A model generated the notes under the pieces. That model worked only from the letters and a program-made list of their open reading frames with translations. It did no database searches and was not told the DNA's origin. A program made the translations under genes and the position numbers. DNA of 51,256 nucleotides from Cyanobacteria bacterium K_Offshore_surface_m2_239 (lineage in GTDB: Bacteria; Cyanobacteriota; Cyanobacteriia; PCC-6307; Cyanobiaceae): positions 1 to 51,256 of the forward strand of contig VGQX01000006.1 of the NCBI GenBank assembly GCA_016882305.1, given 5' to 3'. This document shows, piece by piece, positions 1 through 51,256 of the stretch; positions within the stretch are counted from its first letter, which is position 1, and each line of letters starts with the position of its first letter.

Positions 1-367
1 CGCGTGGATCCGGACCCACCCCGCCCCCACCGGCGGCGGCCTGATCGACGCGGCTGAGGGTGAGCAGCAGCTGGCCGGGCACCACCTCCTCGCCCACCTT
101 CACCTTGATGTCCTGCACCTCACCGGGGCCGCGGGCGAAAAAGGCCCGCCGGCTCTCCGGCGCCGCCAGCAAGCCACTGCCGTGGACCTTCACGGGGATC
201 ACGGGCCTGGCGGCCCAACCCACCGTGAGGGCGGTCATCACCACCACGGGCAAGAGACGGGGGAGGCGGCGGAGCGCTCCGTCCTCGCTGGAGGGAGTGG
301 GGAGAGGCGGGTTCGAGCCGCTGGAGTGCTCGTCCCCGGAGGGACTTCCGACGGGGGTGGGAGGCAA
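1..367 (-). CDS. HlyD-family membrane fusion protein, N-terminal part (cut by window edge)
   Basis: The reverse strand reads a short Pro/Ser-rich cytoplasmic tail, one hydrophobic segment (LLPVVVMTALTVGWAARPV) and then a typical adaptor beginning: PVKVHGSGLL, GPGEVQDIKVKVGEEVVPGQLLLTLSRVDQ. This is the single-span inner-membrane anchor followed by the biotinyl-lipoyl-like hairpin of HlyD-type periplasmic adaptors that join an ABC exporter to TolC. It resembles the HlyD proteins of NHLM-type peptide export systems, but too little is present to be sure. The start is uncertain: the frame is open upstream without an in-frame ATG, a TTG at 367 is used here, and GTG or ATG codons occur at 236-247. 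The gene is divergent from a TolC-family gene 84 bases away, which supports a secretion role. The rest, and any ABC transporter, lies outside the window. Confidence 0.6.
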   Translation of the reverse strand, partial: MPPTPVGSPSGDEHSSGSNPPLPTPSSEDGALRRLPRLLPVVVMTALTVGWAARPVIPVKVHGSGLLAAPESRRAFFARGPGEVQDIKVKVGEEVVPGQLLLTLSRVDQAAAGGGGVGPDPR

Positions 368-451
368 GCCAACAGCGGTTTCTGCACAAGACCGTAGCGG
401 CGACCGGAAGGGTGTCCGTAAGGTCCAGGCCAGTCTCCATCCCGCTCCCTC

Positions 452-1900
452 GTGCGTCCTCCCCGGTGCGGTCCGGCCGCCCGCCTGCTCGCCCTCCTCC
501 TCACCTGTCAAACCGCCCTCGCCTCCACCCCGCCCCGGGTGACGCCTCTCTCCCTGGCGGAGGTGCTGGAGCGCGGATTGCCGGCGTCGGTGGACCTCGA
601 GCGCTCCCGGCGGGAGCGGGAGCGCTCCGAAGCGGCGGTGCGCCTCAGCCGCGGCCAGCTCTGGCCCCGCCTCGATCTGGTGGGCAGCGCCAGCGGCACC
701 CAGGTGGGCACCTCCATCGGCGTGATCACCAACCTCCCCACCATCGGGGATTTGAGCTTCGGCCTCGGACAGAACGGCTACGCCGTGATCCAGAGCCTCT
801 TCGCTGGCGGGGGCGTGGTGTTCAACGCCAACCTGCTGCCGATCAGCGAGGGCTGGCAGGTGGCCGCCGCCCGCAGCAGCAGCCAGGCGGCCGACCGTCA
901 ACTGAGCGAGAACGAGCGCCAGGTGCGCTATGAGCTGGAGAGCACCTACCGCGAGCTGCAGCTGCGCCAGGCCCTGGTGCCGGTGTGGGAGACGGCGCTG
1001 CAAGCCTCCACGGCGCTGGAGCGGGATGTGCGGGCGATCTTCGCCAAGGGACTGGCCGCCCGCATCGAGGTGCAGCGCGCCAGTGCCCTGCGGGCCGGCG
1101 ACAGCCAGGGCCTGGTCACCGCCCGGGCCCAGAGGGAGGCCAACCGAGCCCGGCTGGCGGAGTTGCTCGGCCTGCCCCTGGGCGAGGCCCCGGAGGCGGC
1201 GGATCCCATCCGCGACCTGCAGCGGCCCTGGCCCCTCGATCTGGAGACCACCCTGGAGCAGGCCCTGGCGGATCGCCCCCTCCTGGAGGCCCTGAAGCTG
1301 CAGGAGCAGGCCAGCCGGCAACGGGCGAAGGCCGCCCGGGCGACGCTCCTGCCCAGCCTCTCGCTGCTGGCGGGAGCGGGGATCAACACCAACACCATCG
1401 ATGTGCCGGTGCTCGAGACCGCAGGCCGGGTGCGGGCGGGTCCCGCCAATGTCAATCTGCCGAGCATCGACACCCCCGGCAACATCCAAGGCAACTTCTA
1501 CGACTGGGGGGGACTGCTGCAACTGCGTCAGCCGTTGTTTGATGGCGGCCGCGCCCGCGATGGCGCGGCCCTGGCGGAACGGGAGGCCGCCGTGCTCGCC
1601 GCCGACGGCGATCTCGCCCGCCGCCGCATCCGCACCACCGTGCGGGAAACCTGGCAGCAGCTGCAGGCGTCCCCCGCGCGGATCGCCGCAGCCCGGGAAA
1701 CGGTGGCCGCCGGCGAGCGAGCCCTGCGAGACGCCCAGCTGCGCTATCGCGCCCAGGTGGAGCCCCTGACGGAGGTGCTCCTGGTGCAACGGGATCTGCA
1801 GGCCAGCCAGGCCGCCCTGCTCACGGCCCAGACCGACCAGTCCCTGGGGCGGGCGCTGTTGGTGCGCGAGACGGGCACCCCTCCGAATCCTCAACCCTGA
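452..1900 (+). CDS. TolC-family outer membrane efflux protein
   Basis: 482 residues, the usual size for TolC/OEP proteins. An N-terminal signal peptide (about residues 8-24, LLALLLTCQTALAS) is followed by two tandem OEP repeats rich in long amphipathic helices. Examples are the LSLAEVLERGL start, the AEREAAVLAADGDLARRRI stretch, and the RYRAQVEPLTEVLLVQRDL motif typical of the second repeat. The protein should form the trimeric outer-membrane channel and periplasmic tunnel of a tripartite exporter. Start is GTG; no strong ribosome binding site is visible. Its divergent partner is an HlyD-type adaptor, so both probably serve one type I secretion or efflux machine. The 3' end overlaps the convergent glycerate kinase gene by 80 bases. 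The substrate cannot be told from the sequence. Confidence 0.88.
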   Translation: MRPPRCGPAARLLALLLTCQTALASTPPRVTPLSLAEVLERGLPASVDLERSRRERERSEAAVRLSRGQLWPRLDLVGSASGTQVGTSIGVITNLPTIGDLSFGLGQNGYAVIQSLFAGGGVVFNANLLPISEGWQVAAARSSSQAADRQLSENERQVRYELESTYRELQLRQALVPVWETALQASTALERDVRAIFAKGLAARIEVQRASALRAGDSQGLVTARAQREANRARLAELLGLPLGEAPEAADPIRDLQRPWPLDLETTLEQALADRPLLEALKLQEQASRQRAKAARATLLPSLSLLAGAGINTNTIDVPVLETAGRVRAGPANVNLPSIDTPGNIQGNFYDWGGLLQLRQPLFDGGRARDGAALAEREAAVLAADGDLARRRIRTTVRETWQQLQASPARIAAARETVAAGERALRDAQLRYRAQVEPLTEVLLVQRDLQASQAALLTAQTDQSLGRALLVRETGTPPNPQP

Positions 1901-3062
1901 AGCGCTGACGATCCCGCCGCTCCAGGGCCACCACCAGCCGCAGCACCCGCTCGGCGGCGTCGGCCAGGAGCTCGGGGGCCCGGGCCATCGCTGCGGGGAG
2001 GTCCATCGGACCGGGCACCAGCGAAAACAGGCCGCTGACACCCAGGGACAGCACGGCCTCGGCGCCGGGGCCGAGCTCCCCCGCCAGCGCCACCACGGGC
2101 ACCCCCGCCGCCGCCGCCGCCCGGGCGACGCCGCTGATCGTCTTGCCGCAGGCGGTCTGGGCGTCCACGCGGCCCTCGCCGGTCAGCACAAGATCGGCCT
2201 CCGCCAGCGCCGCAGCAAAGCCGCTGGCCGCCAGCACCAGCTCGATGCCTGGCCGGGGAGGTTCGCTGCCGAGGGCGAGCAGCATGGCGCCCATCCCCCC
2301 GGCGGCGCCAGCCCCGGGCTGATCCCGCACCCGGCGGCCCGTGGCGTCCTCCACCAGGGCGATCAGATGGGCCAGCCCCGCCTCCAGCTCCGCCTGGTCG
2401 GCCGGGGTGGCGCCCTTCTGGGGGCCATAGACCGCGGTGGCGCCCAGGAGACCGAGGAGGGGGTTGTCCACGTCGCTGGCCACCTCGAGCCGGCAGCCCG
2501 CCAGGCCCGGATGCACCCCCGCTCCGTCCACCGCCGCCACCTCCCGAAGACGTCCGCCGCTGAGCGGTGCCGTGATCAGGCGGCCGGCGCGGTCGAGGAA
2601 GCGCATCCCCAGGGCCTGAGCCATGCCGGCGCCGAGATCATTGGTGGCTGAACCGCCCAGGCCGACGATCAGGTGGCGCGCGCCAGCGTCGAGGGCGGCG
2701 GCGATCAACTCTCCCGTGCCCTGGCTCGTCGTGTGGAGCGGGTTGCGGCGCTCGGGGCTCACCAGGGGCAGGCCCGAGGCGCTCGCCATCTCCACCACCG
2801 CCGTGGTGGGGTCCAGCCAGCCGAGCCGCGCCTCCACTCGCGCCCTCTCCCCCGGCAGCGGACCCGTCACCGAGACGTTCTGGAACCAGCCGCCCGAGGC
2901 GGCCACCAGAGCATCCACCGTCCCCTCGCCCCCATCGGCCAGGGGGATGGAGCGGATCCGTGCCTCCGGCATCACCCGCCGGAGGCCCTCCTCCAACGCG
3001 CGGCAGACCGCCGCCGCGCTCAAACACCCCTTGAAAGCATCGGGAGCGAGCAGGAGGCGCAT
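1821..3062 (-). CDS. glxK: Glycerate kinase, GlxK/GarK family
   Basis: 413 residues beginning MRLLLAPDAFKGCLSA, the signature start of the GlxK/GarK glycerate kinase family (ATP + D-glycerate to 2-phosphoglycerate). Other family motifs are LADGGEGTVDAL, GLGGSATNDLGAGMAQALG, GAAGGMGAMLLA and LTGEGRVDAQTACGKTISG. In a cyanobacterium it would return photorespiratory glycerate to central metabolism. ATG at 3062 is preferred; a TTG lies one codon upstream. It starts 9 bases after the nrtD stop, so it is probably the last gene of the nrt transcript, an unexpected partner for nitrate uptake. The last 30 or so residues (from DSEGCPSRAP) are low-complexity and antisense to the tolC 3' end, longer than usual for the family. 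Confidence 0.9.
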   Translation of the reverse strand: MRLLLAPDAFKGCLSAAAVCRALEEGLRRVMPEARIRSIPLADGGEGTVDALVAASGGWFQNVSVTGPLPGERARVEARLGWLDPTTAVVEMASASGLPLVSPERRNPLHTTSQGTGELIAAALDAGARHLIVGLGGSATNDLGAGMAQALGMRFLDRAGRLITAPLSGGRLREVAAVDGAGVHPGLAGCRLEVASDVDNPLLGLLGATAVYGPQKGATPADQAELEAGLAHLIALVEDATGRRVRDQPGAGAAGGMGAMLLALGSEPPRPGIELVLAASGFAAALAEADLVLTGEGRVDAQTACGKTISGVARAAAAAGVPVVALAGELGPGAEAVLSLGVSGLFSLVPGPMDLPAAMARAPELLADAAERVLRLVVALERRDRQRFRVEDSEGCPSRAPTAPAPGTGRSGP

Positions 3063-3071
3063 CAACCGCGA

Positions 3072-3869
3072 TCAATCCACCGCGTGGGCATGGCGACGGA
3101 ACAGAAAATCCATGGCCTGGTTGCGCAATTGTCCGTAGCGGGCATCCTCTTGAATCGCCATGTAGGAACGCGGCCGCTCGAATGGCACCTCCAGAATCTC
3201 ACCGATCGTGGCTTGCGGGCCGTTGGTCATCATCACGATGCGATCCGCGAGGAAGAGCGCCTCGTCAATGTCGTGGGTGATCATCAACACCGTGGGTCGC
3301 TGCTCGCGCCAGATGGCCAGCAACTCCTCCTGCAACTCTTCCTTGGTGATCGCATCCAGGGCGCCGAAGGGCTCATCGAGCACCAGCACCGCCGGCTGCA
3401 CCGCCAGAGCGCGCGCGATGGCCACCCGTTGCTTCATGCCACCGGAAATCTGTCCCGGTCGCTTCTCCGCCGCATCGGACAAATGCACCATCTCCAGGTG
3501 GTGATCCACCACCTGGCGCCGACGGGCGGAATTCAACTCCGGCCGAGCGGCCCGCACCGCCAGATCCACGTTCTGACGCACGGACTGCCAGGGGAGCAGC
3601 GAGTAGTTCTGAAAGACCACCATGCGATCGGGGCCGGGGCGCTCGATCGGACGGCCCTCCAGGGTGACGCGACCGCTGGTGGGGGAGAGGAAGCCGCTCA
3701 CCATGTTCAGCAGGGTGCTCTTGCCGCAGCCGGAGTGGCCGATGACGCAGACGAATTCCCCTTTGTTCACCCGCAGGTCGATGTCCCGCAGGGCTTCAAA
3801 GGGGCCGCGACGGGTTTGGAACACCTGTCCCACCGCAGTGAATTCCAGATAGGCGCTGGCGGTTGTCAT
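3072..3869 (-). CDS. nrtD: Nitrate/nitrite ABC transporter ATP-binding protein NrtD
   Basis: 265-residue ABC ATPase with Walker [11 protein letters not shown]-loop [12 protein letters not shown], signature [15 protein letters not shown], Walker [14 protein letters not shown] and H-loop MITHDIDEAL. The family is the nitrate/sulfonate/taurine importers. In the cyanobacterial NrtABCD system NrtD pairs with NrtC to power the NrtB permease dimer. It consists of a single ATPase domain, as expected for NrtD, ending FLFRRHAHAVD. ATG at 3869 follows the NrtC stop by one base, so translation is probably coupled. Assignment as NrtD rather than CmpD (bicarbonate) rests on the linkage to nirA and the nitrate-reductase-associated gene. 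Confidence 0.93.
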   Translation of the reverse strand: MTTASAYLEFTAVGQVFQTRRGPFEALRDIDLRVNKGEFVCVIGHSGCGKSTLLNMVSGFLSPTSGRVTLEGRPIERPGPDRMVVFQNYSLLPWQSVRQNVDLAVRAARPELNSARRRQVVDHHLEMVHLSDAAEKRPGQISGGMKQRVAIARALAVQPAVLVLDEPFGALDAITKEELQEELLAIWREQRPTVLMITHDIDEALFLADRIVMMTNGPQATIGEILEVPFERPRSYMAIQEDARYGQLRNQAMDFLFRRHAHAVD

Positions 3870-3870
3870 G

Positions 3871-5985
3871 TCAGGCGGGCGTCGCGGAGGTCGAGGAGAG
3901 GAACGGGCTCTCGGGCAGGGTCACAGGTTCCACAAGCGGCTCGGAGCCGCCGGGCAGGGCCCGCAGGTAGGCCAGGGGATCGTCCTGGTTGAAGGGGATG
4001 CCGTCCGCCAGGGTGAAGGGGTGGCGATCGGGCCGCAGCGCGGGATAGCCGGCCAGCTCCAGCGCCTTGTCGCACAGGTCCGGCCGGTAGACCTGGCTGA
4101 GCAGCTCCAGGCGATTGCTGGGGAAGGGGCACCAGCCCCAGCGGCTGAACTGGCTCAGGATCCAGGTCCCTTCCGCCCGGTTGGGCAGATGGGCGCGATC
4201 GGCGTGCCAGCGGTTGAAGGCCAGGAGCTCCCCGGGCGGCGCTCCGGTGCCCATGTCGAACTGGCGGCCGAGGGCGATGGCCGCCCGGGTGCCGAGCCAT
4301 TGGGGCTGGCTGAGCACACGGGTGAGTTCCTCGCGACGGCCGCCGTCATCGCAGCGCTCCGCCGCCCGCATCAAGCCGGCACAGAGCGCGAGCAGGGCGT
4401 CCGGGTGGCGCTCCGCCCAATCCTCGGAACAGGTGAGCACCTTTTCCGGATGCCCCCTCCAGATGTCGAGGTCGGTGGCAAGGACGTAGCCCTGACGGTC
4501 CTCCACCGCCTCGGCCACCCGATAGCGACCAGCGATGAAGCCATCGATGCGCTCACCGCGCAGGGCGCCTTGCATCGCCATGGGGGAGAGCACCGAGAAG
4601 GTCACCTCCCGATCCAGGGCCACGCCCCCCGCGGCCAGCCAGTGGCGCAGCAGGAGTTCGGCGGTGCCGTGGCGCTGGGGGACCGCCAGCCGGAGGGGCT
4701 CCGCCCGCTGGCGCAGAAGGGCGGCCAGGCTGTCCCGATCCCGCACCCCATCCCGCAGGAAGGAACGGGCCAGGCAGAGGGCGTTGCCGTTGCGGCTCAC
4801 GGTCATCGGCGTGATGGCCGGCCAGGGGGCGCCGCCATTCAGGCCGAGGGCGAGGGCGAGGGGGGTGGTGGCCGCCGTGATGGCCACATCCAGCTCCCCC
4901 TCCCGCAGGCGCTCCTCCAACCGCTCCCAGTTGGCAAAGGGCACGGTCACCACCCGCACGCGAACGGAATCGAACAGGTTGTCGGCCAGGGCGAGGGCCA
5001 GCGGGGCGATGTCGAGACCGGGGATGACGCCGAGCCGCACCGAGGCGGGACCCGCCAGCCGTTGCGGAGCGGACCGACGCGTCGCCGCCGCTGGAGCCCC
5101 CGCTTCGGCGGTCCTGCCGGCGGCTGTTGAAGCAGCTGCTGAGGCGGGCGCGGCTGTCTCGGCGGCGGAGAGCGTCAGCTCCAGCTCGCGCTCCGCCCGC
5201 CGCTGACGCAGCCGGCGCTGCTGCTGCAGGAAGCCGATCAACTCCGCCCGCAACTGGTAGTAGCGAGAATGATCCATCACCTCCAGTCGGTGACGGGGGC
5301 GAGCGAAGGGCACCTCCAGGATCTGACCGATCTCCGCCTCCGGGCCATTGGTGAGCATCACCACCCGGTCGGAGAGGAGCAGGGCCTCATCCACATCGTG
5401 GGTCACCATTACCGTGGTCACCCCGGCCTGCTGGCACAGCGTCATCAGCTGCTCCTGCAGGTTGCCGCGGGTGAGGGCATCGAGGGCGCCGAACGGTTCA
5501 TCCAGCAACAGCAGACGGGGGCGAATCGCCAAAGCCCGCGCAATGGCCACCCGTTGCTTCATCCCCCCGGAGAGCTCTGCGGGCAACTTCTCGGCCGCCG
5601 GGATGAGACCAACCATGGCGATGGCCTCGTCCACCCGTTCCCGCCGCTCGCCAACGCTGGCCTGACCCATGACGCGGTTCACGGCGAGGGCGATGTTCTG
5701 ACGCACGGTCTGCCAGGGCAGCAACGAATAGTTCTGAAACACCACCATGCGATCGGGTCCGGGCTCGGTCACCTGGCGACCCTCCATCAAAATGCCGCCG
5801 CAGCTGGCCTGGCTGAGGCCGGCGAGGAGGTTGAGCAGGGTGCTCTTGCCACAGCCGGAGTGACCGATCAGGGAAACAAACTCCCCTTCCGCGATCTCCA
5901 GATCGATGTCTTTCAGGGCGACATATCGACCGCCATCATCGAGGGGGAACACCTGGGTGACGTCATCCACCGTGAGGAAGGCCAT
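3871..5985 (-). CDS. nrtC: Nitrate/nitrite ABC transporter NrtC, ATPase fused to an NrtA-like sensor domain
   Basis: 704 residues from ATG 5985, chosen over an upstream in-frame start because it lies just after the NrtB stop. Residues 1-265 are an ABC ATPase (Walker [10 protein letters not shown] at 41-49, signature LSGGMKQ at 138-144, Walker [11 protein letters not shown]-loop VTHDVDEA). An Ala-rich linker covers about 272-312. The rest is an NrtA-like substrate-binding domain ([50 protein letters not shown]). In Synechococcus elongatus the equivalent C-terminal domain regulates nitrate uptake in response to ammonium, so the same cytoplasmic role is inferred here. Cotranscribed with nrtB (1-base gap) and nrtD. 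Confidence 0.95.
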
Positions 5986-5986
5986 G

Positions 5987-6826
5987 TCAGTTGGCCCCCC
6001 GCGCCACGCGACGACCCACCCAGGCCACAAGACGGTCGAGGGCTAAACCCACAAGGCCGACATAAAGAATCGCCAGGATGATCTGGCTGGAGCTGGAATC
6101 ACCGCCAGCGTTGTAGGAATCCCAGATGAAATAGCCGATGCCACCATCTGCCTTCAACATTTCCGCAGCCACAATGGCCAACCAGGCCAAACCGACAGCG
6201 ATGCGCAACCCGGTGAACACGTAGGGGACCGTGGCGGGGATCACGATGTTGCGAATGTATTCCCCTTTGCGCAGACGCAACACACGAGCCACATTGGTGT
6301 AGTCCTGAGGAATCTCGCGAATGCCGACAGCCGTGTTGATGATGATCGGCCAGATGGCGGTGATGAAGATCACGAAGATCGCCGACGTGGAAGCGTCCTG
6401 AAACACCATCAGCGAAATCGGAAACCAAGCCAAAGGCGGCACGGTCCGCAACACCTGGATCACCGGATCGAGGCCTTTGCCGATGAAACGACTCAGGCCC
6501 AGCAGACCGCCGATGGTGATGCCGATCAGAGCGGCCAGGCCATAGCCGAGGGCGACCCGCTGGAGGGAGATCAGGATCTGCCAGCCCAGGCCTTTGCTGG
6601 TGCCGCCTTCATCAAAGAAGGGCTGGCTGATGTAGGGATCCCAGGTTTCCGAGATGACGGTGATCGGGCCGGGAAGCCGCGCCGCGCCAAGGATGGCGGA
6701 AAGGATCTGCCAGGCCACCAGGAAGCCGCCGATGCAGATGACGTAGGGAAGGATCGGCCGCAGAACGGGCCGCACCCGACTGGGGCGGCGCGGGCGGAGC
6801 TGGGTGGTGGGGGACGAGGTGGCCAT
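5987..6826 (-). CDS. nrtB: Nitrate/nitrite ABC transporter permease NrtB
   Basis: 279-residue integral membrane protein with about six transmembrane helices. The first is near residues 27-46 (LPYVICIGGFLVAWQIL). The binding-protein-dependent permease EAA-type loop is seen around GIREIPQDYTNVARVLRL, followed by IVIPATVPYVFTGLRIAVG. It forms the membrane channel of the nitrate/nitrite importer and docks NrtC and NrtD. It lies 3 bases after nrtA and 1 base before the nrtC start on the minus strand, a compact operon. CmpB (bicarbonate) permeases are close paralogues; the gene context favours nitrate. Confidence 0.93.
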   Translation of the reverse strand: MATSSPTTQLRPRRPSRVRPVLRPILPYVICIGGFLVAWQILSAILGAARLPGPITVISETWDPYISQPFFDEGGTSKGLGWQILISLQRVALGYGLAALIGITIGGLLGLSRFIGKGLDPVIQVLRTVPPLAWFPISLMVFQDASTSAIFVIFITAIWPIIINTAVGIREIPQDYTNVARVLRLRKGEYIRNIVIPATVPYVFTGLRIAVGLAWLAIVAAEMLKADGGIGYFIWDSYNAGGDSSSSQIILAILYVGLVGLALDRLVAWVGRRVARGAN

Positions 6827-6829
6827 CGT

Positions 6830-8149
6830 TCAGCTCAGGGCCTTGATTTTGAGGCCGTCGAGATAGGCCTTGGGGTTTTCTGGATCGAACACCACCCCGT
6901 CGAAGAAAGTTTCCTTGCCGCGGGAATCGCTGGCTGGAATCGCCGCTTTCTGGCCGATGGCTTCAGCCGCCTCCCGCCAGAGATCGGCCCGATTCACCTT
7001 GTTGACCAGAGCGTTGATGTCCGTGCTGGCTGGCAGGTAGCCCCAGCGGATGTCTTCCGTCACGAACCAGGCGTCATGGCTCTTATAAGGGAAGGAAGAA
7101 TTCTCACTCCAGAATTTCATCGTGTAGGGGCTGTTCTCCACCACCCGACCATCGCCGTAGTCCACCTTGCCGGACAGGCGGGGCTTGATATCGGCGACGT
7201 TGGCCTTGATATATTTATCCTTGGAAACGATCTCACACATCTCATCCAGGTTGGCAGGGTCTTCACACCACATCTGGGCTTCCTGAACCGCCATCAGGAG
7301 GGCCTTGGCCGCCTTGGGATTCTTGTCCACCCAATCGGCGCGCATGGAGAACGATTTCTCGGGATGCAACTTCCACAGCTCACCCGTCTGGGTGGCTGTG
7401 TACCCCAGCTTCTTGTTCACCAGCCGTTGCCCCCAGGGCTCACCCACACAAAAGACATCCATCGTGCCTGTTTGCATGTTGGCCACCATCTGCGGCGGGG
7501 GCACCACCACAAGATCGGCCTCCGAGTTGGGATCCACGCCATTGGCCGCCAGCCAATAACGCATCCAGAGGTCGTGAGTGCCACCGGGAAAGGTCACCGC
7601 CGCCTTGAACGCCTTCCCCTTCGCCTTGGCCGCATCAACAACCTTGCGTAACGCGGCGGAATTGTTGACGGTCAACTTGTCGGGAAGAAAATCCTTGGAA
7701 ACCGAAATGGCCTGGCCCTGCGTGTTGAGCCGCGCCAGGGTGTACATGGGCAGCGGCTGCTTGGTCTTGGTGATCTTCCCGGCCGTGAGCAACAGAGGCA
7801 TGGGAGCAAGGATGTGGGCGCCATCGATGCCGCCCCGCTCGCCGCCGAGCTCCAGGTTGTCGCGGGTGACCGCCCAGGAGGTCTGTTTCACGACCTTCAC
7901 ATCGGGCATGCCGTGCTTGGCGAAGAAGCCCTTCTCCTTGGCGATGATCACTGGCGACGCGTCGGTGAGGGCGATGAAGCCGAGGGTGGCGCCTTTCACC
8001 TCCGTGTCGCCACCGCCCGACCCTGTCGTGGCGGTTTCACTTTTGGTGGCGGTGGCGGGAGGCTTGCCGCCACAGGCCGCCACCACGAGGCTGCCAACGG
8101 CCGTGCCCGCAGCGGTGAGCAGAAAACGGCGGCGTGAGAACGAAGCCAT
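6830..8149 (-). CDS. nrtA: Nitrate/nitrite-binding lipoprotein NrtA
   Basis: 439 residues. The N-terminus carries a twin-arginine motif (SRRRFLL, residues 5-11) and a lipobox VVAAC with Cys at residue 26, then a Gly/Thr/Ser-rich tether. This suggests export and anchoring to the outer face of the inner membrane. The binding domain shows family motifs such as LGFIALTDASPVIIAKEKGFF, GGERGGIDGAHILAPMPLLL, FPGGTHDLWMRYWLAANGV and FCVGEPWGQRLV. It captures nitrate and nitrite for NrtBCD. It is first in the nrtABCD operon; a 480-base intergenic region upstream holds a candidate NtcA site. CmpA is the close relative; synteny with nirA decides for NrtA. Confidence 0.94.
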   Translation of the reverse strand: MASFSRRRFLLTAAGTAVGSLVVAACGGKPPATATKSETATTGSGGGDTEVKGATLGFIALTDASPVIIAKEKGFFAKHGMPDVKVVKQTSWAVTRDNLELGGERGGIDGAHILAPMPLLLTAGKITKTKQPLPMYTLARLNTQGQAISVSKDFLPDKLTVNNSAALRKVVDAAKAKGKAFKAAVTFPGGTHDLWMRYWLAANGVDPNSEADLVVVPPPQMVANMQTGTMDVFCVGEPWGQRLVNKKLGYTATQTGELWKLHPEKSFSMRADWVDKNPKAAKALLMAVQEAQMWCEDPANLDEMCEIVSKDKYIKANVADIKPRLSGKVDYGDGRVVENSPYTMKFWSENSSFPYKSHDAWFVTEDIRWGYLPASTDINALVNKVNRADLWREAAEAIGQKAAIPASDSRGKETFFDGVVFDPENPKAYLDGLKIKALS

Positions 8150-8629
8150 GGAATCGGGATGGGGAAGTGGAAGGGGTCAAGGACGGGTCCGAGCGGGACC
8201 TCGTCCGGTTGGGATCAGATTCGGGGGAGCGGCCACAGACCGATCAAAGGTGCGGCTGCAGACCGATCAGAGGCTGCGGCGAGGGAGATTTCGCTGCCAC
8301 ACCATCGTGATCAGGCCGTGCTGCGACCCGCTCCTTCATACCGAGCAACGCTCGAGGAGAGTGAACATCTTCCGACGGTGAAAATGCCGTACAGAAGAGG
8401 CGAAGGTGAGAAGAGAGGAAAGGTGACGCACCCAGTGGGAGAGCGGGGTGGTGAATCACCGGCTGACGTATGACGGTGCCTCGGAACAATGCGCACGTCA
8501 CAGAACGATTGGCGGCGCACAGGCTGACCGTTCCTAAATGGAATCATCAGCAGGGGACAGGCGTTGTCACAACCACTACAAACTCCAGTCCCCCCCGGAG
8601 CCGCGACAGCCACCCCGTGCGCGTCCGGC
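8150..8629. promoter_or_regulatory. nrtA upstream intergenic region (480 bases without a recognisable gene)
   Basis: No convincing coding frame is seen on either strand. Two imperfect tandem copies of an approximately 23-base unit sharing CAGACCGATCA lie at 8236-8246 and 8259-8269, with further GATCA elements near 8214 and 8308. A candidate NtcA site is at 8566-8579. The leader of nrtA would be long (about 380 bases) if that promoter is used, so other promoters or leader elements may be present. Confidence 0.45.
8566..8579 (-). promoter_or_regulatory. Candidate NtcA site upstream of nrtA
   Basis: On the minus strand the sequence is GTAGTGGTTGTGAC, matching GTA-N8-TAC except for one base in the second half. 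A TTCCAT box, one base off the TAN3T -10 consensus, starts exactly 22 bases downstream. This is the spacing seen in NtcA-activated class II promoters. The match is inferred by eye, and GT-N10-AC is common by chance. Confidence 0.35.
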
Positions 8630-9121
8630 TCAGCAGTCCAGCAGGGCGAACTCCTCCAGGGCGCGCGGCAGGTTGCGGTGCTCATGGCCCGGATGGCTCA
8701 ATTTCACCAAGGCGAACCGCTGCAGCTCATCCAGTTCCGCCCAGCCCACAGGACGCAAGGCCAGCCCCAGCTCCCGGCAGGAGGCCACGACGGTCTCGGG
8801 CCAGGCATCGGCGCGCTGCCAATCCGTCTCCCTGGCTGGCAGCAAGGGGGAGGCAGGCCCATGCGGCAGGCTGCGACTGCGCTCCAGCAGCCACTGGCGC
8901 AGCGCGGCGAGGGAGGCCCCATCGTCGGGCCAGGCCAGCAGGCGCCGCCGCTCCTCCGTCGTGAGACCGTGCCAGTGGACCAGCTTGAGTTTCACACCGG
9001 CCAGGTCCAACTTGCGCCGCACCGCCATCGGCAGACAGCGCAGGTCTCCCGCGAAGTCGGCCTCAAAGGGAAACATCCTGGAGGCCAGGTCGGCGGCGGA
9101 TGGGGGAGAGCCCTGGCTCAA
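8630..9121 (-). CDS. Nitrate reductase-associated protein
   Basis: 163 residues matching the conserved cyanobacterial nitrate-reductase-associated family: FPFEADFAGDLRCLPMAVR, then RKLDLAGVKLKLVHWHGL and TEERRRLLAWP, ending ALVKLSHPGHEHRNL. The family is found with nitrate assimilation genes; its biochemical role is not established. No signal peptide or membrane segment, so it is cytoplasmic. The TTG start at 9121 overlaps the stop of the upstream phosphoribosyltransferase-like gene as TTGA, implying coupled translation; an in-frame ATG at 9076 (MFPFEADF) is the alternative start. The nitrate reductase gene narB itself is not in this window. Confidence 0.82.
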   Translation of the reverse strand: MSQGSPPSAADLASRMFPFEADFAGDLRCLPMAVRRKLDLAGVKLKLVHWHGLTTEERRRLLAWPDDGASLAALRQWLLERSRSLPHGPASPLLPARETDWQRADAWPETVVASCRELGLALRPVGWAELDELQRFALVKLSHPGHEHRNLPRALEEFALLDC

Positions 9122-10203
9122 GGCGCCAGCTCCCGCCGCAGGCGCTCACCCGCCTGCGCCAACAACAAGGCCCGCGCCTGATCCAGCGCTGCGGGCAGGC
9201 TGGCCAGCTGATCGCTCTGCCACAGCAGGCAGGCGAGATTCCAGAGCACCCCCTCCGCGAGAGGTCCCTCCCCCCGTAAAGCCGCCAGGGCCTGCTCCCG
9301 CCATCGATCCAGCGACTCCCAGGGCACCTCCGCCGCCGTGATGCCGTGGTCGCGGGGGTGCAGCAGGAGACGCTCGCAGCTCTCGCCCCGCAGCCGGGCG
9401 GCGATGCCCGCGCGGGTGGTGGGCAGATCGGTGGAGCCCTCCAGCCCCTTGATCGTCAGCACGTCCCGCTCCCCGCAGGCGCGGAGGGCCTCCCAAGCGC
9501 GCTGCTCGGTGGGGGGATGGACGAACCCACTCACCAGCAAGCGCTCCCCCAGATGGGGCGTCCACAGCAATTCCAGGCTGGCCACCGGTGGCCGCTTGCC
9601 AATGAGGTCGCGGACGGCCACCAGGGCCTCCGCGGCGGGGAAATGCAGGGGCTGGTGGGTGAGGGCGAGGTTGTGGCGATCGAGTCGCTCCTGCACCGCC
9701 TCCAGGCTCAACGCCGCCCAGGACACGCCCAGGGCCGCGAAGAGTTCCTCCAGGGTCACCCCATACTTGACGGGCATCGGCCCCCCGCCATGAAGCACCG
9801 CGGGGAGACCCGCCGCCGCCAGGGTGAGGGCCACCAGGGGAAGCAGCGGCGCCGTGCGACTGCGACCGTCGTAGGGCACGCCGAAGGCGAGGGCCCGTCG
9901 CCCTCCCGTGGTCAGGGTCGGTCCGAGGCTTCGATAGGCGTCGAGCATGCCGCTGAGTTCCTCCGGGGAGGGCCTGCGGATGCGATGGGCGATCAGGAAC
10001 GCCCCCAGCTGGGCGGGATCCAGCCGACCGGAGAGCATCAGCGTCATGGCCTCCCCCGCCTCCTCCCGGCTCAACCCCGTGCTGGTGTGCTCCCCGCTGC
10101 CCACCTTGGCGATCAGGTCGCGAAAGCGGGCGCGTTCGGGTCCGAGAGCCACCTGCTGGCGAACCTTGCGGTCACCATCCAAGGCCGCCAGGCCGACCCC
10201 CAC
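9118..10203 (-). CDS. Anthranilate phosphoribosyltransferase-like protein (TrpD2-type)
   Basis: About 361 residues from GTG 10203 (GTG 10152 also possible; there is no convincing ATG). Helical N-terminal domain: FRDLIAKVGSGEHTSTGLSREEAGEAM and LDPAQLGAFLIAHRIRRPS. It continues with a nucleoside/anthranilate phosphoribosyltransferase core: VPYDGRSRTAPLLPLVALTLAAAGLPAVLHGG, then LEELFAALGV. The canonical TrpD glycine motif (GTGGD) is replaced by GVPYDGRSR, as in the TrpD2-like group that does not act in tryptophan synthesis. Its substrate is unknown. The frame stays open far upstream into the nirA promoter region, but that part looks non-coding. Linked by a TTGA overlap to the nitrate-reductase-associated gene, so probably a nitrogen-assimilation accessory gene. 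Confidence 0.8.
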   Translation of the reverse strand: MGVGLAALDGDRKVRQQVALGPERARFRDLIAKVGSGEHTSTGLSREEAGEAMTLMLSGRLDPAQLGAFLIAHRIRRPSPEELSGMLDAYRSLGPTLTTGGRRALAFGVPYDGRSRTAPLLPLVALTLAAAGLPAVLHGGGPMPVKYGVTLEELFAALGVSWAALSLEAVQERLDRHNLALTHQPLHFPAAEALVAVRDLIGKRPPVASLELLWTPHLGERLLVSGFVHPPTEQRAWEALRACGERDVLTIKGLEGSTDLPTTRAGIAARLRGESCERLLLHPRDHGITAAEVPWESLDRWREQALAALRGEGPLAEGVLWNLACLLWQSDQLASLPAALDQARALLLAQAGERLRRELAP

Positions 10204-10214
10204 GGCTGGATTTG

Positions 10215-10228
10215 GTAGCGGTTGAAAC
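10215..10228 (+). promoter_or_regulatory. Candidate NtcA site between the phosphoribosyltransferase-like gene and nirA
   Basis: GTAGCGGTTGAAAC matches GTA-N8-TAC at five of six bases. Twenty-two bases downstream on the plus strand is CACATT, one base off TAN3T. It would drive nirA with a leader of about 275 bases to the start chosen here. Because the site is symmetric it could also influence the divergent gene starting at 10203. The rest of the 10204-10537 gap shows no gene. Confidence 0.3.
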
Positions 10229-10537
10229 ACGAGACTGGCCTGGCCTGATGCACATTGTGGCTGGAGAGCGAACCCCTGGTGCGACCACAACCGCGGATAT
10301 TGGATTCGCGACGGTTGGTTGAGGCCCATACGAAGCTCATCCGTGCTTGTCGTGTCGAGGCACGTCCCCCCGGGCACCGGATCCGACCCTTCAGGTCTCC
10401 ATCCCGCTCCGGGCTCCATCGCCCTGACGGTGGTCCTTGAGCGTCGATCGGCTGGCGAAGCCATGGCTTCCAGTCGCACATTCACCTCCCCTTCGTCCCC
10501 TGTTCCGCGTCGCGGCTTTCCCCCTCTCTCCGCCCCC

Positions 10538-12142
10538 ATGGCTTCCTCCGATGCCTCCCCCGCCTCGGCCCTCCGTCCCCCCGAGGACGGACCTCCGGCC
10601 GCGACGGCGCTCAACAAGATCGAGAAGGCCAAGGCCACCCTCTGCGGGCTCGACCTCGAACCACGCCTGCGCGAGCTGGCGGCCAGCGGTTGGGAGAGCC
10701 TCGATGAGGCCACCCTCACCATTCACCTCAAGTGGTTGGGCATTTTCTTCCGGCCGGTCACGCCCGGCCGGTTCATGGTGCGCCTGCGGCTGCCCAATGG
10801 TCTGATCAACGCCGACCAGCTGGAGCTGCTCGCGGATGTGGTCGACCGCTGCGGAGAGGAAGGCAGCGCTGACATCACAACCCGCCAGAACCTTCAGTTG
10901 CGCGGCCTGCTGCTGGAGGACATGGCTCCCCTCATGCTGGACCTGCACCGGGTGGGACTCACCAGCCGTCAATCCGGCCATGACAACCCCCGCAACGTCA
11001 CCGGGAATCCGCTGGCGGGCATCGATCCCGAGGAATTCATCGACACCCGCCCCCTGGTGGAGGCCATTCAGGAGGCCCTCCTCGGCCCGGAAGGACCGCG
11101 CAACCTGCCCCGCAAATTCAACGTCGCTGTGGGGGGCGCTCCAGACAGCTTTCTGCTGCACAACGACCTCGCCTTCCTGCCCGCTTTCCACAGCGGAGAG
11201 CTGGGCTTCACCGTCATGGTGGGAGGGTTCTTCTCGGGCCAGCGCAACGCCCTGGCCATTCCGTTGGGGCTCTGGTTGCCCGCCTCGGCCCTGCCGGGGT
11301 TCACCCTGGCCCTGATCAGGCATTTTGAACAGAACGGGGATCGGGCCGTGCGCAGCCGGACGCGCCTGATGTACCTCATCGAGGCTCTTGGCCTGGAGGC
11401 CTACCGGCGGGAGGTGATCGCCACCCACAGCGCGCTGCGGGGCCCGGAAGAGGCGGCCCTGCCGCGCTCCCACGACGGCAGCCATGGCGTCACGCGCGCC
11501 CCGCGGGATGTCTGCGGCTTCCATCCGCAGAAGCAGGAGGGTCTCTCCTGGGCGGGATTGAATGTGCCGATGGGACGTCTCGACGCCGCCGCGATGGCCG
11601 ACCTGGCCCACCTGGCCCGCACCTGGGGAGATGGGGAGCTGCGCCTCACCGAAAGTCAGAATGTGGTGATCAGCGGGGTGCCGAACGCCCGTCTCGACGC
11701 CCTGCGCGCCGAGTTGGACGCACCCGGGCGGCAGCGCGCTTTTCGACTCAAGCCGGGACCGCTGATGGCGGAGGCTGTGAGCTGCACCGGCAACCGCTTC
11801 TGCGGTTTCGCCCTCATTCCCACCAAGACCACCGCCCTGGCGGTGGTGGAGGAGCTGGAGCGTCGCCTGGAGCTGCCCCATCCCGTCCGCACCCACTGGA
11901 CCGGCTGCCCCAATGCCTGCGGCCAGCCCTACATGGGCCAGATCGGCCTGATGGGCGCCAAGGCGCGTCAGGGGGGGCAGATGGTGGAGGCCGCCAAGAT
12001 CTTCTTGGACGGCTCCATGGACAGCCACCCCCGCCTGGCGGACCTTCACGACAAGGGGGTGCCGCTGGCGTCCCTCACGGACACCCTGGAGTCGCTGCTG
12101 GTGGAGCGCTTCGGTGCCCGCCACCGCGCCCCCTCCCCATGA
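10538..12142 (+). CDS. nirA: Ferredoxin-nitrite reductase
   Basis: 534 residues from ATG 10538; an ATG at 10463 would give 559. Reduces nitrite to ammonium using six electrons from ferredoxin. The domain order is typical: ferredoxin-like half-domain (LKWLGIFFRPVTPGRFMVRLRLPNG), 4Fe-4S/siroheme domain start (ITTRQNLQLRGL, NPRNVTGNPLAGID), second half-domain (GFHPQKQEGLSWAGLNVPMGRL, LTESQNVVI). The cluster cysteines are in SCTGNRFCGFA (C-x5-C) and TGCPNACGQ (C-x3-C). The start was chosen because homologues have only a short tail before the LNKIEKAKA motif. The upstream region carries a candidate NtcA site. The siroheme-making genes follow downstream. Confidence 0.95.
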   Translation: MASSDASPASALRPPEDGPPAATALNKIEKAKATLCGLDLEPRLRELAASGWESLDEATLTIHLKWLGIFFRPVTPGRFMVRLRLPNGLINADQLELLADVVDRCGEEGSADITTRQNLQLRGLLLEDMAPLMLDLHRVGLTSRQSGHDNPRNVTGNPLAGIDPEEFIDTRPLVEAIQEALLGPEGPRNLPRKFNVAVGGAPDSFLLHNDLAFLPAFHSGELGFTVMVGGFFSGQRNALAIPLGLWLPASALPGFTLALIRHFEQNGDRAVRSRTRLMYLIEALGLEAYRREVIATHSALRGPEEAALPRSHDGSHGVTRAPRDVCGFHPQKQEGLSWAGLNVPMGRLDAAAMADLAHLARTWGDGELRLTESQNVVISGVPNARLDALRAELDAPGRQRAFRLKPGPLMAEAVSCTGNRFCGFALIPTKTTALAVVEELERRLELPHPVRTHWTGCPNACGQPYMGQIGLMGAKARQGGQMVEAAKIFLDGSMDSHPRLADLHDKGVPLASLTDTLESLLVERFGARHRAPSP

Positions 12143-12428
12143 GACGCCCCAGACCAGGAGCCCACCAGCGGCCCGGACGGGGGGACGGCCCGCCGGGTCG
12201 CCAACTCCCATCGATCAGCGCCATCTCCGCGCTGTCGGCATGGTCCGCCACGCCGTAAAGCAGATGAATGATCCGCTCCGGATCCAGCTCAAGGGCGGCC
12301 ACCTCCTGCCAGAGCCTCTGGCTGCGGTCCCGATCCGCCCGCGCGAACTGGGCCTCCGCCATCTCGCGGGTGAGCCGGAACACCAGCTGGCGCTCTTTCC
12401 GGTCCGCGAAGCTCTGGGCTGTCGCCAC
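12075..12428 (-). CDS. Small protein of unknown function antisense to the nirA 3' end
   Basis: 117 residues from GTG 12428, preceded by a good ribosome binding site (GGGGAAGG at spacing of a few bases). The first 70 residues look like a real helical protein with balanced charge: FADRKERQLVFRLTREMA, then ARADRDRSQRLWQEVAAL and DPERIIHLLYGVADHADSAE. After residue 75 it becomes Gly/Pro/Arg-rich and overlaps the nirA end by 68 bases. No domain is recognised. It sits alone on the minus strand inside the nirA-cbiX-cobA block. Confidence 0.5.
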   Translation of the reverse strand: MATAQSFADRKERQLVFRLTREMAEAQFARADRDRSQRLWQEVAALELDPERIIHLLYGVADHADSAEMALIDGSWRPGGPSPRPGRWWAPGLGRLMGRGRGGGHRSAPPAATPGCP

Positions 12429-12673
12429 GCCTTCCCCGGCCCGGCTCCATCGGCGCGGGCGTCCGCACGTGGATGCGGCGGGGGCCTCCGTCCGCCTGGC
12501 GCGGATGACCTGTCCCGGCGCTGCTGGCATCAACTCTTCCAAGGCTCGCGCTCCCGGGACGGACGGATCACCTTCCACTTTCGACAGGAGCCGCCCGTCC
12601 CACCCGGGTTCGCCATGAAACGTATCGCTCGCTACAACGACACCCCCTTCCCCGATGCGGGCGGGGATTTGCC

Positions 12674-13975
12674 ATGGTGAACGCCCCGACCAACCGCGCT
12701 CCCGTGGCTGCCTCCCCGGGCCATCCCGACGATGCGGTGGCCGCTCTGCCGCCCCCCGGCAGTCCCCATCGCTGGCCGTGGCTGCAGCGGCTGCGGCGCC
12801 AGCCCAGCCCGCCCCTGGAGCCCTGGTTGCGGGCCGTGGAACAGGGCGACCTGGTGCCGCAAACCGATCTGCTGGCCGCGCTCGCCGACCATCTCGACGG
12901 GGCCGCCATGGCGCGTCTCCTGCGCTGGTGGAGCCAGAGCGAGCCCCGGGATCCGGCCCTGCCCCCGCTGCTGGTTCCCCGCCGCGACCCCCTGGCCCGC
13001 CAGGCCCTCCTCCAGGCCTTGTCCGCCGCGGCGGACGATCCCGATCGGCGGGTGGTCCTGCTGCCGCTCCTCGGCCACCAGCGGGATCCCCGCGATTTCC
13101 CCCTCCTGCGGCGGATGGCGGAGGAGCCCGGTCCCGCGTCCCTGCGCCTGGCCGCCGTGGAAGGTCTCTGCCGGGGACTGGGAGCCTGGCCGCGGCCCGC
13201 GTTGCGCCACACCCTGCGGGGGCTTGTCTCCGACCTGCTCCCGCCCGTGGCGGAGGCCGCCCTGGAGGCCCTGGCGCGCCTGCCGGAGGTCCGGCCCCTC
13301 CTGATCCAGCTCAATCGCCAGGACCTCGACCCCGGGGTCGCCGCCCGCCTGCGACGGCGGCTGGCGCGCCTCCCCGCCGCTCCCCTGGTGCTCCTGCTCC
13401 ACGGCCGCTCCGGGGGGCGGGTCCCCCCTGAAATCGCGGCCCTGGCAGAGGCGCTGGAGCAACGGCGGGGCGCCCCGGTGATTCTGGAAACCCTCACCGC
13501 GGAGCCCCCCCCGTCGCGGCCTCTGCCGTCCGCCGCCCGCCTCACCCTGGTGCCGCTGTTCCTGCTGCCGGGCGGCCATGTGCGGCGGGATGTGCCGGCC
13601 CGGGCGCGTCGCTGGCGGCGGGCGGGTCCCGTCCGGCTGCTGCCGTTTTTGGGCTCCTGGCCCGCCTGGCAAACGCTTCTGCGGGACGAGGCGCAGGGTT
13701 TGGCCGGCCACGGAGGCGCGGACGCGCCGCTGCTGTTGCACCATCCTGTGGAGGGTTCCCTGTCGCGCCGCTACCTGGACCACCTCGCCGCCCTCTGCCA
13801 CGCCCGTTGCCATCCCTTGATGCCGCCCGCCGAGCGGACCCACGAGCCAGCCCTCCCCCTCGTGCTGGCCACCAGCCGTCTCACCGAGGGGCTCCAGGGG
13901 ACGGGAGCCATCCCCTTGCTGGCACGACCCACCGTGCGACAGGGGCTGCTCCAGCTGTTGGAGGACCTGCCATGA
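12674..13975 (+). CDS. HEAT-repeat protein fused to a CbiX/SirB-like sirohydrochlorin chelatase domain
   Basis: 433 residues. About residues 40-235 are Arg/Leu-rich paired helices resembling HEAT/PBS repeats (DPLARQALLQALSAAADDP; PASLRLAAVEGLCRGLG; PVAEAALEALARLPEV). Residues 236-433 form a CbiX-type chelatase domain: LVLLLHGRSGG with His243 and VPLFLLPGGHVRRDVP with His302, the two histidines expected to bind metal and substrate. With nirA upstream and cobA downstream, the likely job is iron insertion into sirohydrochlorin to make siroheme for NirA, the HEAT part perhaps docking a partner. Cobalt insertion is the alternative. Its stop overlaps the cobA start (ATGA). ATG at 12674 has a G-rich stretch upstream. 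Confidence 0.75.
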   Translation: MVNAPTNRAPVAASPGHPDDAVAALPPPGSPHRWPWLQRLRRQPSPPLEPWLRAVEQGDLVPQTDLLAALADHLDGAAMARLLRWWSQSEPRDPALPPLLVPRRDPLARQALLQALSAAADDPDRRVVLLPLLGHQRDPRDFPLLRRMAEEPGPASLRLAAVEGLCRGLGAWPRPALRHTLRGLVSDLLPPVAEAALEALARLPEVRPLLIQLNRQDLDPGVAARLRRRLARLPAAPLVLLLHGRSGGRVPPEIAALAEALEQRRGAPVILETLTAEPPPSRPLPSAARLTLVPLFLLPGGHVRRDVPARARRWRRAGPVRLLPFLGSWPAWQTLLRDEAQGLAGHGGADAPLLLHHPVEGSLSRRYLDHLAALCHARCHPLMPPAERTHEPALPLVLATSRLTEGLQGTGAIPLLARPTVRQGLLQLLEDLP

Positions 13976-14778
13976 GCGCCCCGATGGAGGGCCCCGACGC
14001 CACCCCCCCGGGCACGGTGTATTTGGTCGGGGCTGGTCCCGGTGACCCGGAGCTGCTCACTGTGCGGGCTCACCGCCTGCTGAGCGATTGCGACGCCCTC
14101 GTCTACGACTCCCTGGTGCCCCAGGAACTGTTGGATCTGGTGCCCCCGACCTGCGAGCGCCGCTTTGTGGGCAAGCGACGGGGACACCATTCCGTCCCTC
14201 AACCCACCATCAACACCGTGCTGGTGGAGTTAGCCCGGCGCCATCGGCGCGTGGTGCGCCTGAAGGGAGGGGATCCCTTCCTCTTCGGCCGGGGTGGAGA
14301 GGAGGCCGCCCATCTGGTGAGTCGAGGAGTGGCGGTGGAGGTGGTGCCAGGGGTGACGGCGGGGATCGCCGCGCCGGCCTATGCGGGCATCCCGGTGACC
14401 CATCGCCGCGCCGGTTCGAGCGTCACCTTTGTGACCGGACACGAGGAGATCGACAAAGGCCGACCGGGTGTGGACTGGCAAGGTCTGGCCCGGTCCAGCG
14501 ACGGGCTGGTGATTTACATGGGCCTGCACAATCTGCGCCGCATCCGCGACGAACTGATCGACGGAGGCTTGCCCCCGTCCACCCCGGCGGCGGCCATTCA
14601 ACAAGGCACGGTGCAGGGGCAACGGCTGGTCCTGTCCGCCCTGGCGGAGTTCGCGGAGAAGGTGGAGGAAGCGGCTCTGAGCTCTCCCGCCATCATCGTC
14701 ATCGGGGCCGTGGTGGCCCAACGAGTGGAGGCTTGCGCTCCGAGTCCAGCCGCGGTGGAGATGCCGATCCCCCTCTGA
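13972..14778 (+). CDS. cobA: Uroporphyrinogen-III C-methyltransferase
   Basis: 268 residues from the ATG that overlaps the upstream stop by 4 bases. Carries the SUMT signatures: VYLVGAGPGDPELLTVRAHRLL near the N-terminus, VVRLKGGDPFLFGRGGEE, and VVPGVTAGIAAPAYAGIPVTHR. It methylates uroporphyrinogen III twice with S-adenosylmethionine to precorrin-2, the branch point to siroheme (and cobalamin). Single-domain form, without the dehydrogenase/chelatase module of CysG, which fits a separate chelatase being encoded just upstream. The precorrin-2 dehydrogenase is not seen in the window. Cytoplasmic. Confidence 0.93.
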   Translation: MSAPMEGPDATPPGTVYLVGAGPGDPELLTVRAHRLLSDCDALVYDSLVPQELLDLVPPTCERRFVGKRRGHHSVPQPTINTVLVELARRHRRVVRLKGGDPFLFGRGGEEAAHLVSRGVAVEVVPGVTAGIAAPAYAGIPVTHRRAGSSVTFVTGHEEIDKGRPGVDWQGLARSSDGLVIYMGLHNLRRIRDELIDGGLPPSTPAAAIQQGTVQGQRLVLSALAEFAEKVEEAALSSPAIIVIGAVVAQRVEACAPSPAAVEMPIPL

Positions 14779-14844
14779 GGCGCCCACTGGGTCCACTGCG
14801 CCAACCGCCTGTGGAAACCGAGGTTTTGTAACGAGGCTCACCCA

Positions 14845-14860
14845 AAGCCATCCCTGGCTT
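14845..14860 (+). other. Short inverted repeat after cobA
   Basis: AAGCCA-TCCC-TGGCTT, a perfect 6-base stem with a 4-base loop, lies between cobA and the cupin-like gene. No T-run follows, so it is a weak terminator candidate or a leader hairpin of the next gene. Confidence 0.25.
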
Positions 14861-14933
14861 CGGTTCACTGGTTCATCCCGCCGCTGTTCGCAGCGCCTCC
14901 CCGCCTCGCCTCCTCCCCCCGGCACCGACCGTC

Positions 14934-15506
14934 ATGACCGCCACCCTGCCCAACCGACAGCCCAGTCCCCACCCCAGTCCGATGCCAGAACGCCGCGACC
15001 AGGCCCCGGGTCTCTCCCGTCCAGCGCCGATGTTTGAGCTGATCCCCTACGAAAAGTTCCGCGATACGCCCGCCGTTCGTTTTTTTGACATCACCGTCTC
15101 CACCTCCAACGCCAGGGACCTGGTGGTGCACACGGGCCCGGCCATCAGCCCGCCCAACGATCCCGACACCGGCGCCTGGCAGTTCTATCTCCATCCCCAT
15201 CAAGAAGACAATCTGCTGGCGATGCACGGCGGCCGCACGTTTTATCTGGTGAATCTGGGCTGGAATTATCCGTATCACATCGTGCGTCTGGACTGCGGCG
15301 GCGACATCTTGCGCATCCCCCCGGGCACCTTCCATCGTTCCGTGTCCGATCCCGATGGTTCCCTGGTGCTCAATCAGGCGGTGCGGGAGGAGGGCGCCAG
15401 CGTGGTGCGGGAGTTCCGCGTCTACAACAGCTCGCGAATCCCCCGCCTTTACGCGGTCACCTCCAAGACGGCGCCCCTGCCCAAATTGCATGGTTTGAAT
15501 TGGTGA
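14934..15506 (+). CDS. Cupin-like protein of unknown function
   Basis: 190 residues, or 158 from the ATG at 15030. After a Pro-rich tail the sequence has a beta-rich cupin look: WQFYLHPHQEDNLLAMHGG resembles a first cupin motif (HxH followed by Glu and a further His), and ILRIPPGTFHRSVSDPDG resembles the second (PxGxxH). This suggests a small metal-binding barrel. No signal peptide. The reaction is unknown; sugar epimerase-like and regulatory cupins are equally possible. It stands alone between cobA (same strand, 155 bases upstream) and the convergent DUF2126 gene 44 bases downstream. Confidence 0.6.
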   Translation: MTATLPNRQPSPHPSPMPERRDQAPGLSRPAPMFELIPYEKFRDTPAVRFFDITVSTSNARDLVVHTGPAISPPNDPDTGAWQFYLHPHQEDNLLAMHGGRTFYLVNLGWNYPYHIVRLDCGGDILRIPPGTFHRSVSDPDGSLVLNQAVREEGASVVREFRVYNSSRIPRLYAVTSKTAPLPKLHGLNW

Positions 15507-15550
15507 GGCTTCGCGCGACGGTTGGGGTTCCGCGCTCCTGAGCTTCCTCC

Positions 15551-17665
15551 TCAGGGAGCGACAAGGCCGAGACCTTCCAAACGCAGGTCCAGGGTGATGG
15601 CTTCCGGTCGCTCGCGCCCCCGCCAAGGAAGCAGGCCTTCGGGGGAGCGGGGATCCGAAGCATCCAGGTCAACGGGCTGGAATCGTTCCCCCGTCGCGGT
15701 CAAGACAAAGGCGTTCACCCCGGACGGACTGCCCACGATGAGCCGCAGGGGCCAGTCCGGGGCGATGCCCGGGTGGAGGCAGGGGTAGAGGCGTTGAAAC
15801 CTGTATCGCACCGCCAACAGGGTTGAGGGGTCAGGGTCAAGGGGGATGCTTCGGCCTTGCAGGGCCAGCCAGCCGTGGGCCCGGAAGGCGCTGTTGGCCG
15901 TGATCTCAAATCGACGCAGGGAACCATCCACAAAGCGGCTGGTGAAGCCACCTTCCCGCGGAAAGTCGCAGATCAGGGGCCAGGGCTCCAGCGCGGGCCG
16001 GAGCTCCAGGGAAGGCCGATCCCCACCGTCCACGGGCTCTCCGTTCCAGGCCACCAGGGGCGGGAATCGCCACTCCCACAGCTCCCGGAAGGGGCCCTCC
16101 TCCAGGCGCAGATCCGCTGCCGCCAGGTCCGCCAGCACGGCCCGCAGATCAGCCCAAAGCTGGCTGGGGAGGAGACAGCGATCATGCAACGCGTCTCCCC
16201 AGGGCCGCAGGCGACGCGGACGATGCGCTGGATCGAGGAGATGGGCCGCCAGGCCACTCCAGAGCAGGGCGATCGCCTGGCTCCATTCCAGGCGAGGCAG
16301 GCTTTCGAGCGCCCGAAACTCGATCAGCCCCAAGCATCCCGCTGGCGTGCCTGGATTCCAGAATTTGTCAAAGCTGATCTCGGAGCGGTGGTTGTTGCCG
16401 CTGCGATCGGCGTGCAGGTGGCGGAGGGTTTCGCCGATCAAGGCGCGATGGTCGCCCCAAGGTTCTTGGGAGAGCTGTTCCTCCGCCAGCTCCAGTTGTC
16501 GGTAGGCGAGCTCGAGGTCAAAGATCGTTCCCGACGCCTCATCAGGCCGCGGGGCCTGGGACGCGGGTCCGACGCTGGAGCCGCTGAACAAGTAGCTCAG
16601 GCTGGGGTGGTGCTGCCAGTAGCGGAGGAGGCCCGCCAGCCAGGCGGGCCGGGGGAAGAAGGGATTGGTCGCCAGGGAGGCCCCGCCCCAGAGCAGATGG
16701 TTGCCACCCCCCGTGCCCTCCTGGCCTCCGTGGTCGGCCTCCTTCCAGGTGCGCAGCCCCACGACCTCCGCCGCCGCCTCCATGCGGCGGAGCCAACGGG
16801 CATAGTCCGACCAGCCATGGCAGACCGGCAGGTTGATTTCCAACACGCCCGGATCCGCCGTCAGGCCCAGCACCTGCCAGTGATCTTCGGCATCACTGGG
16901 CAGCATGCCGCTCAAACGGGGCTCGGTGAGCCCGGTCAGCCCATCCTCCACGGCCTGGAGCAGGCTCTCCAGCGGCACCCGCAGCAAGGGCGGGAGGAAC
17001 AACTCCCAGCCGTCTTGGTCCACCTCCAGGGTGAGCACTTGGCGCGGCAACTCCGCCGGAAAGTGGAGCAGAGGCAGGCGAAGCCCGGCCGGCCCGGGGG
17101 CGCCGCTCAGCTGGGCCAGCGCCTCCGCGAGCGGCCAGTCGCCCGCCTGCCAGTGCCAGCCCCGCTCCTGGCCGTCCTCACCCGTCTCCAAAGCGGTGAG
17201 GGGGGCGGCCCAGGCTTGCCTCCCTTCATCCAGGGGATCCCGCAACGCCAGCGGACGCAGGCGGACGCCCAGGCGCTCGCCCAAACGCGCAAGCCAGGCG
17301 GGGGCCTCGTCCACCCTTAGGGGAACGGGCGCGGGCTCGGTCGCTTGGCGGTCGCGCTGGCGCACAAGCGGGGTGCCATCCGCCCGGACCAGCAGCCGCA
17401 AGGCCCAGCGCGGATTGACCTCGCCGGCATAGAGCTTCCCCGGGCAGTAGAGCAGGGTGCTGCCGGGCCAGACGTCGCGCTGAAACACCGCCGCCAGGCG
17501 GCGAGCCAGCGGCAGCTTGGTGGGTCCATCCGCCGTGATGGACCACTCCGCGCCCTCCGGATTCACCGGCACCAGGGTCGGCTCGCCGCCCAGGGTGAGT
17601 TGCAGATCCGCCGCAGCCAGACGCTCCCGCACCCGTTCGGCGAGGGTCTCCATCCAAAGGGTCAT
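15551..17665 (-). CDS. DUF2126 (COG4196-type) putative amidoligase-like protein
   Basis: 704 residues from ATG 17665 (ATG 17653 is close by). Opens with the family hallmark [16 protein letters not shown], then DGPTKLPLARRL and YCPGKLYAGEVNPRWAL. Later motifs include VLEINLPVCHGWSDYARWLRRME, GGNHLLWGGASLATNPFFPRP, NNHRSEISFDKFWNP and GLIEFRALE. The family is a predicted glutamine-synthetase-like/amidoligase enzyme (Iyer and colleagues), usually fused to or next to a transglutaminase and found with ATP-grasp and alpha-E genes. Here the transglutaminase is a separate gene and DUF2126 stands alone, last in the five-gene minus-strand block, 97 bases after glgP. Substrate unknown. Confidence 0.82.
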   Translation of the reverse strand: MTLWMETLAERVRERLAAADLQLTLGGEPTLVPVNPEGAEWSITADGPTKLPLARRLAAVFQRDVWPGSTLLYCPGKLYAGEVNPRWALRLLVRADGTPLVRQRDRQATEPAPVPLRVDEAPAWLARLGERLGVRLRPLALRDPLDEGRQAWAAPLTALETGEDGQERGWHWQAGDWPLAEALAQLSGAPGPAGLRLPLLHFPAELPRQVLTLEVDQDGWELFLPPLLRVPLESLLQAVEDGLTGLTEPRLSGMLPSDAEDHWQVLGLTADPGVLEINLPVCHGWSDYARWLRRMEAAAEVVGLRTWKEADHGGQEGTGGGNHLLWGGASLATNPFFPRPAWLAGLLRYWQHHPSLSYLFSGSSVGPASQAPRPDEASGTIFDLELAYRQLELAEEQLSQEPWGDHRALIGETLRHLHADRSGNNHRSEISFDKFWNPGTPAGCLGLIEFRALESLPRLEWSQAIALLWSGLAAHLLDPAHRPRRLRPWGDALHDRCLLPSQLWADLRAVLADLAAADLRLEEGPFRELWEWRFPPLVAWNGEPVDGGDRPSLELRPALEPWPLICDFPREGGFTSRFVDGSLRRFEITANSAFRAHGWLALQGRSIPLDPDPSTLLAVRYRFQRLYPCLHPGIAPDWPLRLIVGSPSGVNAFVLTATGERFQPVDLDASDPRSPEGLLPWRGRERPEAITLDLRLEGLGLVAP

Positions 17666-17762
17666 CGGCAGCGCCTGGGGCTCATGGGATCTTCCCGCAG
17701 AGGGGGGACCGGGCAGCGAGGGACATGGCGGCGGGGGCTTGAACAGCGGGGCACCAGGGGCG

Positions 17763-20222
17763 TCAATCCGCAGGTTGGGGCTCCGGAACCATCCGTCCCA
17801 CCGGCACGGGCTGCACTCTCCAGATCCGCTCCGCATACTCCTTGATCGAACGATCGGAGGAGAAGAAGCCGCATCGGGACGCGTTGAGAATGGACATCTG
17901 CGTCCAGCGCTGGCTGTCCAGCCAAGCCCCGTCCACATCGTTTTGCGCCCGTCGGTAGTCGCCGATGTCCGCCATCACGCGGAAGGGATCGCTGCTGCAC
18001 AAGTTGGACAGCAATGGGTGGAAGAGTTCGCGATCACCCTCGCTGAAATGACCGGATCCGATCAGATCGATGGCCGCGCGAGTGAGGGGCTCATTTTCCA
18101 ACCAGGGCATCGGGTGATACCCCGTACGATTGAGGGCGGCCAACTGCTCTGCGGTGTGGCCAAAAAGGAAGAAGTTGTCGCTGCCCACCCGCTCCCGAAT
18201 CTCCACATTGGCCCCATCCAGAGTTCCGATGGTCAGGGCGCCGTTGAGAGACATCTTCATGTTGCCGGTACCAGAGGCTTCCATTCCCGCCGTGGAGATC
18301 TGCTCGGAGAGATCAACCGCCGGGTAGATCCGCTGGCCAAGACTGACACTGAAGTTAGGCAGAAACACCACCCGCAACCGACCATCCATGGCCGGGTCGA
18401 TGTTCACGATGTCCGCGATGCCCACAATCAGACGAATGATCAACTTCGCCATGGCGTAGCCCGGCGCCGCCTTGCCCCCGAAAACCACGGTGCGCGGCGG
18501 CAGGTCCTCACCATTCCGCAGGCGCAGGTAGCGCTCCACCAGCTGTAGAGCCGCCAGGTGCTGGCGCTTGTATTCATGGATGCGCTTGACCTGCACGTCA
18601 AAGAGACTGGCGGGATCCACGAGCACACCGGTCTGGTGGAGGATTGTCTGGGCCAACCGATCCTTGGCGAAGGCCCGCATCGCCCGCCAGCGATCATGGA
18701 AAGCGGGGTCCTGGGCCAGAGGCTCCAGACGGGAGAGTTGATCCAGGTCGGTCCTCCAGCCCTCGCCGATGGCGTCATCCAGCAGACTGGCGAGATGGGG
18801 ATTGGAGACGGCCAGCCAGCGGCGCGGCGTGACGCCATTGGTGATGTTGGTGAAGCGCTCCGGCCAGATTTCCGCGAAGTCGTGAAACAGATGTTGCTTG
18901 AGAAGCTGGCTATGGAGCTCGGCGACACCGTTCACTTGATGACTGCCGACCACGGCCAGATGGGCCATGCGCACCTTGCGCTGGGGACCCTCCTGAATCA
19001 AAGACAACTTGGAGAGCATGTCCGGCTTGCCCGGATAGCGCAGGCGAACCATGCGCAGAAAGCGGGCATTGATTTCGTAGATGATATCCAGTTGGCGCGG
19101 CAACAATTGTTGAAACAAATCCAAGCCCCAACATTCAAGAGCTTCGGGCAGCAGGGTGTGATTCGTATAGCTGATGCAGGCGGTGGTGATGCTCCAAGCC
19201 TGATCCCAATCCACCCCATGGACATCAATGAGCAGGCGCATCAGCTCTGCCACGGCGATCGCCGGGTGGGTGTCATTGAGCTGCACAGCGAACTTCTTAT
19301 GAAACTCCGTAACACTCAGTCCCTGCCCCTTGAGGATGCGGAACATATCCTGAAGTGAGCAAGAAACAAAGAAAATCTGCTGGCTCAAGCGCAGTCGTTT
19401 TCCTTGCTCCATCTCATCATTGGGATAGAGCACCTTCGAGAGCGTCTCCGACTGGACCTTGTGGAGCACCGCTCGCGTGTAGTCCCCTGCGTTGAAAGAG
19501 GCGAAATCAAAGTCCTCCGGCGCATGCGCTGACCAGAGGCGGAGGGTGTTGGCCGTGCGCACGCCATAGCCCAGGATCGGAGTGTCATAGGCGACGCCGA
19601 TCACGGTGTGGCCGCCGATGACCACGGGATAACTCCATTCCGGACGGATCACCTCCCACGGATTGCCGCGGGCCAACCAGGGATCTGTGCTTTCCACCTG
19701 GCCACTGGGGCCGATCTGCTGGCGAAAGATGCCGAATTCGTAGCGGATGCCATAGCCGATGGCTGGCAGCTCCAACGTGGCCATCGATTCCTGGAAGCAG
19801 GCCGCCAAACGTCCCAGGCCGCCATTGCCCAGGCCGGGCTCCGGTTCTTCAGCGATCAGCGCATCCAGAGAAAGCCCCAGTTCCTGACAGGCGGCCTCAG
19901 CCTCCTTGCGCAGGCCAAGGTTCACCAGATTGTTTTCCAGGTGGGGTCCCAGCAGATACTCCGCAGAGAGATAGACAGCCGTGCGGACGTGTTGATGGGT
20001 GTATGTCTCGGCGGTGTCCACCCAACTGGCCAACAACCTGTCGCGCACCGCCAGCGCCAGACAGAGGTAGTGGTCATGGCTGGTCGCCAGACCAGGGGCC
20101 TTGGCCTGACTGGAGAACAGGTGGCGACGCATGTCCGCCGCCAGTGGAGTGGCGAAGGAAGCGGAGCTGGACGAGAGGGGTGTGACGACCATGCCTGCGG
20201 GACCCGGGGTGACATCTTTCAT
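17763..20222 (-). CDS. glgP: Glycogen (alpha-glucan) phosphorylase
   Basis: 819 residues, normal for GlgP. Releases glucose 1-phosphate from glycogen using phosphate and pyridoxal phosphate. Family motifs: YLSAEYLLGPHLENNL, EEPEPGLGNGGLGRLAACF, FAVQLNDTHPAIAVAELMR, NITNGVTPRRWL, QVKRIHEYKRQHLAALQL and EASGTGNMKMSLNGALTIGT, whose Lys binds the cofactor. The ATG at 20222 overlaps the transglutaminase stop as ATGA, so translation is probably coupled; an upstream in-frame start at 20252 is less likely. Its place inside a predicted peptide-ligation block is unusual. Confidence 0.96.
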   Translation of the reverse strand: MKDVTPGPAGMVVTPLSSSSASFATPLAADMRRHLFSSQAKAPGLATSHDHYLCLALAVRDRLLASWVDTAETYTHQHVRTAVYLSAEYLLGPHLENNLVNLGLRKEAEAACQELGLSLDALIAEEPEPGLGNGGLGRLAACFQESMATLELPAIGYGIRYEFGIFRQQIGPSGQVESTDPWLARGNPWEVIRPEWSYPVVIGGHTVIGVAYDTPILGYGVRTANTLRLWSAHAPEDFDFASFNAGDYTRAVLHKVQSETLSKVLYPNDEMEQGKRLRLSQQIFFVSCSLQDMFRILKGQGLSVTEFHKKFAVQLNDTHPAIAVAELMRLLIDVHGVDWDQAWSITTACISYTNHTLLPEALECWGLDLFQQLLPRQLDIIYEINARFLRMVRLRYPGKPDMLSKLSLIQEGPQRKVRMAHLAVVGSHQVNGVAELHSQLLKQHLFHDFAEIWPERFTNITNGVTPRRWLAVSNPHLASLLDDAIGEGWRTDLDQLSRLEPLAQDPAFHDRWRAMRAFAKDRLAQTILHQTGVLVDPASLFDVQVKRIHEYKRQHLAALQLVERYLRLRNGEDLPPRTVVFGGKAAPGYAMAKLIIRLIVGIADIVNIDPAMDGRLRVVFLPNFSVSLGQRIYPAVDLSEQISTAGMEASGTGNMKMSLNGALTIGTLDGANVEIRERVGSDNFFLFGHTAEQLAALNRTGYHPMPWLENEPLTRAAIDLIGSGHFSEGDRELFHPLLSNLCSSDPFRVMADIGDYRRAQNDVDGAWLDSQRWTQMSILNASRCGFFSSDRSIKEYAERIWRVQPVPVGRMVPEPQPAD

Positions 20223-21166
20223 GGCGCGAGATGGGGCGGATCGCAGAAGCATCGGCTACCAGCCGCTCGACGCCAGTCGATTTCTTCATCTCCAGACGAG
20301 GGACCCTCCGTCTCACGCACCTCGGCCTGGATCGTCCATTTGAGATCGCTCTCCACCGATCCCGCTCCAGAAAAACTCCCCGAAACAGCGGCGGTCAGAT
20401 TGGCTTTGGAAGAGGTGGCAAGGACGATGTAGCGATCGTCAATGGATCCCGCTCCACTGGGATCAAAGCCGCGCCAACCAGCTCCGGGGAGATAGATCTC
20501 CGCCCAGGCATGCAGGTCATAGGTCTTGGGCTTGGGCTCCACAAGGTGGTAGCCACTGACAAAACGTGCCGGCAGGCCGACGCAGCGACAGGATTCAATC
20601 ATCAGCATCGCCAGGTCGCGACAGGACCCGACGCGCTCTTTCAGCGTTCGCCCCGCCGGCCAGGCGGGTCCCATGTGGCGCTGGGTGTATTTCACACGAT
20701 CCTGGATGATCGCCACGAGCTGGCGCAGAAAGGGGAGGGCCATCTGGTCACATCCCGTCAAGGCTTCCTGAGCCAGATCAACCGCAGCGGGGTCGTGCTG
20801 GCCGTTGGGCAACCAGCCCTCCAGGGCGCCCATCAGATCGCCGTTGAGGTGCCCCACGGGATAGGGCAGGAGGGGCGGGTTGATCTCAAGGGCCATCTCC
20901 AGCGGCGGAGCCGCCTGTGTGATGACCTCACTGCTGGCCCGAACCAGAAAGCGATCCGTGCTGCCCAGGAACCGGGCCCGGAGGATCTCATCCCCGCTGG
21001 AGGCCAGCAGTGGATAGAGAATGTCAGGCTCTGGCGTGATGGTCAGCTGAAAATCAAGCAGGCGCTGGAACCCATGTCCCCGTGGCTTGAGGCAGAAGCG
21101 GTGGGGGCCGAGCAGGATCGGCGCCGAATAGCGGTAGTGAAGGGTATGGGTTACGAGAGCGCGCAT
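20219..21166 (-). CDS. Transglutaminase-like cysteine protease-fold protein
   Basis: 315 residues with the bacterial transglutaminase N-terminal region (MRALVTHTLHYRYSAPI, FCLKPRGHGFQRL) and a catalytic core: Cys182 in RVGSCRDLAMLMIESCR, His219 in DLHAWAEIYLPG and Asp235 in GFDPSGAG. The triad is complete, so it should be active as a peptidase or amide-forming or -cleaving enzyme. COG1305 members are typical partners of alpha-E and circularly permuted ATP-grasp genes. No signal peptide is seen. It starts 16 bases inside the end of the alpha-E gene and its stop overlaps the glgP start by 4 bases. After residue 265 it has a Ser/Glu-rich tail. Confidence 0.9.
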   Translation of the reverse strand: MRALVTHTLHYRYSAPILLGPHRFCLKPRGHGFQRLLDFQLTITPEPDILYPLLASSGDEILRARFLGSTDRFLVRASSEVITQAAPPLEMALEINPPLLPYPVGHLNGDLMGALEGWLPNGQHDPAAVDLAQEALTGCDQMALPFLRQLVAIIQDRVKYTQRHMGPAWPAGRTLKERVGSCRDLAMLMIESCRCVGLPARFVSGYHLVEPKPKTYDLHAWAEIYLPGAGWRGFDPSGAGSIDDRYIVLATSSKANLTAAVSGSFSGAGSVESDLKWTIQAEVRETEGPSSGDEEIDWRRAAGSRCFCDPPHLAP

Positions 21167-22134
21167 TCCGACTCAGTGGGGGAGGTGCTGATCGGGGGGG
21201 CAATGAAATAACGCTTCTCGATCAGGGTATGCAGTTGATTGAAGTCTTGTTGCAGATGATCGATGGCTTCATGGAGACCACTGGCAATCAGATCATCAAT
21301 CCTGGTATAGCTCCAGCGGGCAAGCGTCAGCCCCGCGAGGCATTCCAGCTCGTCGGGAGCCCCGGGCACAGATCCTCCGCGAATGATGCGCAGGGTTTCA
21401 TTAATCCGTTCCAGGCAGTAACGGACAGAGCGGGGGAAAATGGGATCGAGCAACAGGAAACCAGCCACCGCTCGCGGCGCGATAGCCCGCTGCTGCGACT
21501 GACGAAACATCTGATAGGCTCCAGCCGTACGCAAGAGTGCAATCCATTGCAACTCATCCAGAACACCTCCGACATCCTCATTGGAGGGAAGTAGGAGGAA
21601 GTATTTGACATCAAGGATTCGTGTGGTCTTGTCAGCCCGCTCCAGCAAACGCCCCAACCGGCTGAATTGCCAAGAAAGATCGCGGCTCAGGGTGGCATCC
21701 GTAATGCCATAAAACAGTTGACAATCCCGACGGATCGCACGCAGCTGTTCTTGCGGGGGCTGCTCCCAATAATCTGGCTCTTGGAGACCCCAGTAGCAAC
21801 CATTGATTTGCTCCCACATTTCCGTGGTGACCACATCGCGAATCTGCCTGGCATTCTCACGCGCGAAGGTGATGCAATTCACCACGCTGCTGGGATTGGC
21901 AGGTTCACGCACAAGAAATTTGACCACATCTTCAGGCCGGCCACAGGGGTAAAGCTTGTCAAAGAGCTCGCGGTCACCACTGGCGTCGATCAGGGGCAGC
22001 CAGGGCTCGGCGCTGCCGGGCGGGCAGTCGAGGGCCATGGCTTCGCTGACCTCAACAAAGCGGGAGATATTTTCCGCACGCTCAACATAACGATTGATCC
22101 AGTATAGAGAATCCGCTACACGACTCAGCATCAT
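21151..22134 (-). CDS. Alpha-E domain protein (DUF403, COG2307)
   Basis: 327 residues, almost all helical, with the family opening MLSRVADSLYWINRYVERAENISR and the inner motifs FARENARQIRDVVTTEMWEQIN, FSRLGRLLERADKTTRILDVKYF and LLLDPIFPRSVRYCLERI. Alpha-E proteins are of unknown biochemistry but nearly always accompany the COG2308 ATP-grasp enzyme, and are predicted to help synthesise or attach a peptide. The ATG at 22134 overlaps the ATP-grasp stop as ATGA; a second ATG follows directly. The 3' end overlaps the transglutaminase gene by 16 bases. Confidence 0.9.
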   Translation of the reverse strand: MMLSRVADSLYWINRYVERAENISRFVEVSEAMALDCPPGSAEPWLPLIDASGDRELFDKLYPCGRPEDVVKFLVREPANPSSVVNCITFARENARQIRDVVTTEMWEQINGCYWGLQEPDYWEQPPQEQLRAIRRDCQLFYGITDATLSRDLSWQFSRLGRLLERADKTTRILDVKYFLLLPSNEDVGGVLDELQWIALLRTAGAYQMFRQSQQRAIAPRAVAGFLLLDPIFPRSVRYCLERINETLRIIRGGSVPGAPDELECLAGLTLARWSYTRIDDLIASGLHEAIDHLQQDFNQLHTLIEKRYFIAPPISTSPTESECALS

Positions 22135-23606
22135 TCGACCTCCAATGCGGCCGTCACGTGATCCATCTCTGCGACAGAATCATCAACAATCCAGGTGTCT
22201 TTACATCCCCCACCCTGGGAAGAATTCACCACCAGCGAGCCCCGTCGCAAGGCGACACGAGTGAGACCACCAGGCGTGACCCAGTCCTCTTTGCCACGTA
22301 GAGCATAGGGACGAAGATCGACGTGGCAGGGGTAGATCTCTCCTTCACTCAACGAAGGAACAGTGGAAAGTTCCAAGGTGGGCTGGGCAATGAAGTTTCG
22401 AGGATCTGCTTCGATCTTGGACGCAAAGATAGCAATCTCCTCTTTACTGGCATGCGGGCCAATCAACATCCCATATCCACCAGCCTCAGCAACAGACTTA
22501 ACCACCAGCTCATGAAGATGAGACAATACATAGGAACGATCTTCCGGGCGGGAGCAGAGGTAGGTGGGCACGTTTTCAATGATCGGCTCTTCTTTCAGAT
22601 AATAGCGAATCATCTCCGGCACATAAGCATAGATCAACTTGTCATCAGCCACCCCCGTCCCTGGCGCGTTGGCGATGGCCACCCTCCCCGCCGCATAGGC
22701 GTCCATCAGCCCCGGCACGCCAAGAATGGAATCCTTGCGGAATACATTCGGATCAAGGAAATCGTCATCAATACGACGATAGATGACATCCACCGGCTCC
22801 AACCCAGCCGTGCTGCGCATCCACACGCGCCGATCCTCCACGACCAGATCCCTTCCCTCCACGAGCTGGATGCCCATCTGCTGGGCGAGATAGCTGTGCT
22901 CAAAGTAGGCGCTGTTATAGACGCCCGGGGTCAGGAGGACAACTTTTGGGTTGTCCGTCCAGGTGGCCAGGTCGCTGAGGGTTTGAAGCAAATGGGAGGC
23001 GTAGTTGTCAATGGGCTGAACGGTGCGCCCGGCGAAGAGGCTGGGGAAGATCCGTTTCATCACCCGCCTGTTTTCCAGAAAATAGGCCACCCCTGAGGGA
23101 CAGCGCAGGTTGTCCTCCAGAACCCGCCAGGTGCCTTCCCCATCGCGGACCAGATCGAGTCCCGAAATGTGACACCAACGTCCCAGGGGGGGCTGGATGC
23201 CCTGCATCTGCGGGCGCCAGCCATGGGAGCTCACCACATCTTCGCGAGGCACGACGCCGTCAGCATGAATGTGGCCGGCCCCGTAAGCATCCGCCAGAAA
23301 GAGGTCGATGGCCGCGAGCCTTTGAAACAGACCTTTCTCAAGGATCGCCCATTCGCTGGCGCGGATCAGGCGGGGCAAGGGATCGAAGGGAAGGATGCGC
23401 TCAACCCCCAGACGACCCGAGTCGTTAAGGCGAAAGGTGGCTCCCAGCCGCCGCAACAACATGCCGGCGGCCGCATGGTTGTGGTTGAGCTGCTCAAGTC
23501 CCATGCGTCCCAGGGAAGACAGGAGGGGGGCCAGGGCCGGGCGCGGCTGCGCTGGAGCGCCGAAATATTCGTCATAACCGTGATGGGGCGCGTACTCCGT
23601 GAACAT
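22131..23606 (-). CDS. Circularly permuted type 2 ATP-grasp protein (COG2308)
   Basis: 491 residues. Family features include DPLPRLIRASEWAILEKGLFQRLAAIDLFLADAYG near residues 75-108, then DLVRDGEGTWRVLEDNLRCPSGVAYFLENRRVMKR, DVIYRRIDDDFLDP, NAPGTGVADDKLIYAYVPEMIRYYL and YGMLIGPHAS. The LEDN and related acidic residues fit an ATP/Mg grasp site. The family is predicted to form amide or peptide bonds; no substrate is proven. First gene of the minus-strand block, so it probably carries the promoter in the gap above 23606. The start ATG has GGGGGG a few bases upstream on the opposite strand only, so the ribosome binding site is unclear. Confidence 0.9.
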   Translation of the reverse strand: MFTEYAPHHGYDEYFGAPAQPRPALAPLLSSLGRMGLEQLNHNHAAAGMLLRRLGATFRLNDSGRLGVERILPFDPLPRLIRASEWAILEKGLFQRLAAIDLFLADAYGAGHIHADGVVPREDVVSSHGWRPQMQGIQPPLGRWCHISGLDLVRDGEGTWRVLEDNLRCPSGVAYFLENRRVMKRIFPSLFAGRTVQPIDNYASHLLQTLSDLATWTDNPKVVLLTPGVYNSAYFEHSYLAQQMGIQLVEGRDLVVEDRRVWMRSTAGLEPVDVIYRRIDDDFLDPNVFRKDSILGVPGLMDAYAAGRVAIANAPGTGVADDKLIYAYVPEMIRYYLKEEPIIENVPTYLCSRPEDRSYVLSHLHELVVKSVAEAGGYGMLIGPHASKEEIAIFASKIEADPRNFIAQPTLELSTVPSLSEGEIYPCHVDLRPYALRGKEDWVTPGGLTRVALRRGSLVVNSSQGGGCKDTWIVDDSVAEMDHVTAALEVE

Positions 23607-23916
23607 GGGGGGAGCAGAAGTGCATCAATCCTGAAGGGGCAACGAGCCCGGACCGGTGACGGTTGCTACGGATGCGCCCGCCCGTGGAAGCCATGCCCTG
23701 GCGAGCAACCAGGCCGCCAAAGGCTCAGGGAGGCGCTGGCGAGCGGCTGAAGCGAAGAGCAGGAAGCGGTCTCATTGCAAACATAACGAGACACATACTG
23801 GCGCGCGGATTCCATGACAAAGCGGGATCTTGGGCGGCGATTGGTTGCCATGTCGGCAGTGACTGCATAGAGTTGAGTGGAGTCTTGACTCTGAACATTT
23901 CCTTAAATTGAGTCTT
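23607..23916. promoter_or_regulatory. Divergent intergenic region between the ATP-grasp block and the first sorting-tail protein
   Basis: No gene recognised. The base composition falls sharply from about 23760 on. A perfect inverted repeat GAGTC-TT-GACTC lies at 23880-23891, and GAGTCTT recurs immediately before the ATG at 23917, so the region may hold an operator. No clear -35/-10 pair was identified. Confidence 0.35.
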
Positions 23917-24675
23917 ATGCATTCCAAATTTGCTTCAACCGCAAAGCTAGGCCTGTTGCCAGCTGCGCTTGGCATCAGCTTGATGCTTCCGTCTCAAGCG
24001 CAAGCGTTGAGTCTCGGATATCAACTGACTCCCGTCCAGACCTTCCAGACGTTTGGTAACGACACCACCACTCCATCTCTCCCCATCACCTTCCCCGGCT
24101 TCAACACCTCCGCCCTACCTCCCGGTCACCTTTCTGCCACTCTTGTCGGCTATCAGTACTACATCCCATCGGTCACCCTGAGTGGCGTGTCCCGATTGGT
24201 TTGTGACGACTTCACCACCATTCCACCATTTAGCTGCCCACTGCCCGGTCCGCTCCCCACCACGGCGACTCTCTCTTTTGACAGCATTGTCCCCGGTGGT
24301 TCTGCTGTGGCAATTCCTGCCATCAGCGGCAGTGTTGCTGGACCTGCGACAACAACTTACACATTTAATGCGATCACCGGTAGCGCATCTAACATCTTCA
24401 CCACGACCACGGCTCTCTTCCCCCCTGGCCCCTATACCAACACTCCTGTTAGCCTTGATTTTTACAAAACAGCCTGGGCCTACACTGGACCTAGCGGTGT
24501 AAGCACCCAGTTCCTCGGTACTGCTTTCCCTCTTAACACCCGAGCAATTGTTACAGGTCAATTCGGCATCCGTTACGTTTACTCTTATGTCCCTGGTCCC
24601 CTCCCTCTTCTGGGAGCTGGTGCTGCTTTCGGCTGGTCGCGCAAGCTTCGCCGTCGGATCACGCAAACAGTCTGA
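23917..24675 (+). CDS. Exported protein with C-terminal PEP-CTERM-like sorting tail (1)
   Basis: 252 residues from ATG 23917; a TTG three codons upstream is less likely. A signal peptide (LGLLPAALGISLMLPSQAQA) ends near residue 30. The mature part is Thr/Pro/Ser-rich, beta-like, without a known domain. The C-terminus has the sorting layout: VPGPLPLL, a hydrophobic run LGAGAAFGWS and a basic end RKLRRRI. Such tails in cyanobacteria are thought to be recognised by a cyanoexosortase, which cleaves and attaches the protein at the surface or to exopolysaccharide. Neighbour of an HpsJ-like gene and of a second protein with a nearly identical tail. Much AT-richer than the flanks. Confidence 0.72.
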   Translation: MHSKFASTAKLGLLPAALGISLMLPSQAQALSLGYQLTPVQTFQTFGNDTTTPSLPITFPGFNTSALPPGHLSATLVGYQYYIPSVTLSGVSRLVCDDFTTIPPFSCPLPGPLPTTATLSFDSIVPGGSAVAIPAISGSVAGPATTTYTFNAITGSASNIFTTTTALFPPGPYTNTPVSLDFYKTAWAYTGPSGVSTQFLGTAFPLNTRAIVTGQFGIRYVYSYVPGPLPLLGAGAAFGWSRKLRRRITQTV

Positions 24676-24690
24676 GTGACCTCAAGTTTC

Positions 24691-24719
24691 AAGACCCCCC
24701 TGTCGGGGGTTTTTTTTTG
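24691..24719 (+). terminator. Rho-independent terminator after the first sorting-tail gene
   Basis: Stem ACCCCC/GGGGGT (24694-24699 with 24705-24710) and loop CTGTC, followed directly by a run of nine T residues. The preceding A residues can extend the stem into the T-run. Confidence 0.85.
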
Positions 24720-24758
24720 GGGGTTGGACTAAAATTTTTTTACTACCATTGGCCTCCC

Positions 24759-25757
24759 TTGAATTCCACCTCTTTCTCCCGACTGCTGGCCCGGAGTGGC
24801 TTGATCCTCCTGATCCTGTTTGGGGTGGTCGTGGCTTTCGATGTCTCGCCACCCAAACTCCTACAGCCCGACTGGCTACTCAATTTTGGCATTACTTTAT
24901 CCAACACCATATCAATTCCATTCGTCGGCATTGTACTTGTATACGTTGCAAGCTATATCGATTTACAAGCCTGCAATAAATTATATGTGCGCGTCGCTCG
25001 ACTCTCAGCTTTGTTGGCCATGTTATTTTTACTGGTCCAACCCATGCTTGCTTTCGCCCTATGGAAAAACTTTCAAGATCTGAGAGTTTATAATAAAGAA
25101 CAATCCAATCTTATCCAGCGGAAAGGGGCTGACTTGACTCGGGCCATTCAAAACTCAACGACGTTTGCGGACTTGCAAATCAACATGTCCAGGCTTCAGG
25201 GTCCAAACATCCCTGATCAAGCGCGTGCTGTTCCCCTAGCCGAACTCAAGAAGCAGTTGCTTTATTCCATTCAAACCGCCCAAAAATCTTTTGCCAGTCG
25301 ACTTCCCTCTCCCACCTCTGATGCCTACAAAGCAATTTACAAGCGCATGGCTCGCGCGTCTTTGATCAGCCTGCTCGGGACCGTGGGTTTTGGCTTATTG
25401 GCAATAAACCCAAATACAGAAAAGAATATTCTTATTTTGTATTTCAAATCTATTGGACTATTTGGAATAACTCCTGCTTCGATCTACAAGTTCTACAAAG
25501 AGTATGCTGAGAATCAGAGAGAGAAGAAACAACTACAAGGAGTGACTAAGGAAAGAAGAAAGTCAACGCTAAATTATCAACGACAAAAGCGTAAGGCTGA
25601 AGTTCTACAACTGCGCGAACAGAAACGCCAATTGAACGAAGACAGGAAACTGGCTGAAAGAAGGCAGCGGGAGCGCGAGCGGATGCTCGAACTGGAGCAC
25701 AAAAGAGCGAGAAAACAGGAATTGGAAGAAGAGCAGGAGCAGTCTGATCGCCGCTGA
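24759..25757 (+). CDS. HpsJ-like membrane protein
   Basis: 332 residues from TTG 24759; the frame opens further upstream only inside the terminator T-run, so the start is placed here. Hydrophobic segments lie near residues 9-27 (RLLARSGLILLILFGVVVA), 46-66 (TISIPFVGIVLVYVASYID), 80-100 and 194-214, with a soluble region between the last two. The C-terminal 80 residues are a highly charged Lys/Glu/Arg/Gln coiled coil. The first two helices and the IPFVG motif resemble HpsJ-family proteins linked to cyanobacterial exopolysaccharide export and cyanoexosortase systems. Its position between two sorting-tail proteins fits. Identity is by resemblance only. Confidence 0.55.
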   Translation: MNSTSFSRLLARSGLILLILFGVVVAFDVSPPKLLQPDWLLNFGITLSNTISIPFVGIVLVYVASYIDLQACNKLYVRVARLSALLAMLFLLVQPMLAFALWKNFQDLRVYNKEQSNLIQRKGADLTRAIQNSTTFADLQINMSRLQGPNIPDQARAVPLAELKKQLLYSIQTAQKSFASRLPSPTSDAYKAIYKRMARASLISLLGTVGFGLLAINPNTEKNILILYFKSIGLFGITPASIYKFYKEYAENQREKKQLQGVTKERRKSTLNYQRQKRKAEVLQLREQKRQLNEDRKLAERRQRERERMLELEHKRARKQELEEEQEQSDRR

Positions 25758-25852
25758 CACGTCGGATATCCCCTGCTTGCAAGTCCGCTTCCTGCATTTT
25801 TGCTCGCCTTCTTTAGTCCAAGATCTTCAATTTTTTTCTTGAGATATTATTA

Positions 25853-25889
25853 GTCGGGTCTTCCTTGGCGGGGAATCCGGCTTTTTTTT
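25853..25889 (+). terminator. Terminator after the HpsJ-like gene
   Basis: An imperfect hairpin (GTCGGG...TCC pairing with GGA...TCCGGC, with a two-base bulge and a 7-base loop) is followed by eight T residues at 25882-25889. The 25758-26060 gap otherwise holds no gene; GTCACGCAA occurs twice in it, near 25891 and 25916. Confidence 0.65.
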
Positions 25890-26060
25890 GGTCACGCAAA
25901 AAACGACTTGCAGCCGTCACGCAAGTCTCGCTGGACCAGCTCATATACAGGACGTCTTAGGCGTTTCACCTGATTCTTGATCAGTTCAGCCGCTGTCACA
26001 CCATGAAATTTTGGAAAGGCTTAATGCGTGTTACGGTCTGCGGATCTTCTCTTTTTCTTC

Positions 26061-26777
26061 ATGCGCGCTCTATGGCTCACGGGCTTTGCGACCGCCTCCA
26101 TGCTTGCGGCATGTCCCGCGCATGCTCTGATTCAGACGGTCAGCCCCATCGGTGGAGGTGGTTTCAACACCACAGGTCCGAATGTAAACAATACCAACAT
26201 TCAATTTCCTCCATTTTCAGCTTCAGCGCCCGGCGATCTTTTGGGGGTCCGAATTAAACTTCTGAACTCCTTTTTTACAGGGGGCTACGATTTGCTTGGG
26301 TCTAATACTGGAACAGTAACAATATCTTCAAATACTGTTGCTGTGCCTAAGTTTACTTTCACAGGCAGCGTCGGCTCTTCTAGTGGTGCTTCACAAGCTC
26401 TATCCCCTACACCTCGCGTTACGAGTTGCCCCACGTTTACGTTCGGCTCCAGTAATTTTTGTGTAGATAATGTCGCTCTAAGTCCCGCTAGCCAGCTTTA
26501 CGTCCAAGCATTTGCCCAATTAGCCGCAAGCACACCAGCTTTGCAAGCTTATTTCACTGGTACTCCAACCATTGATTTTGTTGAGACTCTCTACACGAAG
26601 ACTCAAACTCCTCTAACTCCTTCTCTTGCGTTTGATCCCGCGAATTTGAACTTCGCTGGCAATATCGTCCTCGAGTATGAGTATGTACCCGGACCATTGC
26701 CCCTCCTAGGAGCAGGGGCGGCCTTCGGTTGGAGCCGTCGCCTCCGGCGTCGGATATCGACATCCACTAAAGTCTGA
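26061..26777 (+). CDS. Exported protein with C-terminal PEP-CTERM-like sorting tail (2)
   Basis: 238 residues from ATG 26061. Signal peptide MRALWLTGFATASMLAACPAHA, then a beta-rich Thr/Ser/Asn-rich body resembling choice-of-anchor-type domains (FTGGYDLLGSNTGTVTISSN), with a Cys pair in VTSCPTF and SSNFCVD. The tail VPGPLPLLGAGAAFGWSRRL plus RRRI is the same as in the protein at 23917 except for one Lys/Arg change. An ATG at 26003 in another frame reads MKFWKGLMRVTVCGSSLF, so a frameshift near the T-run at 26052 could hide a longer N-terminus. Function is unknown; surface or matrix location is inferred from the tail. Confidence 0.68.
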   Translation: MRALWLTGFATASMLAACPAHALIQTVSPIGGGGFNTTGPNVNNTNIQFPPFSASAPGDLLGVRIKLLNSFFTGGYDLLGSNTGTVTISSNTVAVPKFTFTGSVGSSSGASQALSPTPRVTSCPTFTFGSSNFCVDNVALSPASQLYVQAFAQLAASTPALQAYFTGTPTIDFVETLYTKTQTPLTPSLAFDPANLNFAGNIVLEYEYVPGPLPLLGAGAAFGWSRRLRRRISTSTKV

Positions 26778-26801
26778 TTCCTCTAAACAAATCACTTCCA
26801 G

Positions 26802-26836
26802 CCCCCTTCTTTATATTTAAACGGCAGGGAAGGGGG
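26802..26836. terminator. Hairpin between convergent genes
   Basis: Perfect 8-base stem CCCCCTTC/GAAGGGGG with a 19-base AT-rich loop, followed by TTGTATAAATTGTTT. It lies between the second sorting-tail gene (plus) and ureC (minus) and can serve both strands. Confidence 0.6.
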
Positions 26837-26887
26837 TTGTATAAATTGTTTCTGGAGAACGGCAGGGAGACAGCCAGGTCTCTGCTT

Positions 26888-28597
26888 TTAGAGTAAAAAA
26901 TAAAGTTGAGCAAGTGGTAATTCAGCAGCGGGTTCGCAGTAGAGCATTTCTCCATCCGCAAATACTTCATAAGTCTGTGGATCCACCTCCATTTTTGGTA
27001 GAGAGTTATTGTTCCGCATATCTTTCTTACCAACACAGCGAGTCTGAATGACCGGAACGCAAGATCGCCGCAGACCCAGACGGCGAGGCAGATCGTCATC
27101 CAGAGAAGCTTGACTGATAAAAGTGAGACAACTAGGGGTCAAAGCTTCACCAAAAGCTGCAAACATCGGCCTGCCGTGAACCGGTCCCGGGGTGGGAATT
27201 GAAGCATTAGCATCTCCCATCTGGGCCCAGACAATTGAGCCGCCCTTCAGAACCAATTCCGGTTTCACAGCAAAGAACCCTGGTTTCCAGACCACTAAAT
27301 CCGCCAGTTTTCCTACCTCCACTGAGCCAACCTGGGAATCGATCCCATGGGCAATGGCAGGGTTGATGGTGGTTTTTGCGATATAGCGCTTCAGACGAGT
27401 ATTGTCATTGCGGTCCCCATCGCCCACAAGAGCGCCACGCTGGACCTTCATTTTGTGAGCAGTCTGGAAAGTCCGCTGAATAACTTCACCCACTCGACCC
27501 ATCGCTTGGGAGTCACTGGCAATAATGGAAAAGGCACCAAGATCATGAAGGATGTCTTCGGCAGCGATGGTTTCACGGCGGATGCGCGATTCAGCAAAAG
27601 CCACATCTTCCGGGATCCTTGGATCCAGATGATGGCAGACCATCAACATATCCAAGTGTTCTTCCAGCGTATTTCGGGTATAGGGCCGTGTAGGGTTCGT
27701 GCTACTTGGCAAGACATTGACCTCCCCGCAAATGCGAATGATGTCTGGGGCATGACCACCGCCAGCGCCTTCGGTATGAAAGGTGTGAATCGTCCGCCCC
27801 GCAATGGCACGAATCGTATCTTCCACAAACCCCGCCTCATTGAGCGTATCGGTGTGGATGCACACCTGCACATCAAAACGATCCGCAACCGACAGGCAGC
27901 AGTCGATGGCAGCGGGGGTGGTCCCCCAGTCCTCATGGAGCTTCAGGCCACAGGCTCCCGCACGGATCTGCTCCTCGATTCCCTCAGGCGTGCTGGCATT
28001 GCCCTTGCCGTAGAAGCCAAGATTGACGGGTAAACCCTCTGCGGCCTGCAACATCCGAGCCAGGTGAAAGGCTCCGGGCGTGCAAGTGGTGGCGTTGGTG
28101 CCGGTGGCGGGTCCTGTGCCTCCACCAAGGAGCGTGGTGACACCACTGGCCAGCGCCGTTTCCACCTGCTGAGGGCAGATGAAATGAATGTGGGTGTCGA
28201 TGGAACCGGCCGTCACGATGTGACCCTCACCCGCGATCGCTTCCGTGCCAGGTCCAACGACGATTGTGACCCCGTCTTGGGTGTCAGGATTGCCTGCCTT
28301 GCCGATGGCCACAATCCGTCCATCGCGCAGGCCGATGTCCGCCTTCACGATGCCCCACCAGTCCAGGATCACGGCGTTGGTGATGACAGTGTCGACCGCC
28401 CCTGCGGCACGACTGGTCTGCGCTTGACCCATGCCGTCGCGAATCACCTTGCCACCGCCGAATTTCACCTCGTCGCCATAGACGGTGAAGTCCTTCTCCA
28501 CCTCCAGAATCAGTGCGGTGTCCGCGAGCCGCAGCCGATCCCCCGTGGTGGGTCCATAGGTTTCGGCGTAGACGCGACGATCGATGGGATAAGCCAT
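26888..28597 (-). CDS. ureC: Urease subunit alpha
   Basis: 569 residues from ATG 28597 ([20 protein letters not shown]). It is the catalytic nickel subunit, hydrolysing urea to ammonia and carbamate. Active-site residues are all visible: His136 and His138 in DTHIHFI, the Lys219 expected to be carbamylated in [10 protein letters not shown], the histidines of [10 protein letters not shown] and [11 protein letters not shown], the catalytic loop His in [13 protein letters not shown], and the Asp ligand in [14 protein letters not shown]. Numbering is offset by two from the Klebsiella enzyme. Last gene of ureDABC, 29 bases after ureB. Confidence 0.97.
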
Positions 28598-28626
28598 GGG
28601 AAATACAGCGGGTTGACAGAAAAACG

Positions 28627-28944
28627 TCAGTCGAGCGGGCCGTTGATCTCGCCGCGGAAGCCCCAAACGCGCCGCAGGCCGCCGTAGGGCACCAGGCGCA
28701 CCTCGCGCGTGTCTCCAGGTTCAAAGCGGATTGCGGTGCCCGCGGGGATGTCGAGCCGCAACCCGCGAGCGGCGGAGCGGTCGAAGGAAAGGGCGGCGTT
28801 GGCCTCAAAAAAATGAAAGTGAGAGCCCACCTGCACCGGGCGGTCACCGGTGTTGGCGACCGTCAGCGTGGTGGTCGGCCGGCCGGCATTGAGCTCAAGG
28901 GTGCCGGGCTCGGGAAGCAACTCTCCGGGGATCAGGGGGGCCAT
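28627..28944 (-). CDS. ureB: Urease subunit beta
   Basis: 105 residues, typical for Ure[55 protein letters not shown] and the end [21 protein letters not shown]. Structural subunit that packs with UreA and UreC. ATG at 28944 lies 3 bases after the ureA stop, so coupled expression is likely. Confidence 0.96.
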
Positions 28945-28947
28945 GGC

Positions 28948-29250
28948 TCAGCGAATGGGGTCGTGAAGGGTGACCAACTTGGTGCCGTCGGGAAACACAG
29001 CCTCAATCTGCACCTCATTCACCAGTTCCGGCACACCCTCCATCACCTGATCGCGTTGCAGCCAAGTGGTGCCCTCCGCCATCAGCGCCGCGACCGTTTT
29101 GCCATCCCTGGCGCCCTCCAACACCTGAAAGCTGAGCCAGGCCACCGCTTCTGGATGGTTGAGCCGCAACCCTCGCTTCAAGCGCCGTTCCGCCAGCAGA
29201 GCTGCGGTGACGATCAAGAGCTTGTCTTTTTCTTGGGGAGTCAGATGCAT
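28948..29250 (-). CDS. ureA: Urease subunit gamma
   Basis: 100 residues beginning [23 protein letters not shown] and ending [16 protein letters not shown], the full length and both termini of UreA. Includes [24 protein letters not shown]. The ATG at 29250 is chosen because it gives exactly the family length, although the frame is open far upstream. It follows ureD by 52 bases. Confidence 0.96.
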
Positions 29251-29302
29251 CGGTTCTGGTCGAGCGGAGAGGTCGTCCGGGACGTTCGGGGTCCAGCCCC
29301 CA

Positions 29303-30313
29303 TCACTGTCGCAGCGCGCGGGGATCGGCAAGGTCCAGACCATCTCTGTCCAAGCGAACAGCCCCGGCTCCCGGCTCCCGGGCCAGGGGAGCGTCCTGGA
29401 AGGGCCAAACCCTGGGGAGGGTGGGGGGTGGAAGTTGGCGCATGGCCCGCACCGCCCGCCAGATCCGGGTGAACCACCCGCGAGCCGCCGTTGTTGACGA
29501 CCCGCGATAGCGGGCCACCAGTCCGCGTTCCAGCGCCCCGCAGGCCATCTCCCCCTCCAGTCCCTCCCTCGCCTCCCGGCAGTGGCCGACCAGAGCCGCC
29601 AGGGCGGCCGGCTCCAGTGTCTCGGGACCAACCCAGGCCAGGGAGCCGAACACCGCCTGGCCCGCAAGCCCATGGGCCTCCACCAGTGCCGGACCCGCCA
29701 ACTCCCAGCGGTCGATCAGCTCCCAGCGCGCCCCGTCGCCGCCCGCGGGAGAGCGACAGATCTCCAATCCCGAGCGCCAACGGCCCGCTTCCAACCCCTC
29801 CCCGGCGGCGGTGCGGCCCAGGCGCACCACCTCCGCTCCCAGCCAACTGGCTTCGGGCGCAATCACAACCCGCGTCCGCTGCTCCATCAGGCCGTTGGCA
29901 TAGAGCACGAGCTCCTGAGGAAGCCATTCCAGATCCGCCCCCCGCTCCAGCGTGACGTGAAGCGTCTGCCGCGCCCAGGCGCCGCCGGGATCGCGGCGGG
30001 AGCGTCCGATGGTGCCATAAACCTTCTGCGCGGCCACGCTGGTGATCAAAGCGGCGCTTCCCTCCGCCTGCTGGATGTCCAGTGTGAGTTGGTCACCGCC
30101 CACCAAACCACCCGCCGTGTGCAACAAGGGCAGCTCGCAGCGCCCGTCCACGCCATGACAGGCCCGCTGAACGCGCAAGGGCGCGGACGTTTCGCCTTGA
30201 AACACGGTGCGTCCGTGGCGTCGCTCAAAGCGGAGCTTGGCCTGTCCATGCCAGTGATGAGACGCTGCGGCGGCGAACGGCGGCACATCGACGGGGGTCA
30301 GGGGTCCAGGCAC
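29303..30313 (-). CDS. ureD: Urease accessory protein UreD
   Basis: 336 residues from GTG 30313 (the frame opens to GTG 30394, which would overlap ureE). Motifs: [59 protein letters not shown] and [20 protein letters not shown], all typical of UreD/UreH. It is the scaffold that binds urease apoprotein and recruits UreF and UreG for nickel insertion. First gene of the minus-strand ureDABC operon and divergent from ureEFG. The C-terminal 50 residues are Pro/Arg-rich and poorly conserved. Confidence 0.92.
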
Positions 30314-30383
30314 ACTGATGACGCTGATGACAACGGATCGCTTTGATGGACGCTGATCAATCCGCCAGTAGAAGTCTGCCGCA

Positions 30384-30920
30384 GTGAAGGACACGCCTCC
30401 GCCGCCCCTGGTGCTCAGCCGCCGTCTCGGTCTCCATCCCCCCCGAATGACCTCCGGCGACCCCCTGGTGCTTCAACTCACGGCGGAGGAACGCGCCCGG
30501 CTGCGCGGGCTGCGCCACAGCCGCTGTGGCCAGCCCCTGCTGCTGCAGCTGCCACGAGGAGAAACCCTCCAACCCGGAGAATGGCTGGCCAGCGATGACG
30601 GCTGCGCCCGAGTCCGTGTGGACCCCGCGGACGAACCGCTGCTGCGGGTCCTCTCGGACACCCCTCGGGCCCTGCTGCAGGCGGCTTACCACCTGGGCAA
30701 TCGTCATGTGGCCCTGGAGGTGCGGGCGGGTGAATTGCGGCTGCTCGCCGACCCTGTGCTGGAGGATCTGCTGCGGCGGCGGGAGCTGGTGGTGCAGCAG
30801 GTTCACGAGCCGTTCCACCCCGAGCCCGGCGCCTACGGCGGCGCGTTCGATCACGCTCACCCTCCGTCCGCCGCGGTGGCGCCAACCCGCTCCGTGGCCC
30901 CCGCCAACGATGACGCCTGA
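30384..30920 (+). CDS. ureE: Urease accessory protein UreE
   Basis: 178 residues from GTG 30384. This start is kept because residues PLVLSRRLG match the first strand of UreE, which would be lost from the ATG at 30447. Core motifs: LLLQLPRGETLQPGEWLASDDG, then AAYHLGNRHVALEVRAGELRL with the metal-binding His of GNRH. The C-terminal tail has scattered histidines (VHEPFHPEPG; FDHAHPP). It delivers nickel to the urease maturation complex. Its end overlaps the ureF start by 11 bases. Confidence 0.9.
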   Translation: MKDTPPPPLVLSRRLGLHPPRMTSGDPLVLQLTAEERARLRGLRHSRCGQPLLLQLPRGETLQPGEWLASDDGCARVRVDPADEPLLRVLSDTPRALLQAAYHLGNRHVALEVRAGELRLLADPVLEDLLRRRELVVQQVHEPFHPEPGAYGGAFDHAHPPSAAVAPTRSVAPANDDA

Positions 30921-31632
30921 CGCCCTCCAGCGCCTGCACCTGCTGCAGCTCGTCTCCCCCGCCCTGCCGGTGGGGGCGTTCAGCTATTCAGAAGGGTTGG
31001 AGGTGCTTGTCCAACAGGGTCGACTGGCGGACGGCCAAGCCGTGGAAGCCTGGCTGCGGGCTGAGCTGCGGCAAGGGTCTCTGATGCTGGAGGCGGCTTC
31101 CCTTCCGGTCTTCATGGAAGCCCTGGTCCGCTGGCGCGAGGACGCGGTGGACGGGGACCCCGGGGCGGCCCGCGCGGCGGTGTTGGCCCGCGACAGCTGG
31201 CTGTTGGCCCTGAGGGAAGCGCCGGAGGTGCGCGCCCAGCAACGCCAGATGGGTGGAACGCTGCTGCGGCTGCTGGCCGACCTGGGCTGGCCCCTTCCCC
31301 CCGATCCGGCGGGGAGCGCCAAGACGGTTCTGGCCTGGACCGCGGCCTGGGCCTGGGCCTTGGTGGCGTTGGCCGTGCCGGTGCGCTCAGGGGTGGAGGC
31401 CTATCTGTATGGCTGGGTCGCGAACCAGCTCAGCGCCGCCGTGCGGTTGGTGCCCCTGGGACCCACCGAGGCGCAGCGCATCCAGCTGCGGCTGGCGCCT
31501 TGGATCGCCGAGCAAGCCGAGGCACTGGCGCGATCGGAAACACCTCCGGAGGAGCGCTGGAGCGGTGGGGTGGGGGCGGCGCTCGCCCAGCTGGGCCATG
31601 GAGAGCTTTATTCCCGGCTCTTTCGCAGCTGA
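30910..31632 (+). CDS. ureF: Urease accessory protein UreF
   Basis: 240 residues from ATG 30910, overlapping the ureE stop by 11 bases. All-helical family pattern: [29 protein letters not shown] at the N-terminus, [22 protein letters not shown] in the middle, and [23 protein letters not shown] near the end. It bridges UreD and UreG during nickel insertion. Between ureE and ureG in a plus-strand series. Confidence 0.95.
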
Positions 31633-31703
31633 GGCGAGAGGCCTTCGGGGGGCCCGGTTCCGGGTGGAGCGGCCAGAATGATCGCAGCGTTCAGGGAAAG
31701 GGA

Positions 31704-32336
31704 ATGGCCGCAAGCCGCCTGCGGGTCGGGGTGGCGGGCCCCGTCGGCTCGGGCAAAACCGCCCTGGTGGAAGCCCTCTGTCGTCGCCTGCGGGATCGCC
31801 TTCAGCTCGCCGTGGTGACGAATGACATCTACACCCAGGAAGACGCTCAGTTTCTGACTCGGGTCGGAGCCCTGACGCCGGACCGGATTCGCGGCGTGGA
31901 AACCGGTGGCTGTCCGCACACGGCCATCCGGGAAGACTGCTCGATCAACCGCGCGGCGGTGGCCGAGCTGGAGGGGGCCTTCCCCAACCTGGATCTGGTG
32001 CTGGTGGAGAGCGGTGGCGACAACCTGGCCGCCAGCTTCAGCCCGGAATTGGTCGATCTTTGCATCTACGTCATCGACGTGGCGGCGGGCGACAAGATTC
32101 CCCGCAAAGGGGGCCCTGGCATCACCCGCAGCGATCTGCTGGTGATTAACAAAATCGATCTGGCGCCTCTGGTGGGGGCTTCTCTGGAGGTGATGGAACG
32201 AGACGCCAGCCGCATGCGGCCGGGCCGGCCCTGGTGTTTCACGGATTTGCGCCGTGGCGAGGGACTCGATGCGGTGGAAGGCTTTGTGCTGCGGCAGCTT
32301 CCGCCGCGGCCCCAGGACGGCCTCAGCGGTGAATAA
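31704..32336 (+). CDS. ureG: Urease accessory GTPase UreG
   Basis: 210 residues. P-loop [10 protein letters not shown] at residues 11-20, nickel-binding CPH in [32 protein letters not shown] and the guanine-specificity motif [12 protein letters not shown]. It hydrolyses GTP to drive nickel delivery into urease. ATG at 31704 has a strong ribosome binding site (AGGGAAAGGGA directly upstream), better than for most genes here. 71 bases after ureF; 194 bases ahead of urtA. Confidence 0.96.
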
Positions 32337-32410
32337 TTCTTTTTTTCTTAACAGCAACGCTGGGGGCGACGTCTGCAAATCCTGAGAAAAGGCGTTCAGA
32401 TTCGCGAAAA

Positions 32411-32452
32411 GTCGCTGTTGTTACCAGATGGGCGGGGTGTGGTCGATAACTT
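32411..32452 (+). promoter_or_regulatory. Predicted NtcA-activated promoter of urtABCDE
   Basis: GTCGCTGTTGTTAC at 32411-32424 matches GTA-N8-TAC with one mismatch. A TAACTT box fitting TAN3T starts exactly 22 bases downstream at 32447. This is the canonical layout of NtcA class II promoters. The transcript would start near 32459, about 70 bases before the urtA ATG. Read by eye; binding is not shown. Confidence 0.55.
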
Positions 32453-32530
32453 CGCCGTTGATTCCCGAATTTGGGATTTGTGCGATGACCTTCACACGGT
32501 CGTCAATCCCTTTCCTTTGGAGCCCTTTAC

Positions 32531-33835
32531 ATGAAGCCTCTGGCACAGCACTTCTCCACACGTCGGTGGATCAGTGGTGGTTCTGCTCTCAGCTTGACAC
32601 TGACTCTCGCTGCCTGTGGCGGCGGCGGGGGAGGTGGCAATTTTGATGGCGAGGTCAAAGTTGGCATTCTTCACTCCCTCAGTGGGACGATGGCCATCTC
32701 CGAAACCACCCTCAAAGAGGTGGAGGAGATGGCCATCAAGGAAATCAACGACGCTGGTGGCGTCAAGGTTGGTGGCAAGAGCTACAAGATCACTGCCATT
32801 TCTGAGGATGGCGCTTCCGATTGGCCGACCTTTGCTGAAAAGGCGCAAAAGCTGATCGACGCCGACAAAGTCGCCGTGGTCTTCGGCGGCTGGACGTCCG
32901 CCAGCCGCAAGGCCATGCTGCCGGTCTTTGAAGCAAAGAACCACATCTTGTTCTACCCGATCCAATACGAAGGACAGGAGTGCTCCCGAAATATCTTCTA
33001 CACCGGTGCTGTTCCCAATCAGCAGGCTGAACCAGCGGTGGACTGGCTGCTTAAGGAGTTTGGGCCAAAATTTGGCAAGAAGGTTTACCTTGTTGGCTCT
33101 GACTACGTCTATCCGAGGACAGCTAATACCATCATCAAGGAGCAGATGAAGGCCCGCGGTGGAGAAACCGTTGGAGAAGATTATATTCCTCTTGGCAACA
33201 CCGAGGTTGCTCCAATCATTGCCAAGATCAAAAAGGTCTATCCTGATGGTGGCATCATTATCAACACCTTGAACGGTGACTCGAACGTCGCCCTCTTCAA
33301 GCAGTTCAAGGCCGCCGGCATTGATCCGAAGAAGTATCCGATCATGTCCTTCTCCATTGCGGAGGAGGAGATTCGCCAGATCGGCCCTGAGTACACCAAC
33401 GGCACCTACGCCGCCTGGAACTTCTTCATGAGCCTGGATACTCCGGCTTCCAAGAAATTCACAGCTGACTTCCAAGCCATGTATGGCAAGGACCGAGTCA
33501 CTGGAGACCCGGCAGAATCCGCCTACAACATGGTTTATCTCTGGAAGAACGCCGTCGAGAAAGCGGGGACCTTTGAGGATCTGGACAAAGTTCGCAAGAA
33601 CATGATCGGCATCTCCTTCGCCGCCCCTCAAGGTGAGATCAAGATGTTCCCCAACCATCACACCTCCGAGCGGGTGCTGATTGGCGAAGCGGAACCAACT
33701 GGCCAGTTCAAGATTCTCTACGACTCCAAGACCGCTGTGCCCCCGATCCCTTGGAACCAGTTTGTTCCCGAAACCAAGGGCTATACCTGCGACTGGACTC
33801 TAGATCGTCCAGACGCTGGCAAGTTCCGGATGTGA
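32531..33835 (+). CDS. urtA: Urea ABC transporter substrate-binding lipoprotein UrtA
   Basis: 434 residues. Signal peptide with lipobox LAAC (Cys29) followed by a Gly-rich tether (CGGGGGGGNFDG), so it is lipid-anchored in the periplasm. The type I periplasmic-binding fold of the urea/short-amide group shows: VKVGILHSLSGTMAISETTLK, VVFGGWTSASRKAMLPVFE, LFYPIQYEGQECSRNIFYTGA, VGSDYVYPRTAN, NTLNGDSNVALFKQF and DPAESAYNMVYLWKNA. It captures urea (and possibly short amides) for UrtBCDE. First of the urt operon with a predicted NtcA promoter. Codon use is clearly less GC-rich than in the nrt and que regions. Confidence 0.95.
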   Translation: MKPLAQHFSTRRWISGGSALSLTLTLAACGGGGGGGNFDGEVKVGILHSLSGTMAISETTLKEVEEMAIKEINDAGGVKVGGKSYKITAISEDGASDWPTFAEKAQKLIDADKVAVVFGGWTSASRKAMLPVFEAKNHILFYPIQYEGQECSRNIFYTGAVPNQQAEPAVDWLLKEFGPKFGKKVYLVGSDYVYPRTANTIIKEQMKARGGETVGEDYIPLGNTEVAPIIAKIKKVYPDGGIIINTLNGDSNVALFKQFKAAGIDPKKYPIMSFSIAEEEIRQIGPEYTNGTYAAWNFFMSLDTPASKKFTADFQAMYGKDRVTGDPAESAYNMVYLWKNAVEKAGTFEDLDKVRKNMIGISFAAPQGEIKMFPNHHTSERVLIGEAEPTGQFKILYDSKTAVPPIPWNQFVPETKGYTCDWTLDRPDAGKFRM

Positions 33836-33843
33836 TCCCCTTG

Positions 33844-33872
33844 GATGGCCCCCTCCGGGGCCATCTTGGTTT
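33844..33872 (+). terminator. Hairpin between urtA and urtB
   Basis: Perfect 9-base stem GATGGCCCC/GGGGCCATC (33844-33852 with 33857-33865) and a 4-base loop, then TTGGTTTT. It could be a partial terminator or an RNA-stabilising end that keeps urtA more abundant than the permease genes. A second pairing of two AGTACT copies follows at 33873-33901. Confidence 0.65.
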
Positions 33873-33980
33873 TAAGTACTTCCTTGGTTTTTTAGTACTT
33901 CGCATTTTCAAGACTCTGACCATAGACAATACACTTTCATCTGTCATTATTGTTATTTTATCCCTGCGATGGATTATTGA

Positions 33981-35138
33981 ATGGAGCTTTTCTTCTCACA
34001 GCTCCTTGATGGGCTCAGCATCGGATCTGTTCTTCTTCTAGCGGCAACAGGTCTGGCGATTGTTTTCGGCTTGATGGGCGTCATCAATCTCGCCCATGGC
34101 GAATTTCTGATGCTTGGTGCTTATGTCACCTTCGTGGTGCAAGGCATCTTCAAGCCGATGGGGGGCATCCTGTTCGAGCTTTATTTCCCCATCGCCCTTG
34201 TGGCCTCCTTCGTTGTTACAGCCTTGGTTGGAGCCCTGCTGGAGCGAACCCTGATCCGCCAGCTCTATGGCCGCCCATTGGAAACCCTGCTGGCGACCTG
34301 GGGGGTGAGCCTGGTCTTGATTCAGTTGGTGCGCAGTGTCTCAACCGCCATGTTGATCGGCATTCTGGTAGCCATCGCTCTCGGTTGGTTTGCCGCGAAG
34401 ATGCTGCGGACGCGGTTTGAGGAGAAACTCTTTCTTCCTTACATCGTGGGGCTCAGCTGGATTGGATCCTCCTTGATCGGTATTGCTTTCGCCAGTTGGC
34501 TGTCCAACATCCGCCCCCTCGCGAGCGCCTGGTTTGGCCCACGAAACATTGACGTCACCGCTCCCAAGTGGCTTCAAGGAAGCTGGGGGAAAATCGCAGG
34601 CATTGAACTGCCCGGTATCCGCATTTTCATCATCCTGCTTTCCGCCATTTTACTTTTGGCGACCTTTTGGTTCTTGAACAAAAGTGTTTGGGGACTTCGC
34701 ATGAGAGCTGTGACCCAGAATCGGCAGATGAGCAATTGCCTTGGAATTCCTACAGATAAGGTGGATTGCATCACCTTTGCACTTGGTTCCGGATTGGCTG
34801 GAGTAGCTGGTGCGGCCATCACTCTGCTGGGATCGGTCGGGCCAAATCTTGGTGCCGCTTATATCGTTTCTTGTTTCATGGTCATCGTGCTTGGGGGTGT
34901 CGGCAACCTGCTTGGTACCGTTCTGGCTTCATTTCTCCTTGGCATCATTCAGTCCGTCATTGGATCCGGCTCGTTGTTGATCGTGTTTCCAAACCTGCCA
35001 GGATCAGTCAAAGGTTTCGTTGAATTTTTTGCCACGACCAGCATGTCTCTGGTCCTTGTCTTCATCTTTATCATCGCCTTTCTCCAATTCAGACCGAATG
35101 GGATGTTTCCACAGAAAGGTCGATCTGTTGAGAACTAG
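33981..35138 (+). CDS. urtB: Urea ABC transporter permease UrtB
   Basis: 385 residues, polytopic, of the LivH-type branched-chain amino acid permease superfamily. N-terminal motif LLLAATGLAIVFGLMGVINLAHGEFLMLGAY, later WGLRMRAVTQNRQMSNCLGIPTDKV (cytoplasmic coupling loop) and VSCFMVIVLGGVGNLLGTVLAS. Together with UrtC it forms the membrane pore. It lies 145 bases after urtA, separated by a hairpin. A UrtB-specific insert between the helices (about residues 130-215) is present. Confidence 0.95.
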   Translation: MELFFSQLLDGLSIGSVLLLAATGLAIVFGLMGVINLAHGEFLMLGAYVTFVVQGIFKPMGGILFELYFPIALVASFVVTALVGALLERTLIRQLYGRPLETLLATWGVSLVLIQLVRSVSTAMLIGILVAIALGWFAAKMLRTRFEEKLFLPYIVGLSWIGSSLIGIAFASWLSNIRPLASAWFGPRNIDVTAPKWLQGSWGKIAGIELPGIRIFIILLSAILLLATFWFLNKSVWGLRMRAVTQNRQMSNCLGIPTDKVDCITFALGSGLAGVAGAAITLLGSVGPNLGAAYIVSCFMVIVLGGVGNLLGTVLASFLLGIIQSVIGSGSLLIVFPNLPGSVKGFVEFFATTSMSLVLVFIFIIAFLQFRPNGMFPQKGRSVEN

Positions 35139-35200
35139 ATCATCATTCCTCAACTTGGCCTACCTCCCACCTCCTCTTCCTCTATCCCAGAGAAACAGCC

Positions 35201-36340
35201 TTGAAACTCCTTCGCTCCCTCTTCCCCTGGATACTTCTGGCTGTAGCCCTCTTTATACTTCCCATCATTCTTGACGACTTTCGTTTAAACCTCTTTGGCC
35301 GATATTTTTCATTGGCGATTACCGCCTTAGCCATTGACCTCATCTGGGGGTATACCGGACTGCTGAGCTTAGGTCAAGGCATCTTTTTTGCACTTGGCGG
35401 TTATGCAGTCGCGATGTATCTGATGCTCAACACTCCAAGCGAGGCTGGAGGCAATGGGATTCCAAAATTTTTCGAGAATTATGGCGTGGCCGAGTTGCCC
35501 TTCTTCTGGCAGCCCTTCTGGTCGCCAGTGGTCACCTTGATTGCTCTATGGCTTATTCCAGCAATTATTGCTGGCTTGGTTGGCTATTTGATTTTCCGCA
35601 ATCGAATCAAAGGAGTTTATTTTTCAATTATTACCCAAGCTGCGTTGATGGTTTTCTACCACTTCTTCAACGGTCAGCAAAAATTGATCAATGGGACCAA
35701 TGGCCTCAAGACAAGTACGACTGAACTTTTTGGCCAGCTCGTTGGTTCACCCAGTCTTCAAGAGTGGCTTTATCGGTTGACAGTTGTTTTACTCCCCGTC
35801 GCCTTTTTGATCTGTCGTTATTTCACAAGTGGTCGATTTGGTGATGCTTTGATTGCGATTCGGGATGACGAACTTCGCTTAAGATTCACAGGTTATAACC
35901 CTGTTCCATTCAAGACAATCGTCTTCATCGTCGCCGGAGCTTTGTGCGGCATATCCGGCGCACTCTATACAGTCCAATCTGGAATTGTGTCTCCTCAATA
36001 CATGACCATTTCCATGTCTATTGAAATGGTCATCTGGGTAGCCGTCGGCGGCAGAGGCACCTTGATTGGCCCTATCATCGGAGCAGTTCTTGTCAATTAT
36101 CTCAGAAGCCTTGTCAGTGAAGCTTTGCCTGAGATGTGGCTGTTTGTCCAAGGTGCTCTCTTTATTTTTGTCGTTGTATTGATGCCTGATGGCATCTATG
36201 GCTGGTTCAAAAATGGTGGTTTTTCTCGGCTCCTCGCGGCCTTTGGTTTTGCCACCAAGACGGCCACTTATCCCCAACTCGACCAGGATCCTGGGGTCCT
36301 GGAGGAAATGTCATCGACATCAGGGACCAAGAAATTGTGA
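35201..36340 (+). CDS. urtC: Urea ABC transporter permease UrtC
   Basis: 379 residues from TTG 35201 (no ATG or GTG fits the N-terminus). LivM-type permease: LIWGYTGLLSLGQGIFFALGGYAVAMY, RFGDALIAIRDDELRLRFTGYNPVPFK (coupling loop) and EMVIWVAVGGRGTLIGPIIGAVLVNY. About eight to ten membrane helices. Partner of UrtB. The C-terminal 35 residues are hydrophilic. The unusual start codon and 62-base gap after urtB suggest lower translation than urtA. Confidence 0.94.
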   Translation: MKLLRSLFPWILLAVALFILPIILDDFRLNLFGRYFSLAITALAIDLIWGYTGLLSLGQGIFFALGGYAVAMYLMLNTPSEAGGNGIPKFFENYGVAELPFFWQPFWSPVVTLIALWLIPAIIAGLVGYLIFRNRIKGVYFSIITQAALMVFYHFFNGQQKLINGTNGLKTSTTELFGQLVGSPSLQEWLYRLTVVLLPVAFLICRYFTSGRFGDALIAIRDDELRLRFTGYNPVPFKTIVFIVAGALCGISGALYTVQSGIVSPQYMTISMSIEMVIWVAVGGRGTLIGPIIGAVLVNYLRSLVSEALPEMWLFVQGALFIFVVVLMPDGIYGWFKNGGFSRLLAAFGFATKTATYPQLDQDPGVLEEMSSTSGTKKL

Positions 36341-36370
36341 CCCATTTGTAACTCACATTCCACCTCTGCC

Positions 36371-37120
36371 ATGACCCAAGTCCCACTTCTCGATATGACT
36401 GACGTCAGCGTCAGTTTTGATGGATTTTACGCTTTGACAGATCTCTCCATCCGTCTGCTACCAGGTGAGCTGAGATCCATCATTGGTCCGAATGGTGCCG
36501 GGAAAACAACCTTCCTTGACGTCATCACTGGCAAGGTTAAACCGACAAAAGGATCGGTTGCCTTCCAAGGCAAAAACCTGCGCGGACTCTCAGAGCAAAA
36601 AATCTCACGACTAGGGATTGGTCGAAAGTTTCAGACTCCGAGAGTGTTTGACAATCTCAGTGTTCTCCGCAATTTGGAGCTTGCTGCCGCACCGATGAAG
36701 AATCCCGTGGGTCTGTTTCGTGACACGCTACCGATGTCAGTTAAAGATGATGTGCAGCATCTCCTTGGTTATGTCGGCCTCGCCCCTTACGCCCGTAGCC
36801 AGGCGGGATCCCTCTCCCATGGTCAGAAACAGTGGCTGGCTATCGCCATGGTGGTGGCCCAATCGCCGCAGCTGCTCCTTCTTGATGAACCTGTTGCTGG
36901 CCTGACAGATGAAGAGACCAGTCGCACAGCGGAGTTAATCAAGTCGCTGGCGGGCAAGCACACCGTGGTTGTCATTGAACATGACATGGAATTCATCCGT
37001 GAGCTCAATGCCCCCGTAACGGTTTTGCATCAGGGGACAGTCTTGACGGAAGGCTTGTTGGATTCAGTAAAAAAGGATCCCAAGGTGATCGAGGTTTACC
37101 TCGGACAATCGCAAGACTAG
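36371..37120 (+). CDS. urtD: Urea ABC transporter ATP-binding protein UrtD
   Basis: 249 residues, LivG-type ATPase: Walker A GPNGAGKTT, RKFQTPRVFDNLSVLRNLELA (the LivG helical insert), signature LSHGQKQWLAIAMVV, Walker B LLLLDEPVAGLTDEE and H-loop VVVIEHDMEFI. LSHGQ in place of LSGGQ is normal for UrtD. It supplies energy together with UrtE. 30 bases after urtC. Confidence 0.95.
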   Translation: MTQVPLLDMTDVSVSFDGFYALTDLSIRLLPGELRSIIGPNGAGKTTFLDVITGKVKPTKGSVAFQGKNLRGLSEQKISRLGIGRKFQTPRVFDNLSVLRNLELAAAPMKNPVGLFRDTLPMSVKDDVQHLLGYVGLAPYARSQAGSLSHGQKQWLAIAMVVAQSPQLLLLDEPVAGLTDEETSRTAELIKSLAGKHTVVVIEHDMEFIRELNAPVTVLHQGTVLTEGLLDSVKKDPKVIEVYLGQSQD

Positions 37121-37157
37121 TTTTTATTTCTTTCACCACCTTTCAACAAGACCCACA

Positions 37158-37904
37158 ATGACGCTGTCCGCACCAGCAGCCACCCCAACTGGCCACAAGG
37201 ACGTTCTCACAGTTTCTGGTCTCAATGTTTACTACGGCGAGAGTCATATTTTGCGTAATGTCGACTTGCACATTCCAGAAGGTGAGATGGTTTGCCTGAT
37301 TGGTCGGAATGGCGTTGGCAAGACAACATTCCTCAAGACCATCATTGGACTTTTACAACAGAAGAGTGGCACTGTCCACTTTGAGGGCACCTCTTTATTA
37401 GCGCAACCACCCTATCAACGTGCGCGAACAGGGATTGGCTACGTTTCCCAAGGAAGAGATATCATTCCTCAGCTAACGGTTAAAGAAAATTTGCTTTTGG
37501 GAATGGAAGCTTTGCCGGGTGGTATCAGCAAGAACCGCCGCATTGACCCGATTATTTTTGACTTGTTTCCGATTCTTGAGAAGTTTCTTGGCCGCAAGGG
37601 AGGAGATCTATCCGGCGGTCAACAACAACAGTTGGCGATTGCTCGCGCCATGCTGGGCAGACCAAAGCTTTTACTGCTTGATGAACCAACGGAAGGGATT
37701 CAACCTTCGATTATTTTAGATATTGAACGTGCTGTTCAGCGCATCATGAAAGAAACAGGAATCAGTGTTCTCTTGGTTGAACAACATTTGCATTTTGTTC
37801 GGCAAGCCAGCTTTTACTACGCGATGCAGCGCGGAGGGATTGTTGCCAGCGGCCCCATCTCCACACTTTCTGATGCCATTGTTTCTGAGTTTCTAACCGT
37901 CTAA
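37158..37904 (+). CDS. urtE: Urea ABC transporter ATP-binding protein UrtE
   Basis: 248 residues, LivF-type ATPase: LNVYYGESHILRNVDLHIPEG, Walker A GRNGVGKTT, GIGYVSQGRDIIPQLTVKENLLLG, signature LSGGQQQQLAIARAM, Walker B LLLLDEPTEGIQPSI and H-loop LLVEQHLHF. Last gene of urtABCDE, convergent with the fmdB-like gene 35 bases downstream. A weak TGGCA/TGCCA repeat sits in that gap. Confidence 0.95.
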   Translation: MTLSAPAATPTGHKDVLTVSGLNVYYGESHILRNVDLHIPEGEMVCLIGRNGVGKTTFLKTIIGLLQQKSGTVHFEGTSLLAQPPYQRARTGIGYVSQGRDIIPQLTVKENLLLGMEALPGGISKNRRIDPIIFDLFPILEKFLGRKGGDLSGGQQQQLAIARAMLGRPKLLLLDEPTEGIQPSIILDIERAVQRIMKETGISVLLVEQHLHFVRQASFYYAMQRGGIVASGPISTLSDAIVSEFLTV

Positions 37905-37939
37905 TGGCATTGCACCCGAGCCTGTGGTTGTGCCAAGGT

Positions 37940-38212
37940 TCAGCAGCCGCGGTTCAGCATCCACGGCCGTGTGCTGCCGGCATCTTTGAGTCTGGGTTTC
38001 GCATCACCTTCCGTGGCCTTGCGAACGATTTTTGGTTCGCGATTTTCCACTTTCAGACGCAATGGGCCACAGAGGGTCATCGGCGGAGAAAACACACGCT
38101 GACCTGGCAGACCGCAATTGGGGCAGTCTGTATCCGCCGTCCGTTGATCAATGGTCCGCCAGACCTCATAGTTGTCACAGCCCTGGCTGCAGCTGAATTC
38201 GTAAACAGGCAT
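37940..38212 (-). CDS. fmdB: FmdB-family zinc-ribbon protein
   Basis: 90 residues. MPVYEFSCSQGCDNYEVWRT and TDCPNCGLPGQRVFSP form a zinc ribbon with Cys8, Cys12, Cys30 and Cys33; the first pair is spaced by three residues instead of the usual two. FmdB proteins are small putative regulators encoded next to formamidase genes. 70 bases downstream of fmdA on the same strand, so likely cotranscribed. No DNA-binding domain is obvious, so the regulatory role is only inferred from the family name. Confidence 0.82.
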   Translation of the reverse strand: MPVYEFSCSQGCDNYEVWRTIDQRTADTDCPNCGLPGQRVFSPPMTLCGPLRLKVENREPKIVRKATEGDAKPRLKDAGSTRPWMLNRGC

Positions 38213-38282
38213 GTTCGGAGAAGAAAAAAGAGAGGGCTGGTGAAACCAGCCCCAATATCGTCAGGGGAAGTTGGCGTGACGA

Positions 38283-39488
38283 TCAGGTTGGCAGGATATC
38301 CTGCTCAAAGATACCCGTCGGAATCGCCAAGGTCGCACAGGCGTTGGGGATATCAACAATGCCACTGATCCGACCCTCGACGGGAGCGCAGCTGAGGAGC
38401 AGATAAGCCTGCTCGCCTGTGAAACCGAAGCGCTTAAGATATTCGATGGCATTCAAACATGCCCGTCGATACGCAATGTGCACATCCATATAATATTGCT
38501 CACCTTCAAACTCATCGACGGAGATGCCTTCAAAGACCAGATAGTCCTTGAATTGAGGTTCAATCGGACTGGTTTTGAACATGGGATTCACCATCCCATA
38601 CTTGGCAACACCCCCTTTGATGATATCAACATGAAGGTCGATATAGCCTGACATTTCAATCGCGCCGCAGAAGGAGATTTCGCCATCACCCTGAGAGAAG
38701 TGGATGTCTCCCATCGACAGTTTTGCACCCTCCACATAGACAGGGAAATAAATGCGCGTTCCCTTGGTCAGGTTTTTGATGTCGCAGTTGCCGCCATGTT
38801 CCCGCGGTGGCACTGTGCGCGCCGCCTCATGGGCCACCCGGTCAAACTCCGAGCTCGGCAGGGTGCCAAGGATGGCGCTGTTGGGGTTGGGGAGGGCGGC
38901 CAGAACAGGTTCGCTGCCGGACAGTCCGGCACCGTAAGTGCGACGATCCGGGGCCGTGTTCACCAGCTCGGTCTCGCGACGGTTCCACTCGCGCAGGAGC
39001 TCGTGGGAGGGCGCGCAGCCAATCAGGCCTGGATGGGTGATGCCCGCAAACCGGACGCCGGGGATGTGCCGCGAGGAGGTGTAAATGCCCTCCAGGTCCC
39101 AGATCGCCTTTGCGGCCTTGGGGAAGTGATCCGTGAGGAAGCCCCCGCCATTTTCCTTGGCAAAAATCCCGGTGAATCCCCACTCATCTCCCTGCAGCGC
39201 ACCGACATCCAAGAGGTCGACCACCAGAATGTCGCCCGGCTCGGCGCCATTGACCCAGATGGGACCACTGAGGACATGGACGACTTCAAGATTGACGGTT
39301 TCGATGTCCTTTGGATCATCGTTGTTTTTGATTTGTCCGTCGGTCCAGTCTTTGCACTCGATGCGGAAAACATCGCCTGGATTGACGGAGGCCACGGCTG
39401 GGATGTCCGGATGCCAACGGTTGTGGCCCGGCATCTCCTGTTGATCCATCGGTTTCGTGAGATCAACCTTGAACAGCGTCTTTGGCAT
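38283..39488 (-). CDS. fmdA: Formamidase
   Basis: 401 residues from ATG 39488 (MPKTLFKVDLTKPM); a further start lies at 39509. FmdA/AmdA family: MPGHNRWHPDIPAVASVNPGD, VHVLSGPIWVNGAEPGDILVVDLLDV, GGFLTDHFPKAAKAIWD, GITHPGLIGCAPS, REHGGNCDIKNLTKG and FSQGDGEISFCGAIEMSG. It hydrolyses formamide (possibly short amides) to formate and ammonia in the cytoplasm. It lies beside the urea operon and has a perfect NtcA consensus 56 bases upstream of its start. Acetamidase activity is an alternative. Confidence 0.93.
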   Translation of the reverse strand: MPKTLFKVDLTKPMDQQEMPGHNRWHPDIPAVASVNPGDVFRIECKDWTDGQIKNNDDPKDIETVNLEVVHVLSGPIWVNGAEPGDILVVDLLDVGALQGDEWGFTGIFAKENGGGFLTDHFPKAAKAIWDLEGIYTSSRHIPGVRFAGITHPGLIGCAPSHELLREWNRRETELVNTAPDRRTYGAGLSGSEPVLAALPNPNSAILGTLPSSEFDRVAHEAARTVPPREHGGNCDIKNLTKGTRIYFPVYVEGAKLSMGDIHFSQGDGEISFCGAIEMSGYIDLHVDIIKGGVAKYGMVNPMFKTSPIEPQFKDYLVFEGISVDEFEGEQYYMDVHIAYRRACLNAIEYLKRFGFTGEQAYLLLSCAPVEGRISGIVDIPNACATLAIPTGIFEQDILPT

Positions 39489-39514
39489 GGGCGCCAGCAC
39501 AGAGGGCAAGGAGG

Positions 39515-39557
39515 ATCAAAGGCCAACCCATTCGCACCAATATGTAGCCCTTGCTAC
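39515..39557 (-). promoter_or_regulatory. Predicted NtcA-activated promoter of fmdA
   Basis: On the minus strand GTAGCAAGGGCTAC at 39557-39544 fits the NtcA consensus GTA-N8-TAC perfectly. A TTTGAT box (one base off TAN3T) follows 23 bases downstream at 39520-39515. The site lies between the fmdA start and the end of the upstream lipoprotein gene, in non-coding DNA. Confidence 0.6.
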
Positions 39558-39570
39558 CCAATGAAATCTT

Positions 39571-40080
39571 CTAGCGCTCCTCCCCTGTAGCTCGCTTTTG
39601 CGGACGATCATCAAAACTTCCCCGCCGACATAGATTTTCACGCAAACGATCTGCCCAGGACCCAGGTTTTCGGCCCATGCGCACATCCTGTCGACCAGAA
39701 AAATTATAAAGAATCTGCCATTGCGTATCACCCGAGCGACCTGTGGCCTCCTCCACGCGGCGGATGGGACGCCCGTAGAGGTTGTCGTAACCGGGCCAGC
39801 CCGGCTCATCCGGCAGAGAACAGATGGCATTGATCTCCATCAGCTTGGGCGCCCCGCCCCCCGGGGCGCTGAAGCTGACCACGCCATCAAACAAGCCGTT
39901 GGGCTCTCCCTGGCGAAACGGTTTGACCAACCTCACCGCCTCCTCTCCGGAGCGCACGAGCACATCCCCTGGCTTGGCTTTCGCCTGGGGCGTCTCGCCC
40001 GACGCCAGGTGGCAGCCCCCCAGGCCCAGGCTCAGACCGAGGGCCAAAAGAGCCAGGGGACCGGCCTCCAGGGTGCGCAT
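39571..40080 (-). CDS. Putative lipoprotein of unknown function
   Basis: 169 residues from ATG 40080. Hydrophobic leader ALLALGLSLGLGGC with lipobox Cys23. The mature part has PGDVLVRSGEEAVRLVKPF, LMEINAICSLPDEPGWPGYDNLYGRPIRRVEE and TQWQILYNFSGRQDVRMGR, with no domain recognised. The C-terminus is very basic. Divergent from another exported protein across a 99-base gap that holds a 7-base hairpin (CCTCCTC/GAGGAGG, 40123-40142). Longer open frame upstream is non-coding in appearance. Confidence 0.65.
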   Translation of the reverse strand: MRTLEAGPLALLALGLSLGLGGCHLASGETPQAKAKPGDVLVRSGEEAVRLVKPFRQGEPNGLFDGVVSFSAPGGGAPKLMEINAICSLPDEPGWPGYDNLYGRPIRRVEEATGRSGDTQWQILYNFSGRQDVRMGRKPGSWADRLRENLCRRGSFDDRPQKRATGEER

Positions 40081-40179
40081 GATGGTGTTGGGAACGGGCT
40101 CCAGACGCAACTTACGGCGGGACCTCCTCGTCAGGGAGGAGGGTTTGCTAGGTGTTGAAAGGTCTTTTTTTCTTCCCCG

Positions 40180-40662
40180 ATGCTCATTCTCCGCACAGGG
40201 CCGCTCCCCTTGGCCTTTGGAGCGCTCGCGGCCAGCGTCCTGGCTGTGGTCACACCCCGGCCCGCCCTGGCGCAGACCTGCCAGTTCCTCGCGCCGGTGG
40301 GGGGGAATGGGGTCAGCAACATCGTCACCAAAACCATCGGCCCGGGCAATCCCCTGGGACGCCCGAACTGGAACACGGATTTCTTCGTCACCCGCGCCTA
40401 CAGCTTCTACAAGCTCTTCTTCACCGCTGATTCCTCGGTTTCCGCCACCTACCCGATCCAGGCCTATCTCAAGTTCACCGACGACTCCAACCTGCGCGTC
40501 GTGGATGAAAACTTCGCGCCGCAGATGGGCACAGGGCGCCACTGGACCATGGAGGCCGTGCCGGGAAAAACGGTGGCGCAGGTGAATTTCAAGGTGGGCG
40601 CCAGCAACAACATGGCCGCCACCGGCTTCACCTATCGCATTTCAGCGCAGGGGTGCTGGTAG
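40180..40662 (+). CDS. Secreted protein of unknown function
   Basis: 160 residues. Signal peptide of about 31 residues (hydrophobic GALAASVLAVV, cleavage after ALA). The mature part is beta-like, with SNIVTKTIGPGNPLGRPNWNT, YKLFFTADSSVSATYPIQAYLKF and ATGFTYRISAQGCW, and two Cys (positions 34 and 159) that could form a disulfide. No sorting tail and no known domain. Its end overlaps the convergent pabC gene by 21 bases. Confidence 0.65.
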   Translation: MLILRTGPLPLAFGALAASVLAVVTPRPALAQTCQFLAPVGGNGVSNIVTKTIGPGNPLGRPNWNTDFFVTRAYSFYKLFFTADSSVSATYPIQAYLKFTDDSNLRVVDENFAPQMGTGRHWTMEAVPGKTVAQVNFKVGASNNMAATGFTYRISAQGCW

Positions 40663-41559
40663 GCCGGCGCAACGATGCCACAAGTGCCGGGCCGTGGCCT
40701 CATCCTCGGCGCCAGACGGCCGGGCCGACACCTGGGACAGACGGACGGGCCGGCAGTCCAGGCTGTTGAGCAGCAGGGCCGCCTCCGCCTCCATCAGGTC
40801 CTCCGGGACCAGCGGGGCCTCCTGAATCAAGCCGAGGGTCAGGGCCCGGCCCCGCATCACCCCGGGCAAGCAGCCACTGCTGAGGGGGGGGGTGAGCCAA
40901 CGGCCACCCCGACGAAGCAACAGGTTGGCTGTGGTGGCGCAACAGAGCTCACCGGCGGTGTTGCGCACGAGCGCCTCCTCCGCGCCGGCGGCTCGGGCTT
41001 CGCGACGGGCCTGCACGGCCCAGCCGTAGGCGAACGTCTTGCAGCGGCTGGCCACGCTGGTGGGATGGCGACGCTCCGTCTCGCTGAGCATCACCCGCAC
41101 CGCGGCGAAGGTGGGCCGCCAGGCCGTGAGCTGCAGCCAGAAGCGCGGCTCCAAGGGGGCCGCGGGGGGCGGCGGCGGATCGAGGCCCCGACCGCCGCCG
41201 CCGCGCGTCCAGTTGAGGCGCAAGGCGCCCCAGGTCATGCCACTGCGGCGGATCGCCTCCGCGATCAGGGGGGCGAGGGCCCCCTCCCCGGGGGGTTCCG
41301 GCAGGCCGAGAAGGGCCGCGCCCTGACACCAGCGGCTCAGATGGTCCGCCAGCAACCGGGCCCGGCCGTCGGCCACCAGCACGGTCTCGAACAGCCCATC
41401 CGCCAGGAGCAGACCCCGATCATCCAGGGGCAGGCACAGGCGATCGGGAGTCCCCCATTGGCCCTGAGCGCCCCCTCCGTCCGCGCTGTCGTCCGGGGGG
41501 GTGGGGCGGCCGAACCAGGCGAGCGACGCGGGGGTGGACGGGGAGCGCTCGTCCCTCAC
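40642..41559 (-). CDS. pabC: Class IV aminotransferase, probable 4-amino-4-deoxychorismate lyase
   Basis: 305 residues from the GTG at 41559, which overlaps the pabB stop (GTGA). Fold type IV pyridoxal-phosphate motifs: DDRGLLLADGLFETVLVADGRARLLADHL, the probable cofactor Lys in SRCKTFAYGWAVQARREA, and EALVRNTAGELCCATTANLLLR with SSGCLPGVMRG. PabC turns aminodeoxychorismate into p-aminobenzoate for folate. Branched-chain or D-amino acid aminotransferases share the fold, but coupling to pabB decides. Confidence 0.85.
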   Translation of the reverse strand: MRDERSPSTPASLAWFGRPTPPDDSADGGGAQGQWGTPDRLCLPLDDRGLLLADGLFETVLVADGRARLLADHLSRWCQGAALLGLPEPPGEGALAPLIAEAIRRSGMTWGALRLNWTRGGGGRGLDPPPPPAAPLEPRFWLQLTAWRPTFAAVRVMLSETERRHPTSVASRCKTFAYGWAVQARREARAAGAEEALVRNTAGELCCATTANLLLRRGGRWLTPPLSSGCLPGVMRGRALTLGLIQEAPLVPEDLMEAEAALLLNSLDCRPVRLSQVSARPSGAEDEATARHLWHRCAGLPAPLR

Positions 41560-42854
41560 GCCAGGGCCTCCAACAGGGGGAGAAGCTTCCAGCCCATTTC
41601 CGCCGCCTCGGAGGCGGGATCGGAATCGGCGACGATGCCGCCGCCGGCATGCACCCGCAGCTCCGTGCCACGCACCATCAGGCTGCGGATGAGGATGTTG
41701 CTGTCGAATGACCCATCCGCGCCGAGATAGAAGAGGGAGCCGCAATAGGGCCCTCGGGGCACGGGCTCCAGCGCATGAAGCCGCTGGCAGGCCCGCACCT
41801 TGGGAGCGCCGCTGATGGAGCCCCCCGGCCAGCAGGCCCGCAGCAGGTCCACCGCGCTGAGGCCCTGCCGCAGGCGACCCTCCACCACCGAGGTGAGGTG
41901 ATGGACCTGGGCGTAGCTCTCCAAGGCCACCAGCTGGGGGACGCGGATGGTGCCCGGTCGGCAGACCCGCCCCAGATCGTTGCGCAGCAGATCGACGATC
42001 ATCACGTTCTCCGCCCGGTCCTTGGGGTCGCACACCAGGGCGGCGGCGGCGGCGGCGTCCCGCTCGGGGGAGGCGTGACGGGGGCGGGTGCCCTTGATCG
42101 GCCGGGTCTGCACCAGGCCCTCCCCATCCAGCCGCAGGAACCGCTCCGGGGAGGCGGACACCACCGCTTCCTCGCCCGCCACCGCCAGGCCGGAGAACGG
42201 AGCGGGGCAATGGCGCCGCAGGCGGGCGTGGAGGGCCAGGGGATCCGGAGGGGCGGGGAGGTCGAGGCTGCGGCAGAGGGTGAGGTTGGCCTGGAAGAGA
42301 TCGCCGCTGGCGATCCAGCGCCGCAGCTGGCGCACGCCGTCCTCGAAGCCAGCGCTGGTGCTGTGCCAGAGCCAGTCCTCCGGCGCCAGGCCGGGCCAGG
42401 GGGGATCCGCCGGGGGGGCATCAGCCGCCAGGGCCAGGAGGCGCGCTTCCATGGCCGCCAGCCGAGCGGCATCCTGCCCTTCCAGCCAGCACTTTCGCTC
42501 CCGGCGATCGAAACGCAGCAGGGGGTCGTGGCGAGCGGCCCAGAGAACGGCCATCTCAGGCGCCGGCCAATGGGCGGCGGGTTCCACCCAGGCACCGGCC
42601 TCATAGGCCAGCCAGCCCAGCCAGGAGCCCCCGGCCGCCGCCATCGCGGCCAGGGCGGCGAACGGATCCGCGGCGCCCGGATCCCCCGGCACCCCCCGAC
42701 ACGCCACCACCTCCAGCGGGTCCAGCCCCAACACCGCCTGGCGGCCCAGAGCGCTGCCATCGCCCTCCAGCAACACCAGGCCCCGAGTGCCCAGCTCGCG
42801 GGCCAGCCGCAGTGTCAGGGCCCAGGGCTCCTGCCAGGGCAGCGAGCGTCTCAA
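41556..42854 (-). CDS. pabB: Aminodeoxychorismate synthase component I
   Basis: 432 residues from the TTG at 42854, which overlaps the queC stop (TTGA). Chorismate-binding domain: [86 protein letters not shown] and [25 protein letters not shown], with Lys instead of the Ala of anthranilate synthase, marks PabB. It makes aminodeoxychorismate from chorismate with the glutaminase PabA, which is not in the window. Confidence 0.92.
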
Positions 42855-43570
42855 GGGCGCAACCCGGCCTCCTGGAGCGCCCGATCACGGATGCGACAGC
42901 TGTCGCAAACGCCGCAGGGCTCGGCTTCACCGGCGTAACAGCTCCAGGTGTCGGCGATGGGCACGCCCAGCCGCAGAGCCTCCCGCACGATCGTCAACTT
43001 GTCCATGGCCAGAAGGGGGGCCCAGAGGCGCGGGGCTCGCCCCTCTCGTCCGGCGCGGCTGGCCAGGTCCGCCAGGTGTTGGAAGGCGTCGAGGTAGTCG
43101 GGGCGGCAATCGGGATAGCCGGAGTAATCGATGGCGTTCACCCCCAACACGATGCGCTGCGCCCCGCGGGCTTCCGCCAGGCTGAGGGCCAGAGCGATGA
43201 ACACCGTGTTGCGACCCGGCACGTAGGTGGACGGGATGACATCCGGTTGGACGCCGTCCGTTGGGAGGGGTTGGGTGGTGTCGGTGAGGGAGGAGCCGCC
43301 CCAGGCCGCCAGATTCACGGACACCCGCAGATGCTCGCTGAGGGCGAAGTGGCCGGCCAGACGCTCGGCGGCTTCCAGCTCCCGCCGATGGCGCTGGCCA
43401 TAATCAAAGGAGAGGGCGATCACGCGGAAGCCGGCCTCCAAGGCCAGGGCGGTGGCGGTGGCGGAATCCAACCCACCGGAGAGGAGGGCGACGGCTGTCG
43501 GCGGGGTGGGGAAACCAGGCGGGCTCTGACGCGCGCTTGAAGCCGTACTGGGGCCGGGGCTGGTGGACAC
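42851..43570 (-). CDS. queC: 7-cyano-7-deazaguanine synthase
   Basis: 239 residues from GTG 43570; GTG 43594 has a slightly better upstream GTAGG. PP-loop [18 protein letters not shown], then [62 protein letters not shown] and the zinc site [20 protein letters not shown]. Converts carboxy-deazaguanine with ammonia and ATP to preQ0 in the queuosine pathway. The stop overlaps pabB by 4 bases. Separated from queE by an oppositely oriented ecotin gene. Confidence 0.95.
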
Positions 43571-43609
43571 CCCAAGGAGGGAAGCTGGAGTCACCCTACA
43601 GAATCGAGC

Positions 43610-44182
43610 GTGAATGCCTCCGTCGTGTCCCTGATGGCCCTGCCGATCCCCGTACCGCACGGCTGCCTGCCCTCCCTCTCTCGCGGCCTGATCGGCGCAG
43701 TCCTGGTGAGCGGGGCGCTGTCCGGGGCCCTGTTCGCGAGTCCTGCGGAGGCGGCCCCCCAACCCGACCTGCGTCCCTACCCCCCGGCCGCCCCGGGCGA
43801 GCGCCGCTGGTTCATCCGCGTCGACAGCCCGCCCGGCGCGCCAGCGGGTCCGCCGATGGACCAGCGGGTGGAGCTCGTCATCGGTCGCTCCATGCGCGTG
43901 GATTGCAACCGGCATCTGCTGCAGGGGACCCTGGTGGAGGACACCGTGCCGGGCTGGGGCTATCCGTTGTTTCGGGTGAAGGGCGGCAGCCAGCTGATCT
44001 CCACCCGCATGGCCTGCCCCGGACAGGCGCCTCGACGGGAGTTTGTGGCGCTGGGGGGCAACCCCACCCTGGTGCCCGTGAATCCAAAGCTGCCGATCGT
44101 GGTGGTGGCCCCGAAGGAGCTGGAGGTGCGTTGGCGGTTGTGGCGCCCGGAGCCAGGCCAACAGTCCGCCACACCCTTCTGA
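43610..44182 (+). CDS. eco: Ecotin-family periplasmic serine protease inhibitor with Arg at P1
   Basis: 190 residues from GTG 43610. Signal peptide ([23 protein letters not shown]) ends near residue 49. The body follows E. coli ecotin closely: [50 protein letters not shown]. Cys99 and Cys136 are 37 apart, as the disulfide pair in E. coli ecotin (50 and 87). Aligned on that Cys, the P1 residue (Met84 in E. coli) is Arg133 here, which should favour trypsin-like targets. The mature protein would act in the periplasm as a dimer. On the opposite strand from its queuosine neighbours, so independently expressed. Confidence 0.88.
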
Positions 44183-44301
44183 GGAGGGTTGGAGGTCGAA
44201 TCGGGGCGCGCGCCACAGCCGCCCTTGCGCGCGCGTTGGGGCCGCAGGCGGTCACCGTGAACCGCGCGGCCGGCCACGCCGGCGGGACCACCGAACGAGG
44301 G

Positions 44302-45009
44302 TCAGCGCACCCCCAACCACTTGTGGGTTTGCAGGCTGAGGCGCCAGACGGGATGGCGTTGGACATGGGCGATGGCCAGACGCTCCCCCTCGGCTTGGCC
44401 CCAGGCGGGTTGGAGGAGCTGAACCGGGCCAGCGTCGGCCTCGGGGGTGCTGTTGGCGTTGCTGTTGGCCTCCTCCAACCGCAGGCTTCGGGCCCGGGCC
44501 GCCATCGCTTCGGCGAACGCGAGATCCTCCGGCCGCTCCACCACCACCTTCAGCTCATCGCATGTGGCGAGCAGGGTGTCGAGCGGCGGGCGATGGCGCT
44601 TGGGGGAGAGGGTGATCCAGGCGAAGCGGCCGCTGAGGCGGTGCACACCGCTGGTTTCCAGGTGCAGGGGCAATCCGCTGCCGGCCAGGGCCTCGCAGAG
44701 GGGAGCCAGATCGTGCTGGAGCGGCTCGCCGCCCGTGATCACGACAAAGGCGGCGCCTTCCGCTCGAGCCCGCGCCGCCTCCGCCGCCAGTTCGACCAGA
44801 GGACGCCGTGGATGGGCGGACTCCGGCCAGGAGTGCTTGGTGTCGCACCAGGGGCAGCCCACGTCGCAGCCGGCCAGGCGCAGAAAAAAGGCACTCCTCC
44901 CCATGTGCAAGCCTTCTCCCTGCAAGGAGTGGAAGGTTTCCACCACCGGCAGAGCGGAAACGGGGCTGGCGGGAGTTGCCTGTGACTGGAGGTGGGCCAG
45001 AGGCTTCAC
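44302..45009 (-). CDS. queE: 7-carboxy-7-deazaguanine synthase
   Basis: 235 residues from GTG 45009. Radical SAM enzyme: ETFHSLQGEGLHMGRSAFFLRLAG, cluster motif CDVGCPWCD (C-x3-C-x2-C), VVITGGEPLQHDLAPLCEAL and LHLETSGVHR, then ITLSPKRHRPPLDTLLATCDELKVVVE. Rearranges carboxytetrahydropterin to carboxy-deazaguanine, the step before QueC. The 119-base gap to the convergent ecotin gene holds only GC-rich sequence. Confidence 0.94.
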   Translation of the reverse strand: MKPLAHLQSQATPASPVSALPVVETFHSLQGEGLHMGRSAFFLRLAGCDVGCPWCDTKHSWPESAHPRRPLVELAAEAARARAEGAAFVVITGGEPLQHDLAPLCEALAGSGLPLHLETSGVHRLSGRFAWITLSPKRHRPPLDTLLATCDELKVVVERPEDLAFAEAMAARARSLRLEEANSNANSTPEADAGPVQLLQPAWGQAEGERLAIAHVQRHPVWRLSLQTHKWLGVR

Positions 45010-45387
45010 GGGGGCAGTCTGAGGCGGATGGTCTTGTGTGTTGTTCTAAAGCCTGGCAGGCCCAGCGAGTGCAAATGCCGAGGCAGCCTCAAGACAACAT
45101 CCATGAAGCCACGATAGCCCGCATGGAACTTGACTTCGTCAGACTGAGAGCCACAAGTGTCAATCAGATAAGCGAAAGCCCTACCAGAACCATTATTCGC
45201 CGGACTGTAAAATGCACCCAAATACTTATTACTATATGACAACGAGCACGACGCCGATAGACACCTTTATCTCGATTCTCTTCGGCTGAGTCTAAAGACG
45301 GGAGTCGGATCGCACGTCGAGACCGAGCGTGCTGGTGTCCACCAAGAACAACCGCGCGTTGTGCGCCAATGCCAGAGCTTGCCCCCC
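45010..45387. other. Gene-free gap between queE and pyrG, AT-richer than its flanks
   Basis: 378 bases without a convincing gene. A minus-strand frame of 78 codons (45006-45242, TTG start, no ribosome binding site) is open but has no recognisable protein character. A short stretch near 45300-45370 reads LFLVDTSTLGLDV on the minus strand. A decayed transposase or other remnant is possible but cannot be supported. Confidence 0.35.
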
Positions 45388-47139
<1,752 letters not shown>

Positions 47140-47181
47140 TTAGTCACGGGGTGGATCCGGCCCTGGCCGCGGGGCGGCGCC

Positions 47182-48138
47182 TCAATCCAGGCTGTCCAGA
47201 AATTCCCGCAGGCGTTGGCTCTGACAGGGCTCGCGCAGCTTCACGAGCGCCTGGACCTCGATCTGGCGGACGCGCTCGCGGGAGAGGCGCAGGTCCGCAC
47301 CGATCTCATTGAGGGTGCGGGGCTGGTCGTCCCTCAAGCCGAAGCGCTCCCGCAGCACCAGGGCTTCCCGCTCGCTGAGCTCCCCGAGGAGCGCTTCCAT
47401 CGCTTCGTGGAAGTGTTGGCGGATCAGGTGTTGCTCCGGGGAATGGTGGACGTCCTCCAACAGGTCCATCAGCTCCGACTCTCCACCGGCCCCCGCCGGA
47501 CCATCGAGAGAGACGGGCTGGGGCCGGCGTTCGAGCGTGTGGCGCAGCACGGTTTCGCTGAGGCCCAGCTCCGCGGCCAGCTCAGCCAGCGTGGCCGAGC
47601 GCCCGAGACGCTGGGCCAGCTCTCGCTGAGCCTTGCGGATGCGGCTCAGTTTCTCATTCACATGGGAGGGGAGGCGAATGGTGCGGCTCTGGTTGGCGAT
47701 GGCGCGGGTGATGCCCTGGCGGATCCACCAATAGGCAAAGGTGGAGAAGCGGAAGCCGCGGGTGGGATCAAAACGCTCCACCCCCCGCTCCAGCCCGAGG
47801 GTGCCCTCCTGCACCAGATCGAGCAGCTCCATGCCCTGCGACTGATATTTCTTGGCCACGGCCACCACCAGGCGCAGGTTGGCCTGAATCATGCGCTCCT
47901 TGGCGCGGCGGCCCTGGCGCAGGATTTGGCGCAGGGCTGGTTCGCTCATCTCGCACGCCCGCGCCACCGCGGCCAGATCGGCTCCGGGCTTGTCCACCTC
48001 CGGATGCTGATCGAGGATCCGTTGGCGGCTTTGCACCTGGCGGGCGAGGGTGAGCTCCTCCTCCTCCGAGAGCATGGCCACGCGGCCAATGTCCCGGAGG
48101 TATTGACGCACGACGTCAGTGGTGGAGGCGCTGCGCAA
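47182..48138 (-). CDS. Group 2 (RpoD-like) sigma-70 factor
   Basis: 318 residues from TTG 48138, the first start in the frame after an upstream stop. Region 1.2/2.1: DVVRQYLRDIGRVAMLSEEEEL. Region 2.2-2.4: LVVAVAKKYQSQGMELLDLVQEGTLGLERGVE and GFRFSTFAYWWIRQGITRAI. Region 3: IRLPSHVNEKLSRIRKAQREL. Region 4.2: TLNEIGADLRLSRERVRQIEVQALVKLR. Without the long region 1.1 of the primary sigma, it belongs to the nonessential group 2 used by cyanobacteria for nutrient and light responses. Which of the paralogues (SigB to SigE type) is not decided. 66 bases upstream of pyrG, same strand. Confidence 0.92.
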   Translation of the reverse strand: MRSASTTDVVRQYLRDIGRVAMLSEEEELTLARQVQSRQRILDQHPEVDKPGADLAAVARACEMSEPALRQILRQGRRAKERMIQANLRLVVAVAKKYQSQGMELLDLVQEGTLGLERGVERFDPTRGFRFSTFAYWWIRQGITRAIANQSRTIRLPSHVNEKLSRIRKAQRELAQRLGRSATLAELAAELGLSETVLRHTLERRPQPVSLDGPAGAGGESELMDLLEDVHHSPEQHLIRQHFHEAMEALLGELSEREALVLRERFGLRDDQPRTLNEIGADLRLSRERVRQIEVQALVKLREPCQSQRLREFLDSLD

Positions 48139-48567
48139 ATGGGATCGGCAATGCCCTCACCTTCGCTTGACTTTTGCGCCGAGTTGGGAATCAAAGGTTT
48201 TGTTTCGGGATTTGGACGTGTTCGGGCGAGGGGTTCCGCACGGAGGCCGTCGCTTGGCGGCGTGGCGTCAGGAGATCAAGATCAGATGATGAAGAATCAC
48301 GAAGAAAAGTCGGTTGCGTTGTCCCTTCTTTCCGCACTTCTGGCCAAGATTGAACACCTCGCAAGCTGAATCCCTCGGCTTGACGCATGGCAACTGTCCC
48401 CAAGTGACACGCACGGCTGGCTCCGCCTCTTTGTGCGGGTCTTGTCAGCTGTCGATTCCCTCATTCCTCTTTGCGTTCAGACACCCATGGCTTGTTTCTT
48501 CTTCGGCAAACGTGGCCTTCAACCCAGGCAGCCCTCTGCCGCGCCCAGAACAAAGTCGCTCACCCTG
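48139..48567. promoter_or_regulatory. Intergenic region between the sigma factor and the third exported protein
   Basis: About 430 bases, or 350 if the next gene starts at ATG 48487. AT-richer than the genes around it. It must hold the promoters of both divergent genes, but no -35/-10 pair stands out. A possible 27-codon frame lies at 48286-48369. Confidence 0.3.
48286..48369 (+). CDS. Possible small protein (27 residues)
   Basis: ATG ATG start preceded by AGGAG at 48270-48274 (spacer 11-14 bases). The peptide has a charged N-terminus MMKNHEEKS and an amphipathic helix VALSLLSALLAKIEHLAS. It is short and could arise by chance; listed because of the ribosome binding site and the helical pattern. 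Confidence 0.25.
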   Translation: MMKNHEEKSVALSLLSALLAKIEHLAS

Positions 48568-49353
48568 GTGAACGGATGGATCAGAAGCCTCCTGCGGCGG
48601 CCGTTGGCCCAGGGAGTGATCCTTGCGGGCGCCGTCGCAGGAAGCCTTGCCATCCCTGAGGCGGCCAAGGCTTTGGTTTACATCCCGGGTCAAGGCTATG
48701 CCTCCAGCCTGGTGACGGTGATCCAGTGTGGTGCCATTGGCCCCTATGCCGTGCCGCCATGCCCGAATGTCAATTTCAAGCGGCGCGCCAAAAAGGTTTA
48801 TGTCTTCCAGGATCCACCGGGCAGTGGACTGACAAGTTTCACAACCAGCTTTACTTACGATCGCTCCCTGATGACCTTTGATCCGCAAGCCACAAGTTTG
48901 CTCTGTGAGCTTCGCTCGGCGAGTGCCACGTCGTTCTGTCCAGACACCCCAGCGGGAGTGGGCACCCAGGCGCTCGGCACCATTGATGATTTCGACGTCG
49001 ATCAAACGGGTCTGACGATTCAGGACGATCCCCTGAATTCTTCCGTCTCGATTGGCTTCACCTCACCGACACCGATTCTGTTCACGGGAGAGCGCAATTT
49101 CCTCGCCCTCGCCTTTGACCTGCAGGTGCCGCTTGAAGCCGGAGCGTCCATCGCCTACAGCACCACCCCCTTGAGCGATGCTTCGTTCTCCCTCACCAAT
49201 TTCAACTGTGACGTGGACTGCACCTCCAGCAATCCCGCCGTTGCCTTCAAACTCAACCCCGTCCCCGCTCCCCTGGCCGTGGGCGGCCTGCCGGTGATGG
49301 TGCGGGTCAGCCGTCGCCTGCGGCGGCGGATTCGGCTGGCGACCATCGGTTGA
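48568..49353 (+). CDS. Exported protein with a variant C-terminal sorting tail (3)
   Basis: 261 residues from GTG 48568, which places a signal peptide (RPLAQGVILAGAVAGSLAIP) at the N-terminus; ATG 48487 would give 288. The body is beta-like, Thr/Ser/Phe-rich, with Cys residues and stretches such as FTTSFTYDRSLMTFDP and ALAFDLQVPLEAGASIAYS, reminiscent of cohesin- or choice-of-anchor-like domains, not assignable. The end VPAPLAVGGLPVMVRVSRRL plus RRRI matches the layout of the tails at 24.6 and 26.7 kb (VPxPL, hydrophobic run, basic end) but with a different hydrophobic core. Convergent with aspS, 18 bases apart. Confidence 0.65.
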   Translation: MNGWIRSLLRRPLAQGVILAGAVAGSLAIPEAAKALVYIPGQGYASSLVTVIQCGAIGPYAVPPCPNVNFKRRAKKVYVFQDPPGSGLTSFTTSFTYDRSLMTFDPQATSLLCELRSASATSFCPDTPAGVGTQALGTIDDFDVDQTGLTIQDDPLNSSVSIGFTSPTPILFTGERNFLALAFDLQVPLEAGASIAYSTTPLSDASFSLTNFNCDVDCTSSNPAVAFKLNPVPAPLAVGGLPVMVRVSRRLRRRIRLATIG

Positions 49354-49371
49354 ACCTGGCGCAAGGGCGGC

Positions 49372-51225
49372 TCAGGCCTCCTCCTCCACCCAGGTGCTCG
49401 CCACATGCAGCTCGCCCAGCTGCTTCGCGTTGACGCCCGCCGGCGCCCTGGTGAGGAGGCAACGGGCCTGCTGGGTTTTTGGGAAGGCGATAGTGTCGCG
49501 GATCGATTCCTCGCCCGCCAGCAGCATCACCATCCGATCCAGACCGAAGGCGATGCCGCCGTGGGGTGGGGCGCCCATGTCGAGCGCCTCCATCAAAAAG
49601 CCGAACTGCGCTTCCGCCTCCTCCAAAGGCAGGCCGATCGTCTGCAACACCTGGCGCTGCAGGGCGGAATCATGAATGCGCAGGGAGCCGCCGCCCAGCT
49701 CCAAGCCGTTGAGCACCAGGTCGTAGGCGCGGGCGCGGGCGGTGGGCAGGCGTTCCGACCAGGACTCTGGATCGTCGCCGAGATCCTCGGCGTTGGGGGC
49801 GCAGAAGGGGTGGTGGATCGCTTCGAGGCGGTGTTCGTCGGCGTTGAATTCGAACATCGGGAAATCGACGACCCAGAGGAAGTTCCAGGTGCTGTTGTCG
49901 CGGTCGGCGGGCACCAAGCCCAACTCCCGCGCCAGAAACTGCCGCACCCGATCCAAGGCTTTGTTCACCGTGGCGGTGTCGCCAGCGCCAAAGAGCAGCA
50001 GGGTGCCGGGGGTCGCGCCGGTGCGGGCCAACAGCTCCGCCTTCTGGGCGTCGCTGAGGTTGTCCTTGATGGCGCCGATGGTGTCGATCTCGCCGCCCTC
50101 CCGCACGCGGATGAACGCCAGTCCCCCCGCGCCCGCCGCCTGGGCCTCGCCGAACACGTCGCCCCCCGGCTTGATGCGCACGTTGCTGATCGCCTCGTTG
50201 CCGCCCGGCACGGCGATGCACTTGACCGCGCCACCGGCCGCCACGGCGCCGCTGAACACCTTGAAGCCCATCCCGGCGACGATGTCGCTGACGTTCACCA
50301 GCTCCAGGCCATAGCGGGTGTCGGGCCGATCGGTGCCATAGCGCTCCATGGCCTCCGTCCAGGTGAGGCGGGGGAAAGGCTGCGGCAGATCCACCCCCTT
50401 CACGGCCTTCCAGATGGCGCGGATCAACCTCTCGTTGAGTTGCAGGATCTGCTCCTGCTCCAGGAAGCTCATCTCCATGTCCAGCTGGGTGAACTCCGGC
50501 TGGCGATCAGCCCGCAGATCCTCATCACGGAAGCAGCGGGCGATCTGGTAGTAGCGCTCCAGACCGCCCACCATCAGCAGCTGCTTGAAGAGCTGGGGCG
50601 ACTGGGGCAGGGCAAACCACTCGCCGCCGCACACCCGGCTCGGCACCAGGTAGTCGCGGGCGCCTTCGGGGGTGGAGCGGGTGAGCACGGGGGTTTCCAC
50701 CTCGATGAAGCCCTCGCCCTCCAGAAAGCCGCGGATCGCCCGCACCGTCTGATGACGCAAGCGCAGGTTGCGGGCCATGCGCTCGCGGCGCAGATCGAGA
50801 TAGCGGTGCTTGAGCCGCAGCTCCTCCCGCACCGCCTCGTCATCGTGCACGGACACCGGGAAAGGGAGCACGCCCTTGACGCTGTTCAGCACGGTGATCG
50901 CGGTGGCCAGCACCTCGATGGCGCCGGTGGCGAGGCGCTCGTTCACCGATTCCAACGGGCGGGCCCGCACCGTGCCCTCCACCCGCAGCACGGTCTCGTT
51001 GCGCAGGTGGCTGGCGGTTTCAAACACCGCCGCGAAGGCCTCACGCGTCGCGACCTCACCGCCTGCAAGCTCGGGATCCACCGTGATCTGCACCGTGCCG
51101 CTGCGATCCCGCAGATCGATGAAGATCACCCCGCCGTGGTCGCGGCGCCGATCCACCCAGCCGCAGAGCTGGACGGCCTGGCCGACCTGGTCGGCCCGCA
51201 GATCGCCGCACCCGTGGCTGCGCAT
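49372..51225 (-). CDS. aspS: Aspartyl-tRNA synthetase
   Basis: 617 residues from ATG 51225 ([15 protein letters not shown]). OB-fold anticodon domain: [30 protein letters not shown]. Class II motifs: [25 protein letters not shown], then [44 protein letters not shown] (motif 2), a bacterial GAD insert around residues 290-400, and [22 protein letters not shown] (motif 3). Charges tRNA-Asp; whether it is discriminating or also charges tRNA-Asn is not decided here. Promoter lies beyond the right edge. Confidence 0.97.
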
Positions 51226-51256
51226 GGTTGAACCGCAAAACAATTGGGGATTTTCA

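Follow-up and report, generated by a model that had tools for sequence, protein, structure and literature searches.

A conserved putative NtcA-type promoter variant upstream of the formamidase gene fmdA in the Cyanobiaceae

The sequence GTAGCAAGGGCTAC, found upstream of the formamidase gene fmdA in the 51,256-nucleotide stretch of contig analysed here (the window), is very probably the NtcA-binding site of an activator-dependent, class II-like variant of the fmdA promoter. From the sequence, compared across relatives, we infer NtcA binding, the transcription start site, induction and substrate use. The region contains the following features:

39544..39557, minus strand: NtcA-type site GTAGCAAGGGCTAC, read from 39557 to 39544, upstream of fmdA
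39515..39520, minus strand: candidate -10 box TTTGAT, exactly 23 bases after GTAGCAAGGGCTAC
39507..39509, minus strand: predicted transcription start, about 39508, placed from the position of the -10 box
38283..39488, minus strand: fmdA, formamidase, 401 amino acids from the ATG at 39488 (profile and structure matches)
38233..38253, minus strand: hairpin with T run resembling an intrinsic terminator, in the gap separating fmdA from fmdB, weak when taken alone
37940..38212, minus strand: fmdB-type zinc-ribbon protein, 90 amino acids (PF09723, 37 bits, cut-off 34.4; TIGR02605, 38 bits, cut-off 31.3)
39571..40080, minus strand: LipX (name coined here), a lipoprotein assigned to no named family and encoded upstream of fmdA
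32531..37904, plus strand: urtABCDE, encoding a urea transporter and convergent to fmdAB
32411..32424, plus strand: NtcA-like site GTCGCTGTTGTTAC before urtA, followed at N22 by the -10 box TAACTT (32447-32452)

The fmdA ATG occupies 39488..39486 on the minus strand, with 55 bases between it and the end of GTAGCAAGGGCTAC (a coordinate difference of 56). The perfect GTA-N8-TAC described there by the initial annotation is present, read from 39557 to 39544 on the minus strand, and has the palindrome of NtcA class II promoters. The same annotation placed a near-consensus -10 box 23 bases further on. Its position was right, at N23 where class II promoters have TAN3T about 22 bases downstream, but 'near-consensus' was generous: TTTGAT matches TATAAT at four of six positions and has no A in second place, the defining feature of TAN3T. 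A longer in-frame TTG start of fmdA at 39509 would coincide with the predicted transcript start.

The naming of the gene as a formamidase was borne out. Over its full length, FmdA scores 624 bits against PF03069 (cut-off 27) and 670 bits against the formamidase model NF045496 (cut-off 500), and its nearest solved structure, PDB 2wkn, is named formamidase and also matches at full length (553 bits). From this enzyme family we infer that the organism may use amides. What distinguishes FmdA here from the wider PF03069/2wkn family is its setting, with the gene convergent to urtABCDE and LipX upstream; in Methylophilus, the fmd genes are grouped with those of an amide/urea transporter. All five Urt subunits score over the cut-offs of their own models, and the association with urea proposed earlier also stands, given that the urt cluster is convergent to fmdA and urtA has an NtcA-like promoter of its own. 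Across the 55 family loci described below, urtE is convergent on the 3' side of fmdA in 51, and fmdB follows fmdA on its strand in 54; every exception, for both genes, falls where the contig or the retrieved sequence stops. The terminator-like hairpin is the only one in its region, for which shuffles give 2.7, and a hairpin with a T-rich tail 3' of fmdA was seen in 40/55 family loci in a scan run without a shuffle control. Given this hairpin and tail, most transcription of fmdA may stop short of fmdB. The G+C content of the window is 0.50-0.54 at 24001-28000 and 32001-40000, 0.59 at 20001-24000 and 0.65-0.72 in most other stretches; the urt-fmd side is likewise lower in G+C than the other flank in the eight relatives examined.

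GTA-N8-TAC occurs three times in the window against 0.42 expected, a number reached in 0/100 shuffles, and at 44 places in the organism's own genome (3.52 Mb) against about 29 expected (0.42 x 68.7, scaled from the window). Given 44 places where about 29 would arise by chance, a bare perfect match is weak evidence, likelier to be chance than not. The genome control was the pattern read backwards, found at 609 places, the composition of which differs from that of GTA-N8-TAC. The two further perfect palindromes in the window lie at 12622-12635 and at 26675-26688, the latter some 200 bases 3' of ureC.

What decides against a chance match is the conservation of the motif in 55/55 orthologous loci, the bare match not being decisive. 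The family set comprised 300 genomes including the organism's own, with a PF03069 match in 58 and a full-length fmdA in 55, from 11 genera. G044, G209 and G287 have only distant partial PF03069 matches and were left out of the fmdA set; L055 (G216) was kept in the counts despite three in-frame stops in its fmdA, beside which the promoter site, LipX and a further formamidase, AmiF (see below), are still present. In every locus of all 11 genera, GTA/GTG-N8-NAC lies 48-61 bases before the fmdA start (in L039, where the counted site is at -49, another lies at -65). The left half-site is GTA in 54 loci and GTG in one (L015); the right half-site is CAC in 33, TAC in 12, AAC in six and GAC in four, with AC in all 55. 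GTA-N8-NAC is accordingly found in 54/55, and the perfect palindrome at this position in 11/55 (a pattern scan gives 12, as the second upstream site of L049 is included). We therefore rejected the perfect palindrome as key evidence, and the stress that the initial annotation laid on a perfect consensus was misplaced, most loci having CAC as the downstream half.

The hexamer TTNNAT follows the site in 52/55 loci, at N22 in 47, at N23 in three (that of the window included) and at N21 in two; L002, L023 and L041 are without it at N21-23. Its columns, which were not used in anchoring the site, come close to it in conservation. A GTA site and TTNNAT at N21-23 occur together in 51/55 loci (shuffle mean 0.04, maximum 1) and in 10 of the 11 genera, the exception being g34 (L041); as the 55 loci are relatives, the shuffles overstate their independence and the 11 genera are the fairer number. 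A divergent promoter sharing the site was rejected by eye, the columns 23-28 upstream of the site not being conserved.

One genus, g5, has a second NtcA-like site upstream of the first:

about 100 bases before fmdA: second site, in the g5 loci L035-L038, L043, L047, L049-L052 and L055

With at most one mismatch, the second site lies 51 bp upstream in nine loci and 50 bp in one, and the eleventh g5 locus, L047, has a site at 51 bp with two mismatches; the background, taken from other offsets in the full set of 55 sequences, amounts to 8 hits at 9955 positions. By analogy, a distance of about five helical turns between two presumptive activator dimers resembles the paired CRP sites of E. coli.

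The stop codon of LipX ends 13 bases before the NtcA-type site, and LipX lies upstream of fmdA on the same strand in 55/55 loci; because of this arrangement, some fmdA transcript may be read-through. That fmdA is expressed mainly in this way, or from a constitutive promoter inside LipX, with the NtcA site playing a minor part, seems unlikely to us. The sequence GTGATA-17-TATAAT (39731..39703, minus strand) inside LipX is a 10/12 sigma-70-like match, one of three such matches in a 2.6-kb region against 0.6 in shuffles. In g5 (11/55 loci), however, a second formamidase gene or its remnant stands between LipX and fmdA, and the site still adjoins fmdA.

LipX, a protein of 169 residues, contains a lipobox-like LGGC, and 25 columns are invariant among the 22 sequences compared. 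It had no NCBIfam match; a search of Pfam gave a weak Big_2 match (E 0.033) in one of the 22 members, and a search of the PDB gave three matches only, all with E >= 0.7. The mean pLDDT of its predicted structure is 59.7. LipX is encoded in 59 of the 300 family genomes, namely in 55/55 with full-length fmdA and in 4/245 without it (G018, G118, G137 and G154). In G018 (L305, 5306-5845) and on one G118 contig (L309, 3-317) it stands beside urtE, convergent, with neither fmdA nor fmdB between them, an apparent loss of the formamidase pair fmdA/fmdB in these two genomes; in G137 and G154 its neighbourhood is truncated by the ends of contigs. A perfect GTA-N8-TAC lies upstream of LipX in 14/55 loci, all of them in g5, g24 and g34 (a count made without a shuffle control). 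As a -10 box of either tested form follows at N21-23 in 0/14 of these, NtcA control of LipX is only suggested. The cluster in those same 14 loci also holds AmiF, a formamidase unrelated to FmdA (NF009803, 602 and 605 bits in the two tested):

L035:3750-4799 and L041:3380-4453: AmiF, present also in L008, L036-L039, L043, L047, L049-L052 and L055

In g5, AmiF separates LipX from fmdA; in g24 and g34 it is located on the 3' side of fmdB. The copies in L050 and L052 are truncated.

Other genes of the family provide a yardstick for what an NtcA promoter looks like, and the yardstick works, since ntcA, urtA and glnA show recognisable NtcA promoters. In the same scan, canonical promoters were found at 26/30 urtA loci (30 sampled of 56 places over cut-off), 29/30 ntcA loci (30 sampled of 35 places) and 13/19 glnA loci, and the fmdA type at none of the three; for fmdA in the family the canonical form was found at 0/55 loci and its own type at 51/55. 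Glutamine synthetase type I (TIGR00653) is over cut-off in 19/35 family genomes, the other 16 having weaker relatives only. The half-sites were compared in a scan that required a -10-like hexamer and preferred TAN3T. The distal GTA is present in 1/30 and the proximal TAC in 29/30 at ntcA (30 of 35 places), in 3/30 and 26/30 at urtA (30 of 56 places), and in 5/13 and 13/13 at glnA among the loci with a candidate (13/19). Judged by these sequences, the fmdA promoter is a variant in which the upstream half-site is kept and the downstream one relaxed, the reverse of ntcA and urtA, with a -10 box TTN2AT.

The strict canonical pattern was found at none of the amt (0/30), cynS (0/18) and glnB (0/30) loci, and the strict fmdA type at 0, 0 and 1, respectively. 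Relaxed scans of these genes gave sites with other -10 boxes. Both amt1 (GTA 19/20, TAC 2/20) and cynS (GTA 11/11, TAC 0/11) have the same polarity as fmdA, and glnB keeps both halves (GTA 23/25, TAC 20/25). These counts cover 20 of the 30 fetched amt loci (the amt1 type), the 11 of 18 cynS loci that passed, five of them with a right half other than NAC, and 25 of 30 glnB loci (L277 and L300-L303 dropped); as the distance ranges for amt1, cynS and glnB were chosen after a first look, the polarity table is a lead and partly post hoc. One tentative reading, which we hold possible but rather doubtful, is that there are two polarity classes, ntcA/urtA/glnA keeping the proximal TAC and fmdA/amt1/cynS the distal GTA, with fmdA adding TTN2AT; that polarity sets the strictness or order of the response to NtcA and PipX; and that LipX is an unrecognised lipoprotein of amide/urea scavenging, perhaps NtcA-controlled in three genera.

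NtcA itself is over the model cut-off in 35/35 family genomes searched. The organism's own NtcA scores 376 bits against the NtcA model and 305 bits, over 193 residues, against the solved NtcA 2xgx; in the presumed DNA-recognition helix the two differ by a single conservative change. PipX acts together with NtcA. When ammonium runs short, 2-oxoglutarate would rise and NtcA, thus charged, would bind the palindrome with PipX. With its centre some 42 bp upstream of the start predicted near 39508, the palindrome would overlap the place of a -35 box, and NtcA would recruit RNA polymerase to TTTGAT, a -10 box probably too poor to work alone. The formamidase would then free ammonium and formate from formamide. 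The published form of the NtcA site, in the part of the source available, is GTAN8TAC centred near -40.5 with a -10 box TAN3T, and the site-to--10 spacing at fmdA agrees with it (PMC9430850). In Arthrospira PCC 8005, according to the available portion of the report, FmdA rises under nitrogen limitation, which is the expected direction (PMC4509649).

Binding of the site by another regulator of the CRP/FNR family in place of NtcA is distinctly improbable: the genome does have, besides NtcA itself (376 bits against the NtcA model), three more sequences that match this model weakly (74, 33 and 31 bits), but the GTA/TAC half-sites are of the NtcA form as given in the accessible text (PMC9430850), ntcA and urtA of the family have a related pattern of equal spacing, and fmdA is a nitrogen-scavenging gene. 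A chance match, in whose favour the genome count of 44 against about 29 could be cited, is contradicted by conservation, as 11 genera share the position of the site and 10 of them the -10 spacing, and was rejected as next to impossible.

Beyond the family, we surveyed the best 80 of 585 confirmed fmdA loci from named genomes: six family members (L146-L151, not recounted), 40 other cyanobacteria, among which L185, titled Candidatus Gracilibacteria, was placed by similarity, and 34 non-cyanobacteria. Within these best 80 of 585, canonical GTN-N8-TAC-N21..23-TAN3T at most 300 bases before fmdA was found in 10/40 other cyanobacteria (shuffles 0.52, maximum 3) and in 0/34 non-cyanobacterial loci, and perfect palindromes in 13/40 (shuffles 1.53) and 3/34 (shuffles 0.61), respectively. 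The family's fmdA-type pattern was found in 1/40 and 1/34 of the same best 80 of 585, no more than shuffles allow; the single match among the 34 non-cyanobacterial loci was equalled in 13/200 shuffles. Because the canonical promoters in this outside set lie at varied distances before fmdA and have TAN3T as their -10 box, control of fmdA by NtcA seems either to be ancient or to have arisen repeatedly, and the family's promoter looks like its own version. Proteobacterial fmdA genes in the same set of 80 of 585 (L199 and L203-L214) have, by eye, a motif like TTACAAAAAATTACA 100-160 bases upstream, perhaps the site of another regulator. The initial annotation had put fmdA under NtcA control; a footprint that keeps its position in 11 genera, together with the canonical promoters of 10/40 other cyanobacteria among the best 80 of 585, supports this well, the argument being one from sequence throughout. 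A search of titles and abstract openings, mostly without subscription papers, returned no report of an NtcA site at fmdA. Older predictions of the NtcA regulon could list the gene.

With class II NtcA promoters the fmdA promoter has in common the palindrome, a spacing of 22-23 bases to the -10 box, a nitrogen gene and a site near the start codon. It differs in that class II promoters have GTA-N8-TAC at about -41 and TAN3T, whereas fmdA has TTTGAT here and TTN2AT in the family, a downstream half that is mostly CAC and, in one genus, a second site 50-51 bp upstream. Departures from consensus similar to those at fmdA are found at other genes in Synechococcus WH7803, where, in the portion of the source available, the putative NtcA promoter of narB has the -10 box TTGGAT, and one of the two nrtP sites has GTA on the left and AAC on the right, the other being a perfect palindrome (PMC9430850). 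These narB and nrtP sites lie 125-304 bp from the start, compared with 48-61 for the fmdA sites (PMC9430850, same portion).

In eukaryotic phytoplankton communities, formamidase is strongly raised at low nitrogen, its function being called unknown in the available part of that report (PMC9599627). With a conserved NtcA-type promoter in Cyanobium/Synechococcus relatives, the cyanobacterial part of this picture can be tested directly. Its reversed half-site polarity and off-consensus -10 box make this promoter a natural case for comparing how NtcA sites tune responses, and LipX, the lipoprotein linked to fmdA, is a new candidate component in the use of organic nitrogen. The arrangement fits a switch that would let the cell take amide nitrogen when ammonium runs short.
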